Below, one piece after another: positions 1 through 45,796 of a stretch of 45,796 nt of DNA. The notes beneath the pieces were generated by a model. It was not told the DNA's origin. It saw nothing but the letters and a program-made list of their open reading frames with translations, and ran no database searches. The position numbers and the translations under genes were made by a program. Every line of letters begins with the position of its first letter. The first letter of the stretch is position 1. This stretch comes from an uncultured Bacilli bacterium (GTDB lineage Bacteria > Bacillota_I > Bacilli_A > RF39 > UBA660): the NCBI GenBank assembly GCA_947632565.1, contig CANRPT010000006.1, positions 1 through 45,796 of the forward strand. Direction: 5' to 3'.

Positions 1-55
1 AGTCTTGATTTCCCCTCTAAAAGAGTCTTAACTATATTTGAAAGGAGCTGATACC

Positions 56-415
56 TTGCCTAGAAGGTCTAATAGTGGTCAAGAAGTTAATTCGGAATCT
101 AAAAAGAAGACGAATAAGATTGCAATTTCTCCTAGAGCAAGAGAAAATCAGATTATTTCAGCTGCTTATGATCTTGCTGAGAAAAGAATTTTGAATGGAA
201 CGGCTTCTTCTCAAGAGATAATTCATTTTTTAAGGATGGGATCTGAAAAGGAGAAGCTCGAGAGGATTAAACTTGAAGAAGAGAATAAACTTCTTCGTGA
301 AAAGACGAAGTCCTTGGCTGCATCAACAAACATTGAGCAAATTCTTAAGGATGGTTTGAAAGCTTTGGGTAATTATCGCCTTACTGAAAGTGAGGATGAT
401 ACTTATGAAGATTAG
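56..415 (+). CDS. Putative terminase small subunit (DNA-packaging helper)
   Basis: The start chosen is TTG at 56, because AAAGGAG at 41-47 lies 8 nt upstream; the earlier in-frame TTG at 38 would put this ribosome binding site inside the gene. The 119-aa product has a Ser/Lys-rich N-terminus, a helical middle (SPRARENQIISAAYDLAEKR) and a charged coiled-coil stretch (EKEKLERIKLEEENKLLREK), ending in an acidic tail. No clear helix-turn-helix is visible. The small-terminase call rests on size, helical build and position at the head of the packaging operon, 1.2 kb before the large terminase. Another DNA-binding or scaffolding role is possible. Confidence 0.5.
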   Translation: MPRRSNSGQEVNSESKKKTNKIAISPRARENQIISAAYDLAEKRILNGTASSQEIIHFLRMGSEKEKLERIKLEEENKLLREKTKSLAASTNIEQILKDGLKALGNYRLTESEDDTYED

Positions 416-824
416 ATGTTATAAAGAATTGAAGAAGTTAAAGACTTTCAAAGAACGATTTGATTATTTGAAGCTGAATGGTAAAGTTGGAGAATCAACA
501 TTTGGGTTCGATCGATATTTGAACCAGACATTTTACAAATCTGATGAATGGAGACATGCTAGAGATCGAGTTATTCGAAGAGATGAGGGTTGTGATCTTG
601 GGATTCCTGGTCATGAAATCCTTGGTGAGTCTCCTATTATTCATCATATGAATCCAATTACTCAGGAAGACATAATTAATAGGAATCCTGATATATTTAA
701 TGAAGAGTATTTGATTTGTGTTACAAAAGATACACACAATGCAATAACTTTTGGGAATGAGAATCTACTGCCATTCGAAAATGTTGAAAGAAAACCTAAT
801 GATACTTGTCCGTGGAAGGAGTGA
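405..824 (+). CDS. HNH-family endonuclease-like protein
   Basis: ATG 405 is preferred over GTG 390 and ATG 396 because GAGG at 392-395 is spaced correctly for it; the gene overlaps its neighbour by 11 nt. The 139-aa product shows an HNH-like core: a basic helix with YKSDEWRHARDRVIRRD, then CDLGIPGHEI, the HHMNPI pair of histidines, and a late Asn/His in KDTHNAITFGN. Only one Cys of the usual structural zinc pairs is present, so it is a reduced HNH. HNH proteins beside terminase genes are common in HK97-type phages and assist DNA cutting during packaging. A free-standing homing nuclease is the alternative. Confidence 0.7.
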   Translation: MKIRCYKELKKLKTFKERFDYLKLNGKVGESTFGFDRYLNQTFYKSDEWRHARDRVIRRDEGCDLGIPGHEILGESPIIHHMNPITQEDIINRNPDIFNEEYLICVTKDTHNAITFGNENLLPFENVERKPNDTCPWKE

Positions 825-829
825 TTGAA

Positions 830-1186
830 ATGGATGATAGTATCCTTAACGATCTAAAGAAAATGTTGGGGATGTCGCCTGAATTCAAAGAGTTTGATCA
901 AGATCTAATCATTCATGTCAATTCTGTATTCATGACTTTGCATCAATTGGGGGTTGGGCCAAAAAATGTTTTTAGGATTTCTGGATCCACAGAAACATGG
1001 TCTAGTTTTCTTTCTGACTCTAGAACGGAAGACGATCTTTCTGCAGTAAAAGACTATATTTATCTTAAACTTAGAATTCTATTTGATCCTCCGTCTAGCT
1101 CTTATGTTCTGTCGGCGTTAGAGTCTCAAATGAAAGAATTAGAATGGAGGCTTAATGTTCAGGCAGAAAGGGGTGAAGAAATTTGA
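830..1186 (+). CDS. Head-tail connector, phage gp6-like (adaptor)
   Basis: ATG 830 follows GGAAGGAGTG at 814-823; the upstream in-frame TTG at 806 is rejected. The 118-aa, mostly helical product opens DDSILNDLKKMLGM and continues with FDQDLIIHVNSVFMTLHQLG, the pattern of the gp6-like/Ad1 head-tail connector family that forms a ring under the portal. The late segment DYIYLKLRILFDPPSSSYVL also fits the family. It is unusual for this gene to lie before the large terminase instead of after the capsid gene, but the order recurs in related gut phages as far as I recall. The end overlaps the next gene by 4 nt. Confidence 0.7.
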   Translation: MDDSILNDLKKMLGMSPEFKEFDQDLIIHVNSVFMTLHQLGVGPKNVFRISGSTETWSSFLSDSRTEDDLSAVKDYIYLKLRILFDPPSSSYVLSALESQMKELEWRLNVQAERGEEI

Positions 1187-1650
1187 CTTTTGAAGAGGAG
1201 TATGATCCTGTTGATATTGAAGACTACCTCGCTCATTATGGCCGAAAAGGCATGAAGTGGTATGAGCATATTTTTGGCAAGCTTCAGGAACATGCGAAGT
1301 ATAATAAGAAAAAGTCTGCTCAAAAGAAAGCCAGCAAGCAAATAGAAAAAGAAGAAAAGAAGAAAAAAAGAGCCAGTTATAAAAAACTTTCCGATGAAGA
1401 ATTAAGAAGAAGGATCGATAGACAAAAGCTAGAAAAAGAATATTTGGAGCTTACTAAAGAAACGAGAACAAATAGTCAAAGATTGGTAAAGCGGGCTCTT
1501 AACTTGTTAGAAGATGTTGGGTTTGATGTTGTAAAAGGTTCTGTTGAGAATATTGGAAAACAGTATGTAACATATTGGCTTGGAACAGCGATAAACACTA
1601 AACTTGGTTATGAAGCTGTAAATCCTAAAAAGGGACAAAAAGATAAGTAG
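1183..1650 (+). CDS. Small basic protein with N-terminal HYGRKGMKW tag
   Basis: It starts at TTG 1183, overlapping the stop of the upstream gene, with GGGGTGAAG as ribosome binding site. The 155-aa product begins with an acidic segment (EEEYDPVDIED) followed by the tag YLAHYGRKGMKWYEHIFG, then a strongly basic, Lys-rich coiled-coil region and a hydrophobic-to-neutral C-terminus. Function is unknown. I know the HYGxKGMKW tag from the N-termini of many gut-phage proteins near head genes. A second copy of the tag begins the protein at 3421, and the RNA-polymerase-like protein at 42650 starts with a related DFLIHYG. A minor virion or DNA-associated internal head protein is plausible; this is inference. 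Confidence 0.6.
   Translation: MTFEEEYDPVDIEDYLAHYGRKGMKWYEHIFGKLQEHAKYNKKKSAQKKASKQIEKEEKKKKRASYKKLSDEELRRRIDRQKLEKEYLELTKETRTNSQRLVKRALNLLEDVGFDVVKGSVENIGKQYVTYWLGTAINTKLGYEAVNPKKGQKDK
1219..1277 (+). repeat. Tag-encoding direct repeat, copy 1
   Basis: This 59-nt stretch encodes EDYLAHYGRKGMKWYEHIFG. It matches 3442-3500 at 56 of 59 positions by eye, while the rest of the two host genes is unrelated. The near-identity at DNA level suggests recent duplication or gene conversion of a tag cassette. Confidence 0.9.
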
Positions 1651-1661
1651 GGTGATATTTT

Positions 1662-3407
1662 ATGTCACTATCTAACACGGCAACTCCTAAATATTATGGG
1701 GAATTTAGAGATGCGGTTTTAAGAGGAGAAATTCCTGTATGTAGAGAGATTTCTATGCAAATGAATCTTATTGATTCTAGAATTAGAAATCCTGGAATTT
1801 ACTACGATCCAGAACCTGTAGAAAAGTTTATTCTTTTTTGTGAAGAAGAACTTGTTCTTACAGATGGTAGTGATTTTTTCATGCTACCAACTTTTAAACT
1901 CTGGGCGGAAGATCTTTTAGGATGGTATTATTTTATAGACAGGAGCGTTTACGTTCCAAATCCTGGAAATCATGGTGGAAAGTATGTTAGGAAGAGAATT
2001 AAGTATCGTCTTATAAACAAGCAATACTTAATAGTTGGTCGAGGTGCTGCTAAGTCATTGTATGATACAGCTCTTCAAGCATTTTTTCTAACAACGGACG
2101 ATTCTTCGAATCAGCAGATAACAACTGCTCCTACTATGATGTTAGCAGAAGAGGTAACTAGACCTTTTGAAACTGCGATTGTTAGATCTAGAGGGCCTCT
2201 ATTTAAGATGATGACTTATGGGTCTCTTCAGAATACTACTGGTAAAAGATATGAGCGTCAAAAGCTTGCTTCAACAAAAGAAGGAATTAAAAATTTCATA
2301 ACAAATTCAATTTTACAGATTCGTCCTATGGCAATTGGTAAACTTCAAGGTTTAAGATCTAAAGTTAACACAATTGATGAGTGGCTTTCTTGTGATATTC
2401 GTGAAGATCCTGTTGGTGCACTTGAGCAGGGTGCTTCTAAGATCAAGGATTGGATGATAATTGCAACAAGTTCTGAAGGAACTATTCGAAATGCTGCTGG
2501 GGATGATATTAAAATTGAGTTGATGAAGATTCTTAAGGGGGAGTATATAGCTCCTCATACATCTATATGGTGGTATAAACTTGATGATATTAAAGAAGTT
2601 GGAAATCCTGAAATGTGGATTAAAGCAAACCCAAATCTTGGTAAGACTGTTACCTATGAGACTTATCAACTTGAAGTAGAAAGAGCTGAGCAAGCTCCTG
2701 CTGCAAGGAATGATATTTTAGCTAAGAGATTTGGGCTTCCAATGGAGGGTTACACATACTTCTTTTCTTATAATGAAACTCTTCATGGTCCATCAAGAGA
2801 ATTTTGGAGTATGAAATGTTCTATGGGTGCAGACTTGTCACAAGGAGACGATTTCTGTGCTTTTACATTCTTATTTCCATTACGAGATGGATCTTTTGGG
2901 ATTAAGACTAGATGCTATATTTCTGAACAAACATTAAAGAGACTAACGGCTTCTATGAGAAGGAAGTATGAAGAGTTTATGGGTGAGGGTAGCCTTATTG
3001 TTATGAACGGAACCATTCTTGATATGATGGATGTTTATGATGATTTGGATTCCTACATAACTCAATGTGAATATGATGTTTGTTCGTTTGGCTATGATCC
3101 ATATAATGCAAAAGCTTTCGTTGAACGTTGGGAAAGAGAGAATGGCCCAATTGGGATTGAGAAAGTTATTCAAGGATCTAAAACAGAATCAGTTCCCTTA
3201 GGCGAAATTAAAAAGTTATCAGAGGATGGTCTTTTGATATTTGATCAAGAATTGATAACTTTTACTATGGGGAACTGTATGATTGTTGAAGATACTAACG
3301 GTAATAGAAAGCTTTTGAAAATGCGCTATGATCGTAAGATTGATGCTGTTGCAGCATTGATGGATGCTTTAGTCGCATATAAGGTTAATAAAGATATGTT
3401 TGAATGA
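1662..3407 (+). CDS. terL: Terminase large subunit (ATPase-nuclease)
   Basis: The 581-aa product is the packaging motor that cuts and pumps DNA into the prohead. The N-terminal ATPase carries a Walker A-like VGRGAAKS near residue 124, a run of hydrophobic strands, and an IDEW acidic motif near 236. The C-terminal RNase H-like nuclease has MGADLSQGDD near 388, FGYDPYNAK near 477 and KIDAVAALMDAL near 561, giving the expected Asp residues. Length and motif order fit the Terminase_1 family of HK97-like phages. GGGTGAT lies just before the ATG. Both neighbours carry the HYGRKGMKW tag, which is odd and worth noting. Confidence 0.95.
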   Translation: MSLSNTATPKYYGEFRDAVLRGEIPVCREISMQMNLIDSRIRNPGIYYDPEPVEKFILFCEEELVLTDGSDFFMLPTFKLWAEDLLGWYYFIDRSVYVPNPGNHGGKYVRKRIKYRLINKQYLIVGRGAAKSLYDTALQAFFLTTDDSSNQQITTAPTMMLAEEVTRPFETAIVRSRGPLFKMMTYGSLQNTTGKRYERQKLASTKEGIKNFITNSILQIRPMAIGKLQGLRSKVNTIDEWLSCDIREDPVGALEQGASKIKDWMIIATSSEGTIRNAAGDDIKIELMKILKGEYIAPHTSIWWYKLDDIKEVGNPEMWIKANPNLGKTVTYETYQLEVERAEQAPAARNDILAKRFGLPMEGYTYFFSYNETLHGPSREFWSMKCSMGADLSQGDDFCAFTFLFPLRDGSFGIKTRCYISEQTLKRLTASMRRKYEEFMGEGSLIVMNGTILDMMDVYDDLDSYITQCEYDVCSFGYDPYNAKAFVERWERENGPIGIEKVIQGSKTESVPLGEIKKLSEDGLLIFDQELITFTMGNCMIVEDTNGNRKLLKMRYDRKIDAVAALMDALVAYKVNKDMFE

Positions 3408-3420
3408 GTGGTGATATATT

Positions 3421-3849
3421 TTGAGTTTTGTTATTAATGAAGAAGACTACCTCGCTCATTATGGCCGAAAAGGTATGAAATGGTATCAGCATATTTTTGG
3501 TGATAAGCAGCTTGAAGGACTTGAAAAAGGTGATAGAAGAAAAGCCGAACGTCGTATGAATAAGTATGGGCGGAAAGGCATGAAGGTCGAGAAGCTTTAT
3601 AATAAGAGCGAGAAGTATTTAGCAAGAGCAAAGAAGCATAAAATCTTTTTTTCTACTGCTAGAGAAAATAGAGCCGTTAATAAAGCAGCTAAAGCTCTTA
3701 GAAAGATGTCTCAAAAAGGGTATAAGCTGACGAAAGATGAAACTGGACGAAAGATTTTAGACGAAGTTCTAAAAGCTAATGGCGGTTATAAGTATATAGA
3801 TTATCTTAAGAATAAACGAATTTATGAGAGGGTTTATCGTAAGATTTAA
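3421..3849 (+). CDS. Second HYGRKGMKW-tagged small basic protein
   Basis: It starts at TTG 3421 after a weak GTGGTGAT site. The 142-aa product opens with EEDYLAHYGRKGMKWYQHIFG, almost the same as the protein at 1183, and repeats a shorter form of the tag inside itself (NKYGRKGMKV, about residues 48-57). The rest is very rich in Lys and Arg and mainly helical. Function is unknown. Its position between the large terminase and portal, its basic charge and the shared tag suggest an internal head or DNA-binding virion protein, but nothing in the sequence proves this. Confidence 0.6.
   Translation: MSFVINEEDYLAHYGRKGMKWYQHIFGDKQLEGLEKGDRRKAERRMNKYGRKGMKVEKLYNKSEKYLARAKKHKIFFSTARENRAVNKAAKALRKMSQKGYKLTKDETGRKILDEVLKANGGYKYIDYLKNKRIYERVYRKI
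3442..3500 (+). repeat. Tag-encoding direct repeat, copy 2
   Basis: Second copy of the 59-nt tag cassette, differing from 1219-1277 at three positions. A diverged third version (GGGCGGAAAGGCATGAAG, near 3568-3585) encodes the internal GRKGMK repeat of the same gene. Confidence 0.9.
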
Positions 3850-3869
3850 GATTTAAAGGAGGTGATATA

Positions 3870-5117
3870 ATGGCGATTAGTTTTGGTGATAGGCTTAAAC
3901 ATGCTTGGAATGCCTTTAATGGACGGGACCCTCACCAATACTTCCGAAGGGATATCGGAACGAGCTATGGATATCGTCCAGATCGCCAACGATTTAATCT
4001 TGGAGTAGATCGGTCAATAATCGCCTCCGTCTATACTAAGCTTGCAATGGATGTAGCTTCTGTAAAAATTATGCACATTCGTCAGGATCAAAATGGGAGA
4101 TTTTTGGAAGAAATTCCATCTAGACTTGACAGGTGTCTAACTCTCGAAGCAAATCTTGATCAGAGTGGTCGAGCATTCATTCAGGATGTCGCGGCTTCAA
4201 TGTTCGATGAAGGTTGTGTGGCGATAGTTCCTGTAGAAGCAAGTGTAGACATTACTAAAACTGATTCATATCAGATTGAAAAACTTCGAGTTGGTAAGAT
4301 TGTAGAATGGTACCCTAAGTACATTCGTGTTTCTGTTTATAATGAAAAGACTGGGGAAAAGGAAGAACTCTTAATGCCTAAGAGAGTTTGTGCTATTGTT
4401 GAGAATCCTTTCTATTCGATTATGAACGAACCGAATTCTATTCTACAGAGATTGATTCGAAAGATGAATCAGCTTGATGTTGTCGATGATCAGATCAGTT
4501 CTGGTAAACTTGATTTAATTATTCAGCTTCCTTATGTTGTTAGAAACAAACTTAAGGAAGATGCTGCTGAACAACGTCGTAAGCAGATTGAAATGCAGCT
4601 AGTAGGTTCTAAGTATGGAATTGCATACATTGACGGAACTGAAAGGATTACTCAGTTGAATCGTCCTGCAGAGAATAATTTTCTCGAACAGATCAAATAC
4701 CTTACGAGCATGTTATTTAACCAGTTGGGTATGACTGAAGAGATCTTTAATGGAACTGCGGATGAGGCTACAACTTTGAATTACTTTAATCGGAGCATCG
4801 AGCCATGTTTGGCTGCTATTACAGATGCTATGAATCGAGCATTCTTAACTCAGACTGCTAGGACGCAAGGTCAGAGGATTATCTATCTTAGAGATCCTTT
4901 TAAGCTTGTTCCAGTTAGTCAGATTTCTGAAATTGCAGATAAATTTACTAGAAACGAAATTCTTAGCCCGAATGAGATAAGGGCTATTGTTGGTTATAGG
5001 CCTGTTGAAGATCCTGCTGCAGATGAACTTAGAAATAGAAATCTAAATCAGGACACAGATGCTCAAACCAGCATTCCAGTTGTTGAGGAAGGAGAAGAAG
5101 GTCAAAATGGCAGATAA
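3870..5117 (+). CDS. Portal protein, HK97 type
   Basis: The 415-aa product forms the twelve-subunit ring through which DNA enters and leaves the head. A strong AAAGGAGGTG precedes the ATG. HK97-portal features are visible: the N-terminal segment with RSIIASVYTKLAMDVAS, the stem and crown region, and the C-terminal signature LTSMLFNQLGMTEEIFNG followed by YFNRSIEPCLAAITDAMNRAFL. The Pro-rich, acidic C-terminus (DQDTDAQTSIPVVEEGEEGQ) overlaps the protease-capsid gene by 11 nt, typical of translational coupling in this module. Confidence 0.93.
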   Translation: MAISFGDRLKHAWNAFNGRDPHQYFRRDIGTSYGYRPDRQRFNLGVDRSIIASVYTKLAMDVASVKIMHIRQDQNGRFLEEIPSRLDRCLTLEANLDQSGRAFIQDVAASMFDEGCVAIVPVEASVDITKTDSYQIEKLRVGKIVEWYPKYIRVSVYNEKTGEKEELLMPKRVCAIVENPFYSIMNEPNSILQRLIRKMNQLDVVDDQISSGKLDLIIQLPYVVRNKLKEDAAEQRRKQIEMQLVGSKYGIAYIDGTERITQLNRPAENNFLEQIKYLTSMLFNQLGMTEEIFNGTADEATTLNYFNRSIEPCLAAITDAMNRAFLTQTARTQGQRIIYLRDPFKLVPVSQISEIADKFTRNEILSPNEIRAIVGYRPVEDPAADELRNRNLNQDTDAQTSIPVVEEGEEGQNGR

Positions 5118-6888
5118 GTATGATTTTACTGGTTATGCTACTAAATTCAATACTCGTTGTTCAGATGGTCGTAGAATTATGAAGGATGCTTTCTTGGATA
5201 ATCCTAAGATTGTTCCTATGGTGTGGCAGCATATGCACAATGATCCTGATAATGTTCTTGGGCATTGTGTTCTTGAGAATCGTGATGATGGTGTCTATGC
5301 TTATGGAAAGTTCAATGATTCTCAGAAGGCAAAGCAGGCAAAGCTTCTTGTTGAGCATCGAGACATTAATGCTATGTCTATTTGGGCGAATCAGCTTAAA
5401 CAGGTTGGCTCTGATGTGATTCATGGTGTAATTAAAGAGGTTAGTCTTGTTCTTGCTGGGGCAAATCCCGGCGCTTTGATTGAAAATGTTTCGATTGCAC
5501 ATTCTGATGGTTCTATTACTGATGTGGATGATGAAGCTGTAATCTATAGTGATGAAAAGATTTCTACTGAAGATTTGGAGCATGCAGATGAGTCCAATTC
5601 TTCTGATGAGACTATTGAAGATATTTTTAATAGCCTTACTGATAAGCAAAAGGATGCTGTTTATGCTATTATTGGAACCATTGTTGATGACGATGATGAA
5701 GCTGAACACGGGGACGATTATGGTGAAGATTTCGAAGAGGAAGGTGGAAATGTCATGAAAGTGAACGTGTTTGACAAGGGTGGTAGGGAGACTACTCAGT
5801 CTCGTAATGTTTTGACTCATTCGGATTTCGTTAAGATTTCTGAAGACGCTAAGAAGTGTGGTTCTCTTAAGCAGGCTTATGAGGGGTACATCGCTGATAA
5901 TCACATTGCTCATGCGATGCCTGAGGTTGCCGATGGTACTGCTGGCACTGATTATGGTATTAATAATCTTGAGGTGCTTTTCCCTGAGTATCGTAACATT
6001 AGTGAGACCCCTGAGGTTATTAAGCGTGATGATGCTTGGGTTGCGGGTGTTATCGGTGGTGCTCGTAAGGTTCCGTTTTCTAAGATTCGGACCATGAGTG
6101 TTGATATTACCGAGGATATCGCGAGGGCGAGGGGTTATAAGAAGGGCCATCTGAAGAAGGAAGAGGTTATTAAGATGGCTAAGCGTACGACTGGTCCTTG
6201 CACGATTTATAAGAAGCAGCGTATGGATCGCGATGATATCATTGATATTACTAGCTTCGATGTTGTCGCTTTCCTGAAGCGGGAGATGCAGAGCATGCTT
6301 CGCGAGGAACTTGCTCGTCAGATTCTTGTTAGTGATGGTCGAGATGCTGGTTCCGATGATAAGATCGATGATCAGTGCATTCGCCCGATCTACAAGGAGG
6401 AAGAGTTCTACGCTTATCATGTTGAGGTTACTATGCCTGAGCAGACTCCGAATGATGAGAACTATGCCGAGTGGGTTGCTCTGATCGATAGCATTATGCT
6501 GGCGATGGTTGACTACAATGGTTCTGGTTCCCCGGCTCTGTATACGACTAAGGAGATTCACACTCGTCTTCGTATGATTCGTGATCGTCTTGGCCGTAAG
6601 CTGTATACTTCTGATGCTGAGCTCTGCGATGCTATTGGTGTTACTCGCATCGTTGATGTTCCGGTCATGAAGGATATGAAGGACAAGGAGTCCAATAAGC
6701 CTCTGTATGGCATCATTGTCGATATGCGCGACTATACTATCGGTATGAATCGTGGCGGTGAGACGACCTTCTTCGATGATTTCGATATTGATTACAACCA
6801 GTATCGTTATCTGTACGAGACTCGTCTCTCTGGCGCTTTGACGAAGTCTGACTCGGCTGTTATTCTGGAGGGTAAGGCAAACCCTTGA
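5107..6888 (+). CDS. Prohead protease fused to major capsid protein
   Basis: ATG 5107 follows GGAGAAGAAGG; the earlier TTG 5059 is rejected. The 593-aa product has two parts. Residues 1-140 resemble the HK97 U35 prohead protease: a VPMVWQHMHNDP histidine segment, then DINAMSIWA with the likely catalytic Ser, and VSLVLAGANPGALIENV. Residues 150-215 are very acidic, like a delta/scaffold domain. From about residue 217 (MKVNVF) to the end is an HK97-fold-like major capsid protein (DYGINNLEVLFPEYRNI; RLRMIRDRLGRKLYTS). Codon use shifts near 5755 from AT-rich to CGT/CTG/GAG-rich, as expected for an abundant capsid protein. Protease-scaffold-capsid fusions are known but uncommon; the precursor may self-cleave. 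Confidence 0.88.
   Translation: MADKYDFTGYATKFNTRCSDGRRIMKDAFLDNPKIVPMVWQHMHNDPDNVLGHCVLENRDDGVYAYGKFNDSQKAKQAKLLVEHRDINAMSIWANQLKQVGSDVIHGVIKEVSLVLAGANPGALIENVSIAHSDGSITDVDDEAVIYSDEKISTEDLEHADESNSSDETIEDIFNSLTDKQKDAVYAIIGTIVDDDDEAEHGDDYGEDFEEEGGNVMKVNVFDKGGRETTQSRNVLTHSDFVKISEDAKKCGSLKQAYEGYIADNHIAHAMPEVADGTAGTDYGINNLEVLFPEYRNISETPEVIKRDDAWVAGVIGGARKVPFSKIRTMSVDITEDIARARGYKKGHLKKEEVIKMAKRTTGPCTIYKKQRMDRDDIIDITSFDVVAFLKREMQSMLREELARQILVSDGRDAGSDDKIDDQCIRPIYKEEEFYAYHVEVTMPEQTPNDENYAEWVALIDSIMLAMVDYNGSGSPALYTTKEIHTRLRMIRDRLGRKLYTSDAELCDAIGVTRIVDVPVMKDMKDKESNKPLYGIIVDMRDYTIGMNRGGETTFFDDFDIDYNQYRYLYETRLSGALTKSDSAVILEGKANP
5737..5757 (+). promoter_or_regulatory. Internal ribosome binding site and ATG for separate capsid protein
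   Basis: Inside the fusion gene, GAGGAAGG at 5737-5744 sits 10 nt before an in-frame ATG at 5755. Translation from here would give a 377-aa capsid protein without protease and scaffold. The site coincides with the domain border and with the start of optimised codon use, which favours a real second start that makes the large excess of capsid subunits. It is inference. Confidence 0.5.
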
Positions 6889-7304
6889 TTAGTCTCGTTA
6901 GTTCCCCCGCTCCTAACGGGACTGATTTGAATCTTGGCGGGAAGAAGCCCGAAGATCTTCAGAAGAACGTAGTCCTGAATTCGGATGGCACGATTAGTGG
7001 CTATCTTAAGTGGGTCCCCGACTTCGATGCTTTTAGCAGCAAGCCTGAGGAAAAGAAGGGCAACTATCTGGCCATGAAGTTTACGAACTCTGGCTCTGAC
7101 AGTACTTCTGCTTCGATTGTTGCTGAAGTAATTGGACCCGGACTGCATTCTGGCCCTGTAACTTTGGACGAAGATGGCCTCCTTGTTGTTAGAGTAACTA
7201 ATCCTGGTTGCAAGATTAAGGTTAAGATTACTGGAACTGATGAATCTGTCGAGGAGAAGATCTACTCTATGAGGGGTCTGCAGCTCGAGGAAGAAACTGA
7301 GTGA
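6885..7304 (+). CDS. Probable capsid decoration protein
   Basis: It starts at TTG 6885, overlapping the capsid stop codon, with GGAGGGTAAGG 8 nt upstream. The 139-aa product is rich in beta-strand patterns (VSSPAPNGTDLNLGG; SIVAEVIGPGLHSGPVTLDEDGLLVVRVTNPG; KIKVKITG) and uses the same high-expression codons as the capsid gene. Size, beta build and position straight after the major capsid protein suggest a head-stabilising decoration protein. No named family is recognised with certainty. Confidence 0.55.
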   Translation: MISLVSSPAPNGTDLNLGGKKPEDLQKNVVLNSDGTISGYLKWVPDFDAFSSKPEEKKGNYLAMKFTNSGSDSTSASIVAEVIGPGLHSGPVTLDEDGLLVVRVTNPGCKIKVKITGTDESVEEKIYSMRGLQLEEETE

Positions 7305-7313
7305 TCTATATTT

Positions 7314-7655
7314 ATGGCAAAGTTTTATGGTAAAATCGGCTACGTACATCCTGAAGAGCTGACTCCTGGTGTTTATGATAATACTCCAAAAGAGTATCCA
7401 TATTATGGAGACGTTCTTAGTAATTACAGACACTTAGAAGATGGCGAACAAGTTAATGGTGATATTACCGTTAATAATATGATCAGTATCGTAGCCGATG
7501 CCTTTGCCTTTGATCATTTCTTTGCCATGAAGTATATTTGGTGGATGGGAGTTCGATGGCAAATTAAAAAGGTCGAAGTTAAGCGGCCTCGTCTTATTCT
7601 TACTTTAGGGGGTGTATACAATGGGCCAGAGGCTGGAGCTTCAGACGATCCTTGA
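7314..7655 (+). CDS. Head-tail joining (head closure) protein
   Basis: The 113-aa product (FYGKIGYVHPEELTPGVYDN, then the Trp-rich KYIWWMGVRWQIKKVEVKRP, LILTLGGVYNG) has the beta-barrel strand pattern of head-closure/stopper proteins, and I recognise the family from gut phages, where it lies between decoration and tail-terminator genes. It overlaps the next gene by 35 nt. The ribosome binding site is weak (GAGTGATCTATATTT before the ATG), suggesting coupling to upstream translation. Exact ring position is inferred from order. Confidence 0.65.
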   Translation: MAKFYGKIGYVHPEELTPGVYDNTPKEYPYYGDVLSNYRHLEDGEQVNGDITVNNMISIVADAFAFDHFFAMKYIWWMGVRWQIKKVEVKRPRLILTLGGVYNGPEAGASDDP

Positions 7656-7926
7656 GGGGATTGATGAGGTTAAAAAAGTATATTTTCAACCTCCTGATAA
7701 TACTCAAATGAAATATCCGTGTATTGTTTATTCAATGAGTTCGGCGGATACTCAGTTTGCGGACAATCTCCCTTATACTTACACAAAGAGATATCAGATT
7801 ACTGTTATTGATCGGAATCCGGATTCTAAAATTCCGGATAGTGTTGCAATGCTTCCGATGTGTGTCTTTGATCGACCGTTTGTTTCGGATGGATTGCATC
7901 ATTGGGTGTTTAATTTATATTTTTAG
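7621..7926 (+). CDS. Tail completion/terminator protein
   Basis: ATG 7621 follows GGGGGTG, so the in-frame codon at 7612 is rejected. The 101-aa product shows the compact alpha/beta pattern KYPCIVYSMSSADTQFADNL followed by YTKRYQITVIDRNPDSKIPD, which I associate with tail-completion proteins of siphoviruses. It lies directly before the tail tube gene, as tail terminators usually do. It caps the tail tube and links it to the head. Confidence 0.65.
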   Translation: MGQRLELQTILEGIDEVKKVYFQPPDNTQMKYPCIVYSMSSADTQFADNLPYTYTKRYQITVIDRNPDSKIPDSVAMLPMCVFDRPFVSDGLHHWVFNLYF

Positions 7927-7938
7927 GAGGTATAGGAA

Positions 7939-8598
7939 ATGTCTGCTTTGAAGTGGGATGAAAGTGGTAAGAAATATTACGAGACTGGTACTGACCGTGG
8001 TGTTCTTTATGTTTCGGATGGTCAGGGTGGTTATGAAGAAGGCGTCGCCTGGAATGGTCTGACTGCTGTTACTGAGAGCCCCAGTGGTGCTGAAGTTACT
8101 GATCTGTGGGCGGATAATATTAAGTATGCTTCGATTCGTTCTGCCGAGACTTTCGGCGGTACGATTGAAGCTTATACTTATCCGAAGGAGTTTGAGAAGT
8201 GTGACGGTTCTGCTGAGGTTGCCACTGGCGTTACCATTGGTCAGCAGGATCGAAAGGCTTTTGGCTTCTCTTATCGTACTATGATTAATAGTGATACTTC
8301 TTCTGGTACGGATTATAAGCTGCACATTGTTTATGGTGCGACTTGTTCCCCGTCCGAGAAGGCTTATTCGACGATTAACGATAGCCCCGAGGCGATTACT
8401 TTCAGCTGGGAGTTTGACACTACTCCGGTTCCTGTTGCTGGCCATAAGCCGACTTCTCATATTATTATTGATAGCCGGACTGCTACTAAGGCCAAGCTTC
8501 AGGAGCTTGAGAAGAAGCTTTATGGTGATGAATCTGAAAGCAATCCGACTCTTCCGAAAATTGAGGAAGTTATTTCTACTATGACTGCTGCTGTCTAA
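7939..8598 (+). CDS. Major tail tube protein
   Basis: The 219-aa product polymerises to form the tail tube. A strong AGGAGGTATAGG precedes the ATG. The strand-rich sequence WDESGKKYYETGTDRGVLYV, NGLTAVTESPSGAEVTDLWA and the GFSYRTMINSDTSSGTDYKL block fit the phage major tail protein families of Gram-positive siphoviruses. Codon use is shifted toward high-expression codons, as in the capsid gene, and a terminator-like hairpin follows. The C-terminal helix (RTATKAKLQELEKKLYGD) is a common addition. Confidence 0.88.
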   Translation: MSALKWDESGKKYYETGTDRGVLYVSDGQGGYEEGVAWNGLTAVTESPSGAEVTDLWADNIKYASIRSAETFGGTIEAYTYPKEFEKCDGSAEVATGVTIGQQDRKAFGFSYRTMINSDTSSGTDYKLHIVYGATCSPSEKAYSTINDSPEAITFSWEFDTTPVPVAGHKPTSHIIIDSRTATKAKLQELEKKLYGDESESNPTLPKIEEVISTMTAAV

Positions 8599-8610
8599 CT
8601 AGTTTAAAAA

Positions 8611-8648
8611 GGAGCCGTATTCAGTTAGGCTGGCGGCTCCTTAAATTT
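8611..8648 (+). terminator. Hairpin after tail tube gene
   Basis: GGAGCCG (8611-8617) pairs with CGGCTCC (8634-8640) around a 16-nt loop, followed by TTAAATTTT. The weak T-run suggests partial termination or mRNA stabilisation, reducing read-through from the abundant tube gene into the chaperone and tape-measure genes. Confidence 0.65.
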
Positions 8649-8664
8649 TAAAGGAGGAAGAATT

Positions 8665-9102
8665 ATGCTTAAGAAGACTATGACGTATGAAGACTTTGAC
8701 GGGAACATGAGGACTGAGGATTTCTATTTCAATCTTACGAAGGCAGAATGTGCAGAGCTTGAATTCGGCGTCAAGGGCGGTTTGACAGAGATGCTGAATA
8801 AGATTCTGGAGGAGAAGGACCTTCCTAGGATCATCGAAATCATCAAGAAGTTCATTCTTCAGGCTTATGGTGTTAAGTCTTCGGATGGTAAGCGGTTTAT
8901 TAAGAATGATGAACTTCGAGAGGCTTTCTCTCAGACGAACGCTTACTCTGATTTGTTTATGGAGTATGCATTTGACGCAAAGTCCTTCGCGGAATTTATT
9001 CAGGGTGTAATTCCTAATATCCCTGATGACATTAAGGAAGAGACGGAAGCTAAGATTAAGGAATTGGTTGAGGGGAATAGTATTACTCCGATTACAGGCT
9101 AA
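8665..9102 (+). CDS. Tail assembly chaperone (first)
   Basis: The 145-aa, acidic, helical product starts at ATG 8665 after AAAGGAGGAAG. KKTMTYEDFDGNMRTEDFYF and LTKAECAELEFGVKGG are the typical opening of Gram-positive gpG-like chaperones that coat the tape measure before tube assembly. AYGVKSSDGKRFIKNDELRE also matches this family. It lies between tail tube and tape measure as expected. No slippery heptamer was found at its end, so classical G/GT frameshifting is not evident. Confidence 0.8.
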   Translation: MLKKTMTYEDFDGNMRTEDFYFNLTKAECAELEFGVKGGLTEMLNKILEEKDLPRIIEIIKKFILQAYGVKSSDGKRFIKNDELREAFSQTNAYSDLFMEYAFDAKSFAEFIQGVIPNIPDDIKEETEAKIKELVEGNSITPITG

Positions 9103-9115
9103 AGGAAGTATTTGA

Positions 9116-9655
9116 ATGCTCTACATTACGATTCCAAAATCAGAATTTTATGATGAGAGAACGTCCTCATTCATTTCGATTAAGGAACAGAAATTGCAAT
9201 TGGAGCATTCTCTCGTCTCACTGTCAAAATGGGAGCAAAAGACTCAGAAGCCGTTCTTGTCAACTGGCCAAATGACTTTTGGAGAAACTATCGAATACAT
9301 TAAATGTATGACAATAACTCAAAACGTTGATCCTATGGTATATTTGGGGATAACGAATGATATCATTAAACAAGTTGACGAATACATTGGACAGAAGATG
9401 ACAGCAACTACCTTTTCTTTTAATTCTAAAGGAGGAGGTCGTGAGATCATAACTTCTGAAATAATCTATTATTGGATGTTTGAATTGAAAATTCCAAAAG
9501 AATGTGAGAAATGGCATCTTAATAGATTATTGACAATGATTCGAGTTTCAAGCGAAAAGAATGCTCCTAAGAAAAAGATGACAAAAGGCGAAATTATGGC
9601 TAGGAATAAAGCACTTAATGATGCTAGAAAAGCTCAATTAAAAACTAGGGGGTAG
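9116..9655 (+). CDS. Second tail assembly chaperone-like protein
   Basis: The 179-aa product starts at ATG 9116 after AGGAAG. It begins with strands (MLYITIPKSEFYDERTSSFI) and then a helical domain (EQKLQLEHSLVSLSKWEQKT; MTFGETIEYIKCMTIT). The Lys-rich tail KKKMTKGEIMARNKALNDAR resembles the end of gpT-type chaperones. It replaces the frameshift product of other phages as a separate gene. The annotation rests on position and pattern; sequence similarity to named families is weak. Confidence 0.55.
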   Translation: MLYITIPKSEFYDERTSSFISIKEQKLQLEHSLVSLSKWEQKTQKPFLSTGQMTFGETIEYIKCMTITQNVDPMVYLGITNDIIKQVDEYIGQKMTATTFSFNSKGGGREIITSEIIYYWMFELKIPKECEKWHLNRLLTMIRVSSEKNAPKKKMTKGEIMARNKALNDARKAQLKTRG

Positions 9656-9661
9656 AAACTA

Positions 9662-11281
9662 ATGGTAACTAAGATGAAGGGTATTGATATTTCTAAGTGG
9701 CAGGGCGACATTGATTTTAATAAGGTTAAGAATGATGGCGTCGATTTTGTAATCGCTCGTTCTAGTTTTAGGCATACGACCGATTCAAAGTTCTTCGATT
9801 ATATGAAGGGATGTAAGGAGGTTGGGCTTCCTGTTATTGGTGTTTATCACTTCAGTTATGCACTGAGTGTCGCACAGGCAACATCGGAAGCAAAGTTTTG
9901 CATTGAACAGGTAGAAGCGGCTGGTCTTTCTAAGGAAGATACTATTATCTTCTATGACTTTGAGTACGATACTGTTAAGAAGGCAAAGGAATCTGGTGTT
10001 ACTCTTAAGCCTTCCGACTGTGTTGCTCACACGGCTGCTTTCTGTGAGTATGTCGAGAAACAGGGATACAAGGCTGGTATCTATTGTAATCTCGATTACT
10101 ACAAGAATTGGTATAAGAAGGATCTCCTTTCTAAGTATTATGTCTGGCTTGCTGACTATTCTGGGGAGCCAGACTATGATTGTTCAATTCAGCAGTATAC
10201 TTCCACTGGTAAGGTAGATGGTATCAGTGGAAATGTTGACCTTGATTATCTTTACATTGATGTCGAGAGTCAAAATGGGAGTAAGTCTGAGCCTAAAGAG
10301 ATTGGTCCTACCTATTCTAGAGCTGCTGTAGTTGAAAAGGCTCGTAGTTGGCTTGGCCGAAAGGAATCTGACGGTTCTTTTAAGGAGATTATTGATGTAT
10401 ATAACACCTATACTCCGCACCCCAGAGGAGTAAAGATGAACTATACTACTGCTTGGTGTGCTTGTTTCTGGTCCGCAGTAGCAATTGCTCTTAAGTATAC
10501 TGCCATCATGCCGATTGAGATTTCTTGTGGAAATTTGATCTCGCTTGCTAAGCAGATGGGGATCTGGGTTGAGAACGATGCATACATTCCTCAGCCTGGT
10601 GATGCGATTCTTTATGACTGGGATGATTCTGGTAAGGGCGACGATACTGGTTGGCCCGATCATATCGGTATTGTTGAATCTGTTTCGAATGGGTACATTA
10701 AGACGATTGAAGGTAACTACAGTGATTCTGTCAAGCGTCGTTCTATCCTTGTAAATGGTAAGAACATTCGTGGTTTCATTTGCCCAAAGTACAATTCTAC
10801 TGCTCAGCCAGAAGCTCAGCCTAATGTAGGTGGTAAGTCTACCGAGGAAGTTGCGGAAGAAGTTATTAATGGCGATTGGGGTAATGGCGAAGATCGTAAG
10901 AATCGTCTTACTGCAGCTGGCTATGACTATCGAACTGTTCAGGATAAGGTAAATGAGATTCTGAATGGTGGTGCTCACAAGACTGAGAATCCTGATCAGA
11001 GTCTTGGCCAGCCTACCGAAAAGAAGGTAACCGCTTCTTCTAAGGCTAGTCGGTTCAATAAGAACCTTGCTGGTGTGTATAAGACAACTGCTAATCTTTA
11101 TATGAGGCATGGAGCTGGGTCTAACAAGAAGGCAATGGTTGTAATTCCGAATGGTACGGAAGTTCGTTGTTACGGGTATTACAATGTTGTAAATACCGTA
11201 AAGTGGCTTTACATTCAGGCTGCTATTGATGGTGTTCTGTATACTGGTTTCAGTTGCAGTCGCTATCTTAAGAAGAAGTAA
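9662..11281 (+). CDS. Endolysin: GH25 lysozyme + CHAP + Cpl-7 + SH3 domains
   Basis: The 539-aa product degrades Gram-positive peptidoglycan. Residues 5-200 are a GH25 muramidase (GIDISKWQGDIDF; IIFYDFEYD holding the DxE acids). Residues about 220-380 are a CHAP amidase/endopeptidase with Cys in AWCACFW (about 266) and His in WPDHIGIVES (about 332). Residues 395-440 are a Cpl-7 (CW_7) wall-binding repeat (GDWGNGEDRK; LTAAGYDYRTVQ). The end is a bacterial SH3 domain (TTANLYMRHGAGSNKKAM). It lies inside the tail operon, 14 kb from the holins, so it may be a tail-associated lysin acting at entry as well as, or instead of, the release lysin. No signal peptide is seen. Confidence 0.93.
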   Translation: MVTKMKGIDISKWQGDIDFNKVKNDGVDFVIARSSFRHTTDSKFFDYMKGCKEVGLPVIGVYHFSYALSVAQATSEAKFCIEQVEAAGLSKEDTIIFYDFEYDTVKKAKESGVTLKPSDCVAHTAAFCEYVEKQGYKAGIYCNLDYYKNWYKKDLLSKYYVWLADYSGEPDYDCSIQQYTSTGKVDGISGNVDLDYLYIDVESQNGSKSEPKEIGPTYSRAAVVEKARSWLGRKESDGSFKEIIDVYNTYTPHPRGVKMNYTTAWCACFWSAVAIALKYTAIMPIEISCGNLISLAKQMGIWVENDAYIPQPGDAILYDWDDSGKGDDTGWPDHIGIVESVSNGYIKTIEGNYSDSVKRRSILVNGKNIRGFICPKYNSTAQPEAQPNVGGKSTEEVAEEVINGDWGNGEDRKNRLTAAGYDYRTVQDKVNEILNGGAHKTENPDQSLGQPTEKKVTASSKASRFNKNLAGVYKTTANLYMRHGAGSNKKAMVVIPNGTEVRCYGYYNVVNTVKWLYIQAAIDGVLYTGFSCSRYLKKK

Positions 11282-11296
11282 AGGGAGAAGGTCAAA

Positions 11297-11674
11297 ATGG
11301 GAGTAGTTTTCAGTCATAAAGGAGATCTTAAGAAGACTGAACAATTCTTAAAAAGAATGGCCAAAAGAGACGTCTTCAATGGCCTTGAAAAGTATGCCAA
11401 ACAAGGTGTGGACGCTCTATCGTCAGCTACTCCCATTGACTCCGGATTAACGGCAGAATCTTGGGGGTATGAAATCCATACCTCCAAGGATTTTTATGAA
11501 ATAGTTTGGACCAATTCTAATGTCAATAACGGAGTTCCAATAGCTATTATCCTTCAATACGGCCATGCAACAGGAACCGGCGGATATGTTCAGGGTCGTG
11601 ATTATATAAACCCAGCAATTAGACCGGTTTTTGATAAAATTGCCGAAAATGTTTGGAAGGAGGTAGTTAAGTAA
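11297..11674 (+). CDS. HK97 gp10-like tail/neck component
   Basis: The 125-aa product fits the HK97-gp10_like family: helix GLEKYAKQGVDALSSATPID, then SGLTAESWGYEI, strand IVWTNSNVNNGVPIAIILQY, and GHATGTGGYVQGRDYINPAI ending in a helix. Members sit at the head-tail junction or help finish the tail. Here the gene stands between endolysin and tape measure instead of in the neck cluster. Its stop codon overlaps the tape measure start by one base. Confidence 0.82.
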   Translation: MGVVFSHKGDLKKTEQFLKRMAKRDVFNGLEKYAKQGVDALSSATPIDSGLTAESWGYEIHTSKDFYEIVWTNSNVNNGVPIAIILQYGHATGTGGYVQGRDYINPAIRPVFDKIAENVWKEVVK

Positions 11675-14600
11675 TGAGCAGTATTGATAAAAGAATTGTT
11701 GAAATGAAATTCGATAACAAAGAGTTTGAAGCTGGAATTCAGGCCAGTTTAAAGTCTTTGGAAAACCTTAGGAAAGGCCTTGATTTAAAGGGTGCCACAG
11801 ATGGAATTAAGAATATCGAAAAAGCTGTTAGTGGATTTGACATGTCTGGAATGTCTAAGTCGATTGATAGTATTGCACAACACTTTACTTGGGTTGGGCG
11901 AACCATTGATCATACATTAGACGCCATTACTAATAAAGCTATTTATGTTGGCAAACAGTTAGTAACCTCTTTAACCATCGATCAGGTGAATGTTGGATGG
12001 TCTAAATTTGAAGAGAAAACGAGATCCGTTGGAACAATTATGAGTTCCACTGGCAAATCAGTTGATGAAGTTAATACGTCTCTTGAAAAGTTAAACTGGT
12101 TTACTGATGAAACAAGTTATAACTTTACTGATATGGTAAACAATGTTGGCAAGTTTACTTCTGTTGGTGTTGATCTTGATGATGCTGTAACAGCTATGGA
12201 GGGTATTGCCAATGCAGCGGCTCTTGCTGGCGGTGGAGTTGGAGAAGCTAGCCGAGCGATGTATAACTTCTCTCAGGCAATGGGTACTGGTAAATTGCTT
12301 CTCCAAGACTGGAAATCTATCGAATTAGCCAATATGGCTACAATTGATTTTAAAAACAGTCTTATCGAGAGCGGTTTGGCAATGGGGACCCTCGTTAAGC
12401 AAGGGAATAAGTATGTAACGACTACTAAGGATGGAACTGGAGCTATATCTTCTTTTACCGATGCAAATGAAGGATTCAGAGATTCTCTTTCTGCAGGATG
12501 GATTACTACAGAAGTAATGATGGATACTTTTAAAAAGTACGGTGAGTATGCAGATGAGATCTATAAGATAACTGAAAGCGAAGGAATTACTGCTGCTGAG
12601 GCTATGGAGCGATTCTCTAGTGGAACTGTAACTCTTGGCGAGAGAGCGTTCAAAGCAGCTCAGGAGGCTCGTACTTTTACAGATGCTATAGAAGCTACTA
12701 AGGATGCTGTTTCTACTGGCTGGATGCAGAGTTTCGAAATTATATTTGGTAACTATGAACAAGCCAAAGTGATGTGGACCGATTTGGCAAATACTCTTTG
12801 GGATGTATTTGCTGGCGGGGCCGAAGCTAGAAATGATCTTCTTCGTGAAACTTTTCAAGAAGCTAAGAACATTGTTAGTACCGAAGATTGGGATAAGATT
12901 GCAGATGATATTCCTTTCGTCGATACTTTTAGAAAAGCAATCCTCGATACTGCAAAAGATCATGGAATTGCTCTTGAAAATATGTATACGGATGAAGCTG
13001 CGTTTTACACTCTTCTTGAAAAAGGCGAGATTACGACAGATTTACTGACAGAAGCTCTGAATCGTGTTGGCGGATCTGGTAAAGACGCTTCTTCTGGACT
13101 TTCTGGAACAACCGAGCAGCTTGAGGAGCTTGAAAAAGTTGCTAAGAAGGTTATTCGAGGAGATTTTGGAAATGGAGATAAGCGAATTAAAGCTTTAACC
13201 GAAGCCGGTTATGATTATAAACAAGTTCAATCTGTGGTTAATAAGCTTTTAAAGGGTCAGACAATTACAGTAGAAGATCTTTCTGAAGCAGAGTTAAAAC
13301 AGATTGGCTATACTGAAGAACAAATTAAAGAATTAAATCAATTAAAGGAAATCGCCGAGAAGACCGGAACTCCTTTAAATCAACTTATTGATACGATGAA
13401 TAGGCCTACTGGCAGAGAATTGATGATCGAATCTGCTAGTAATGCATTTGAAGCTTTAATGAAAATAATCCAGTCTGTTAAAGATGCTTGGGCGGATGTA
13501 TTTCCGGCAATGACGGCTGATAGATTATATTCTATTATCGAAAGAGTACGAGATTTTACTCAAAGTTTGATCGTAAGTAATGATACGGCAGACAAATTAA
13601 AAAGGGTTTTTAGAGGAGTATTCTCTGTATTTGACATTCTAGGTCAAGCTTTATCTTCTACTGTTAGATTCTTTGGAAAACTTTTGGAAATCCTTAAGCC
13701 TACTGGAGATTGGCTTCTTAGCACTGGAGCTAAAGTAGGAGATTTCTGGTTTGATCTTTCTAAAAATTTTAGAGAACTTGGCGTTTTTGATCATATAGCA
13801 GACGGACTTCTAAAAGTTCTTCAAACTTTGGGGAGAAAATTAAAAGTTGTAAAAGGTGTTATAATTGGCCAATTAAATGCAAGTGGTCTACTTGAGCCTA
13901 TAAAGTCAACATGGGCCGATTTTATGAATTGGATTAATTCTAAGGGAGGAATTGTTGGCCTTATTGACTCCTTCTTTAATCTTATTAATGAATGGGTGTC
14001 AAAATTAGACGCTTTGAAAATTGGAACGAGTATAATTAATTTTATTAAAGGAATTAAAGATAATTTTAAAGGCGTTTCTGGTCTTAAAGATTTTATTGAA
14101 AGAGCTTTTAAGCCTATATTTGACTTCTTTGGTTCTCTAGATCTAAAAATTGGGGGCTCTTTAAGAGGAGGAACAAAGTCAGTAACCGATTGGGTTATAT
14201 CCTTTATAAAGGGCATAAAAGATGCTCTTGGTGGAATCGGAAAAGGAATTGGGGGAGCATTTGGCTCTGCAAAAGACTCTATTGTTGGAGGATTTGGATG
14301 GCTTTCTGATGCCATTGATTCTGTTACATCTTTTATAAAAGAAAAGATTTCTCCTGTTTTATCTTTGATCAAAGATATTTTGTTATTGAAAACTTTATCT
14401 AGTATAAATAAGTTCATTGGCGGACTTGGGAAAACTTTTGAAAGTGTTTCTGATATTATTAGTAATGCATCCCAAATTTTAGAGGATTTTAGAGGGATTC
14501 TTAAAGATTGGGCTAAGGGAATAGAAAAAATGATGTCCGCTAAATCTAGAGAACTTAATGCGAATGCAGTTCTTAAAGTAGCGGAATCAATCGTTATTTT

Positions 14601-17600
14601 AGTTGGAGCTCTTTGGATATTAAGTAAAATCGATCCAGATACAGTCTACGATTCTATATCAATATTGGCTGTGTTAATGGGTGGGCTTCTTTTATTCACA
14701 AAGAGTCTTGGTAGTGGCGGTAAGACAGAAGTAAAGATATCTGGCTTCCTTGGTTTAGCGATGGGTGTATTTGTTTTAGTTAAGACGATGCAAAGCATTG
14801 CTAAAATGGACATAAAAGAAGTCATTAAGTCAATGGGAGAAGTCGGAGCTCTTTTATTAATTCTTTCTAAGTTTACAAATCTAACTGATTCTACTTTTAA
14901 AGCTTCAAATGGTGCAGCGCTTCTTTTAACCGCCATTTCTTTACAGGGATTTGTTCTTACGATGGTAGAATTATCTAATATGGATCCTGGTAAAGCCATT
15001 GGCGGTATGATAGCTCTTGGTTTTCTTCTTGCTGAAGTTGGAGGATTTACGAGATTAGTTAATAAGGATTTAAAGTTTAGAAATGGTGCAGCGCTTCTTA
15101 TGATTGGTATTTCTTTACAAACTTTTGTCCTTGCTATGATTGAACTTGCTCATATGAAACCTGAAAATGCTGTTAAAGGTATTTTAGGTTTAGGAGTCTT
15201 ATTAACAGAGGTTGGTTTATTCACAAAAAAGATGGGCAAGGATTTGAAATTTTCTAGTGGTGCTTCTTTAATTGCTATAGGAGCTTCTATGCTTATATTT
15301 GGCCAGGCAATGAAGCAGATTGGATCTCTTGATTTTGGAACAATAATTAAGGGTTTGGTTGGCATGGGAGCAGCACTTTTAGAGATTTCTATATTTACAA
15401 AGTCCTCATCTAATATGGGAATTAGTTCTGGAATTGGAACGGCTGTTTCTATGGCTTCTTTATTAGTTCTTATTCCTTTGTTTAAAGAGCTTAGTAAACT
15501 TCCAAATATGGAAAAAGTTGGAATTGGTTTTGGTGCTGGAATTGCAGGAATAGGAATTGGGCTACAAGCATTAAGTAAAGTTGGAGGAATTGCTGGTGCT
15601 TTATCCGCTTCTGGAGCTCTTCTGACTATTAGCGGAACTATTGGAATTATAATTACAGTAGTAGAAGTTGTAGCCGGCCTGGTTGCAAAAATCAAGGGCT
15701 CTAGAGAATTCTTAGAGGGAGCCGCAGATATTTTAAGCCTGGTTGGAGGAGCGATCGGGGCATTTATAGGAAGTATAGGCACTGGTATTATGGCTGGAGT
15801 TGGAGCTGGTTTAGCTGCGATAGGCCAAGGACTTTCCGATTTTTGGAATAGTGCCTCTGTCTTTATAGAAGGAGCAAAAACGATAAAAGCCGAGGACATG
15901 GGCGGAATTGGAGCTTTATCAGAAGCGGTTCTTAAGCTCACTGCTTCCGAATTTCTTGATGCTGTCACAAGTCTTATTGGTGGAGGAGAAAAGAATCTTG
16001 AAACTTTTGGTGCACAGCTGAAAACTTTAGGAGGAAATTTATCTAGTTTTTCAGATGAAGCAAAAAAGGTTGATCAAAAAGCTGTTGAAGCAGCCGCTGC
16101 CGCGTTACAAGCTATAACGAATGTTGAAGTTCCAGAATCTGGAGGGTTACTTCAGGCATTGATTGGTGAAAAGAATTATGGTAATTTTGGTAGACAACTT
16201 GGAAGTTTAGGAACCGGTCTTTCCGATTTTATGACTTCTGTACAAGGGATTGAAAACTTTAATAAAATTAAAGATGCGGCAGGAGCAATTGCAGATTTAG
16301 TAGCCGTTGAGATCCCAACAACTGGTGGATTTATTGACTATATTGTTGGTAGAACTGACTGGGGAGTCTTTGGTGAGCAATTAGCAGCGTTTGGCCCTAA
16401 CTTTGCTCAGTTTGCAACTGATGTAAATGGTGTTGAAGTAAAAGGCCTTGCTGGAGCAGCAGAAGCTCTTGGTGTTCTATTATCAATTAATCCTCCAACA
16501 ACTGATTGGGGATTAATCCAGATATTCACCGGAACAACAAACTGGGGAAAGTTTGGAACGCAGCTTCAGCAATTTGGAGCTGGATTCCAAAGGTTTGCAA
16601 AAGCTATGAAGGGTGTTACCGAAGCCGATCTTGATATTATTCCAACAGCTGTAACTACTTTACAGGACCTTATGGATCTCGATCCTCCCAAGCAAGGCGG
16701 TTTCTTCCAAATGCTTGTTGGAGAGAAAGATCTTGGGACATTTGGCGATAATATCGGTAAGCTTGGTAAAGGGTTTGGAACATTCAATACAAACGTTAAA
16801 GAAGTAAATGTTGTTCGAATTTCGAATCTTACAACTATTCTTGAGCGCTTGGGGAATTTTCTGAATAGCCTTAGTAACGGAGTCATTGATAATGTTTCAA
16901 ATTTCATTACAGCTCTTTCACTTATTGATTCTGGAAATCTTACCTTCGAGGAAACTATAAAGTCAATTAATGGATGGCAAACTCAGTTTGCAGATTCTGG
17001 TAAGGCACTTGCTACGGCTTGTGTAAAGCAGATTACGGATACTATCTCTAAAGCTACCACCCCTATCGAATCTATAGAACATATTCTAAATGGAATGTTA
17101 ACAACGATTGGAAATTATAATCAGAGATTCGAAACTAGAGGTGGAACTTTAATAAGTAATGTTGTCTATGGAATGAACAAATATAAGACTAATGTCACAA
17201 ATGCTGCTGGAAATCTAGCTGTAAAAGCACTAGACACCCTCAATGGTTATGGTGAGTACTTTAAAAGTTCTGGTGCATATTTGGCTCAGGGGTTTGTATA
17301 TGGATTAGGAAGTAAAGCAAACGCTGTTGTAGCCGCCGCTAGATCTCTTGCTGATGTAGCAAATTATGCATTTAACAGAAGACTTCAGATTCGTTCTCCT
17401 TCTCGAGTTACTATGAGAAGTGGCGAGTACTTTGATCAGGGCTTTGTCATCGGACTTCAAAATAGGAGTAAAGATGTAGAAAATGCTTCTGGAGATGTTG
17501 CATATTCTGCTATTGATTCCTTTACAACGGCAATGACTCTTATTGAAGGTATCCTCAAAAACTCTGTGGATTTCCAGCCGACAATTCGTCCAGTTGTAGA

Positions 17601-17934
17601 TCTTTCTAATGTCGAGTATGGAGCGAATCAAATTAGTTCTATATTTTCTCAGGATCAAACGATAGGTCTTGGTGGATATCAGAATCCGTTTATTCCTAGG
17701 ATTATTTCTCAAATTAGCTCGAATATGGGCAATCAGGATACGGGGACTATGTATGTGGATAATTCTGATGTTATTGAAGCTATTAGAGATCTTGGGGATG
17801 AGTTTGAAACTATTAAGAACGCGATTGCTCAAATGAGGATTGTTATGAATAGAGATGCTTTAGTTGGTGAAATTATAGATAAAGTTGATTCTGAATTAGG
17901 GAGAATAGCAAGCATAAAGAATAGGAGGATATAA
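11674..17934 (+). CDS. Tape measure protein (2086 aa) with Cpl-7 domain
   Basis: This longest gene sets tail length; at roughly 1.5 A per residue, 2086 aa predicts a tail of about 310 nm. The N-terminus carries tape-measure features (SIDKRIVEMKFDNKEFEAGI; TSYNFTDMVNNVGKFTSVGV; LQDWKSIELANMATIDF). Residues 486-528 form a Cpl-7-like wall-binding repeat (RGDFGNGDKRIK; LTEAGYDYKQVQ). Residues about 950-1260 hold hydrophobic, possibly membrane-inserting repeats. Residues about 1430-1710 hold five copies of a 60-aa GxFGxQL repeat. The C-terminal region has the usual RSPSRVTMRSGEYFDQGFV motif. An inside-virion role in crossing wall and membrane is likely. Confidence 0.95.
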   Translation: MSSIDKRIVEMKFDNKEFEAGIQASLKSLENLRKGLDLKGATDGIKNIEKAVSGFDMSGMSKSIDSIAQHFTWVGRTIDHTLDAITNKAIYVGKQLVTSLTIDQVNVGWSKFEEKTRSVGTIMSSTGKSVDEVNTSLEKLNWFTDETSYNFTDMVNNVGKFTSVGVDLDDAVTAMEGIANAAALAGGGVGEASRAMYNFSQAMGTGKLLLQDWKSIELANMATIDFKNSLIESGLAMGTLVKQGNKYVTTTKDGTGAISSFTDANEGFRDSLSAGWITTEVMMDTFKKYGEYADEIYKITESEGITAAEAMERFSSGTVTLGERAFKAAQEARTFTDAIEATKDAVSTGWMQSFEIIFGNYEQAKVMWTDLANTLWDVFAGGAEARNDLLRETFQEAKNIVSTEDWDKIADDIPFVDTFRKAILDTAKDHGIALENMYTDEAAFYTLLEKGEITTDLLTEALNRVGGSGKDASSGLSGTTEQLEELEKVAKKVIRGDFGNGDKRIKALTEAGYDYKQVQSVVNKLLKGQTITVEDLSEAELKQIGYTEEQIKELNQLKEIAEKTGTPLNQLIDTMNRPTGRELMIESASNAFEALMKIIQSVKDAWADVFPAMTADRLYSIIERVRDFTQSLIVSNDTADKLKRVFRGVFSVFDILGQALSSTVRFFGKLLEILKPTGDWLLSTGAKVGDFWFDLSKNFRELGVFDHIADGLLKVLQTLGRKLKVVKGVIIGQLNASGLLEPIKSTWADFMNWINSKGGIVGLIDSFFNLINEWVSKLDALKIGTSIINFIKGIKDNFKGVSGLKDFIERAFKPIFDFFGSLDLKIGGSLRGGTKSVTDWVISFIKGIKDALGGIGKGIGGAFGSAKDSIVGGFGWLSDAIDSVTSFIKEKISPVLSLIKDILLLKTLSSINKFIGGLGKTFESVSDIISNASQILEDFRGILKDWAKGIEKMMSAKSRELNANAVLKVAESIVILVGALWILSKIDPDTVYDSISILAVLMGGLLLFTKSLGSGGKTEVKISGFLGLAMGVFVLVKTMQSIAKMDIKEVIKSMGEVGALLLILSKFTNLTDSTFKASNGAALLLTAISLQGFVLTMVELSNMDPGKAIGGMIALGFLLAEVGGFTRLVNKDLKFRNGAALLMIGISLQTFVLAMIELAHMKPENAVKGILGLGVLLTEVGLFTKKMGKDLKFSSGASLIAIGASMLIFGQAMKQIGSLDFGTIIKGLVGMGAALLEISIFTKSSSNMGISSGIGTAVSMASLLVLIPLFKELSKLPNMEKVGIGFGAGIAGIGIGLQALSKVGGIAGALSASGALLTISGTIGIIITVVEVVAGLVAKIKGSREFLEGAADILSLVGGAIGAFIGSIGTGIMAGVGAGLAAIGQGLSDFWNSASVFIEGAKTIKAEDMGGIGALSEAVLKLTASEFLDAVTSLIGGGEKNLETFGAQLKTLGGNLSSFSDEAKKVDQKAVEAAAAALQAITNVEVPESGGLLQALIGEKNYGNFGRQLGSLGTGLSDFMTSVQGIENFNKIKDAAGAIADLVAVEIPTTGGFIDYIVGRTDWGVFGEQLAAFGPNFAQFATDVNGVEVKGLAGAAEALGVLLSINPPTTDWGLIQIFTGTTNWGKFGTQLQQFGAGFQRFAKAMKGVTEADLDIIPTAVTTLQDLMDLDPPKQGGFFQMLVGEKDLGTFGDNIGKLGKGFGTFNTNVKEVNVVRISNLTTILERLGNFLNSLSNGVIDNVSNFITALSLIDSGNLTFEETIKSINGWQTQFADSGKALATACVKQITDTISKATTPIESIEHILNGMLTTIGNYNQRFETRGGTLISNVVYGMNKYKTNVTNAAGNLAVKALDTLNGYGEYFKSSGAYLAQGFVYGLGSKANAVVAAARSLADVANYAFNRRLQIRSPSRVTMRSGEYFDQGFVIGLQNRSKDVENASGDVAYSAIDSFTTAMTLIEGILKNSVDFQPTIRPVVDLSNVEYGANQISSIFSQDQTIGLGGYQNPFIPRIISQISSNMGNQDTGTMYVDNSDVIEAIRDLGDEFETIKNAIAQMRIVMNRDALVGEIIDKVDSELGRIASIKNRRI
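14880..15420 (+). repeat. Tandem hydrophobic repeats in tape measure
   Basis: Three clear units of about 60 aa (one more diverged copy before and one after) repeat the pattern FxNGAALLxxxISLQxFVLxM, then MxPxxAxxGxxxLGxLLxEV and GxFT. Each unit offers two hydrophobic helices, which suggests a bundle able to enter the host membrane during DNA ejection. Confidence 0.8.
15972..16800 (+). repeat. Five-fold 60-aa GxFGxQL repeat in tape measure
   Basis: Copies start near 15972, 16141, 16324, 16504 and 16696 (about 180-190 nt apart). Shared protein pattern: GG(F/L) hydrophobic IVG, then WGxFGxQLxxxG, then FxxFxxxVxGV and a helix. DNA identity between copies is low, so the repeats are old and kept at protein level. 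Confidence 0.8.
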
Positions 17935-17938
17935 AAAG

Positions 17939-18847
17939 ATGGTCTATTATGATGGAAAGTATTCTTTAACCTTTATAGATCCAGATACTCCTGATATGGA
18001 AACGGCTATTTATGGATCAGATTCTAAGTATAGAAAGAATACTTGGGTGGATTGGGGATTAATTCCGTCAAATAGGCCATCTATATCCCCTCCATCTAGA
18101 AAAACAGAAATAATTGAGATTCCTGGAATAAATGGTCAGAGAGATATTTCTATAGATTATTTTGGCCATCCAGTATTTTCGAACCGAACTGGAACTATCG
18201 AATTTATTTTAGTAAATAAAAATCTTGATTTAGAAAGAGATTATAAAAAATGGGATTATGTCTATTCGGAAATGATGAATTTTCTAAATTCTAAAAAATT
18301 ATATGTTATTTTAGATGATGAAAAAGATTTCTTTTACGAAGGATATTTTTCTGTAAATGATTTTAAATCAAGTAAACTTTATTCGACGATAGTCATTGAT
18401 TATTCATTAGATCCTTATAAAAAAACTATATCAGTTTCAAACGAGCCATGGTTATGGGATCCTTTTAGTTTTGAAAATGGGGTCATTCAAGATTATATAG
18501 AAGATTTTACTCCAAATGGATCTTTTAGTATTACTAAAGACTTTTATGTATATGCAAATGCTTTCTCTGAATTAATTATAGATATAGAGAAAGCTGCAGA
18601 TAACGACAATTGGAATGATTCATCTCAAATGTTAACTGTTAAAAATGGAAATAATTCATACCCTTTTGGAAATCTTGAACAAACGACGATAAGAAAATAT
18701 GGAGAAACAATTTTTGAATGCTACATAAAAAATCAGGGAACAAATAATATTTATTCGCCTAAAAATATTTCTTTATGTAGAATTAATTTTTCTGGAAAAT
18801 TAACTAATAAAAAAGTAAAAATAAAAATTAGAGGGGGCTCTTTATAA
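17939..18847 (+). CDS. Distal tail protein (Dit-like)
   Basis: The 302-aa product starts at ATG 17939 behind AGGAGGATAT. The N-terminal domain has the Dit/siphovirus tail-component pattern: WVDWGLIPSNRPSISPPSRK, then IIEIPGINGQRDISIDYFGH, GTIEFILVNKNL and the ribbon-forming LDDEKDFFYEGYFSVNDFK. Dit forms the ring at the tail tip to which the baseplate attaches. Gene order (tape measure, Dit, Tal) supports it. Codons here are strongly A/T-ending, with many TTA and AGA, unlike the capsid and tube genes. Confidence 0.85.
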   Translation: MVYYDGKYSLTFIDPDTPDMETAIYGSDSKYRKNTWVDWGLIPSNRPSISPPSRKTEIIEIPGINGQRDISIDYFGHPVFSNRTGTIEFILVNKNLDLERDYKKWDYVYSEMMNFLNSKKLYVILDDEKDFFYEGYFSVNDFKSSKLYSTIVIDYSLDPYKKTISVSNEPWLWDPFSFENGVIQDYIEDFTPNGSFSITKDFYVYANAFSELIIDIEKAADNDNWNDSSQMLTVKNGNNSYPFGNLEQTTIRKYGETIFECYIKNQGTNNIYSPKNISLCRINFSGKLTNKKVKIKIRGGSL

Positions 18848-18849
18848 TT

Positions 18850-20271
18850 ATGAGTATTTATATTTCAGGCCAATATGCTGATTATAATGACAATTACTCA
18901 TGTGTAATTTATGACACAGATACTAAAATAAGGCCTTCAATGGTTTTTTATTTAAAATTAACAATGGAAATAGATCAACCAGGAACTTTGGAAATGACCT
19001 TAGCTAAAGAGCATCCTTTTAATAAAATGGACTACAAAAAGAAAAGGGTCGTTAGAGTTTTTAATAATGGAGATGAAATTTGGAGAGGATATCCTGTAAA
19101 AACAGAAACAGATTTTTATGGAAATAAAATTATTTTATGTGATGGATGTTTAGCCTGTTTAAAGAATATAATTACAGAATATCCAGAGTATATAACATAC
19201 AGAGGAGAAAACGCAGACTTGATGTTTGACTATTATAGAGTAACAGATCTTATTAAATATGCGTTTTCTCATATTTTTAAAGGAGATGATTATTCTAATA
19301 AAATTGCTCCTTTTGATATTAATTACTTTTGTGGAGATGTTCATAAAGATTATGTAGGCGATAAAGATTCAGTTTGGGTTAATCCTTTTGGTGAAGAAGA
19401 TAATAGATACACAACTTTAGACGAGTTTTTAAGACATCGATTAACAGACCAATATGGAGGATATCTTATTTATGATTTTAGCCCTCCTGGAGTAATCTTG
19501 GAGCCAGATCCAATTCCTCCAAGTGAAGCATGGCATATTGGTTATCTATCCTCTTCTAATGATTATGAGTCTTTATATTATGATGATGGTAAAAGTTGGT
19601 ATAATAGTTATAAATGTTGTTTCTTTAAAACTTTGGATGAACTTAGAGAAGCAATCCGAAGAGGGCATGTCAAGGTTTTAGAAAAAGGAAAAAATATTAT
19701 TGATTTTAAGAAAAGTGTTGACATCTCAGAAATATTTACTGGGGTTTTTCCAATTGGTGAAGATGGCATACTTATAAATGGAAGGAATGTTCTCGATTGG
19801 AATTTCCCTTTTCAAACGATATCTGAAAACGTTGTTATAGACGAAGAAGCGGCAAAAGTTTTAGGACAGATTATTAAAATTCAAAATTTTAGTGATATAA
19901 AAGATAAGACTCTTCTTAAAGACACAGCATCTGCTTATTTAAAAAATAATCTATTTAAAAATATAAATCTAGAAATTTCTTTTTTTGATGATGCTATTCT
20001 ATCAAATGATGGCCATTTTACAATTCCTGGAAATTCAGTATGTTATAAATATGGCGATGAACTAAGTGGAAATTTCATTTATAATATAATTTGTCATTCT
20101 GTTGAAATTGATTTCCTTAATCCATCAAAAAGTGTTTGGAAAACTTTCGTTGATAGTGAAAAGCTTTCAAATAAATATGATGACTCTAATAAATCTAAAG
20201 GGATATATTATATGAACTCTGTTTCTTATGAAGTTGAGTATGACTCTAACAAAGACGAAGAAATTACTTAA
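18850..20271 (+). CDS. Tail-associated protein (Tal, gp37-like hub)
   Basis: The 473-aa product follows Dit by 2 nt. It has the fold pattern of the tail-hub proteins: LTMEIDQPGTLEMTLAKEHP, NGDEIWRGYPVKTETDFYGN, ILCDGCLACLKNI and, later, KSVDISEIFTGVFPIGEDGI, as in the ReqiPepy6 gp37-like/prophage tail endopeptidase families. No C-terminal enzymatic extension is evident; the protein ends soon after the hub domains (SVEIDFLNPSKSVWKTFVDS). It closes the tail tip and opens for DNA passage. Codon use is very AT-rich. Confidence 0.82.
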   Translation: MSIYISGQYADYNDNYSCVIYDTDTKIRPSMVFYLKLTMEIDQPGTLEMTLAKEHPFNKMDYKKKRVVRVFNNGDEIWRGYPVKTETDFYGNKIILCDGCLACLKNIITEYPEYITYRGENADLMFDYYRVTDLIKYAFSHIFKGDDYSNKIAPFDINYFCGDVHKDYVGDKDSVWVNPFGEEDNRYTTLDEFLRHRLTDQYGGYLIYDFSPPGVILEPDPIPPSEAWHIGYLSSSNDYESLYYDDGKSWYNSYKCCFFKTLDELREAIRRGHVKVLEKGKNIIDFKKSVDISEIFTGVFPIGEDGILINGRNVLDWNFPFQTISENVVIDEEAAKVLGQIIKIQNFSDIKDKTLLKDTASAYLKNNLFKNINLEISFFDDAILSNDGHFTIPGNSVCYKYGDELSGNFIYNIICHSVEIDFLNPSKSVWKTFVDSEKLSNKYDDSNKSKGIYYMNSVSYEVEYDSNKDEEIT

Positions 20272-20291
20272 TAAAAGGAGGTAAACTTATA

Positions 20292-22016
20292 ATGGCAATG
20301 AGTGAAACTACATTTAAGAGCTATTTAAGTAAAATTTTATCTGCTAGATATGGCGAAGAAGTTCGTGGATCCATTCACGATTCTTTACAGGGAATGTACG
20401 ACATTGTTAAGCAGAATGTAGTTGATGTTTCCAGTGCTAATAAGAAGATTGATACTGCCATAACTAATGCTAATAAGAAAATCGATGATGCAGTAGCGAA
20501 GGCCAACACAGCTACCACGGATGCAACGACTGCTAAGAATGATGCAAATAAAGCTGCCGATCGAGCTAACTCAGCTGCAAGTGTTGTTGAAAGTTTGGAA
20601 GTTGGAAATATTGATCTTGGGTCGATTGCCACAAAAGACTATGTGGACGAGTCCAATCGTGGTGGAATAAATCTTCTTCCTGATACGAACGTTGGGTCAC
20701 TTTGGGGAGTAAATGGTGCTGGAGAGAGACTTTTTTCTTCTTCTAATATTACAACTGCACAATTGGAAAATGTATTTGTAAAATTAAATGATCCACCGGT
20801 TAATGGAGTTATTTGGGGAATTGAAGGCACTCTTAAAGAAAAACTTACTGGAAGTAAAATGCTTCGTTGGTATAGAGAAAATCGAATCTTTCTTAAAGAT
20901 GGAGAAACTTATACAATGAGTTGTTGGGCTCGTGCAATGAGCGGAAATCCAAATTTAAGAATGGAATATGGTAGTAATAAATATATTTCTCACGATTTTA
21001 CTATAACTTCAAAAGAATGGGACCATTATTCGTGGACATTTGTATATTCGCCCTCATCTGTTAATGATACAGAAGAAGCAGGGACTTTTATTTATTTTGG
21101 ATTATCAGCCGTATCATCCACTAATGTTGGTTCTAAACTACAGTATTGTGGTATGAAATTAGAGGTCGGTGATAAAGCAACAAATTGGTGTTTGGCTCCA
21201 GAAGATATGGAAATTGAAATAGGGTCAACAAATCTTGTTCTTAAATCAGATAATGAACAAAATAAGGTTACATCGGGAACTGGATCGTCTATGGGGCATA
21301 GTTGGGACTTAACGAAATATGGAGAAGAAGTCCTAAATGTTGTCGGGAGAAAAATATGTATTTCCTATGATGCTCGTGCTGAAGTTGCAGGGCAAGAAAT
21401 TCTTGTTAATTTAAGAGTTGGAACTGGAACATCCGATATGGCATCCCCAGGATCTTCTGAATTATTTCATCCCTTAACAACGGAGTATAAACGCTATCAA
21501 TATGTAACTCGTATTATTGCCGCTGGAACAAAAAGAGTTTGGTGGGTGTCTAGAACCGCGCCAAGTGGCCAAACTGGAAATGTATATGTTCGTAATGTTA
21601 AAGTTGAACTTGGTAATTATCCAACGTGCTATTCTTTAGCCCAAGAAGATACCCAATATCAGCCTGGCGACAAAATTGAAATCACTGGAGAAGGAGAAGA
21701 TTATATTGTTTTGATCGGATATATTACAAGTAGCAGCACGGTTATTAATTGCACATTCCCCCTTTCAAAGCCGATTTCTAAAGCAGTAAAGAGCGTTACA
21801 ATTTCAGAGGCAGAAGTTGTTGGGCGACAAAATGGGAAATATATTATTGGTGAGTCGACAACTACAGAGAAAATATCGACCCCAAAGGGCTACTTAGTTG
21901 GGGCAAATCATGATAGTTTACGTCTAAAGTTAACTCTTTCCGAAGCTCCACAGGAAGCCGTCAATAATGATCTATTAGCCCTTAAACTTTGTAAGTTTAC
22001 AATGACATTTAATTAA
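20292..22016 (+). CDS. Baseplate/receptor-binding protein with coiled coil and carbohydrate-binding-like domains
   Basis: The 574-aa product starts at ATG 20292 after AAAAGGAGG; ATG 20298 is an alternative. Residues 1-40 (FKSYLSKILSARYGEEVRGS) are the docking segment common to Bacillota tail fibres and BppU-like proteins. Residues 45-100 form a heptad coiled coil (ANKKIDTAITNANKKIDDAV) rich in Ala, Asp and Asn. Then come two similar jelly-roll-like modules (GGINLLPDTNVGS; GSTNLVLKSDNEQNK), each with a lamin-type/CBM strand pattern (SKMLRWYRENRIFLKDGETY; GRKICISYDARAEVAGQEIL). It is the best candidate for host recognition, probably as a trimer. Confidence 0.78.
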   Translation: MAMSETTFKSYLSKILSARYGEEVRGSIHDSLQGMYDIVKQNVVDVSSANKKIDTAITNANKKIDDAVAKANTATTDATTAKNDANKAADRANSAASVVESLEVGNIDLGSIATKDYVDESNRGGINLLPDTNVGSLWGVNGAGERLFSSSNITTAQLENVFVKLNDPPVNGVIWGIEGTLKEKLTGSKMLRWYRENRIFLKDGETYTMSCWARAMSGNPNLRMEYGSNKYISHDFTITSKEWDHYSWTFVYSPSSVNDTEEAGTFIYFGLSAVSSTNVGSKLQYCGMKLEVGDKATNWCLAPEDMEIEIGSTNLVLKSDNEQNKVTSGTGSSMGHSWDLTKYGEEVLNVVGRKICISYDARAEVAGQEILVNLRVGTGTSDMASPGSSELFHPLTTEYKRYQYVTRIIAAGTKRVWWVSRTAPSGQTGNVYVRNVKVELGNYPTCYSLAQEDTQYQPGDKIEITGEGEDYIVLIGYITSSSTVINCTFPLSKPISKAVKSVTISEAEVVGRQNGKYIIGESTTTEKISTPKGYLVGANHDSLRLKLTLSEAPQEAVNNDLLALKLCKFTMTFN

Positions 22017-22032
22017 AAAGGAGGACTAAACT

Positions 22033-22533
22033 ATGTATCAACCGAATAATCCCTATCAGAACCCAGGGGCTTCTATGCCTCAAAACCCCAACATGCCGTA
22101 CGTAAACCTTCAGCCAGGATCCCCAAATCCTTATATGAATATTTCTGGAACTGGTGTTAATACGGCGGCAAACTGGAATCTTCCTTATCCGAACAATTAT
22201 CAGAGGCCTCCCCAGATTTCTGGTCGAATGATTGGCAATATTTCTGAAGTTGTTCCCAACGAAGTTCCTATGGATGGGTCTGTTAGTTTCTTTCCGCAGA
22301 GTGATTACTCATGCATTTATGCAAAGAAGTGGAATACGGATGGTACAATTCAAACTGTTAAGTTCGTTCCCGTTGTAGAGAACGATAAACCTCAAGAAAC
22401 TTCTTTGAATGATATTCGAGAGTTCAATACAAGTCTAGCTTCAGATATTGAGAATATTTCTACTCGACTTGAGAAGATTGAAAAACTTTTAACTTCTAAG
22501 CCTACTAGAACTGTAAAGGAGGAGTCTAAGTGA
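22033..22533 (+). CDS. Pro/Asn-rich protein of unknown function
   Basis: The 166-aa product starts after AAAAGGAGG. Its first 65 residues are a low-complexity Pro/Asn/Tyr/Gly stretch (YQPNNPYQNPGASMPQNPNM). A short conserved core follows (MDGSVSFFPQSDYSCIYAKK, WNTDGTIQTVKFVPV), and the end is a coiled coil (SLASDIENISTRLEKIEKLL). I recognise the SYIYAKKWNxDGTI core from many gut phages, always near tail-end genes, but no role is known to me. A virion accessory protein is plausible. It overlaps the next gene by 4 nt. Confidence 0.7.
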   Translation: MYQPNNPYQNPGASMPQNPNMPYVNLQPGSPNPYMNISGTGVNTAANWNLPYPNNYQRPPQISGRMIGNISEVVPNEVPMDGSVSFFPQSDYSCIYAKKWNTDGTIQTVKFVPVVENDKPQETSLNDIREFNTSLASDIENISTRLEKIEKLLTSKPTRTVKEESK

Positions 22534-22739
22534 ACAATCCGCTTATGAACTTCGCAATCGCTATGATTAATAAGAATCCAGCTATTCAGAATAACCCCCA
22601 GGCTCAGGAATACATTAATATTATTCAGAACAATGATGCTACTAGGGGTGAGCAGATCGCAATGAATCTGTGTAATACTTACGGAGTAACCAAAGAGCAG
22701 GCTATTGCTCAAGCAAAGAAATATTTCGGTCTTCCGTAA
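22530..22739 (+). CDS. Small conserved phage protein, unknown function
   Basis: It starts at GTG 22530, overlapping the upstream stop, with AAAGGAGGAG upstream. The 69-aa product (NPLMNFAIAMINKNPAIQNN, then EYINIIQNNDATRGEQIAMN, LCNTYGVTKEQAIAQAKKYF) is helical with an Asn-rich hinge. The same kind of gene follows the Pro/Asn-rich gene in related gut phages as far as I recall. The pair is probably translated together. No function is known. Confidence 0.75.
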   Translation: MNNPLMNFAIAMINKNPAIQNNPQAQEYINIIQNNDATRGEQIAMNLCNTYGVTKEQAIAQAKKYFGLP

Positions 22740-22837
22740 GTACAAGTTTTGTGCATTTCAGTAGAGTATAAGAGAATACGCGCGGTCTTTTATATTTTAC
22801 TGTTATGTAAATTTTTATTATTTGGAGGATTAAATTT

Positions 22838-23680
22838 ATGTTTGGTGGTTCTATGCCGAGTCTGGCTGATATCGCTGCTGTCACTGGTAACGGTAATAAC
22901 AATGACGGTTTCGGTGGTAATAATGGCTGGTGGGTACTGATCATTTTGTTCGCCCTCTTTGGCGGCTGGGGCCGTGGTGGTTATGGTAATGACAATGGTT
23001 CTAACGGGGGTGGCAACATGTCGTACGTGCCTTATCTGATGAATGGTGTTTGGAACAATGGTGCTCTTACTCGTGCGGATCTGTGCCAGGACATGAACTT
23101 CCAGGAAGTCCAGAATGGCATCCGTTCGATCGCTTCTAGCCTGCCGACTAGCTTTGCCAATCTGAACAGCACGATTTGTAATCAGCAGTATGACACTGCT
23201 CGCCTGGTCAATGGTCTTGAGAACACGATTCAGGGTGGCTTTAATGCTGCGAACGTTGTTTCTCTGCAGAATCAGAATGCTCTCCAGGCTCAGATCGCTC
23301 AGTGCTGCTGCGATGCGAAGAGTCTCTTTGCTCAGGCCGAGTACAATCGTGCGACTGATACCTGCGCTGTGACCAATGCCATCCGTGATGCTGCTCGCGA
23401 TATTATCCAGAATGATAACTGCAATTATCGGCAGCTGCATGACGAGCAGATCGCTCTCCAGATTCAGGGCTACAAGGATACCATTGCGAATCTGCGTGGC
23501 GCTCTGGATAAGTGTGATCTGGCTCAGTCTCAGTCTGCGCAGAATGCTTATCTTATTAGCCAGCTCCGTCCTCAGCCTGTTCCGGCCTTCGCGGTTCCGA
23601 ACCCGTTTGTGTACAATGGCTACAATAGTTGTGGGTGTAATCAGGGTGGCTGCTGCAATAGTAACGGCTTTAACTTCTAA
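22838..23680 (+). CDS. Gly/Asn-rich protein with one hydrophobic segment and Cys-rich end
   Basis: The 280-aa product begins with a Gly/Asn-rich stretch, then a hydrophobic segment (NGWWVLIILFALFGGWGRGG), more Gly/Asn repeats, a helical Gln/Asn/Ala-rich domain (TRADLCQDMNFQEVQNGIRS; LQAQIAQCCCDAKSLFAQAE) and a C-terminal Cys cluster (YNSCGCNQGGCCNSNGFN). This architecture is frequent in gut Bacillota phages near lysis genes. Codons are the most G/C-ending of the window, close to the capsid gene, so it should be made in quantity. A virion surface or tail-associated protein is likely. Preceded by a 98-bp gap with GGAGG before the ATG and followed by a strong terminator. Confidence 0.75.
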   Translation: MFGGSMPSLADIAAVTGNGNNNDGFGGNNGWWVLIILFALFGGWGRGGYGNDNGSNGGGNMSYVPYLMNGVWNNGALTRADLCQDMNFQEVQNGIRSIASSLPTSFANLNSTICNQQYDTARLVNGLENTIQGGFNAANVVSLQNQNALQAQIAQCCCDAKSLFAQAEYNRATDTCAVTNAIRDAARDIIQNDNCNYRQLHDEQIALQIQGYKDTIANLRGALDKCDLAQSQSAQNAYLISQLRPQPVPAFAVPNPFVYNGYNSCGCNQGGCCNSNGFNF

Positions 23681-23689
23681 GCATATTTT

Positions 23690-23724
23690 GGGGCTAGGGG
23701 ATATCTCTTAGCCCCTATATTTTT
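23690..23724 (+). terminator. Rho-independent terminator
   Basis: GGGGCTA (23690-23696) pairs with TAGCCCC (23709-23715) around a 12-nt loop, followed by TATATTTTTA. It ends the transcript of the Gly/Asn-rich gene. Confidence 0.85.
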
Positions 23725-23740
23725 ATGGAGGTGTTTGTGG

Positions 23741-24157
23741 ATGATTATTGTTTCTAATTCTACTGCTCAGACGCTTCTTCCTGGGCAGGCCCTTACGTTT
23801 GACACCGTTGTTTGGCAGTCGGGTGGGTGTAATTGCCGTCCGAATGAATATTTTCGCATGAACAGTCCCCTGATCCAGCTTCGTCCTGGCTGTTATGAAG
23901 TTACGATGAGCGGTAATATTGGCGGAACTGTTGCAGCTACTCCGGTTCAGGTTGCTATTGGTCTTGACGGATCCGCGCTCCCGACGACTACTGGCTCTCA
24001 GACCCCGGCTGCCATTACTGATTTCAACAATGTGAGTCGTAGTACTCTCATTCGCGTCCCTAACTGCACCAGCTCGTCTGTTAGTATCATTAACAATGGT
24101 ACTTCTAATGTTGTGGTTAACCCCGGCTTTACGCTTCAGGTTAAGAGGGAGGGTTAA
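23741..24157 (+). CDS. Jelly-roll (BclA/TNF-like) surface protein
   Basis: ATG 23741 is chosen because GGAGGTG at 23727-23733 is ideally spaced; the codon at 23735 is not. The 138-aa product consists of short strands: AQTLLPGQALTFDTVVWQSG, PLIQLRPGCYEVTMSGNIGG, TPVQVAIGLDGSALPTT, then STLIRVPNCTSSSVSIINNG and VVVNPGFTLQVKREG. This is the pattern of the BclA C-terminal/TNF-like jelly roll found in spore and phage surface trimers. Codon use is high-expression. A head or tail decoration or fibre tip that touches host or mucus glycans is plausible. Confidence 0.7.
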   Translation: MIIVSNSTAQTLLPGQALTFDTVVWQSGGCNCRPNEYFRMNSPLIQLRPGCYEVTMSGNIGGTVAATPVQVAIGLDGSALPTTTGSQTPAAITDFNNVSRSTLIRVPNCTSSSVSIINNGTSNVVVNPGFTLQVKREG

Positions 24158-24159
24158 TT

Positions 24160-24849
24160 ATGCATGATATGATGGCGAAAATGGAAGAGATTCGTGAACT
24201 TAAGAATACTCTTCTTGATGCGGTTAAGCTTGAAGTCTCAAAGGGTGTTCAGTGTGTAGACACCAAGGAAGCCGGCGAGGTCATTGACATGGTCAAGGAT
24301 CTTGCTGAAGCCGAGAAGTGCTGCATGGAAGCCTGCTACTATACGAAGATTGTCGAGGCCATGGATGAAACTTCTGAGGACGTTTATGGATATAACAATC
24401 GTCGCTACTCGAATGGACGCTATGCTCCTAAGGGCCGTGGTCGGATGATGGGGTATAATCCTACGATGATGCAGATGCCTTACATGATGGATTATCTTGA
24501 TGATCCCGAGGGCTTTGAGGATCGTATGGGTTATTCTGGCCAGGGCGGTAGGAGCAGCGGTTCTTACAGTGGTGGCCGTAGTGGGAATCGTTCTCAGTCT
24601 GGTAGTAGGTATGGTTACGATGCTGGTGATGGACGTTATGGTATGCCCTATCGTCAGTATCGCGATTCTCGTCGCTACTATACCGAGACGCATTCTCCTG
24701 AGGCGAAGCAGGACATGGATGCCTATGCAAGTGAGCATGTTGGTGACACTATTACTTCCATTCGTGAGATTTGGAAGGATGCTGATCCGGCAATGCGTCG
24801 TAAGCTGAAGGATGATTTTAGCAAGCTTGTAGATGAAATGAAAGTCTAA
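24160..24849 (+). CDS. Low-complexity Gly/Arg/Ser/Tyr protein
   Basis: The 229-aa product has a helical N-terminal third with paired Cys (AEAEKCCMEACYYTKIVEAM), a central Arg/Gly/Tyr/Met-rich region (YNNRRYSNGRYAPKGRGRMM; SYSGGRSGNRSQSGSRYGYD), and a helical C-terminus (TITSIREIWKDADPAMRRKL). Together with the two genes before it, it forms a highly expressed trio of abundant, probably surface proteins; this combination recurs in gut phages. Function is unknown. GAGGGAGGG lies before the ATG. Confidence 0.72.
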   Translation: MHDMMAKMEEIRELKNTLLDAVKLEVSKGVQCVDTKEAGEVIDMVKDLAEAEKCCMEACYYTKIVEAMDETSEDVYGYNNRRYSNGRYAPKGRGRMMGYNPTMMQMPYMMDYLDDPEGFEDRMGYSGQGGRSSGSYSGGRSGNRSQSGSRYGYDAGDGRYGMPYRQYRDSRRYYTETHSPEAKQDMDAYASEHVGDTITSIREIWKDADPAMRRKLKDDFSKLVDEMKV

Positions 24850-24870
24850 AGTAGGCTATATTTTACAGTC

Positions 24871-25260
24871 ATGAATTCGTTTATCATGAACGGAATTCTA
24901 TGGCATGTAAAATTTGTAGACCCGACTAGCCTGGAGCTCGTGGATCGTACTGGGAAGCAAAGGGTTGCTGCAACAGATCCGAATGTATTCTGTGTATATT
25001 TAAGCAACGATCTCCGAGGGGATTTCCTCAATACAGTATTCATTCACGAGCTCGGGCACTGCGTAATGGTAAGTTTTAATCTTTTGTATGAGATTCACAA
25101 AATGGTTAAGCCAGAGTATTGGATTGAAGCAGAAGAGTGGATTTGTAATTTTATCGCAGATTATGGGATGCAGATTTTTAAAATTGCCTACGGAATCCTT
25201 GGAAGCAAAGCTTTGGAAATTCTGCCATATGAGATGGAAAGAGTAATTAAAGCGGCGTAA
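24871..25260 (+). CDS. Small zinc metalloprotease-like protein (HELGH)
   Basis: The 129-aa product carries FIHELGHCVM (HExxH) near residue 60 and, about 25 residues later, an EEWICNFIADYG helix whose Glu could be the third zinc ligand. This is the layout of ImmA/IrrE-like small zincins. Its start lacks a clear ribosome binding site: ATG 24871 or 24886 are both possible. It lies just before the holin genes. Possible roles are host wall or regulator proteolysis, or late virion maturation; none is proven. Confidence 0.65.
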   Translation: MNSFIMNGILWHVKFVDPTSLELVDRTGKQRVAATDPNVFCVYLSNDLRGDFLNTVFIHELGHCVMVSFNLLYEIHKMVKPEYWIEAEEWICNFIADYGMQIFKIAYGILGSKALEILPYEMERVIKAA

Positions 25261-25275
25261 AGGAGGTGACTTCCA

Positions 25276-25575
25276 TTGCAGGTGCTACAAATGTTTGTTA
25301 CTGTTATTTGTGCAGTTCTTGCGTCATCTGGTTTCTGGGCATTGCTTCAGAAGCTTTCAGATCGAAAAGATGTAAAGACGAAGGTTTTGATTGGCCTGGC
25401 TCATGATCGGATTATTTATCTTGGGATGAGTTATATTAAACGTGGCTACATCACAAAGGATGAGTACGAGAACTTGCATGATTATCTATATTTGCCTTAC
25501 AAAGAAATGGGTGGAAATGGTTCTGCAGAGCGTGTTATGCAGGAAGTAAATAAGCTTGAAATTTGTGATCATTAA
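25276..25575 (+). CDS. Holin-like protein with one membrane segment
   Basis: It starts at TTG 25276 with AAAGGAGGTGACTTCC upstream. The 99-aa product has one N-terminal transmembrane helix (VLQMFVTVICAVLASSGFWA) followed by a charged cytoplasmic domain (KLSDRKDVKTKVLIGLAHDR; YIKRGYITKDEYENLHDYLY). Gut phage proteins with this layout are often annotated as holins or holin partners. It directly precedes a second holin candidate, so the two may form a holin/regulator pair. No endolysin is adjacent. Confidence 0.6.
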   Translation: MQVLQMFVTVICAVLASSGFWALLQKLSDRKDVKTKVLIGLAHDRIIYLGMSYIKRGYITKDEYENLHDYLYLPYKEMGGNGSAERVMQEVNKLEICDH

Positions 25576-25587
25576 GGAGTGATATTT

Positions 25588-25926
25588 ATGAGTCTTAATA
25601 AGAAGGTTTATGATATTCTGAAGTGGATTGCTATGTATCTGTTACCGGCTTTTGGCACTCTATATTTTGCTCTTGCCGGCATTTGGAATTTCCCGTATGG
25701 TGAGGAAGTTGTGGGTACGATTACTGCCCTTGATACCTTTCTTGGTGTTATTCTCGGTATTAGTAAGGCTAGTTACCAGGGGGACGGTGACATCGTGGTT
25801 GACAATAGCGACCCTGACAAGACTCTCTATTCTCTGGTTCTTAACGACGATCCTGATAAGGTGATTGGAACTTCTAAGTACGTTACTCTGAAGGTTACTC
25901 CTAATACTGAGGAGAACGTTGCATAA
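25588..25926 (+). CDS. Holin
   Basis: ATG 25588 follows AAGGAGTG; the in-frame GTG 25579 is rejected. The 112-aa product has two membrane helices (YDILKWIAMYLLPAFGTLYF and TITALDTFLGVILGIS) split by a short loop with Trp-Asn-Phe-Pro, as in phage holin families of Bacillota, and an acidic soluble tail (DGDIVVDNSDPDKTLYSLVL). It makes the membrane lesion that releases the endolysin. A terminator follows immediately, ending the late region. Confidence 0.8.
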   Translation: MSLNKKVYDILKWIAMYLLPAFGTLYFALAGIWNFPYGEEVVGTITALDTFLGVILGISKASYQGDGDIVVDNSDPDKTLYSLVLNDDPDKVIGTSKYVTLKVTPNTEENVA

Positions 25927-25934
25927 ATTATACA

Positions 25935-25973
25935 AAAGGGGGTCGTATATTTTACATATGCTACCCCTTTTTT
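25935..25973 (+). terminator. Terminator of late region with promoter-like loop
   Basis: AAAGGGG (25935-25941) pairs with CCCCTTT (25964-25970), followed by TTT. The loop contains CGTATATTTTACA (25944-25956), a match to the dyad of the phage promoter family, but the -10 position reads TACCCC. It seems a terminator built over, or decayed from, a promoter copy. Confidence 0.8.
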
Positions 25974-25975
25974 CT

Positions 25976-25999
25976 CGTAAAAATTACAAGCTTTATTAT
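25976..25999 (+). promoter_or_regulatory. Phage-type promoter P1
   Basis: CGTAAAAATTACA (25976-25988), 5 nt, then TATTAT (25994-25999). The -10 is part of a larger palindrome, TTATTAT-AGA-ATAATAA, that runs up to the ribosome binding site. Drives the gene at 26026. Confidence 0.85.
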
Positions 26000-26025
26000 A
26001 GAATAATAAAGGAGGTTGAACTAAG

Positions 26026-26304
26026 ATGTTTAAGATTGGACAGTTTAGAATTCTCTCTAAGAAGGATTGGAAGACTCTTGTAGAACTTCGTAACGACTAT
26101 CTTAATAAGACTAATCGAGCTGGTTTAATTAATGTTGAGTTATCAAACATTAAATACTATCTTGATAATGGAAATATGGAGATGGCTTATCGAATTATAC
26201 AAGAACGATATATCGATCCTTTAACTGAGGATAAAGCTAAAGTATGTGGAACTAATTATGATATCTTAGCAAAAGCTAACTTACTCATAATTCCAAAAGA
26301 TTGA
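26026..26304 (+). CDS. Hypothetical protein, first gene of the cassette bank
   Basis: The 92-aa product (FRILSKKDWKTLVELRNDYL; GLINVELSNIKYYLDNGNME; ERYIDPLTEDKAKVCGTNYD) is helical and mixed in charge with no motif I recognise. It has its own promoter (P1), an AAAGGAGG site, and its own terminator whose stem begins inside the stop codon. Single-gene units of this kind in phages often encode host-takeover proteins, but that is inference from context. Confidence 0.75.
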   Translation: MFKIGQFRILSKKDWKTLVELRNDYLNKTNRAGLINVELSNIKYYLDNGNMEMAYRIIQERYIDPLTEDKAKVCGTNYDILAKANLLIIPKD

Positions 26305-26326
26305 GCCTACAAAGGCTCTTTCTTTT
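26303..26326 (+). terminator. Terminator overlapping stop codon
   Basis: GAGCCT-ACAA-AGGCTC (26303-26318) plus a T-rich run. The TGA stop (26302-26304) forms the first bases of the stem. The same terminator occurs at 27940. Confidence 0.88.
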
Positions 26327-26350
26327 CGTATTTTTTACATCTTCTATAGT
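26327..26350 (+). promoter_or_regulatory. Phage-type promoter P2
   Basis: CGTATTTTTTACA, 5 nt, TATAGT (26345-26350), directly after the previous terminator; drives 26368. Confidence 0.8.
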
Positions 26351-26367
26351 AGAAAGGAGGAAGTGGT

Positions 26368-26661
26368 ATGAATCTGAAACGGTTGAAAAGGGATAAGCGA
26401 ACTGAACTTGATAAGAGGATTGACGAGGGTCTTGGTGAGCTGAGTAATCTTAGTATCACATCAGAAAGCTACGATCAAGCCGCTAAGAATGTCGAGACAC
26501 TTTGCAAGGCTAGAAGTTATGAAAAGCCGAGGAAAGTAAGTCCCGATGCAGTTCTAAGTGCAGTCGTATCCATCGGAGGTATATTATTGATTCTTGGTTA
26601 CGAGCAAACTCGTGTAATCACATCAAAGGCATTTCACTGGATTCCTAAAGGGCGTTTTTAA
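26368..26661 (+). CDS. Hypothetical membrane protein
   Basis: The 97-aa product has a basic N-terminal half (LKRLKRDKRTELDKRIDEGL; AKNVETLCKARSYEKPRKVS) and one C-terminal transmembrane helix (AVLSAVVSIGGILLILGYEQ). AAAGGAGG precedes the ATG. The layout is that of a tail-anchored or single-pass membrane protein with most of the chain in the cytoplasm. Function is unknown. It has its own promoter (P2) and terminator, with the stop codon inside the terminator loop. Confidence 0.75.
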   Translation: MNLKRLKRDKRTELDKRIDEGLGELSNLSITSESYDQAAKNVETLCKARSYEKPRKVSPDAVLSAVVSIGGILLILGYEQTRVITSKAFHWIPKGRF

Positions 26662-26685
26662 AATGCCCTTTCTCTTTTTTTTTTT
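26647..26685 (+). terminator. Terminator with stop codon in the loop
   Basis: AAAGGGC (26647-26653) pairs with GCCCTTT (26665-26671); the TAA stop at 26659-26661 is in the loop. A long T-run follows and merges with promoter P3. Confidence 0.88.
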
Positions 26686-26709
26686 CGTAATTTTTACAGT
26701 TCCTTTAAT
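26686..26709 (+). promoter_or_regulatory. Phage-type promoter P3
   Basis: CGTAATTTTTACA, 5 nt, TTTAAT (26704-26709), then AGAAAGGAAGG; drives 26730. Confidence 0.85.
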
Positions 26710-26729
26710 AGAAAGGAAGGTGTTCTTAA

Positions 26730-26969
26730 ATGAAGGAAGAACTTCAGTTGGACTGCAATCAGGTTATCAAGATGATGAAGGAAGTTATCTATTCCATTGT
26801 GGAACCCGTTACTAAATCTTGCAATGAGGCCATTCAACCTTATAGTGACAAGAGTAAAGTGACGATGCTTTGGAGCGATGCGGACTTCATTCTCGATGAG
26901 CTTGGTTTCTTGCTCAATGGATTGGTCTTGCTTGAAAGGAGGATACCCAAGTCTAAGGATGAGGCATAG
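26730..26969 (+). CDS. Small helical protein, cassette family (KDEA end)
   Basis: The 79-aa acidic helical product (LQLDCNQVIKMMKEVIYSIV; DADFILDELGFLLNGLVLLE; ending KSKDEA) looks related to the protein at 28430, with which it shares the DxDFxxxExxF...LE...KDEA pattern. The last codons and terminator are identical at DNA level (27 nt). Function is unknown. Its own promoter and terminator make it a self-contained cassette. Confidence 0.75.
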   Translation: MKEELQLDCNQVIKMMKEVIYSIVEPVTKSCNEAIQPYSDKSKVTMLWSDADFILDELGFLLNGLVLLERRIPKSKDEA

Positions 26970-26981
26970 CCTCTCCTTTTT
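26955..26981 (+). terminator. Terminator with TAG stop in the loop
   Basis: GAGGC-ATA-GCCTC (26961-26973), extended by AAGG/CCTT pairing, then TTTTT. The stop codon TAG (26967-26969) spans the loop, so the last codons form half of the stem. Confidence 0.88.
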
Positions 26982-26985
26982 AATT

Positions 26986-27009
26986 CGTAAATTTTACAAT
27001 TATTATAAT
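26986..27009 (+). promoter_or_regulatory. Phage-type promoter P4
   Basis: CGTAAATTTTACA, 5 nt, perfect TATAAT (27004-27009). The GTAA and TTAC half-sites are intact. Drives 27030. Confidence 0.88.
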
Positions 27010-27029
27010 AGAAAGGAAGGTGTTTTTAA

Positions 27030-27230
27030 ATGCTAAGATTTCATAGGTTGGTTAAAGAAGATGATCTTTGCAAAATCGATTTGCATTCTGAAACAGCACA
27101 AGCTTTTTTAAGGGAGGCTATGGCTGCTTTACCCGAAGATGATAAGTCTTTTGACTCTATAAAGGATTGTATAAGATTGGCTTACAATCATATTGTAGAG
27201 ATTAGGAGGCATAATCCATCAAAATGGTGA
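27030..27230 (+). CDS. Small helical hypothetical protein
   Basis: The 66-aa product (FHRLVKEDDLCKIDLHSETA; AFLREAMAALPEDDKSFDSI; KDCIRLAYNHIVEIRRHNPS) is predicted to be all helix. It lacks a recognisable motif. Size and helix spacing resemble the other cassette proteins (26730, 27708, 28430, 28723), so a loose family is possible. Own promoter P4 and own terminator. Confidence 0.75.
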   Translation: MLRFHRLVKEDDLCKIDLHSETAQAFLREAMAALPEDDKSFDSIKDCIRLAYNHIVEIRRHNPSKW

Positions 27231-27253
27231 AGAGGCATAGCCTCTTCTTTTTT
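27229..27253 (+). terminator. Rho-independent terminator
   Basis: GAAGAGGC-ATA-GCCTCTTC (27229-27247), then TTTTTT. The stem starts within the TGA stop at 27228-27230. The GGCATAGCC core is common to the other cassette terminators. Confidence 0.9.
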
Positions 27254-27277
27254 CGTAATTTTTACAGTTCCTTTAAT
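27254..27277 (+). promoter_or_regulatory. Phage-type promoter P5
   Basis: CGTAATTTTTACA, 5 nt, TTTAAT (27272-27277); almost identical to P3 and P8. Drives 27295. Confidence 0.85.
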
Positions 27278-27294
27278 AGAAAGGAGTGATTTAT

Positions 27295-27459
27295 ATGATC
27301 ACGATTACGATTTTATTGGCGGTTCTGATTACTTTCGGAGCAGTGCTTTGCGTACTCCCGGTATTGGCATTGCCACTGCTCGACATTGTTGTTGGTGCGC
27401 TGATAGTAATCGCTTTAGTGAAACTTATTAGAAAACTCTGGAAAAAAAGGAAGGCATAG
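27295..27459 (+). CDS. Small two-helix membrane protein (54 aa)
   Basis: ATG 27295 follows AAAGGAGTG. The 54-aa product is almost entirely hydrophobic (ITILLAVLITFGAVLCVLPV; LPLLDIVVGALIVIALVKLI) with a basic C-terminal tail (RKLWKKRKA), so two membrane helices with the tail in the cytoplasm are likely. It has its own promoter P5 and a terminator containing its stop. Role unknown; small phage membrane proteins can depolarise or exclude, but nothing here decides. Confidence 0.75.
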   Translation: MITITILLAVLITFGAVLCVLPVLALPLLDIVVGALIVIALVKLIRKLWKKRKA

Positions 27460-27470
27460 CCTTTCCTTTT
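27446..27470 (+). terminator. Terminator with TAG stop in the loop
   Basis: AAAGGAAGGC-ATA-GCCTTTCCTTT with one bulged base; TAG (27457-27459) spans loop and stem. Confidence 0.82.
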
Positions 27471-27474
27471 ACCT

Positions 27475-27498
27475 CGTAAAATTTACAGTGTTTATAAT
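27475..27498 (+). promoter_or_regulatory. Phage-type promoter P6
   Basis: CGTAAAATTTACA, 5 nt, perfect TATAAT (27493-27498). Lies before the 15-codon ORF and the tRNA gene. Confidence 0.87.
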
Positions 27499-27515
27499 AG
27501 AAAGGAAGATGATGA

Positions 27516-27563
27516 ATGAATTTGAATTATGCAGGCAAGTTCCTAGAAGATTCTTATTCATAA
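27516..27563 (+). CDS. Micro-ORF (15 aa), possible leader peptide
   Basis: AAAGGAAG at 27501-27508 is followed by ATG 27516 and an open frame MNLNYAGKFLEDSYS ending TAA at 27563. The stop is inside a hairpin with a T-run, exactly as in the neighbouring full-size cassettes. It may be a real micropeptide, a deletion remnant of a longer gene, or a leader for the tRNA transcript. An alternative ATG at 27509 in another frame would run into the tRNA and is less likely. Confidence 0.45.
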   Translation: MNLNYAGKFLEDSYS

Positions 27564-27579
27564 GGTCTTCTTTTCTTTT
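27546..27579 (+). terminator. Hairpin terminator between micro-ORF and tRNA
   Basis: GAAGA (27546-27550) pairs with TCTTC (27566-27570), and TTAT with ATAA inside, followed by TTTTCTTTT. It ends one base before the tRNA, so the tRNA must be read through or the hairpin serves as an RNA processing signal. Confidence 0.75.
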
Positions 27580-27657
27580 GCCCCAGTGGTGCAATCGGCA
27601 GACACAACGGACTTAAAATCCGTCAAGCTATGGGTTCAAATCCCATCTGGGGCACCA
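27580..27657 (+). tRNA. tRNA-Leu (anticodon UAA), short variable arm
   Basis: The acceptor stem GCCCCAG/CTGGGGC is perfect, with discriminator A and encoded CCA. The anticodon stem ACGGA/TCCGT holds loop CTTAAAA (anticodon TAA, reads UUA). The T arm ATGGG/CCCAT has loop TTCAAAT. A73 and the D-loop GGTG...CGGCAGACAC resemble leucine tRNAs, but the variable region is only about 6 nt instead of the long class II arm. It matches the TTA-rich codons of the Dit, Tal and tape measure genes. Confidence 0.88.
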
Positions 27658-27659
27658 TT

Positions 27660-27683
27660 CGTATTTTTTACAGTTCTTATTAT
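27660..27683 (+). promoter_or_regulatory. Phage-type promoter P7
   Basis: CGTATTTTTTACA begins 2 nt after the tRNA CCA; 5 nt, then TATTAT (27678-27683) within the palindrome TTATTAT-AGA-ATAATAA, as in P1. Drives 27708. Confidence 0.85.
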
Positions 27684-27707
27684 AGAATAATAAAGGAGGT
27701 TGGTAGT

Positions 27708-27941
27708 ATGGATTACGATCTTGAAACCATTACTAAAGTATCAGTTTTACTCGATGCGGCGCAATCAGCAGCTTTGACGGTGAACAGATGTACTCCTATT
27801 GGAGATCCTGTATCAAAAATAGTAGAAGTGTCATTCGTTGACGCAGAATGCATTTCGTCGTGTATGAGTTTAATAACCAATTCTTTAGTAAAGGTGAAAA
27901 TTCTTCTAGGATTACCAAGCGATTTTAGTGAACAAGATTGA
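27708..27941 (+). CDS. Small hypothetical protein
   Basis: ATG 27708 follows AAAGGAGG; the in-frame ATG 27630 lies inside the tRNA and is rejected. The 77-aa product (DYDLETITKVSVLLDAAQSA; VEVSFVDAECISSCMSLITN; SLVKVKILLGLPSDFSEQD) is helical with an acidic end and three Cys, and resembles the 28430/26730 type in layout. It has own promoter P7 and a terminator identical to that after 26304. Function unknown. Confidence 0.75.
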   Translation: MDYDLETITKVSVLLDAAQSAALTVNRCTPIGDPVSKIVEVSFVDAECISSCMSLITNSLVKVKILLGLPSDFSEQD

Positions 27942-27962
27942 GCCTACAAAGGCTCTTTCTTT
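27940..27962 (+). terminator. Terminator overlapping stop codon (copy of 26303)
   Basis: GAGCCT-ACAA-AGGCTC (27940-27955) plus T-rich run; the TGA stop (27939-27941) overlaps the stem. Sequence is the same as at 26303-26318. Confidence 0.88.
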
Positions 27963-27987
27963 TTATTTTTTAAGGAGGATTTTGGTC

Positions 27988-28143
27988 ATGAATAAGAAGA
28001 TTGCTAAGGTTCTTGTTGGCTGTGGAAGGTTTCTGGCTGCAATGGGAGGAGCTATGAGCGCTGCGAACATGTTTGACAAACTTGTTACTATAAAAACTTC
28101 TGAAAAAGAAGAGAGTTCTACGACTGATAAGGAGGGAAATTAG
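27988..28143 (+). CDS. Small membrane-associated protein, EESSTTD family member 1
   Basis: ATG 27988 is preceded by AAGGAGGATTTTGGTC; the upstream in-frame GTG 27928 would read through the terminator and is rejected. The 51-aa product has a basic N-terminus, a Gly/Ala-rich hydrophobic stretch (CGRFLAAMGGAMSAANMF) and an acidic/Ser/Thr tail (EKEESSTTDKEGN). It is a paralogue of the protein at 30708: same leader region, length and tail, with nearly identical DNA over the tail. Function unknown. Confidence 0.7.
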   Translation: MNKKIAKVLVGCGRFLAAMGGAMSAANMFDKLVTIKTSEKEESSTTDKEGN

Positions 28144-28144
28144 T

Positions 28145-28384
28145 ATGACTGGAATCAAGAGGAAGAAGGATGTTTACGAAGAGGAAACTTCAATGTTTGT
28201 ATCGATTCTTTTGGAATTGAACAAACCATTCAAGTTTTCAGAGAAGAAGGGAACTGGTACGACCGAGGAACCATTCTATCGAACTGTTGAATATTTTGCT
28301 TCTGATATAGATATGAAGAAGATTTCTGATTATCTTAAGCGACTTAGAAAGATTCAGAAGGAATTTTTGGAAGATTCTATGTAA
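28145..28384 (+). CDS. Hypothetical protein
   Basis: The 79-aa product (GIKRKKDVYEEETSMFVSIL; YRTVEYFASDIDMKKISDYL; KRLRKIQKEFLEDSM) begins 1 nt after the previous stop, with AAGGAGGG upstream, so it is co-transcribed with 27988. The middle could form strands and the end is a charged helix. No family is recognised. Confidence 0.72.
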   Translation: MTGIKRKKDVYEEETSMFVSILLELNKPFKFSEKKGTGTTEEPFYRTVEYFASDIDMKKISDYLKRLRKIQKEFLEDSM

Positions 28385-28386
28385 TT

Positions 28387-28410
28387 CGTAATTTTTACAA
28401 TTCCTTTAAT
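28387..28410 (+). promoter_or_regulatory. Phage-type promoter P8
   Basis: CGTAATTTTTACA, 5 nt, TTTAAT (28405-28410), starting 2 nt after the stop of the previous gene with no terminator between; drives 28430. Confidence 0.85.
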
Positions 28411-28429
28411 AGAAAGGAAGGTGCTTTAA

Positions 28430-28654
28430 ATGATTAATGATGTTCTCTCTAAGAACATAAGGACAATCAGAACCATGGATCAGGTTCTTGATATGATGAA
28501 CGAGGCAATCGTTTCGAAAGGTTATCCGACTGAAGTCGATGATGGAAAAGATTGTTTCGTTTCTATCGACGAAATCGATTTCATGATCTGTGAGATCTCT
28601 TTTGTTCGAGAGTGCTTGAAGCATTTGGAGACCAAACTTAAGGATGAGGCATAG
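28430..28654 (+). CDS. Small helical protein, cassette family (KDEA end)
   Basis: The 74-aa product (NIRTIRTMDQVLDMMNEAIV; FVSIDEIDFMICEISFVREC; LETKLKDEA) resembles the protein at 26730 in its second half, and its final codons and terminator are identical to that gene over 27 nt. It is driven by P8. The similarity suggests cassette duplication followed by divergence. Function unknown. Confidence 0.75.
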   Translation: MINDVLSKNIRTIRTMDQVLDMMNEAIVSKGYPTEVDDGKDCFVSIDEIDFMICEISFVRECLKHLETKLKDEA

Positions 28655-28670
28655 CCTCTCCTTTTTTTTT
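28640..28670 (+). terminator. Terminator with TAG stop in the loop
   Basis: GAGGC-ATA-GCCTC (28646-28658), flanked by AAGG/CCTT pairing and ten T. TAG at 28652-28654 lies in the loop; copy of 26955-26981. Confidence 0.9.
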
Positions 28671-28674
28671 AGTT

Positions 28675-28698
28675 CGTAATTTTTACAGTCCTTATTAT
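28675..28698 (+). promoter_or_regulatory. Phage-type promoter P9
   Basis: CGTAATTTTTACA, 5 nt, TATTAT (28693-28698), then AGAAACGATAAGGAGG; drives 28723. Confidence 0.85.
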
Positions 28699-28722
28699 AG
28701 AAACGATAAGGAGGTAATTGGT

Positions 28723-28968
28723 ATGTTCGGTTACAAGTTGGTTAAGGAAAAGAACTTTGTAGGGGCTTTGAAAGCCATGTGGGATTGCTGCGATGCCATC
28801 GTGAAGATGAATGACATTATTGCTAATGTTGATCTTCCTGATAGTGTTAAATGTGATCTTTGGAAAAATGCAATAGTAGCTCTTGCATGTCTTGCTGATG
28901 GACTACATAACTTGGATAACGATATTCCAGATCTATCTACCGCGATTCGGAACTTTGGAGAGGCATAG
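28723..28968 (+). CDS. Small helical protein, cassette family
   Basis: The 81-aa product (KEKNFVGALKAMWDCCDAIV; KMNDIIANVDLPDSVKCDLW; KNAIVALACLADGLHNLDND) looks like a three-helix bundle with paired Cys. The layout is that of 26730 and 28430, although identity is low. Own promoter P9; the stop is inside the terminator. Function unknown. Confidence 0.75.
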   Translation: MFGYKLVKEKNFVGALKAMWDCCDAIVKMNDIIANVDLPDSVKCDLWKNAIVALACLADGLHNLDNDIPDLSTAIRNFGEA

Positions 28969-28982
28969 CCTCTCCTTTTATT
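28957..28982 (+). terminator. Terminator with TAG stop in the loop
   Basis: GGAGAGGC-ATA-GCCTCTCC (28957-28975), then TTTTATTTTT. The stop TAG (28966-28968) is in the loop. Confidence 0.9.
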
Positions 28983-29000
28983 TTTAAGGAGGTTGATACT

Positions 29001-29753
29001 ATGGCTAACAAAATCAAGGAATTCGGCAAGAAGGTTCTCAATGGAGCAATGGACAATTCTCCAGAGATTCTAACAGGATTGACATGTTGTGGCGTGGTTG
29101 GAACAAGCATCATGTCTGGACAGGCATCGGTCAAGGCAAGTGAAGAATTGAAAAAGATTGAGGAAAAGCTATCATGGAAAGACAAGATTCGTTACACATG
29201 GAAATTCTATATTCCTACAGCTTTGATGGGGGGAGTTACGATGGTCTGTGCAATTGGATCAAATCGTATATCCTCGAATCGAGTAGCGGCGATTAGCTCT
29301 TTGTACGCGATTGCCGAGAAGGGCCTGAAGGAATATCAGGACAAGGTAATTGAGACGATTGGTGAAAAGAAGGAAAAAGCTATTAAGGACGAAATTGCCA
29401 AGGATCGAATTGATCGTGATCCGGTTTCAAAGAATGAAGTTATTCTTACAGGAACTGGAGATTTCCTTTGTTATGATGCAATGTATGGAGGATATTTCAG
29501 GAGCACAATCGACAAGATCAAGAAAGTCGAAAATGCCATGAATCATGAATTACTTGGTGGAATGGATTCATGGGTATCCTTGAATGAAGTAAGATATGAA
29601 CTTGGAAGGGAGCCAATTAAAGGGGGAGATGTTATTGGGTGGACTATTAATGAACTAATACATTTCTCTTTCAGTACTCAGTTGACTGAGGATGGAGAAC
29701 CTTGTCTTGTTGTGGAATATAATGCACGACCGAAGCCACAGATCTTTAATTAA
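29001..29753 (+). CDS. Phage membrane protein, DUF6353-like (copy 1)
   Basis: The 250-aa product has an amphipathic N-terminus (KIKEFGKKVLNGAMDNSPEI), a first membrane helix (LTGLTCCGVVGTSIMSG), a charged loop, a second membrane helix (IPTALMGGVTMVCAIGSN) and a large soluble C-terminal part with WVSLNEVRYELG and GDVIGWTINEL. This fits the family I know as DUF6353, common in gut phages, with no known function. The gene at 32287 is a paralogue with the same layout (NSPEIM, two helices, VFLNEVYDAL, GAIVGWVKGAG). It probably acts at the host membrane. Confidence 0.75.
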   Translation: MANKIKEFGKKVLNGAMDNSPEILTGLTCCGVVGTSIMSGQASVKASEELKKIEEKLSWKDKIRYTWKFYIPTALMGGVTMVCAIGSNRISSNRVAAISSLYAIAEKGLKEYQDKVIETIGEKKEKAIKDEIAKDRIDRDPVSKNEVILTGTGDFLCYDAMYGGYFRSTIDKIKKVENAMNHELLGGMDSWVSLNEVRYELGREPIKGGDVIGWTINELIHFSFSTQLTEDGEPCLVVEYNARPKPQIFN

Positions 29754-29768
29754 GGAGGAAAATTTAAG

Positions 29769-29999
29769 ATGTTTAATATTAAGGATATTTTGACTTTCAT
29801 GAAGTTTCTTAACGATTATAAGATTGAATGCTATATGGACTTTAATAATTCTTATGTTGTGTTTGAAACTCAAGGGTCTCCAAAGAGGATTTCGATTCCT
29901 GTTTATGAATTTGATATTCATCAGATGATCCTTAACATTAATCGTATTAAGAGAGAATTTAATTTTAAGGAGGTTGATTTAGATGTTCGATGCAAATGA
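29769..29999 (+). CDS. Small alpha-beta-beta-alpha protein, family copy A
   Basis: The 76-aa product reads helix (IKDILTFMKFLNDYKIECYM), two strands (FNNSYVVFETQ, KRISIPVYEF) and a helix (IHQMILNINRIKREF). The next gene has the same pattern, and 33406, 35032, 35504 and 35752 resemble it in plan. AAGGAGG precedes the ATG. The end overlaps the next gene by 17 nt. Function is unknown; the repeated compact plan suggests a phage-specific small domain used several times. Confidence 0.72.
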   Translation: MFNIKDILTFMKFLNDYKIECYMDFNNSYVVFETQGSPKRISIPVYEFDIHQMILNINRIKREFNFKEVDLDVRCK

Positions 30000-30192
30000 T
30001 ATTATTGAATTGATCGATTTTACAAATAGTAATGATATTGAATTTCTTATAGAATTAGATGGGTTAGCGTTAAATTTCTTTAAAGAAGAAGACGGAATGT
30101 ACCATCATTTCCTTATTCCAATCGAAACCTTTAACAACCGTCCTATGCGGAAGAATATTGAACATATTACGTACGAACTAACTCGGAATTAA
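29983..30192 (+). CDS. Small alpha-beta-beta-alpha protein, family copy B
   Basis: The 69-aa product (ANDIIELIDFTNSNDIEFLI; ELDGLALNFFKEEDGMYHHF; LIPIETFNNRPMRKNIEHIT) aligns with the upstream protein along its full length (DII/DIL...F...N-x-IE; strand pair; IP-x-E-F/T-F; final helix). The ribosome binding site AAGGAGG lies inside the upstream gene. Tandem duplication with divergence is the simplest explanation. Confidence 0.75.
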   Translation: MFDANDIIELIDFTNSNDIEFLIELDGLALNFFKEEDGMYHHFLIPIETFNNRPMRKNIEHITYELTRN

Positions 30193-30203
30193 GGAGGCTA
30201 ACT

Positions 30204-30362
30204 GTGGAGCATCGAAGGCAAGACTACAATCAATATCCTAGAAGAAAACGGAATGTCTTCAGGGACAGATGTGAGACTATATTTTACAATACGGCATTAC
30301 TCTGCGTAAGTGCTTTGATGGTTTCTGGAACGATTCATTTCATAATGATTATGTTTAACTAA
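30204..30362 (+). CDS. Small membrane protein (52 aa) with GTG start
   Basis: AAGGAGG at 30191-30197 precedes GTG 30204. The 52-aa product has a highly basic N-terminus (EHRRQDYNQYPRRKRNVFRD) and a C-terminal membrane helix (ALLCVSALMVSGTIHFIMIM). The adjoining genes on both sides are also spaced by AAGGAGG motifs, so this open frame fills an otherwise empty 177-nt gap in the operon. Function unknown. Confidence 0.68.
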   Translation: MEHRRQDYNQYPRRKRNVFRDRCETIFYNTALLCVSALMVSGTIHFIMIMFN

Positions 30363-30375
30363 GGAGGAAATGGTT

Positions 30376-30642
30376 ATGAAAAAGACAATCCTGATCATCG
30401 TTCTTTGCTTCGTTTTTGTGTTTCTTTCTGCTTGTTCTTTAACTAAAATGGAAAAAATTAAAGAACCGGACAACGTTTCAAGAATGAGATTGGTCGAGTC
30501 AATTAGAGGGGGTGATATGCAGATATTTTATGATCAATATACAAACGTAATGTATATGTATAATTGTAGAGGCGGTTTCAGTCCAATCTATAATGCAGAT
30601 GGGAGTCTATATTTGTATGGTACTCCTAAGTCAGTTGGCTAA
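30376..30642 (+). CDS. Phage lipoprotein (DUF6440-like)
   Basis: ATG 30376 is 8 nt from AAGGAGG; ATG 30370 is too close. The 88-aa product has a lipoprotein signal peptide (KKTILIIVLCFVFVFLSACS; lipobox LSAC) and a short C-terminal domain with the pattern IFYDQYTNVMYMYN, GGFSPIYNADGSLYLYG, as in the DUF6440 family. It should be exported and anchored on the outer face of the membrane. Phage lipoproteins of this size can block superinfection by related phages; that role is inference. Confidence 0.78.
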   Translation: MKKTILIIVLCFVFVFLSACSLTKMEKIKEPDNVSRMRLVESIRGGDMQIFYDQYTNVMYMYNCRGGFSPIYNADGSLYLYGTPKSVG

Positions 30643-30644
30643 TT

Positions 30645-30668
30645 CGTAAAAATTACAATGTTTATAAT
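30645..30668 (+). promoter_or_regulatory. Phage-type promoter P10
   Basis: CGTAAAAATTACA, 5 nt, perfect TATAAT (30663-30668). A small hairpin GAGGT-AGA-ACCTC (30670-30682) lies at the expected 5' end of the transcript, before the ribosome binding site. Drives 30708. Confidence 0.87.
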
Positions 30669-30707
30669 AGAGGTAGAACCTCAATTAATTTTAAGGAGGA
30701 TTTTGGT

Positions 30708-30872
30708 ATGAACAAGATGGTTAAGTTTGGCATTAAGGCTGCTGGTTTCGTTGGATCTATTCTGGCTGCGGACCTGGTTCTTAATGGAACGAACAAGCTG
30801 ATTGGAAAATTCGATGGTGAATCTTCTGACGAAGAAGAGAGTTCTACGACTGATGAGGACGAGGCTGAATAG
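30708..30872 (+). CDS. Small membrane-associated protein, EESSTTD family member 2
   Basis: ATG 30708 follows AAGGAGGATTTTGGT, the same leader as at 27988. The 54-aa product has a hydrophobic, Ala/Gly-rich centre (VKFGIKAAGFVGSILAADLV) and an acidic tail with DEEESSTTDEDEAE. The DNA over EESSTTD is nearly identical to 28103-28127. Promoter P10 upstream and a terminator holding the stop codon make it another self-contained cassette. Function unknown. Confidence 0.75.
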   Translation: MNKMVKFGIKAAGFVGSILAADLVLNGTNKLIGKFDGESSDEEESSTTDEDEAE

Positions 30873-30887
30873 CCTCTCCTTTTTTTC
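30861..30887 (+). terminator. Terminator with TAG stop in the loop
   Basis: GAGGC-TGAATA-GCCTC (30861-30876), extended by GGA/TCC pairing, then a seven-T run. TAG (30870-30872) lies at the loop edge. Confidence 0.88.
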
Positions 30888-30888
30888 T

Positions 30889-30912
30889 CGTAACTTTTAC
30901 ATGGCTTATAAT
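30889..30912 (+). promoter_or_regulatory. Phage-type promoter P11
   Basis: CGTAACTTTTACA, 5 nt, perfect TATAAT (30907-30912), then AGAAAGGAG. Drives 30930. Confidence 0.87.
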
Positions 30913-30929
30913 AGAAAGGAGTTGGTATC

Positions 30930-31199
30930 ATGATTCGACATAGTGTTTACTCGATTATCAATGACCGGACTGGTAAGAAGGAGGATTGCATTGCTGAAGC
31001 TCGTTTTCCTTTGAAGGTGAAAGACGCTGTAATTGGAAGCGGATTGGCTGTTGGAGGTGTTCTCTATATGCTAGTAAAAGCTTTTAAGTACGGAGCTGAG
31101 AAACTCGATGAAGGACAGTATAAGACAATGAATAAACTCGGACTTATCAGTGATTCTGGTAATGTTGATTCAGACGATGTAAGTATAAGACATGACTAA
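30930..31199 (+). CDS. Hypothetical protein with one membrane segment
   Basis: The 89-aa product has a short N-terminal strand region (IRHSVYSIINDRTGKKEDCI), a central hydrophobic helix (DAVIGSGLAVGGVLYMLVKA) and a polar C-terminus (DSGNVDSDDVSIRHD). AAAGGAG precedes the ATG. Its own promoter P11 and terminator enclose it. No family recognised. Confidence 0.75.
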   Translation: MIRHSVYSIINDRTGKKEDCIAEARFPLKVKDAVIGSGLAVGGVLYMLVKAFKYGAEKLDEGQYKTMNKLGLISDSGNVDSDDVSIRHD

Positions 31200-31208
31200 C
31201 GACTTTAT

Positions 31209-31236
31209 AAGGTATCTTAACAGATACCTTATATTT
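31209..31236 (+). terminator. Rho-independent terminator
   Basis: AAGGTATC (31209-31216) pairs with GATACCTT (31223-31230) around TTAACA, then ATATTTTT. It closes the cassette bank; no phage-type promoter follows, so the next operon is served by read-through or an unseen promoter. Confidence 0.85.
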
Positions 31237-31252
31237 TTAGGAGGAATGACGA

Positions 31253-31855
31253 ATGGATGAGTTTCCGAGCAATTCTCGAAATCAAAAAGCAAAAATTCCC
31301 CAGGGGGAAAAACGGGAAAAAGTCGAAGCGGTAGCCCATGGTAAAAAGATTCAAAAAACAGCTTTGAATAAATTTGTAGATTTTATTGTTGGTGACGATT
31401 CTAAGAATGTATTTTCTTATTTATGGAATGATATTTTGGTTCCGGCTGCGAAGAATATGTTGTTTGATATGATCCGTGATGGCGCTGAAATGCGTATATT
31501 TGGAGAAGTGCGGAATCATGGAGTTCGAAATCGACAGACTGGAACTTATGTAAGTTATGATCAGATTAGCAGGGATAGAGATCGAAGAGAGCCTAGAAGT
31601 CATGAACGTAGAGTTTCTAAACCAGACGAGGTCTTGATTGAGGATAGAGCCGAAGCCGAGGAAGTTCTTTCAAGAATGTACGATTATTGGGAGACTTATG
31701 GAATCGTATCTCTAGCCGAATATTACGATCTCGTTGGAGTTGCAGGAGATTTTACAGACAATAAATGGGGTTGGGACAATCTGAAAGGCTCTAGAATCTT
31801 GCGAGTACGAGATGGTTATATTGTAGACTTGCCGAAGATGATTCCATTAAATTAA
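31253..31855 (+). CDS. Conserved gut-phage protein, unknown function
   Basis: The 200-aa product has a disordered basic N-terminus (SNSRNQKAKIPQGEKREKVE), a hydrophobic-amphipathic helix (LNKFVDFIVG; WNDILVPAAKNMLFDMIRDG), an Arg-rich linker (SRDRDRREPRSHERRVSK) and a conserved C-terminal domain (VLSRMYDYWETYGIVSLAEY; YDLVGVAGDFTDNKWGWDNL; RDGYIVDLPKMIPLN). I have seen this C-terminal domain in many gut phages but know no role. Possibly nucleoid- or membrane-associated. Confidence 0.75.
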   Translation: MDEFPSNSRNQKAKIPQGEKREKVEAVAHGKKIQKTALNKFVDFIVGDDSKNVFSYLWNDILVPAAKNMLFDMIRDGAEMRIFGEVRNHGVRNRQTGTYVSYDQISRDRDRREPRSHERRVSKPDEVLIEDRAEAEEVLSRMYDYWETYGIVSLAEYYDLVGVAGDFTDNKWGWDNLKGSRILRVRDGYIVDLPKMIPLN

Positions 31856-31864
31856 GGAGGTATT

Positions 31865-32089
31865 ATGAATCCTAAAGATATTTTTGGATGGTTTCGGTGT
31901 CTATTTCCAATGTGGGAAGGTAAGGTAATCAATTACAAGCCACTAAGTATGGATACCATTCGAATGCAATCTGTTGATGGCTCTAGGGTTTTCTACTTTA
32001 CTTACAAGGGTGGAGTAACATTCACTCTGAAATCAATGACTTTGAAGGAGGCTAGGGAGTATGAAAAGAATTCGTTTAAGCAACGTTAA
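31865..32089 (+). CDS. Small hypothetical protein
   Basis: The 74-aa product (KDIFGWFRCLFPMWEGKVIN; YKPLSMDTIRMQSVDGSRVF; YFTYKGGVTFTLKSMTLKEA) has a hydrophobic N-terminal helix and a beta-rich core. AAGGAGGT precedes it and its end overlaps the next gene by 29 nt, implying coupled translation. Function unknown. Confidence 0.7.
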   Translation: MNPKDIFGWFRCLFPMWEGKVINYKPLSMDTIRMQSVDGSRVFYFTYKGGVTFTLKSMTLKEAREYEKNSFKQR

Positions 32090-32273
32090 TGTTACTTGTG
32101 CAAAGTGTGGAAAACCAATCTTTGATTTTAGTGGAAGCAGGAAATGGAGATCAAATGATGGGGAAGAGCCAATTATTGGTATTTGTTTCATGAGTGAAGC
32201 AGGAGATCCTGTAGAAGCATTTGATCTTTGTGACGACTGCATTGGTAAGTTATATTCTAAGTTGATTTATTAA
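32061..32273 (+). CDS. Small zinc-ribbon-like protein
   Basis: The 70-aa product has two Cys pairs, VTCAKCGKPI near residue 12 and DLCDDCIGKL near residue 55, that can bind one zinc ion, with a beta region between (EEPIIGICFMSEAGD). AAGGAGG for it lies within the upstream gene. Such ribbons in phages bind nucleic acid or a host protein; which one is not visible. Confidence 0.72.
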   Translation: MKRIRLSNVNVTCAKCGKPIFDFSGSRKWRSNDGEEPIIGICFMSEAGDPVEAFDLCDDCIGKLYSKLIY

Positions 32274-32286
32274 GGAGGAGAAGACA

Positions 32287-33141
32287 ATGAAGTTTGTTAA
32301 TGATCTGAAGCTGAAAGCCAAGAAGAATAGTCCGGAGATTATGTTGGTTGGCGGTATTGCTGGAATACTTGTAGGTACGGTTTGGGCGTGTATTAAGAGT
32401 GTTAACGTGAAGGATATTCTGGAGAATCATAAGAAGAAAGTAGAGAAGGTCAAAGAAGCTTATAAGCCTGAGGATAAGCCTTATAAGAAGGAATTGACCA
32501 AGGCTTATGCATCGACAGCTGTGGAAATGGGCAAGAATTATATTCTACCAGCGGCCGTAGAAGCCACTTCTATCGGTCTGATGATTGGCTCGCACAATAT
32601 CTTGTACGGACGTAATCTTGCGCTCACAGCGGCTTATACGACCCTTCAGGACAAGTTTAAGGAGTATAAGAATATTGTTCCGAAGGAAGAGATTCATAAG
32701 GCAATTGAAAAGAAAATGGAAGGAGCCACCGAGGAAGAGAAGACCGAAGCAATCAATAAGATTGATGGGAGTATCTATGCTCGTAAGTTCGATTATCATT
32801 CTCGGAATTGGACACCTTCTTCGATGTATTATAATCTATTGTTCTTGAAGAATCAGCAGAATTATTTCAATGATTTGCTGAACTCCAGAGGTCATGTCTT
32901 CCTGAACGAGGTCTATGATGCATTGGATGTTTGTCGAGATGGAGAGTCGAGTCCTCATACCAAGGCTGGTGCAATCGTTGGTTGGGTCAAGGGAGCTGGC
33001 GGAGATGATTATATCGACTTCGGTATTGATTTCTCTTGTCTTGACAAGTATACGATTGATGATTTCCCGATGGATGATGGCGGTAAGAGTGGAATCTATC
33101 TGGACTTTAATGTAGACGGAGTGATCTACGATCTCATTTGA
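32287..33141 (+). CDS. Phage membrane protein, DUF6353-like (copy 2)
   Basis: The 284-aa product repeats the plan of the protein at 29001: NSPEIMLVGGIAGILVGTVW (first membrane helix), a charged coiled loop (ENHKKKVEKVKEAYKPEDKP), a second membrane helix (ILPAAVEATSIGLMIGSHNI), then a soluble domain with MYYNLLFLKNQQNYFNDLLN, HVFLNEVYDALDV and AGAIVGWVKGAGGDDYIDFG. Assignment to DUF6353 is from memory of the family. Two diverged copies in one phage suggest separate targets or a heteromeric complex. Confidence 0.75.
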   Translation: MKFVNDLKLKAKKNSPEIMLVGGIAGILVGTVWACIKSVNVKDILENHKKKVEKVKEAYKPEDKPYKKELTKAYASTAVEMGKNYILPAAVEATSIGLMIGSHNILYGRNLALTAAYTTLQDKFKEYKNIVPKEEIHKAIEKKMEGATEEEKTEAINKIDGSIYARKFDYHSRNWTPSSMYYNLLFLKNQQNYFNDLLNSRGHVFLNEVYDALDVCRDGESSPHTKAGAIVGWVKGAGGDDYIDFGIDFSCLDKYTIDDFPMDDGGKSGIYLDFNVDGVIYDLI

Positions 33142-33238
33142 AGGACACGTGGCCTTAACGCTATAGGGTCGGGGATATTTGAACAAGATATCCTCGACTA
33201 TCCTCAACTTTACACGTACTGGTAGAAAGGAGACTTAA

Positions 33239-33409
33239 ATGAAGCAAAGTAAAGCTAGGGTTAATAAAATATTTAGGTCTTATCTAAATATTTTTACATG
33301 GCATAAATGGAAATCAAAAGGCCATATTAGATATACAAATGTCTGTAGGGCTGCTTATGCAAAAGCTGTTAGCTATCAACATCGTTGTCGAAAGGAGATA
33401 ACAGAATGA
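33239..33409 (+). CDS. Small basic protein (56 aa)
   Basis: AGAAAGGAG precedes ATG 33239. The 56-aa product is very basic (KQSKARVNKIFRSYLNIFTW; HKWKSKGHIRYTNVCRAAYA) and helical. Its stop overlaps the next start (ATGA). A degenerate TTTACA box with TGGTAG lies upstream at 33209-33225 but is too weak to call a promoter. Unknown function; nucleic acid or ribosome binding is conceivable from charge alone. Confidence 0.65.
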   Translation: MKQSKARVNKIFRSYLNIFTWHKWKSKGHIRYTNVCRAAYAKAVSYQHRCRKEITE

Positions 33410-33603
33410 CTAATTCTATATTTGCTATCATGGAATACTGCATGGTTCGTGGCTTGAAGTTCAATTCAAATCTTGGTAGAGGGATTATTTCGATTTATGA
33501 CCCTGAATCGGATAACTTCTTAGAGATCCAAGCTGATATTGACGCAAAACTAACCATTGAACGAATTGAGACTTGGTTGGATGAGGTGCGTCATGTGGCT
33601 TAA
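33406..33603 (+). CDS. Small alpha-beta-beta-alpha protein, family copy C
   Basis: ATG 33406 overlaps the upstream TGA; AAAGGAGA lies before it, and the in-frame TTG 33385 is rejected. The 65-aa product (SIFAIMEYCMVRGLKFNSNL; GRGIISIYDPESDNFLEIQA; AKLTIERIETWLDEVRHVA) has the helix-strand-strand-helix plan of 29769 and 29983. Function unknown. Confidence 0.7.
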   Translation: MTNSIFAIMEYCMVRGLKFNSNLGRGIISIYDPESDNFLEIQADIDAKLTIERIETWLDEVRHVA

Positions 33604-33763
33604 AAAGATTAGAGACAGATGGTATTCTTATCATATAATGAAATTGATCTCTAAGAGAAACAATCTTAATAAAAAGATCCATGATCTTATTTATAAGAGA
33701 TTTGGATGGGACGAGGAGGAAGAAAAACGTGAAGAACTACGGATTTTTACACGCGATTTTTGA
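33593..33763 (+). CDS. Small basic-acidic helical protein (56 aa)
   Basis: ATG 33593 is preceded by GAGGTG and overlaps the upstream gene by 11 nt. The 56-aa product is helical, basic in front (WLKKIRDRWYSYHIMKLISK) and acidic behind (GWDEEEEKREELRIF). It overlaps the next small gene by 35 nt. This dense packing suggests coupled translation. No family recognised. Confidence 0.62.
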   Translation: MWLKKIRDRWYSYHIMKLISKRNNLNKKIHDLIYKRFGWDEEEEKREELRIFTRDF

Positions 33764-33836
33764 TATTCTAATGACGTTCTGCACCGGTGGTCTTTGGCTT
33801 ATCTGGATTGTGATTAAATACTTGAGAACACATTGA
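33729..33836 (+). CDS. Tiny membrane protein (35 aa) with GTG start
   Basis: GAGGAGGAAG at 33715-33724 precedes GTG 33729. The 35-aa product (KNYGFLHAIFDILMTFCTGG; LWLIWIVIKYLRTH) is one membrane helix with a basic end. The GGLWLIWIVIKYLR motif occurs in short proteins of many bacteria and phages. Function unknown. Confidence 0.65.
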   Translation: MKNYGFLHAIFDILMTFCTGGLWLIWIVIKYLRTH

Positions 33837-33849
33837 GGAGGATAAGGCA

Positions 33850-34503
33850 ATGAAGAAAGCTCTTATATTTCTTGGTGGACTGGTTTCTGGGTTTGGACTT
33901 GGATGTATATTTTCAAAACTGAGAAGTACAAAGTCGGAGGAAGTTAAATCTGATAATAAGGTGCTTGAAGTTATCGAGTTTGATCCCGATAAGGACCGAA
34001 AGAAGTCCCCAATTGAGAAAAAGCCTGATTTGGATGAGCTTGTTGAACGATATAAAGTGAATGATCAGGAAGAAGAGAACCCCTACCCCCCTGAAGATTA
34101 TTTGCCCCCCGAGGATGATGAACCGGAAGATGAAGAAGATGATGAGGAACCTCCTGAAGTTGAATTCTCCTACCCGCAAATAATAAGTCGTCTAGAGTTT
34201 GAAAACGAAAAGAAAAATTACGAAGTTCAAACTCTGACATATTACGCATACGATGATACGGTTTGCGACGAGAATGAACAGGTTATTTCTTCTCCTGAGG
34301 ATTTGATTGGGGATGACGCCCTTGTCTGCTTCGGTCTTGGTTCTGACGATCCAAATACTGTCTATATTTGCAATGACAAACGTGGAACGAAGTATGAGGT
34401 GATAAAGGTGAGTGGAAGTTATCAGGAACAGGTTCTTGGGATTACAGAAAATAATTCTTATGGTACAAGAAAAATGAGGAGGGAGGATAGTGACACAGAT
34501 TAA
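33850..34503 (+). CDS. Membrane-anchored acidic protein
   Basis: The 217-aa product starts with a membrane helix (KKALIFLGGLVSGFGLGCIF), continues with a charged linker, a long Pro/Glu/Asp tract (EEENPYPPEDYLPPEDDEPE), and a C-terminal beta domain (YEVQTLTYYAYDDTVCDENE; DALVCFGLGSDDPNTVYICN). The family is common in gut phages with a conserved YEVQTLTYY...VYIxN domain; its function is not known to me. The soluble part likely faces the cytoplasm, where the acidic tract could mimic DNA or bind a basic host protein; this is inference. Confidence 0.75.
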   Translation: MKKALIFLGGLVSGFGLGCIFSKLRSTKSEEVKSDNKVLEVIEFDPDKDRKKSPIEKKPDLDELVERYKVNDQEEENPYPPEDYLPPEDDEPEDEEDDEEPPEVEFSYPQIISRLEFENEKKNYEVQTLTYYAYDDTVCDENEQVISSPEDLIGDDALVCFGLGSDDPNTVYICNDKRGTKYEVIKVSGSYQEQVLGITENNSYGTRKMRREDSDTD

Positions 34504-35035
34504 GCAGGATTATTTTCAATGGCTTTGTGAGATGGTTCATTCTGATGGGCCATCTCAAAGTTATGGTATACTATTAAAGACTTTACATAGTATACCATTT
34601 TTTGCCACTCACGATCGTGATTTGAATCGTATGGATGACGGATTCCGATTACGTTATGAATATGAATCGTTTCACAACACTCGAGGATCAGAAGATTTTT
34701 ATGAAATGAGAGTTTCCGTTCTCGAAGTCTTGATTGGATTGGCCAATCGAATTGAAGATTTGATGTATGACCCAGAAAAAGGAGACCAGACTCTGATTTG
34801 GTTCTGGGAGATAATTGATAATCTTGGATTTGAGAATTTTACGGATGAAGCGTTTGGGGATCGAGAATGGTATACTTTTCAGGTGGAAGATGTTATTAAG
34901 AAGTGGTTGGAAAGAAAGTTTCAAAGGAATGGGAAGGGTTCTCCGTTTCCTTTGAAGACTTGGAAGTACGACCAGAGGAAGATTGAACTTCTGTATCAGA
35001 TGAATGATTATTTAAATGAGAGGTATCCGATATGA
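34490..35035 (+). CDS. Conserved gut-phage protein, unknown function
   Basis: GTG 34490 lies 8 nt behind AGGAGGGAGGA and overlaps the upstream gene. The 181-aa product (YFQWLCEMVHSDGPSQSYGI; RDLNRMDDGFRLRYEYESFH; VSVLEVLIGLANRIEDLMYD; VEDVIKKWLERKFQRNGKGS) is mainly helical. The FFATHDRDLNRMDDGFRLR type motif is widespread in gut phages, but no activity is assigned. No catalytic pattern is evident. Confidence 0.75.
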   Translation: MTQIKQDYFQWLCEMVHSDGPSQSYGILLKTLHSIPFFATHDRDLNRMDDGFRLRYEYESFHNTRGSEDFYEMRVSVLEVLIGLANRIEDLMYDPEKGDQTLIWFWEIIDNLGFENFTDEAFGDREWYTFQVEDVIKKWLERKFQRNGKGSPFPLKTWKYDQRKIELLYQMNDYLNERYPI

Positions 35036-35235
35036 ATGAAAAGTTAATTCAGTATTTGAGGGAGAATGTTATATTTGTGAATTACAATCCTTTGAACAAT
35101 CATCTTATTTTTAACTTTACACAACTGAGAGAACCTAGAGGATGTCTTTCTTTGGATGCAGATGATGTAATTTTGATGGGCGTGACGAACCTTATTTGTA
35201 GATTGGAGGACCAAAAAAAGTGTCATGAGAACTGA
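35032..35235 (+). CDS. Small hypothetical protein at border of iteron region
   Basis: It starts at ATG 35032 overlapping the upstream TGA. The 67-aa product (EKLIQYLRENVIFVNYNPLN; NHLIFNFTQLREPRGCLSLD; ADDVILMGVTNLICRLEDQK) has a helix-strand-strand-helix plan close to the 29769 family. An inverted iteron copy (AAAAAAAGTGTCA) lies within its last codons. Function unknown. Confidence 0.7.
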   Translation: MNEKLIQYLRENVIFVNYNPLNNHLIFNFTQLREPRGCLSLDADDVILMGVTNLICRLEDQKKCHEN

Positions 35236-35503
35236 GAAAAACGTCACATTTGTGACACTTTTAATGTTAAGATTTTGTTAAATTTGTGTTAACTGCAATT
35301 TTTTGTGACACTTTTTTGACATATTGTGACACTTTTTTTTCAAAAGTGTCACGTTGAAAACGCCTGTGCCCCAGGGGTTTTGGGCACTTTTGTGACACTT
35401 TGCCACTTTTTTTCATAAACTTTTATTAGAGAAAAAATCAATTTTTAAAAAGTTTTAAAAACAAAGTGGCAAATTGACAAAATGACATGTAAGGAGGTTG
35501 AGT
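35213..35503 (+). repeat. TGTGACACTTTT iteron region, candidate replication origin
   Basis: This is the longest non-coding stretch (35236-35503). Direct copies of TGTGACACTTTT occur at 35251, 35304, 35325 and, shortened, 35391. Inverted copies occur at 35213-35225 and 35342-35352; the latter forms a long hairpin with the copy at 35325. GTCAC-ATTT-GTGAC (35243-35256) and GTGCCC/GGGCAC (35366-35387) add dyads. TGCCACTTT (35401) and AAAGTGGCA (35463) bracket an extremely A/T-rich segment that could melt. Position just before the replication genes favours an origin; a multi-operator for a regulator is the alternative. Confidence 0.7.
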
Positions 35504-35740
35504 ATGATTTACATTGATAAAGATCCTGTGTTAACTAAGAAGCTAGAAGATTTACTAAGTTGGTGTAGAAAAAATGATATTGAGGTGTCTAGAGTGGACA
35601 ACTTCTGGGAACGGGAAGTTATTTATTATTTTACAGATTTAATGAGTCAAGATCGTATTAGATTACAATATTATTATCAGGATATTGTAACAAATCCTGA
35701 CTATATTAAAGAGAAATTGAAGGAATATTTTGGTAGATAG
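35504..35740 (+). CDS. Small alpha-beta-beta-alpha protein, family copy D
   Basis: ATG 35504 lies 6 nt behind AAGGAGG; TTG 35498 is rejected. The 78-aa product (VLTKKLEDLLSWCRKNDIEV; SRVDNFWEREVIYYFTDLMS; IVTNPDYIKEKLKEYFGR) shares with 35752 the pattern W-C-(R/N)-x-N-x-I, an aromatic strand, and a final YxxxxLxxYF helix. Function unknown; it is the first gene after the iterons. Confidence 0.72.
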   Translation: MIYIDKDPVLTKKLEDLLSWCRKNDIEVSRVDNFWEREVIYYFTDLMSQDRIRLQYYYQDIVTNPDYIKEKLKEYFGR

Positions 35741-35751
35741 GAGGTTATCTT

Positions 35752-35985
35752 ATGGAAGATAATTTTGGAAGTTTCTTTAGATGGTGTAACGCAAATGGAA
35801 TTTTTATTGGTCGAAATGGAGATGGACCAAAAGCCGATTTTGAATTTTGTTTTCATAAAATTATAAATGAAGATGATGGAAGTGTGGATTATTCAGATAC
35901 TCTTATTTTAGATTATTGTGATGTTGTTGCTGATTATCCATATACTAGAACAATATTAAGGACATATTTTAATATGGGAGTGTAA
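35752..35985 (+). CDS. Small alpha-beta-beta-alpha protein, family copy E
   Basis: The 77-aa product (NFGSFFRWCNANGIFIGRNG; KADFEFCFHKIINEDDGSVD; LDYCDVVADYPYTRTILRTY) is clearly related to the preceding gene by the FxWCxxNxI start and the (N/Y)PDYI...LxxYF-type end. ATAGGAGGTT precedes the ATG. Tandem duplication is the likely origin. Confidence 0.75.
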   Translation: MEDNFGSFFRWCNANGIFIGRNGDGPKADFEFCFHKIINEDDGSVDYSDTLILDYCDVVADYPYTRTILRTYFNMGV

Positions 35986-35988
35986 TAA

Positions 35989-36132
35989 ATGAAATGGTTC
36001 ATAGCAATTGTCGCGTTTCTTATTTTGTCGAGCATATTCGATGATTTTAATGTGAGATCTAGAAAACTTGAAGAAAGGATGGATAAACTTGAAAAAGCTT
36101 TGGAATCAAATAGCTCAAATGAAGACGAGTGA
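35989..36132 (+). CDS. Small membrane protein with coiled coil (47 aa)
   Basis: ATG 35989 follows the previous stop by 3 nt; the only possible ribosome binding site is the weak GGGAG 12 nt upstream. The 47-aa product has an N-terminal membrane helix (KWFIAIVAFLILSSIFDDF) and a heptad helix (RSRKLEERMDKLEKALES), ending acidic. It resembles small spanin-like or holin-partner proteins only in plan. Function unknown. Confidence 0.62.
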   Translation: MKWFIAIVAFLILSSIFDDFNVRSRKLEERMDKLEKALESNSSNEDE

Positions 36133-36211
36133 GTATATTCCGTTTTGTTTGTTCTGGTGGAGTATTGTTTTTATATTTGCACTTTTCCTTAGAGTAGTAA
36201 TTCGTTCTTGA
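36089..36211 (+). CDS. Tiny membrane protein (40 aa) with TTG start
   Basis: AAAGGATGG at 36074-36082 precedes TTG 36089; ATG 36119 would give a 30-aa version. The 40-aa product (KKLWNQIAQMKTSEYIPFCL; FWWSIVFIFALFLRVVIRS) is one membrane helix with a basic end, overlapping the upstream small membrane protein in another frame. Its end lies next to the ribosome binding site of the polymerase gene. Confidence 0.5.
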   Translation: MKKLWNQIAQMKTSEYIPFCLFWWSIVFIFALFLRVVIRS

Positions 36212-36225
36212 AAGGAGGTTGACCC

Positions 36226-39200
36226 ATGGACTTTTTTCAGATCAGGGAAAGAAGTTGTAAGAATGGTGTGGTTGAAATCTATCCAGATTTTCGAGTATGT
36301 CGTTCTAAGGATTTGATGGTCCGTGGTAAATCCTTCTATGCAATTTGGGATGAAGAGAAAGGTTTGTGGTCGACCGATGAGTATGATGTTCAGAGATTGG
36401 TAGATCAAGAGCTGAATGAGTATGCAAAGAAAGTAGAATCTAGGTATGATGGAAGAATTGTTGTAAAACGAATGTCCGATTTTTCAAGTAGGAGTTGGTC
36501 TCAGTTTCGGCAGTATCTTTCGAATATTTCTGACAATTCTCATCAGTTGGATGAGAAACTTACTTTCTTAAATACCGAAGTAACAAAGAAGGATTATATT
36601 AGTAAGAGATTGAATTATAATTTGGAGGAAGGTGATTACTCTGGATGGGATGAACTCGTGGGAACCCTCTACGATCAAGAAAATCGTAAGCGAATTGAAT
36701 GGGCAATTGGGGCAATTGTCTCAGGAGACAGTCGTAACATTCAAAAATTTATTGTTTTTTATGGAGAAGCTGGTGCAGGTAAATCGACGATCCTCAATGT
36801 TATACAGGAATTATTCGAGGGTTATTATACAACCTTCGATGCAAAGGCGCTTACATCATCAAGCAACGCTTTCAGCACGGAGGTTTTCAAATCAAATCCT
36901 CTTGTCGGAATTCAACACGACGGAGACCTCTCAAAAATTGAAGATAACACCAAATTAAATTCGATTGTTTCTCATGAATACATGACAATGAACGAGAAGT
37001 ATAAAGCTTCTTATACTGCAAGAGCAAATTGCTTCTTATTTATGGCGACAAATCGTCCGGTTAAGATCACGGATGCTAAGTCTGGTATTATTCGGAGGTT
37101 GATCGATGTAAAACCGAGTGGAAATAAGATTCCTCCGAAGAAGTATCAGGCTTTGATGTCCAAGATTGATTTTGAACTCGGAGCAATCGCTAAACATTGT
37201 CTTGATGTTTATCAAGAGATGGGAAAGAACTATTATAATGGTTATAGACCATTGGAAATGATTCTTCAGACTGATGTCTTCTTTAACTTTGTAGAAGCCA
37301 ATTACTTTATATTTAGCGAAGAAGACTCCATTACATTGATGAGAGCCTATGATATGTATAAAACATATTGTGAGGAGGCGCTCGTTGATTTTAAACTCCC
37401 CCGTCATAAATTTAGGGAGGAATTGAAGAATTATTTTCGAGAGTTTTCAGATCGAGGATGGCAAGATGGTAAACAAGTTAGGAGTTTATATTCCGGATTT
37501 ATGAAAGAGAAATTCTCTTCAATTGAAAAGAAAGAGGAAGATCATCAGTTTTCATTGGTTCTAGAAGATACAACTTCTATACTTGATGATATTCTTGCAG
37601 ATTGTCCAGCGCAGTATGCAACAAAAGCTGGAACTCCAATGAAGAAGTGGAGTGAGGTGACTACAACTTTAAAAGATCTGGATACAACAAGACTTCATTA
37701 TGTAAAACCTCCTTTAAATCATATTGTAATTGATTTTGATTTAAAGGATGAGAAAGGGGAGAAGTCGATTGAGAGAAATCTTGAAGAAGCGTCTAAATGG
37801 CCTGCGACGTATGCTGAATTTAGCCAGGGCGGAGCTGGTGTTCATTTACACTATATTTTTGCAGGAGATCCAACTGCTTTGTCTTCGTCTTTTAGTAAAG
37901 ACATCGAAATCAAGACATTTGTTGGAAACTCGGCTCTTCGTAGAAGGGTATCTAGATGCAGAAACATTCAGCCAGCTGCCTTATCCTATAATTTGCCCAG
38001 GAAGGAGAGAAGAATGCTTAATTTTGAAGGAGTCAAATCAGAGCGAAAGCTCCGAGACTTAATTGAGAAGAATCTTAGAAAAGAGATTCACCCGGGAACA
38101 AAGCCTAGTATTGACTTTATATTTAAGATTCTAGAAGATGCATATTCGAATGGGTTGAAGTATGATGTAACAGATATGCGTCCTAAGATTTTGGCGTTTG
38201 CTAATAATAGTACGCATCAGTCTGATTATTGTGTAAAATTAGTAGCAAAGATGAAGTTTAAATCAGAAGAGTCAAACGCCCCTGAAGAATCAAATGGGGA
38301 CTTGGTCTTTTTTGATGTTGAGGTTTTTCCAAACCTATTTTTGGTGAATTGGAAAGTTGCTGGAGAAGGTAAGTCAGTTGTTCGAATGATCAATCCCGAT
38401 TCTAAGGATATTGAGAATCTGATGAAGGCAAAACTTGTTGGGTTTAATTGCAGAAGGTACGACAATCATATTTTGTATGCGAGGTATATTGGATATTCGA
38501 TTGAAGAATTGTTCCAATTGAGTCAGAGAATTATTAAGGAAAGTAAGAATTGTATGTTCTCTGAGGCATATAATATTTCATATACAGATGTTTATGATTT
38601 TGCTTCTGCTGCTAACAAGAAGAGTCTTAAGAAATTCGAAATTGAATTGGGGATTCATCATCAAGAGCTTGGGCTTCCTTGGGATCATCCCGTTCCAGAA
38701 GAAAAGTGGCCTATGGTCGCTGAGTATTGCGACAATGATGTTATTGCGACCGAGGCTGTATTTAATTATTTACAGGGAGATTGGGTTGCTCGTCAAATTC
38801 TAGCAGAATTGAGTGGTTTAACAGTAAATGACACAACAAATCAACATTCTACCAAGATTATATTTGGGAACAATAAGCATCCTCAGGATCAGTTTGTTTA
38901 TACAGATTTGAGCGAGATGTTCCCTGGATACAAATATGATCATGGTGTGAGTACTTATCGAGGAGAAGAGACTGGGGAGGGTGGTTACGTTTATGCAGAG
39001 CCTGGTATCTATAATAATGTGGCCCTTCTTGATATTGCTTCTATGCATCCCACTAGTATTGAGTGTCTTAATTTGTTTGGGCCTTATACACGCATATTTA
39101 GTGATATTAAATCCGCTCGTATCGCGATTAAGCACAAGGATTATGCGGCTCTTGACACTCTTATGGATGGGAAGTTGAAGCCATTTGTAGAAGAAGCTGA

Positions 39201-40050
39201 GAAAGATGGAAGGTTTTCTTTAAAGGATCTTTCAAATGCCTTGAAGACTGTTATTAATTCTATTTATGGATTGACCTCCGCTAAATTTGAGAATCCGTTT
39301 AGAGATCCAAGGAATATTGATAATATTGTAGCAAAGCGTGGAGCCTTATTTATGATTGATCTAAAGCATGCAGTTCAAGAAAAGGGCTTTACCGTTGCTC
39401 ATATTAAGACAGATTCGATTAAGATTCCAGATGCGACAGAAGAGATTATAGCTTTTGTTATGGAGTTTGGTGAAAGTTATGGCTATACTTTTGAGCATGA
39501 GGCAACTTATGAGAAGATGTGCCTTGTAAATGATGCTGTATATGTAGCAAAGATTAAGGATGGTCCTTGGACTGCAACTGGAGCTCAGTTTCAGCATCCT
39601 GTGGTATTTAAGACTTTATTTTCTAAAGAACCTCTCGAATTTAAGGATTTTTGCGAAGCAAAGTCTGTTACTAGTGCATTATATTTGGATTTTAATGAGG
39701 ATCTTGGAGAAGATGAACATAATTATCAGTTTATTGGAAAAGCTGGTTTATTTGTTCCAATTCTTCCTGGATATGGAGGAGGTATATTGCTTAGAGAAAA
39801 AGATGGAAAATATTATGCAGCAACTGGAACTAAAGGATATCGTTGGATGGAAGCAGAGGTCGTAAGAGATCTTGAGAAAGAAAACATAATAGATCGAAAC
39901 TATGGATATCAATTGGTAAAAGAGGCAATTCATACAATCGATAAATTTGGAGACTGTAAAGAGTTTATAGAATCTGATGATCCTCCGTGGGATGATCCAT
40001 GTAAAGATGGTTGTGAGAACTGTGACAAAAAGGCTTGTCCGATTATTTGA
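36226..40050 (+). CDS. SF3 helicase-AEP primase-family B DNA polymerase fusion
   Basis: The 1274-aa product seems to be a one-protein replisome. Residues 170-300: SF3 helicase, Walker A GEAGAGKST (180-188), Walker B-like VGIQHDGD (227-234), sensor ATNRP (274-278), arginine RR (290-291). Residues 495-590: primase of the archaeo-eukaryotic type, DxD in VIDFDL (503/505), GVHLHY (538-543) and DIEIKTF (559-565). Residues 692-850: proofreading exonuclease (FFDVEVF, VGFNCRRYDN, YCDNDV). Residues 933-1070: polymerase motifs A (LLDIASMHP, D935), B (KTVINSIYG) and C (IKTDSI, D1063, with the usual first Asp replaced by Lys). The end has four Cys (about C-x3-C-x2-C-x4-C), a possible metal cluster. AAAGGAGG precedes the ATG. 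Confidence 0.85.
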   Translation: MDFFQIRERSCKNGVVEIYPDFRVCRSKDLMVRGKSFYAIWDEEKGLWSTDEYDVQRLVDQELNEYAKKVESRYDGRIVVKRMSDFSSRSWSQFRQYLSNISDNSHQLDEKLTFLNTEVTKKDYISKRLNYNLEEGDYSGWDELVGTLYDQENRKRIEWAIGAIVSGDSRNIQKFIVFYGEAGAGKSTILNVIQELFEGYYTTFDAKALTSSSNAFSTEVFKSNPLVGIQHDGDLSKIEDNTKLNSIVSHEYMTMNEKYKASYTARANCFLFMATNRPVKITDAKSGIIRRLIDVKPSGNKIPPKKYQALMSKIDFELGAIAKHCLDVYQEMGKNYYNGYRPLEMILQTDVFFNFVEANYFIFSEEDSITLMRAYDMYKTYCEEALVDFKLPRHKFREELKNYFREFSDRGWQDGKQVRSLYSGFMKEKFSSIEKKEEDHQFSLVLEDTTSILDDILADCPAQYATKAGTPMKKWSEVTTTLKDLDTTRLHYVKPPLNHIVIDFDLKDEKGEKSIERNLEEASKWPATYAEFSQGGAGVHLHYIFAGDPTALSSSFSKDIEIKTFVGNSALRRRVSRCRNIQPAALSYNLPRKERRMLNFEGVKSERKLRDLIEKNLRKEIHPGTKPSIDFIFKILEDAYSNGLKYDVTDMRPKILAFANNSTHQSDYCVKLVAKMKFKSEESNAPEESNGDLVFFDVEVFPNLFLVNWKVAGEGKSVVRMINPDSKDIENLMKAKLVGFNCRRYDNHILYARYIGYSIEELFQLSQRIIKESKNCMFSEAYNISYTDVYDFASAANKKSLKKFEIELGIHHQELGLPWDHPVPEEKWPMVAEYCDNDVIATEAVFNYLQGDWVARQILAELSGLTVNDTTNQHSTKIIFGNNKHPQDQFVYTDLSEMFPGYKYDHGVSTYRGEETGEGGYVYAEPGIYNNVALLDIASMHPTSIECLNLFGPYTRIFSDIKSARIAIKHKDYAALDTLMDGKLKPFVEEAEKDGRFSLKDLSNALKTVINSIYGLTSAKFENPFRDPRNIDNIVAKRGALFMIDLKHAVQEKGFTVAHIKTDSIKIPDATEEIIAFVMEFGESYGYTFEHEATYEKMCLVNDAVYVAKIKDGPWTATGAQFQHPVVFKTLFSKEPLEFKDFCEAKSVTSALYLDFNEDLGEDEHNYQFIGKAGLFVPILPGYGGGILLREKDGKYYAATGTKGYRWMEAEVVRDLEKENIIDRNYGYQLVKEAIHTIDKFGDCKEFIESDDPPWDDPCKDGCENCDKKACPII

Positions 40051-40061
40051 AAGGAGAATTA

Positions 40062-40547
40062 ATGATGGTTGAATCTAATATTCGTATCGAGAATGCTAAG
40101 ATTGCTTTTAGGAATTTTTCGGGTAAGGAAGGAAAGTTTAATCCTGCTGGTAGAAGGAACTTTTGTGTTATATTTGATCAAGAGACTGGAAATCGTCTGA
40201 AAGAGGATGGTTGGAATATTCGATATTTGAGAAGTAGAGATGAAGATGAACCTGATACTCCTTATCTTCAGGTAGCCGTAAGTTTTGATAATTATCCTCC
40301 TAGGGTTGTTCTCATTACAAATTCTGGTAAGACAACTCTTGATGAAGAATCTGTTAATATTCTTGATTGGGCTGAGATTGAGAATGTTGATTTGATTATT
40401 CGTCCTTACAATTGGGAATTGAATGGAAGAACCGGAACGAAGGCGTATCTGAAGGCGATTTATGTTACTCTTTCAGAGGATGAATTTGAGAGTAAATATT
40501 GTGATGTTCCTGACAGTGGAAAAGGCGGTACAATAAATGAACATTAA
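40062..40547 (+). CDS. Putative single-stranded DNA-binding protein
   Basis: ATG 40062 lies 6 nt behind AAAGGAG; GTG 40035 is rejected. The 161-aa product (SNIRIENAKIAFRNFSGKEG; RRNFCVIFDQETGNRLKEDG; TPYLQVAVSFDNYPPRVVLI; VDLIIRPYNWELNGRTGTKA) is strand-rich with an acidic, flexible C-terminus (DVPDSGKGGTINEH), like phage ssDNA-binding proteins. It sits right after the polymerase. The OB-fold is inferred from the strand pattern and position. The end overlaps the helicase gene by 11 nt. Confidence 0.6.
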   Translation: MMVESNIRIENAKIAFRNFSGKEGKFNPAGRRNFCVIFDQETGNRLKEDGWNIRYLRSRDEDEPDTPYLQVAVSFDNYPPRVVLITNSGKTTLDEESVNILDWAEIENVDLIIRPYNWELNGRTGTKAYLKAIYVTLSEDEFESKYCDVPDSGKGGTINEH

Positions 40548-41748
40548 TCTATATCCTCATCAGAAAGAGGCTGTAGAGAAGCTCAGGTCTGGCTCCATCC
40601 TTTGTGGTGGAGTCGGATCTGGGAAATCAATTACAGCTCTTTTTTATTTTTTTCAAAAAGTTTGTAGTAATATGAATAATCCTATGGATCTTTATATTAT
40701 TACAACTGCCAGAAAAAGAGATACTTTAGAATGGGATAAAGAATGTTCTAAATTTTCAATTAGTAAGAATCGAGAAGATAGTGCTGGTCATATTTTGTTG
40801 GTTATTGATTCTTGGAATAATATTCACAAATATGAAAAGATCACAAATGCTTTTTTTATTTTTGATGAACAGAGGGTTGTAGGTTCTGGTAGTTGGGTAA
40901 AGTCATTTTTGAAGATTACAAAAAATAATCAATGGATTATTTTAAGTGCTACACCTGGGGATACTTGGTCAGATTATATCCCCGTGTTCGTTGCAAATGG
41001 GTTTTATAGAAATCGAACTGATTTTTTTAGACAGCATGTTATTTATGATCGTTATTCAAAGTATCCGAAGATTGATAGATATATCGAATGTGGAAAATTA
41101 ACTTCATATTTAAGGAGGATTTTAGTTAAGATGGACTATAACAGAACAAAAAAGATTCATAAAGAAGATATTGTTTGTTATTATGATAAAAGTAAGTATA
41201 AAGAGATTATGAAGACCAGAGTTAATCCATTTAAGAATGGGGAACCAATAAATGATGCATCAACTCTTTGTTATACTTTAAGAAAAGTGGTTAATCAAGA
41301 TCCTAGTAGGATTCAAGCAATTAGAGAATTGGTTTTAACTCACGATAAGATAATTATATTTTATAATTATGATTATGAGCTTGATTTATTAAAAGTGGCA
41401 TTGCTTGATTTGTTTGATATTTTTTCACTTGATTTTGGTTATGCGGAATGGAATGGCCATAAACATGAGAATATTCCTAAAACTGACAAATGGGTATATT
41501 TGGTTCAGTATGCTGCTGGAGCTGAAGGATGGAATTGTACTGAAACAAATGTAATTATATTTTTCTCTCAGAATTATTCATATCGTTCGATGGTTCAGGC
41601 GGCTGGCAGAATTGATAGGATTAATAGCCCATTTGATAATTTATATTATTATAGAATTCGTTCTTCTGCACCGATTGATATTGCAATTAATCGTGCTCTT
41701 ATGAATAAAAAGAACTTTAACGAAAATAATTTTTATAAACGCTCGTAA
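40537..41748 (+). CDS. SF2 (DEAD/SNF2-like) helicase
   Basis: The 403-aa product has motif Q/I (LYPHQKEAVEKL; GGVGSGKSIT), motif II FDEQR (a DExx variant), motif III ILSATP, a C-terminal RecA domain (HDKIIIFYNYDYELDLLKVA; YLVQYAAGAEGWNCTETNVI) and motif VI QAAGRIDR. This is a compact SF2 helicase as in phage SNF2/DEAD proteins acting at forks or in recombination. No nuclease domain is attached; the two nucleases that follow are probably its partners. Confidence 0.88.
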   Translation: MNINLYPHQKEAVEKLRSGSILCGGVGSGKSITALFYFFQKVCSNMNNPMDLYIITTARKRDTLEWDKECSKFSISKNREDSAGHILLVIDSWNNIHKYEKITNAFFIFDEQRVVGSGSWVKSFLKITKNNQWIILSATPGDTWSDYIPVFVANGFYRNRTDFFRQHVIYDRYSKYPKIDRYIECGKLTSYLRRILVKMDYNRTKKIHKEDIVCYYDKSKYKEIMKTRVNPFKNGEPINDASTLCYTLRKVVNQDPSRIQAIRELVLTHDKIIIFYNYDYELDLLKVALLDLFDIFSLDFGYAEWNGHKHENIPKTDKWVYLVQYAAGAEGWNCTETNVIIFFSQNYSYRSMVQAAGRIDRINSPFDNLYYYRIRSSAPIDIAINRALMNKKNFNENNFYKRS

Positions 41749-41767
41749 AAAATACATATGCTATAAT
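41744..41767 (+). promoter_or_regulatory. Phage-type promoter P12
   Basis: CGTAAAAAATACA, 5 nt, perfect TATAAT (41762-41767), starting inside the last codons of the helicase gene. Drives the nuclease-RNA polymerase operon; a hairpin with T-run follows at once. Confidence 0.85.
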
Positions 41768-41774
41768 GGAATGG

Positions 41775-41807
41775 AATAGGATGTCTCCGCATTCTATTTA
41801 TTTTTTT
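41775..41807 (+). terminator. Terminator-like hairpin between P12 and the nuclease gene
   Basis: AATAGGATG (41775-41783) pairs with CATTCTATT (41790-41798) around TCTCCG, with one G-T pair, followed by TATTTTTTT. It lies downstream of P12 and upstream of the ribosome binding site, the reverse of the usual terminator-promoter order. It could attenuate P12 or end the helicase transcript. Confidence 0.7.
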
Positions 41808-41825
41808 CGAAAGGAGGTGTCATTC

Positions 41826-42161
41826 TTGTTAGAATCTTCGTTTCAAAGATCTTTGGTTAAAGACATCGAAAATAAATTTCCAGGTTCTATTATTATTAAG
41901 AATGATACATCTCATAAACAAGGGTTTCCCGATTTAACAATATTGTATAAAAATAAATGGGCGGTTCTTGAATGTAAAAGATCTAAGACTGCACCGCATC
42001 AACCAAATCAAGATAAGTATGTCGATATTCTAGATAAAATGTCCTTCTCGAGATTTGTGTATCCAGAGAATAAGGAGGAAGTATTAGATGAACTTCAACA
42101 AGCATTCAAACCTAGAAGGCCAACACGCGTTTCTAAGCGCGAGCAAGTATCATTGGATTAA
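41826..42161 (+). CDS. VRR-NUC domain nuclease
   Basis: TTG 41826 is chosen because AAAGGAGGTG lies upstream; ATG 41766 falls in the promoter -10. The 111-aa product shows the VRR-NUC core: ESSFQRSLVKDIENKF, GFPDLTIL (Asp of the PD pair), WAVLECKRS (ExK) and QPNQDKYVDIL. These small Holliday-junction-type nucleases accompany SF2 helicases in phage replication modules. It overlaps the next gene by 74 nt. Confidence 0.85.
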   Translation: MLESSFQRSLVKDIENKFPGSIIIKNDTSHKQGFPDLTILYKNKWAVLECKRSKTAPHQPNQDKYVDILDKMSFSRFVYPENKEEVLDELQQAFKPRRPTRVSKREQVSLD

Positions 42162-42648
42162 TTATGATGATGAAAAGCTTACTTTAGCTTTCAAGAATCA
42201 TTTGGCTACTTTGAGAGGAACCGAACTTCATGAATTTGCATACAACGCTATTCGTCTTGGGATTCGTCTTCCTTCTTCAAAGAAGACTTTGAATATGTAT
42301 ATTAATGATGCAATTGGATTTAGAATGAATGTTGAGCAGCCTCTATATTATTCTGAGAATGCTTTTGGAACTGCAGATTCTATTTCTTTTAGAAAAGGTG
42401 TTCTTAGAATTCATGATTTGAAGACTGGACAAAGTTCTGTTTCTATGCATCAGCTAGAAGTCTATGCGGCCTTATTTTGTTTGGAATATCATAAAAAGCC
42501 TTCCGATATTAAAATCATGCTCCGTATTTATCAGTCTGATAAGGTTATTTGTTATGAACCTCCGGCTGAGGATATTTTATTTATAATGGATAAAATTGTT
42601 AGATTTGATAAAAAGATTGAAGAGATGAAGATTGAGGAGGATATTTGA
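42088..42648 (+). CDS. PD-(D/E)XK nuclease, RecB/Cas4-like
   Basis: The 186-aa product has the RecB-family motifs in order: the H in RGTELHEFAY, FGTADSI (Asp), LRIHDLKTG (DxK) and QLEVYAALF (Q-x3-Y). The AAGGAGGAAG site lies inside the upstream gene. No four-Cys cluster is seen, so it is RecB-like without the Fe-S cluster of Cas4. A role in DNA end processing or recombination, together with the SF2 helicase and VRR-NUC protein, is likely. Confidence 0.8.
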   Translation: MNFNKHSNLEGQHAFLSASKYHWINYDDEKLTLAFKNHLATLRGTELHEFAYNAIRLGIRLPSSKKTLNMYINDAIGFRMNVEQPLYYSENAFGTADSISFRKGVLRIHDLKTGQSSVSMHQLEVYAALFCLEYHKKPSDIKIMLRIYQSDKVICYEPPAEDILFIMDKIVRFDKKIEEMKIEEDI

Positions 42649-42649
42649 A

Positions 42650-45445
42650 ATGGATGATTTCTTGATTCATTACGGAACCCCCCATGAAGGAATTATACCA
42701 CATTCCGGAAGATTTGAATACGGTTCTGGTGAAGACCCTTACCAAGGAAGAATTGATTTTCTTGGAAGAGTTAAGCAGATGCGGGCAAGTGGAGAATATT
42801 CTTCTGATACAGAAATAGCTAGAGCTATGGAAATGTCTTCTGATCAGTTTCGATCTAGACTTTCTTCAGAAAGAGCTAGAAAGCAACAGGCCGATATTGC
42901 TATGGTTCAAAAGCTTAAGGATAAAGGGATGTCTAATGTTGCTATAGCTGAAAGATTAGGAATGACTGAAGGAACTGTTCGAAATTATCTTAAAGATAGA
43001 GAGGTTAGAAAAGAAACAACAATTTCTAATGTAAAACAAATTATTAAAGAAAATATCGATTCAAATGGCATCGTTGATGTTGGCGTTGGAACAGAGCGAT
43101 ATTTAGGAGTAAGTCGAGAGAAAATGAAAGCTGCTTTACAAGAACTTAGAGATGAAGGCTATAAAGTATATTATAGTAAAGTAAAGCAGCTTGGCACTGG
43201 TGAAGAGACTACTCTTATGGGGATCTGCCCTCCAGATATTAATTATTCTGAATTTAAGAAACGTCTTGAAAATAATGAATGGTATGTTATTACAGATAGA
43301 TCGGAAGATGGAGGAAAGACATTTACAAAAATAGAGCCCCCTAGAAGTGTCGATTCCTCCAGAATTCAAATTTGTTATGCAGAACAAGGTGGAATTGATA
43401 AAGATGGTGTTGTTGAGCTTCGTCGTGGTGTTGAAGATATTTCTTTAGGAAATGCCAGATATGCTCAAGTTCGTATTGCCGTTGATGGGACTCATTATAT
43501 TAAAGGAATGGCGATGTATCGAGATGATATGCCAGATGGTATTGATATTATATTTAATACCAATAAACATCTTGGAACGCCAATGCTAGATCCTAACCCC
43601 GATGCAAAACAAGTTTTGAAGCCAATGAGTGATGACCCAGAAAATCCTTTTAAAGCTTCAATTAAAAAAGATAATGAATTGGTTCTTGCCCAGAGACATT
43701 ATATTGATTCTAATGGCAAGGAACAGCTTTCTTCTTTGAATATTGTAAACGAAGAAGGAAGTTGGGGGACTTGGAGTAAGTCATTGTCTTCTCAATTTTT
43801 ATCTAAACAGTCAACTGTTCTTGCTAAGCAGCAGTTAGATCTAGAATATAAGTTTAAGCAAGAAGAATTTGATGAGATAATGTCTCTAACTAATCCGACT
43901 GTTAAGAGAAAGCTTCTTAAGGAATTTTCTGATGGTTGTGATTCCGATGCTGTTCATTTGAAAGCCGCTGGACTTCCTAGGCAGGGTTCATATGTTATTT
44001 TACCCACTCCAGATATAAAGCCGAATGAAGTTTATGCTCCTAATTATAAAGATGGAGAAACGGTTGCATTAATTCGTTATCCCCATGGTGGCGTGTTTGA
44101 GATTCCAGAATTGACAGTTAATAACCATTCAAAAGGGGCAAAGTCTCTTATGCCAAAAGGCGATGAAAGAAGCTTAAGAGATGCTATTGGTATTCACCCT
44201 AAAGTAGCGTCTACTCTTTCAGGAGCCGACTTTGATGGCGATACTGTATTGGTTATTCCAATGTCTACTGCTAAACTTAAAACTTCTAAATCTGAATTTG
44301 GAAGATCTAAAGCGTTTGAATCTTTAAAGGACTTTGATCCTAAAGAATCTTATCCATACTACGATGGAATGAAAGTCATGACTGATAAGGCAAAAGGAAA
44401 ATACATGGGTGATGTTTCTAATTTGATTACAGACATGACGATTAAAGGAGCAAGTCCAGATGAGATTGTAAGGGCAGTAAAGCATTCAATGGTCGTTATT
44501 GATGCCCCTAAGCATAAACTTAATTTTAGACAATCCTATGAGGATAATCGAATTGGAGAACTAAAAGAGAAGTATCAAGGCGGAGAAAGAAAAGGTGCAT
44601 CAACTCTTATCTCTAAAGCAAAGGGTGTCAAGTATATTAATGAAAGAAAAGAAGGTCAGGAGATTATAGATCCTAGCACTGGAAAGAAAAGGACAATTTA
44701 CATTAATCCTGACACAGGAGAAAAATTGTATACTGATACTGGTAGAAAGTTAGTAAAAGCTATCAGAGATAAAGAGACTAATCAAATAATAGGCTACACC
44801 GAGGGGGGTCGAGCACAAACAAAGACCACTTGGATGAAAGAAGCTAAGGATGCTAGGGAACTTTCATCCGGTACCCGTATGGAAGAAGTTTATGCCCAGC
44901 ACGCAAATAAATTAAAGGCTTTAGCGAATAAAGCTAGAAAAGCTTACTTAGATACACCTCCCCTCAAATATGAACCTTCTGCAAAGAGGGTATACAAAAA
45001 TGAAGTAGCCTCACTGGTTGCAGATTTAAACATTGCTCTTAAAAATGCACCTTTAGAAAGGAAGGCCCAACTTTTAGCAAATAATAGGGCTCGTGTAAAA
45101 AAAGAGGCCAATCCTGGTTTGGATGCAGAGCATAAAAAGAAGATTGATGGAAGAGAGCTTACAAAAGCAAGAGAAGATGTTGGTGCTGGAAAGAAAAGAA
45201 TTAAGTTAACCCCAGAGAGAGTAAAAGTTATTAACTCCGGTGCTATTAGTGATAGTATGCTCAGTAAAATATTAAATAATATGGATTCTAGAGAAATAAA
45301 AGAAGCTTTTACTCCTAGAACTCAGAAAGTTATGAGTGCTTCTAAGATTAACTTAGCAAAGAATCTTGCTGCTCTACATTATACTACTTCTGAGATTGCT
45401 GATAGACTTGGCGTATCAGTGTCAACAATTAATCGCTATCTTTAA
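42650..45445 (+). CDS. YonO-like single-chain RNA polymerase candidate with N-terminal HYG tag
   Basis: ATG 42650 follows GAGGAGGATATTTGAA. The 931-aa product begins MDDFLIHYGTPHEG and HSGRFEYGSGEDPYQG, a tag recalling the DYLAHYG tag of the head-region proteins at 1183 and 3421. Two helix-turn-helix units follow (about residues 50-115; MSNVAIAERLGMTEGTVRNY). The core has RYPHGGVFEIPEL, then IGIHPKVASTLSGADFDGDT with D527, D529, D531, and HSMVVIDAPKH near 614-624. These match the beta-prime-type catalytic loop (xADFDGDxM) and downstream VDxxK motif of YonO/crAss gp47/RNA-silencing polymerases. A final helix-turn-helix (SEIADRLGVSVSTINRYL) ends the chain. Catalysis and virion packaging are inferred. 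Confidence 0.72.
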   Translation: MDDFLIHYGTPHEGIIPHSGRFEYGSGEDPYQGRIDFLGRVKQMRASGEYSSDTEIARAMEMSSDQFRSRLSSERARKQQADIAMVQKLKDKGMSNVAIAERLGMTEGTVRNYLKDREVRKETTISNVKQIIKENIDSNGIVDVGVGTERYLGVSREKMKAALQELRDEGYKVYYSKVKQLGTGEETTLMGICPPDINYSEFKKRLENNEWYVITDRSEDGGKTFTKIEPPRSVDSSRIQICYAEQGGIDKDGVVELRRGVEDISLGNARYAQVRIAVDGTHYIKGMAMYRDDMPDGIDIIFNTNKHLGTPMLDPNPDAKQVLKPMSDDPENPFKASIKKDNELVLAQRHYIDSNGKEQLSSLNIVNEEGSWGTWSKSLSSQFLSKQSTVLAKQQLDLEYKFKQEEFDEIMSLTNPTVKRKLLKEFSDGCDSDAVHLKAAGLPRQGSYVILPTPDIKPNEVYAPNYKDGETVALIRYPHGGVFEIPELTVNNHSKGAKSLMPKGDERSLRDAIGIHPKVASTLSGADFDGDTVLVIPMSTAKLKTSKSEFGRSKAFESLKDFDPKESYPYYDGMKVMTDKAKGKYMGDVSNLITDMTIKGASPDEIVRAVKHSMVVIDAPKHKLNFRQSYEDNRIGELKEKYQGGERKGASTLISKAKGVKYINERKEGQEIIDPSTGKKRTIYINPDTGEKLYTDTGRKLVKAIRDKETNQIIGYTEGGRAQTKTTWMKEAKDARELSSGTRMEEVYAQHANKLKALANKARKAYLDTPPLKYEPSAKRVYKNEVASLVADLNIALKNAPLERKAQLLANNRARVKKEANPGLDAEHKKKIDGRELTKAREDVGAGKKRIKLTPERVKVINSGAISDSMLSKILNNMDSREIKEAFTPRTQKVMSASKINLAKNLAALHYTTSEIADRLGVSVSTINRYL

Positions 45446-45463
45446 AGAAAGGAGTTATTGATT

Positions 45464-45754
45464 ATGGAAAACAATGTTTTTATGATAACAACAATCGATA
45501 ATCCTTTCAATCCATTCACACAATACGATGAATGGTTAGCTTTTGATGAGCAAATGGGTTATTATACTAATAATTATTTAGCAAGGATCGCAAATACTTC
45601 TTTTGAATTGTCAGAATCAGAAGAGAATGAGGAAATTGATAACGCAATTGATGAAATTGTTCGTCTCGATCCTTTTCTTATGTACAGAAAAGTAAAAAGA
45701 TCTGATTATGATTCACAAAATCATTTGAAATTGGCTACTGAAACTACAAAATAG
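45464..45754 (+). CDS. Conserved gut-phage protein near small terminase
   Basis: ATG 45464 lies behind AAAGGAG; the in-frame TTG 45458 is rejected. The 96-aa acidic product (NNVFMITTIDNPFNPFTQYD; EWLAFDEQMGYYTNNYLARI; NEEIDNAIDEIVRLDP) matches a family I know from many gut phages by its DNPxxPFTQxDEWxxFD motif, usually directly before the terminase genes. No function is assigned. If the genome is circular, this gene lies right before the packaging operon. Confidence 0.75.
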   Translation: MENNVFMITTIDNPFNPFTQYDEWLAFDEQMGYYTNNYLARIANTSFELSESEENEEIDNAIDEIVRLDPFLMYRKVKRSDYDSQNHLKLATETTK

Positions 45755-45760
45755 AGATAG

Positions 45761-45789
45761 AGGGGGGTCTGAAAAACATACACCCCCCT
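45761..45789 (+). other. G6/C6 hairpin at window end (terminator or packaging-site candidate)
   Basis: AGGGGGGT (45761-45768) pairs perfectly with ACCCCCCT (45782-45789) around 13 nt, followed by CCCCCAT and the window end. There is no T-run in view. As a terminator it would close the RNA polymerase operon; its position next to the small terminase (if circular) also fits a cos/pac-type site. The first 37 bases of the window hold AGTCTT twice but no clear promoter. Confidence 0.5.
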
Positions 45790-45796
45790 CCCCCAT

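Follow-up and report, generated by a model that had tools for sequence, protein, structure and literature searches.

RNA polymerases (RNAPs) carried in the virion are known from crAss-like, jumbo, N4-like and P23-45-type phages. The superfamily of enzymes built on two double-psi beta barrels includes the DNA-dependent phage enzymes YonO, phi14:2 gp66 and P23-45 gp64 and gp96 (PMC5467207, PMC7886860, PMC10770324). Among the crAss-like enzymes, phi14:2 gp66 is presented, in the citing paper, as a one-chain relative of eukaryotic RNA-dependent RNA polymerases that has two double-psi barrels; it is packed in the virion and is credited with transcribing early genes (Drobysheva 2020, as cited in PMC7886860). 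In the Thermus siphovirus P23-45, gp96 is the vRNAP, fused to the tail tape measure, gp64 is the nvRNAP, and the early genes have a promoter motif that is common to phages carrying the enzyme (PMC10770324). The SPbeta enzyme YonO acts on late genes, from a promoter that had yet to be resolved in 2017 (PMC5467207).

The enzyme described here is encoded in a stretch of 45,796 bp (the window), which corresponds to contig C6 in an assembly of 1.44 Mb and has the gene content of a siphophage genome. Its gene order is HNH, a tagged protein, TerL, a second tagged protein, portal and protease-capsid fusion; next come the tail genes, whose tape measure has 2086 aa, some 10 kb of small genes and then primase-polymerase, annealing protein, helicase, VRR nuclease, exonuclease, RNAP, a PHROG 4303 protein and the genome end. 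The first-pass annotation had read the RNAP gene as a single-chain two-barrel polymerase of 931 aa with an ADFDGD loop, a VVIDAPK motif and helix-turn-helix (HTH) units at both ends, and each of these sequence features was recovered (Table 1), the second motif within HSMVVIDAPKH. The protein matches the PHROG 4291 profile over its full length (1105.6 bits, aa 2-930), and its N-terminal HTH matches both HTH_23 (1.4e-10) and sigma-70 region 4 (1.5e-10).

Table 1. Features of the window discussed in the text, with positions counted from its first nucleotide.
Feature	Coordinates	Strand	Basis
155-aa packaging-region protein with N-terminal HYG tag (DUF7211 above cut-off), position of 1706 orf7	1183..1650	+	Pfam
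142-aa protein between terL and portal with N-terminal HYG tag (DUF7211)	3421..3849	+	Pfam
Prohead protease-major capsid fusion (PHROG 3270), present in the phage groups that have the RNAP	5059..6888	+	profile
Repeat unit of about 25 aa in the protease-capsid linker, TIEDIFNSLTDKQKDAVYAIIGTIV, where tagged cargo might dock (speculative)	5611..5685	+	repeat scan
28-bp promoter-like element (early region)	25975..26002	+	pattern scan
28-bp promoter-like element	26326..26353	+	pattern scan
28-bp promoter-like element	26685..26712	+	pattern scan
28-bp promoter-like element	26985..27012	+	pattern scan
28-bp promoter-like element	27253..27280	+	pattern scan
28-bp promoter-like element	27474..27501	+	pattern scan
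28-bp promoter-like element, directly after tRNA-Leu	27659..27686	+	pattern scan
28-bp promoter-like element	28386..28413	+	pattern scan
28-bp promoter-like element	28674..28701	+	pattern scan
28-bp promoter-like element	30644..30671	+	pattern scan
28-bp promoter-like element	30888..30915	+	pattern scan
Promoter-like element before the nuclease-exonuclease-RNAP operon, TCGTAAAAAATACATATGCTATAATGGA	41743..41770	+	pattern scan
VRR-type nuclease, first gene of the RNAP operon	41766..42161	+	profile
Exonuclease (PHROG 3953), second gene of the RNAP operon	42088..42648	+	profile
931-aa single-chain two-barrel RNA polymerase (PHROG 4291), ATG to stop	42650..45445	+	profile, alignment, predicted fold
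RNAP N-terminal tag, aa 1-33, DDFLIHYGTPHEGIIPHSGRFEYGSGEDPYQ, predicted disordered	42650..42748	+	alignment, AF2
N-terminal helix-turn-helix, aa 84-116, sigma-70 region 4-like	42899..42997	+	domain profiles
DFDGD metal-binding motif, aa 527-531	44228..44242	+	sequence, alignment
C-terminal helix-turn-helix, aa 899-931	45344..45442	+	domain profiles
98-aa protein (PHROG 4303) directly 3' of the RNAP	45458..45754	+	profile

The catalytic loop lies in the context IGIHPKVASTLSGADFDGD, with ADFDGD at residues 526-531, and its triad D527/D529/D531 is unchanged across 124 aligned homologues, so that DFDGD is no chance motif. The same alignment has revealed further invariant residues (K285-G286-M287, R476 and P478-H479), of which K285-G286-M287 and R476 are candidates for the catalytic basic residues of the second barrel. 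A second related phage in the same assembly (contig C24) carries a copy with 89% amino acid identity (dN 0.071, dS 1.12), and the gene is, judged from these values, under purifying selection.

A structure prediction, proposed earlier as a check on the two-barrel reading, was carried out with AlphaFold (AF2) from 124 sequences and gave a confident model (pLDDT 86.5, pTM 0.80); an earlier model from 8 sequences was poor (pLDDT 61). The top Foldseek match in the PDB was maize RDR2 (7w82; E 6e-4, probability 1.0), followed by Arabidopsis RDR2 and then by beta-prime, RPB1, RPA1 and RPC1 chains, with TM-scores that were low overall (0.28 at best). Structural matches in BFVD included phage 'RdRp' proteins and the P23-45 protein A7XX94. 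The closest alignable solved relative among those tested was P23-45 gp64, with a profile alignment (E 0.0015) centred exactly on GADYDGD. A sequence search of the PDB gave a weak match near DFDGD to the P23-45 tape-measure RNAP 8h2n (E 0.42) and otherwise only HTH and repeat-protein matches. The invariant DxDxD triad and the overall predicted fold, which matches both RDR2 and the large subunits of multisubunit enzymes, place the protein in the two-barrel superfamily. It is almost certainly an RNA polymerase, and by analogy with YonO, phi14:2 gp66 and the P23-45 enzymes its template is very likely DNA (PMC5467207, PMC7886860, PMC10770324).

The likeness to YonO suggested in the first-pass annotation holds at the level of the superfamily only: both are phage RNAPs made of one chain of about 100 kDa, and both have a catalytic Asp triad. 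An alignment of the two proteins with hhalign reached a probability of 0.9% over 20 columns away from the active site, with no profile match, and kinship with the YonO family was rejected; YonO also differs in working on late genes. With the crAss-like enzymes the window RNAP shares the single chain and the two barrels, together with the virion carriage and early transcription that are proposed for it here. The crAss-like enzymes are by description set apart, being highly divergent in sequence and found in phages of Bacteroidota, whereas the 931-aa protein is well conserved, has HTH units at both ends and an N-terminal tag, and belongs to siphophages with a protease-capsid fusion. The crAss-like enzymes are also larger, and their phages have podovirus morphology. 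P23-45 resembles the window in being a siphovirus with a two-barrel RNAP and a linked early promoter motif, and its gp64 aligns at the active site; however, it has two enzymes, the virion one being fused to the tape measure, whereas one free enzyme with a putative tag has been identified in the window, and the promoter sequences differ. The direct orthologue is orf75 of Lactococcus phage 1706, which has the same genome position and the same tag and was deposited as a structural protein. The best reading is that the window RNAP is a further case beside the crAss-like and P23-45 enzymes and is not a YonO.

PHROG 4291 members were found in 250 of 50,697 phage records, with hosts in Arthrobacter (95), Gordonia (55), Streptomyces (54), Lactococcus (13), Curtobacterium (7), Rhodococcus (4), Microbacterium (4), Faecalibacterium (2) and others, and these relatives are about 36-48% identical to the window RNAP. 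Matching stretches numbered at least 517 in IMG/VR and at least 154 in GTDB genomes. Lachnospiraceae and related Clostridia account for many of the GTDB matches, which are often in prophages within long chromosomal contigs; no homologue was found in the plasmids searched. The RNAP, the protease-capsid fusion and PHROG 4303 occur in near-equal numbers in each host group of the phage records, which makes the polymerase gene part of the core of the phage lineage; its product is the signature enzyme of this one lineage of HK97-type siphophages, in which protease and capsid are fused. The order nuclease, exonuclease, RNAP, small gene and genome end is kept in Mudcat (Arthrobacter), RosaAsantewaa (Streptomyces) and ReqiPepy6 (Rhodococcus), and also in Lactococcus phages P162 and 1706, with extra genes including endolysin. 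The PHROG 4303 protein, nearly co-extensive with the RNAP in phage records, is a possible partner of the enzyme.

A rigid 28-bp promoter-like element with the consensus TCGYR-N4-WACA-N5-TWTWATRRR accompanies the enzyme. Its early-region form in the window is TCGTA-N4-TTACA-N5-TWTAAT-RGA, located between small genes at 25.9-31 kb, and TCGTAAATTTTACAATTATTATAATAGA is an example with the TCG, ACA and TATAAT blocks. The TATAAT-like half resembles the host -10 box in many phages. The window holds 12 sites, all forward, versus 0.04 expected, and 11 of them precede early genes; each early-region copy lies just 5' of a ribosome-binding site and many lie just 3' of a terminator-like hairpin. The site before the RNAP operon is identical to the C24 copy at 28/28 positions although synonymous sites are saturated. 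A scan of the whole assembly yielded 22 forward and 0 reverse sites, all on C6 and C24, the two contigs of RNAP phages, and none in the rest of the 1.44 Mb.

The element recurs on the same strand in phages of Lactococcus, Gordonia, Rhodococcus, Arthrobacter and Streptomyces, and its spacing is rigid across phages of GC-rich and AT-rich hosts. A weight matrix trained leaving out the host genus of the test phage was applied to seven phages of six host types, and forward sites were found in 1706 (4), Mudcat (5), Qui (9), Tanis (8), RosaAsantewaa (7), ReqiPepy6 (11) and the window (7), with 0-1 reverse sites per phage, one in all, and an expectation of at most 0.12. The same scan of 35 kb of P23-45 gave no matches. 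A forward site lies within 4 kb upstream of the RNAP at 108 of 152 loci and a reverse one at 2 of 152, counts that overstate the evidence because related loci are not independent, and none was found inside the RNAP genes of these 152 loci. The operon sites are placed at a median of -919 from the start of the RNAP frame (IQR -936 to -894), where the nuclease gene begins. When IMG/VR contigs were chosen by the motif alone, the RNAP was present in 24 of 50, and in 13 of the 15 of those that are at least 40 kb long, and 20 of the 26 contigs without it carry the capsid fusion of the lineage. In bacterial genomes with RNAP prophages most of the best motif matches are grouped upstream of the prophage RNAP and share its strand, the equivalence of contigs being taken from their number. 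Since the RNAP and the capsid are always co-inherited, co-occurrence alone cannot tell which factor of the lineage reads the promoter. The proposal that the enzyme transcribes early genes thus gains a promoter-like element in front of those genes, from which the transcription itself is deduced.

The N-terminal tag contains the invariant residues H7, G9, S19, G20, R21, G25 and G27 (124 homologues), and nearly all complete homologues start with [L/I]xH[Y]G...SGRYPWGSG. Residues 1-33 are disordered in the AF2 prediction, and a tag that is invariant yet disordered suggests a short linear binding motif. The RNAP has the form DFLIHYG, and DYLAHYGRKGMKW was found in exactly two other proteins of the window, both in the packaging/head region, which carry the LAHYGRKGMKW motif of Pfam DUF7211 (PF23847). 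Against a Pfam cut-off of 27 bits, the 155-aa protein scored 28.1 bits, the 142-aa protein 25.1 bits, just under it, and the RNAP tag 12.3 bits. The two forms share the core [L/I]xH[Y/H]G with a WG further along, but that of the RNAP reads HYGxPRxSGRYPWGSG. Phages of the lineage have the HYG/DUF7211 motif on one to nine proteins, nine in Arthrobacter phage Qui and eight in ReqiPepy6, and with few exceptions the tagged genes lie on the coding strand, in the interval from the RNAP (or the start of the genome) to the capsid gene. The capsid-targeting role first proposed for the tag is plausible, although the RNAP tag falls below the DUF7211 cut-off and only the short core [L/I]xHYG is common to it and the head-region proteins. 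No covariation was found between RNAP and head tags in the residue after the tag histidine, except for one suggestive locus (V with I/V/V). The linker repeats of the protease-capsid fusion are a speculative docking site for tagged cargo, and their number correlates with that of tagged proteins with a Spearman coefficient of 0.42, driven by three genomes and uncorrected for descent.

Tag scans of phage 1706 detected orf7 (twice, LQHRGVIGMRWG and LLHKGVKGMKWG) and orf75. Both are labelled structural, as are 11 of the 76 genes (p 0.019 for both tagged genes by chance), which fits a cargo signal. In the original record of this phage (EU081845) 'structural protein' is a label of the depositors for orf75 and also for orf6, 7, 11, 12, 17, 20, 21, 62 and 71, while most other products, including the neighbours of orf75, are 'unknown' or 'putative'. 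The ReqiPepy6 record (NC_023735) describes its RNAP as 'similar to Lactococcus phage 1706_gp75, structural protein'. A label given by similarity is hardly possible, because orf75 lies far from the morphogenesis block, and we infer that it rests on mass spectrometry by Garneau et al. 2008. By analogy with this orthologue, from whose record the presence in the virion is taken, the window RNAP is probably carried in the virion, a claim now better, if indirectly, supported than when it was first made from the sequence. A literature search on the tag and promoter strings gave no relevant match and no paper analysing the function of 1706 orf75 was found, so that in the literature searched the promoter element and the tag family appear undescribed.

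The reading that we favour, and consider reasonably probable, is a virion-carried DNA-dependent two-barrel RNAP that reads its own 28-bp promoter. The enzyme would enter the procapsid during assembly, its conserved and disordered N-terminal HYG...SGRYPWGSG tail being the candidate signal, and be ejected together with the phage DNA; in the new host it would bind the 28-bp elements, perhaps through the sigma-4-like HTH or a partner such as the PHROG 4303 neighbour, and transcribe the series of small early genes as well as its own operon. New enzyme would be made during infection and packed again, because the same promoter would drive the nuclease-exonuclease-RNAP operon. More tentatively, and with somewhat less than even confidence, a one-chain polymerase delivered by the virion and an orthogonal 28-bp promoter may extend across phages of Actinomycetota and Bacillota, the enzyme being loaded through a short linear tag that is also present on packaging-region proteins (up to nine per genome) and that would form a general cargo code for HK97-type siphophages.

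The alternative that survives best, although we judge it unlikely, shares the DNA-dependent enzyme and the 28-bp promoters with the favoured reading and differs in the time of synthesis. The RNAP would be made after infection, as YonO and P23-45 gp64 are, the host RNAP would start the cycle, the phage enzyme would serve middle or late genes, and traces in virions would be contamination or carry-over. YonO does transcribe late genes after induction (PMC5467207), and the RNAP operon, which has its own 28-bp promoter, comes to lie just 5' of the late genes when the genome is joined at its cos ends. Integrated prophages, in which induction needs no virion enzyme, are numerous among the relatives. 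The structural label of 1706 orf75 and the tag that is invariant yet disordered speak for virion carriage instead, and since the promoter of the RNAP operon is of the same type as those of the early genes, the first synthesis would be unexplained unless some enzyme enters with the DNA.

It is improbable that the element is read by host RNAP under the direction of a DNA-binding protein of the phage, with TATAAT as -10 box, TCGCA/TTACA as operator and some other activity for the DFDGD protein. TATAAT agrees with the sigma-A -10 consensus at many sites, and intrinsic-terminator-like hairpins separate the early genes (24 found vs 9.5 expected), which could equally serve the host enzyme. However, of 87 distinct operon sites only 44 have A at the '-11' position (37 have T), and the similarity to a -35 signal upstream of the operon sites equals that of shuffled sequence (2.40 vs 2.53), so the element is unlike a sigma-70 promoter and that identity was rejected. 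The rigid spacing over hosts of different GC content and the restriction to the RNAP-phage contigs of the assembly also argue against a host-read element.

The lineage is large and consists of ordinary siphophages, some of which, with hosts in Arthrobacter, Gordonia, Streptomyces and Lactococcus, are easy to grow, and as the promoter can be read from sequence, the enzyme, the promoter and its independence of the host are directly testable. The pair of RNAP and promoter might be of use for orthogonal expression in Gram-positive bacteria, and the tag, if it is a cargo signal, predicts the capsid contents of phages of the lineage.

The family itself is already annotated, in PHROG 4291 and in several GenBank records, under the name 'RNA-dependent RNA polymerase', to which RefSeq also later changed 1706 orf75. 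A true RNA-dependent enzyme, as this name and the plant RDR2 top fold matches would have it, is very improbable in a dsDNA phage whose enzyme has DNA-binding HTHs and a linked DNA promoter element, the superfamily also holding the DNA-dependent YonO, phi14:2 gp66 and P23-45 gp64/gp96 (PMC5467207, PMC7886860, PMC10770324) and the label being apparently derived from fold similarity to QDE-1/RDR. Both these annotations and the 28-bp promoter family had been overlooked in the first-pass annotation. The commonest product names for the RNAP in phage records are 'helix-turn-helix protein' or 'hypothetical'.

The small genes are arranged in a row in the early region, and many of them form a terminator-promoter-gene unit with the promoter-like 28-bp element, one copy of which lies directly 3' of a tRNA-Leu gene. 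This layout was also found in relatives whose hosts belong to five other genera (loci L012-L017). A second phage, related to the window phage, was found in the same assembly (contig G000:C24, 19,039 bp); its RNA polymerase shares 89% identity with that of the window, and all 10 of its 28-bp promoter sites are in forward orientation.

Immediately ahead of the replication genes is a possible replication origin, a region without coding sequence in which the unit GTGACACTTT recurs (five matches, either strand). The strong hairpin at the right end (GGGGGGT...ACCCCCC) adjoins the presumed cos end.

Besides the single window copy, the repeat of about 25 aa in the protease-capsid linker is present five times in Arthrobacter phage Qui and twice each in ReqiPepy6 and Tanis. 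HYG-tagged proteins were more numerous in genomes with more repeat copies. The tag was absent from orf62 and orf71 of Lactococcus phage 1706 (L020, L021), small proteins described as 'structural' in the original record and encoded far from the head genes.

Endolysin-type matches were obtained for the protein encoded directly ahead of the tape measure, which itself contains an endolysin-like segment (aa 478-528).

Coordinates of the features described (window unless indicated)
Feature	Position	Remark
Linker repeat, about 25 aa	5611-5685	one copy
Linker repeat locus	L017 18335-20767	
Protein with endolysin-type matches	9662-11281	
Tape measure	11674-17934	
Small genes	25.9-31 kb	
tRNA-Leu (TAA)	27580-27657	early region
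GTGACACTTT-repeat stretch	35236-35497	
Hairpin	45760-45796	right end
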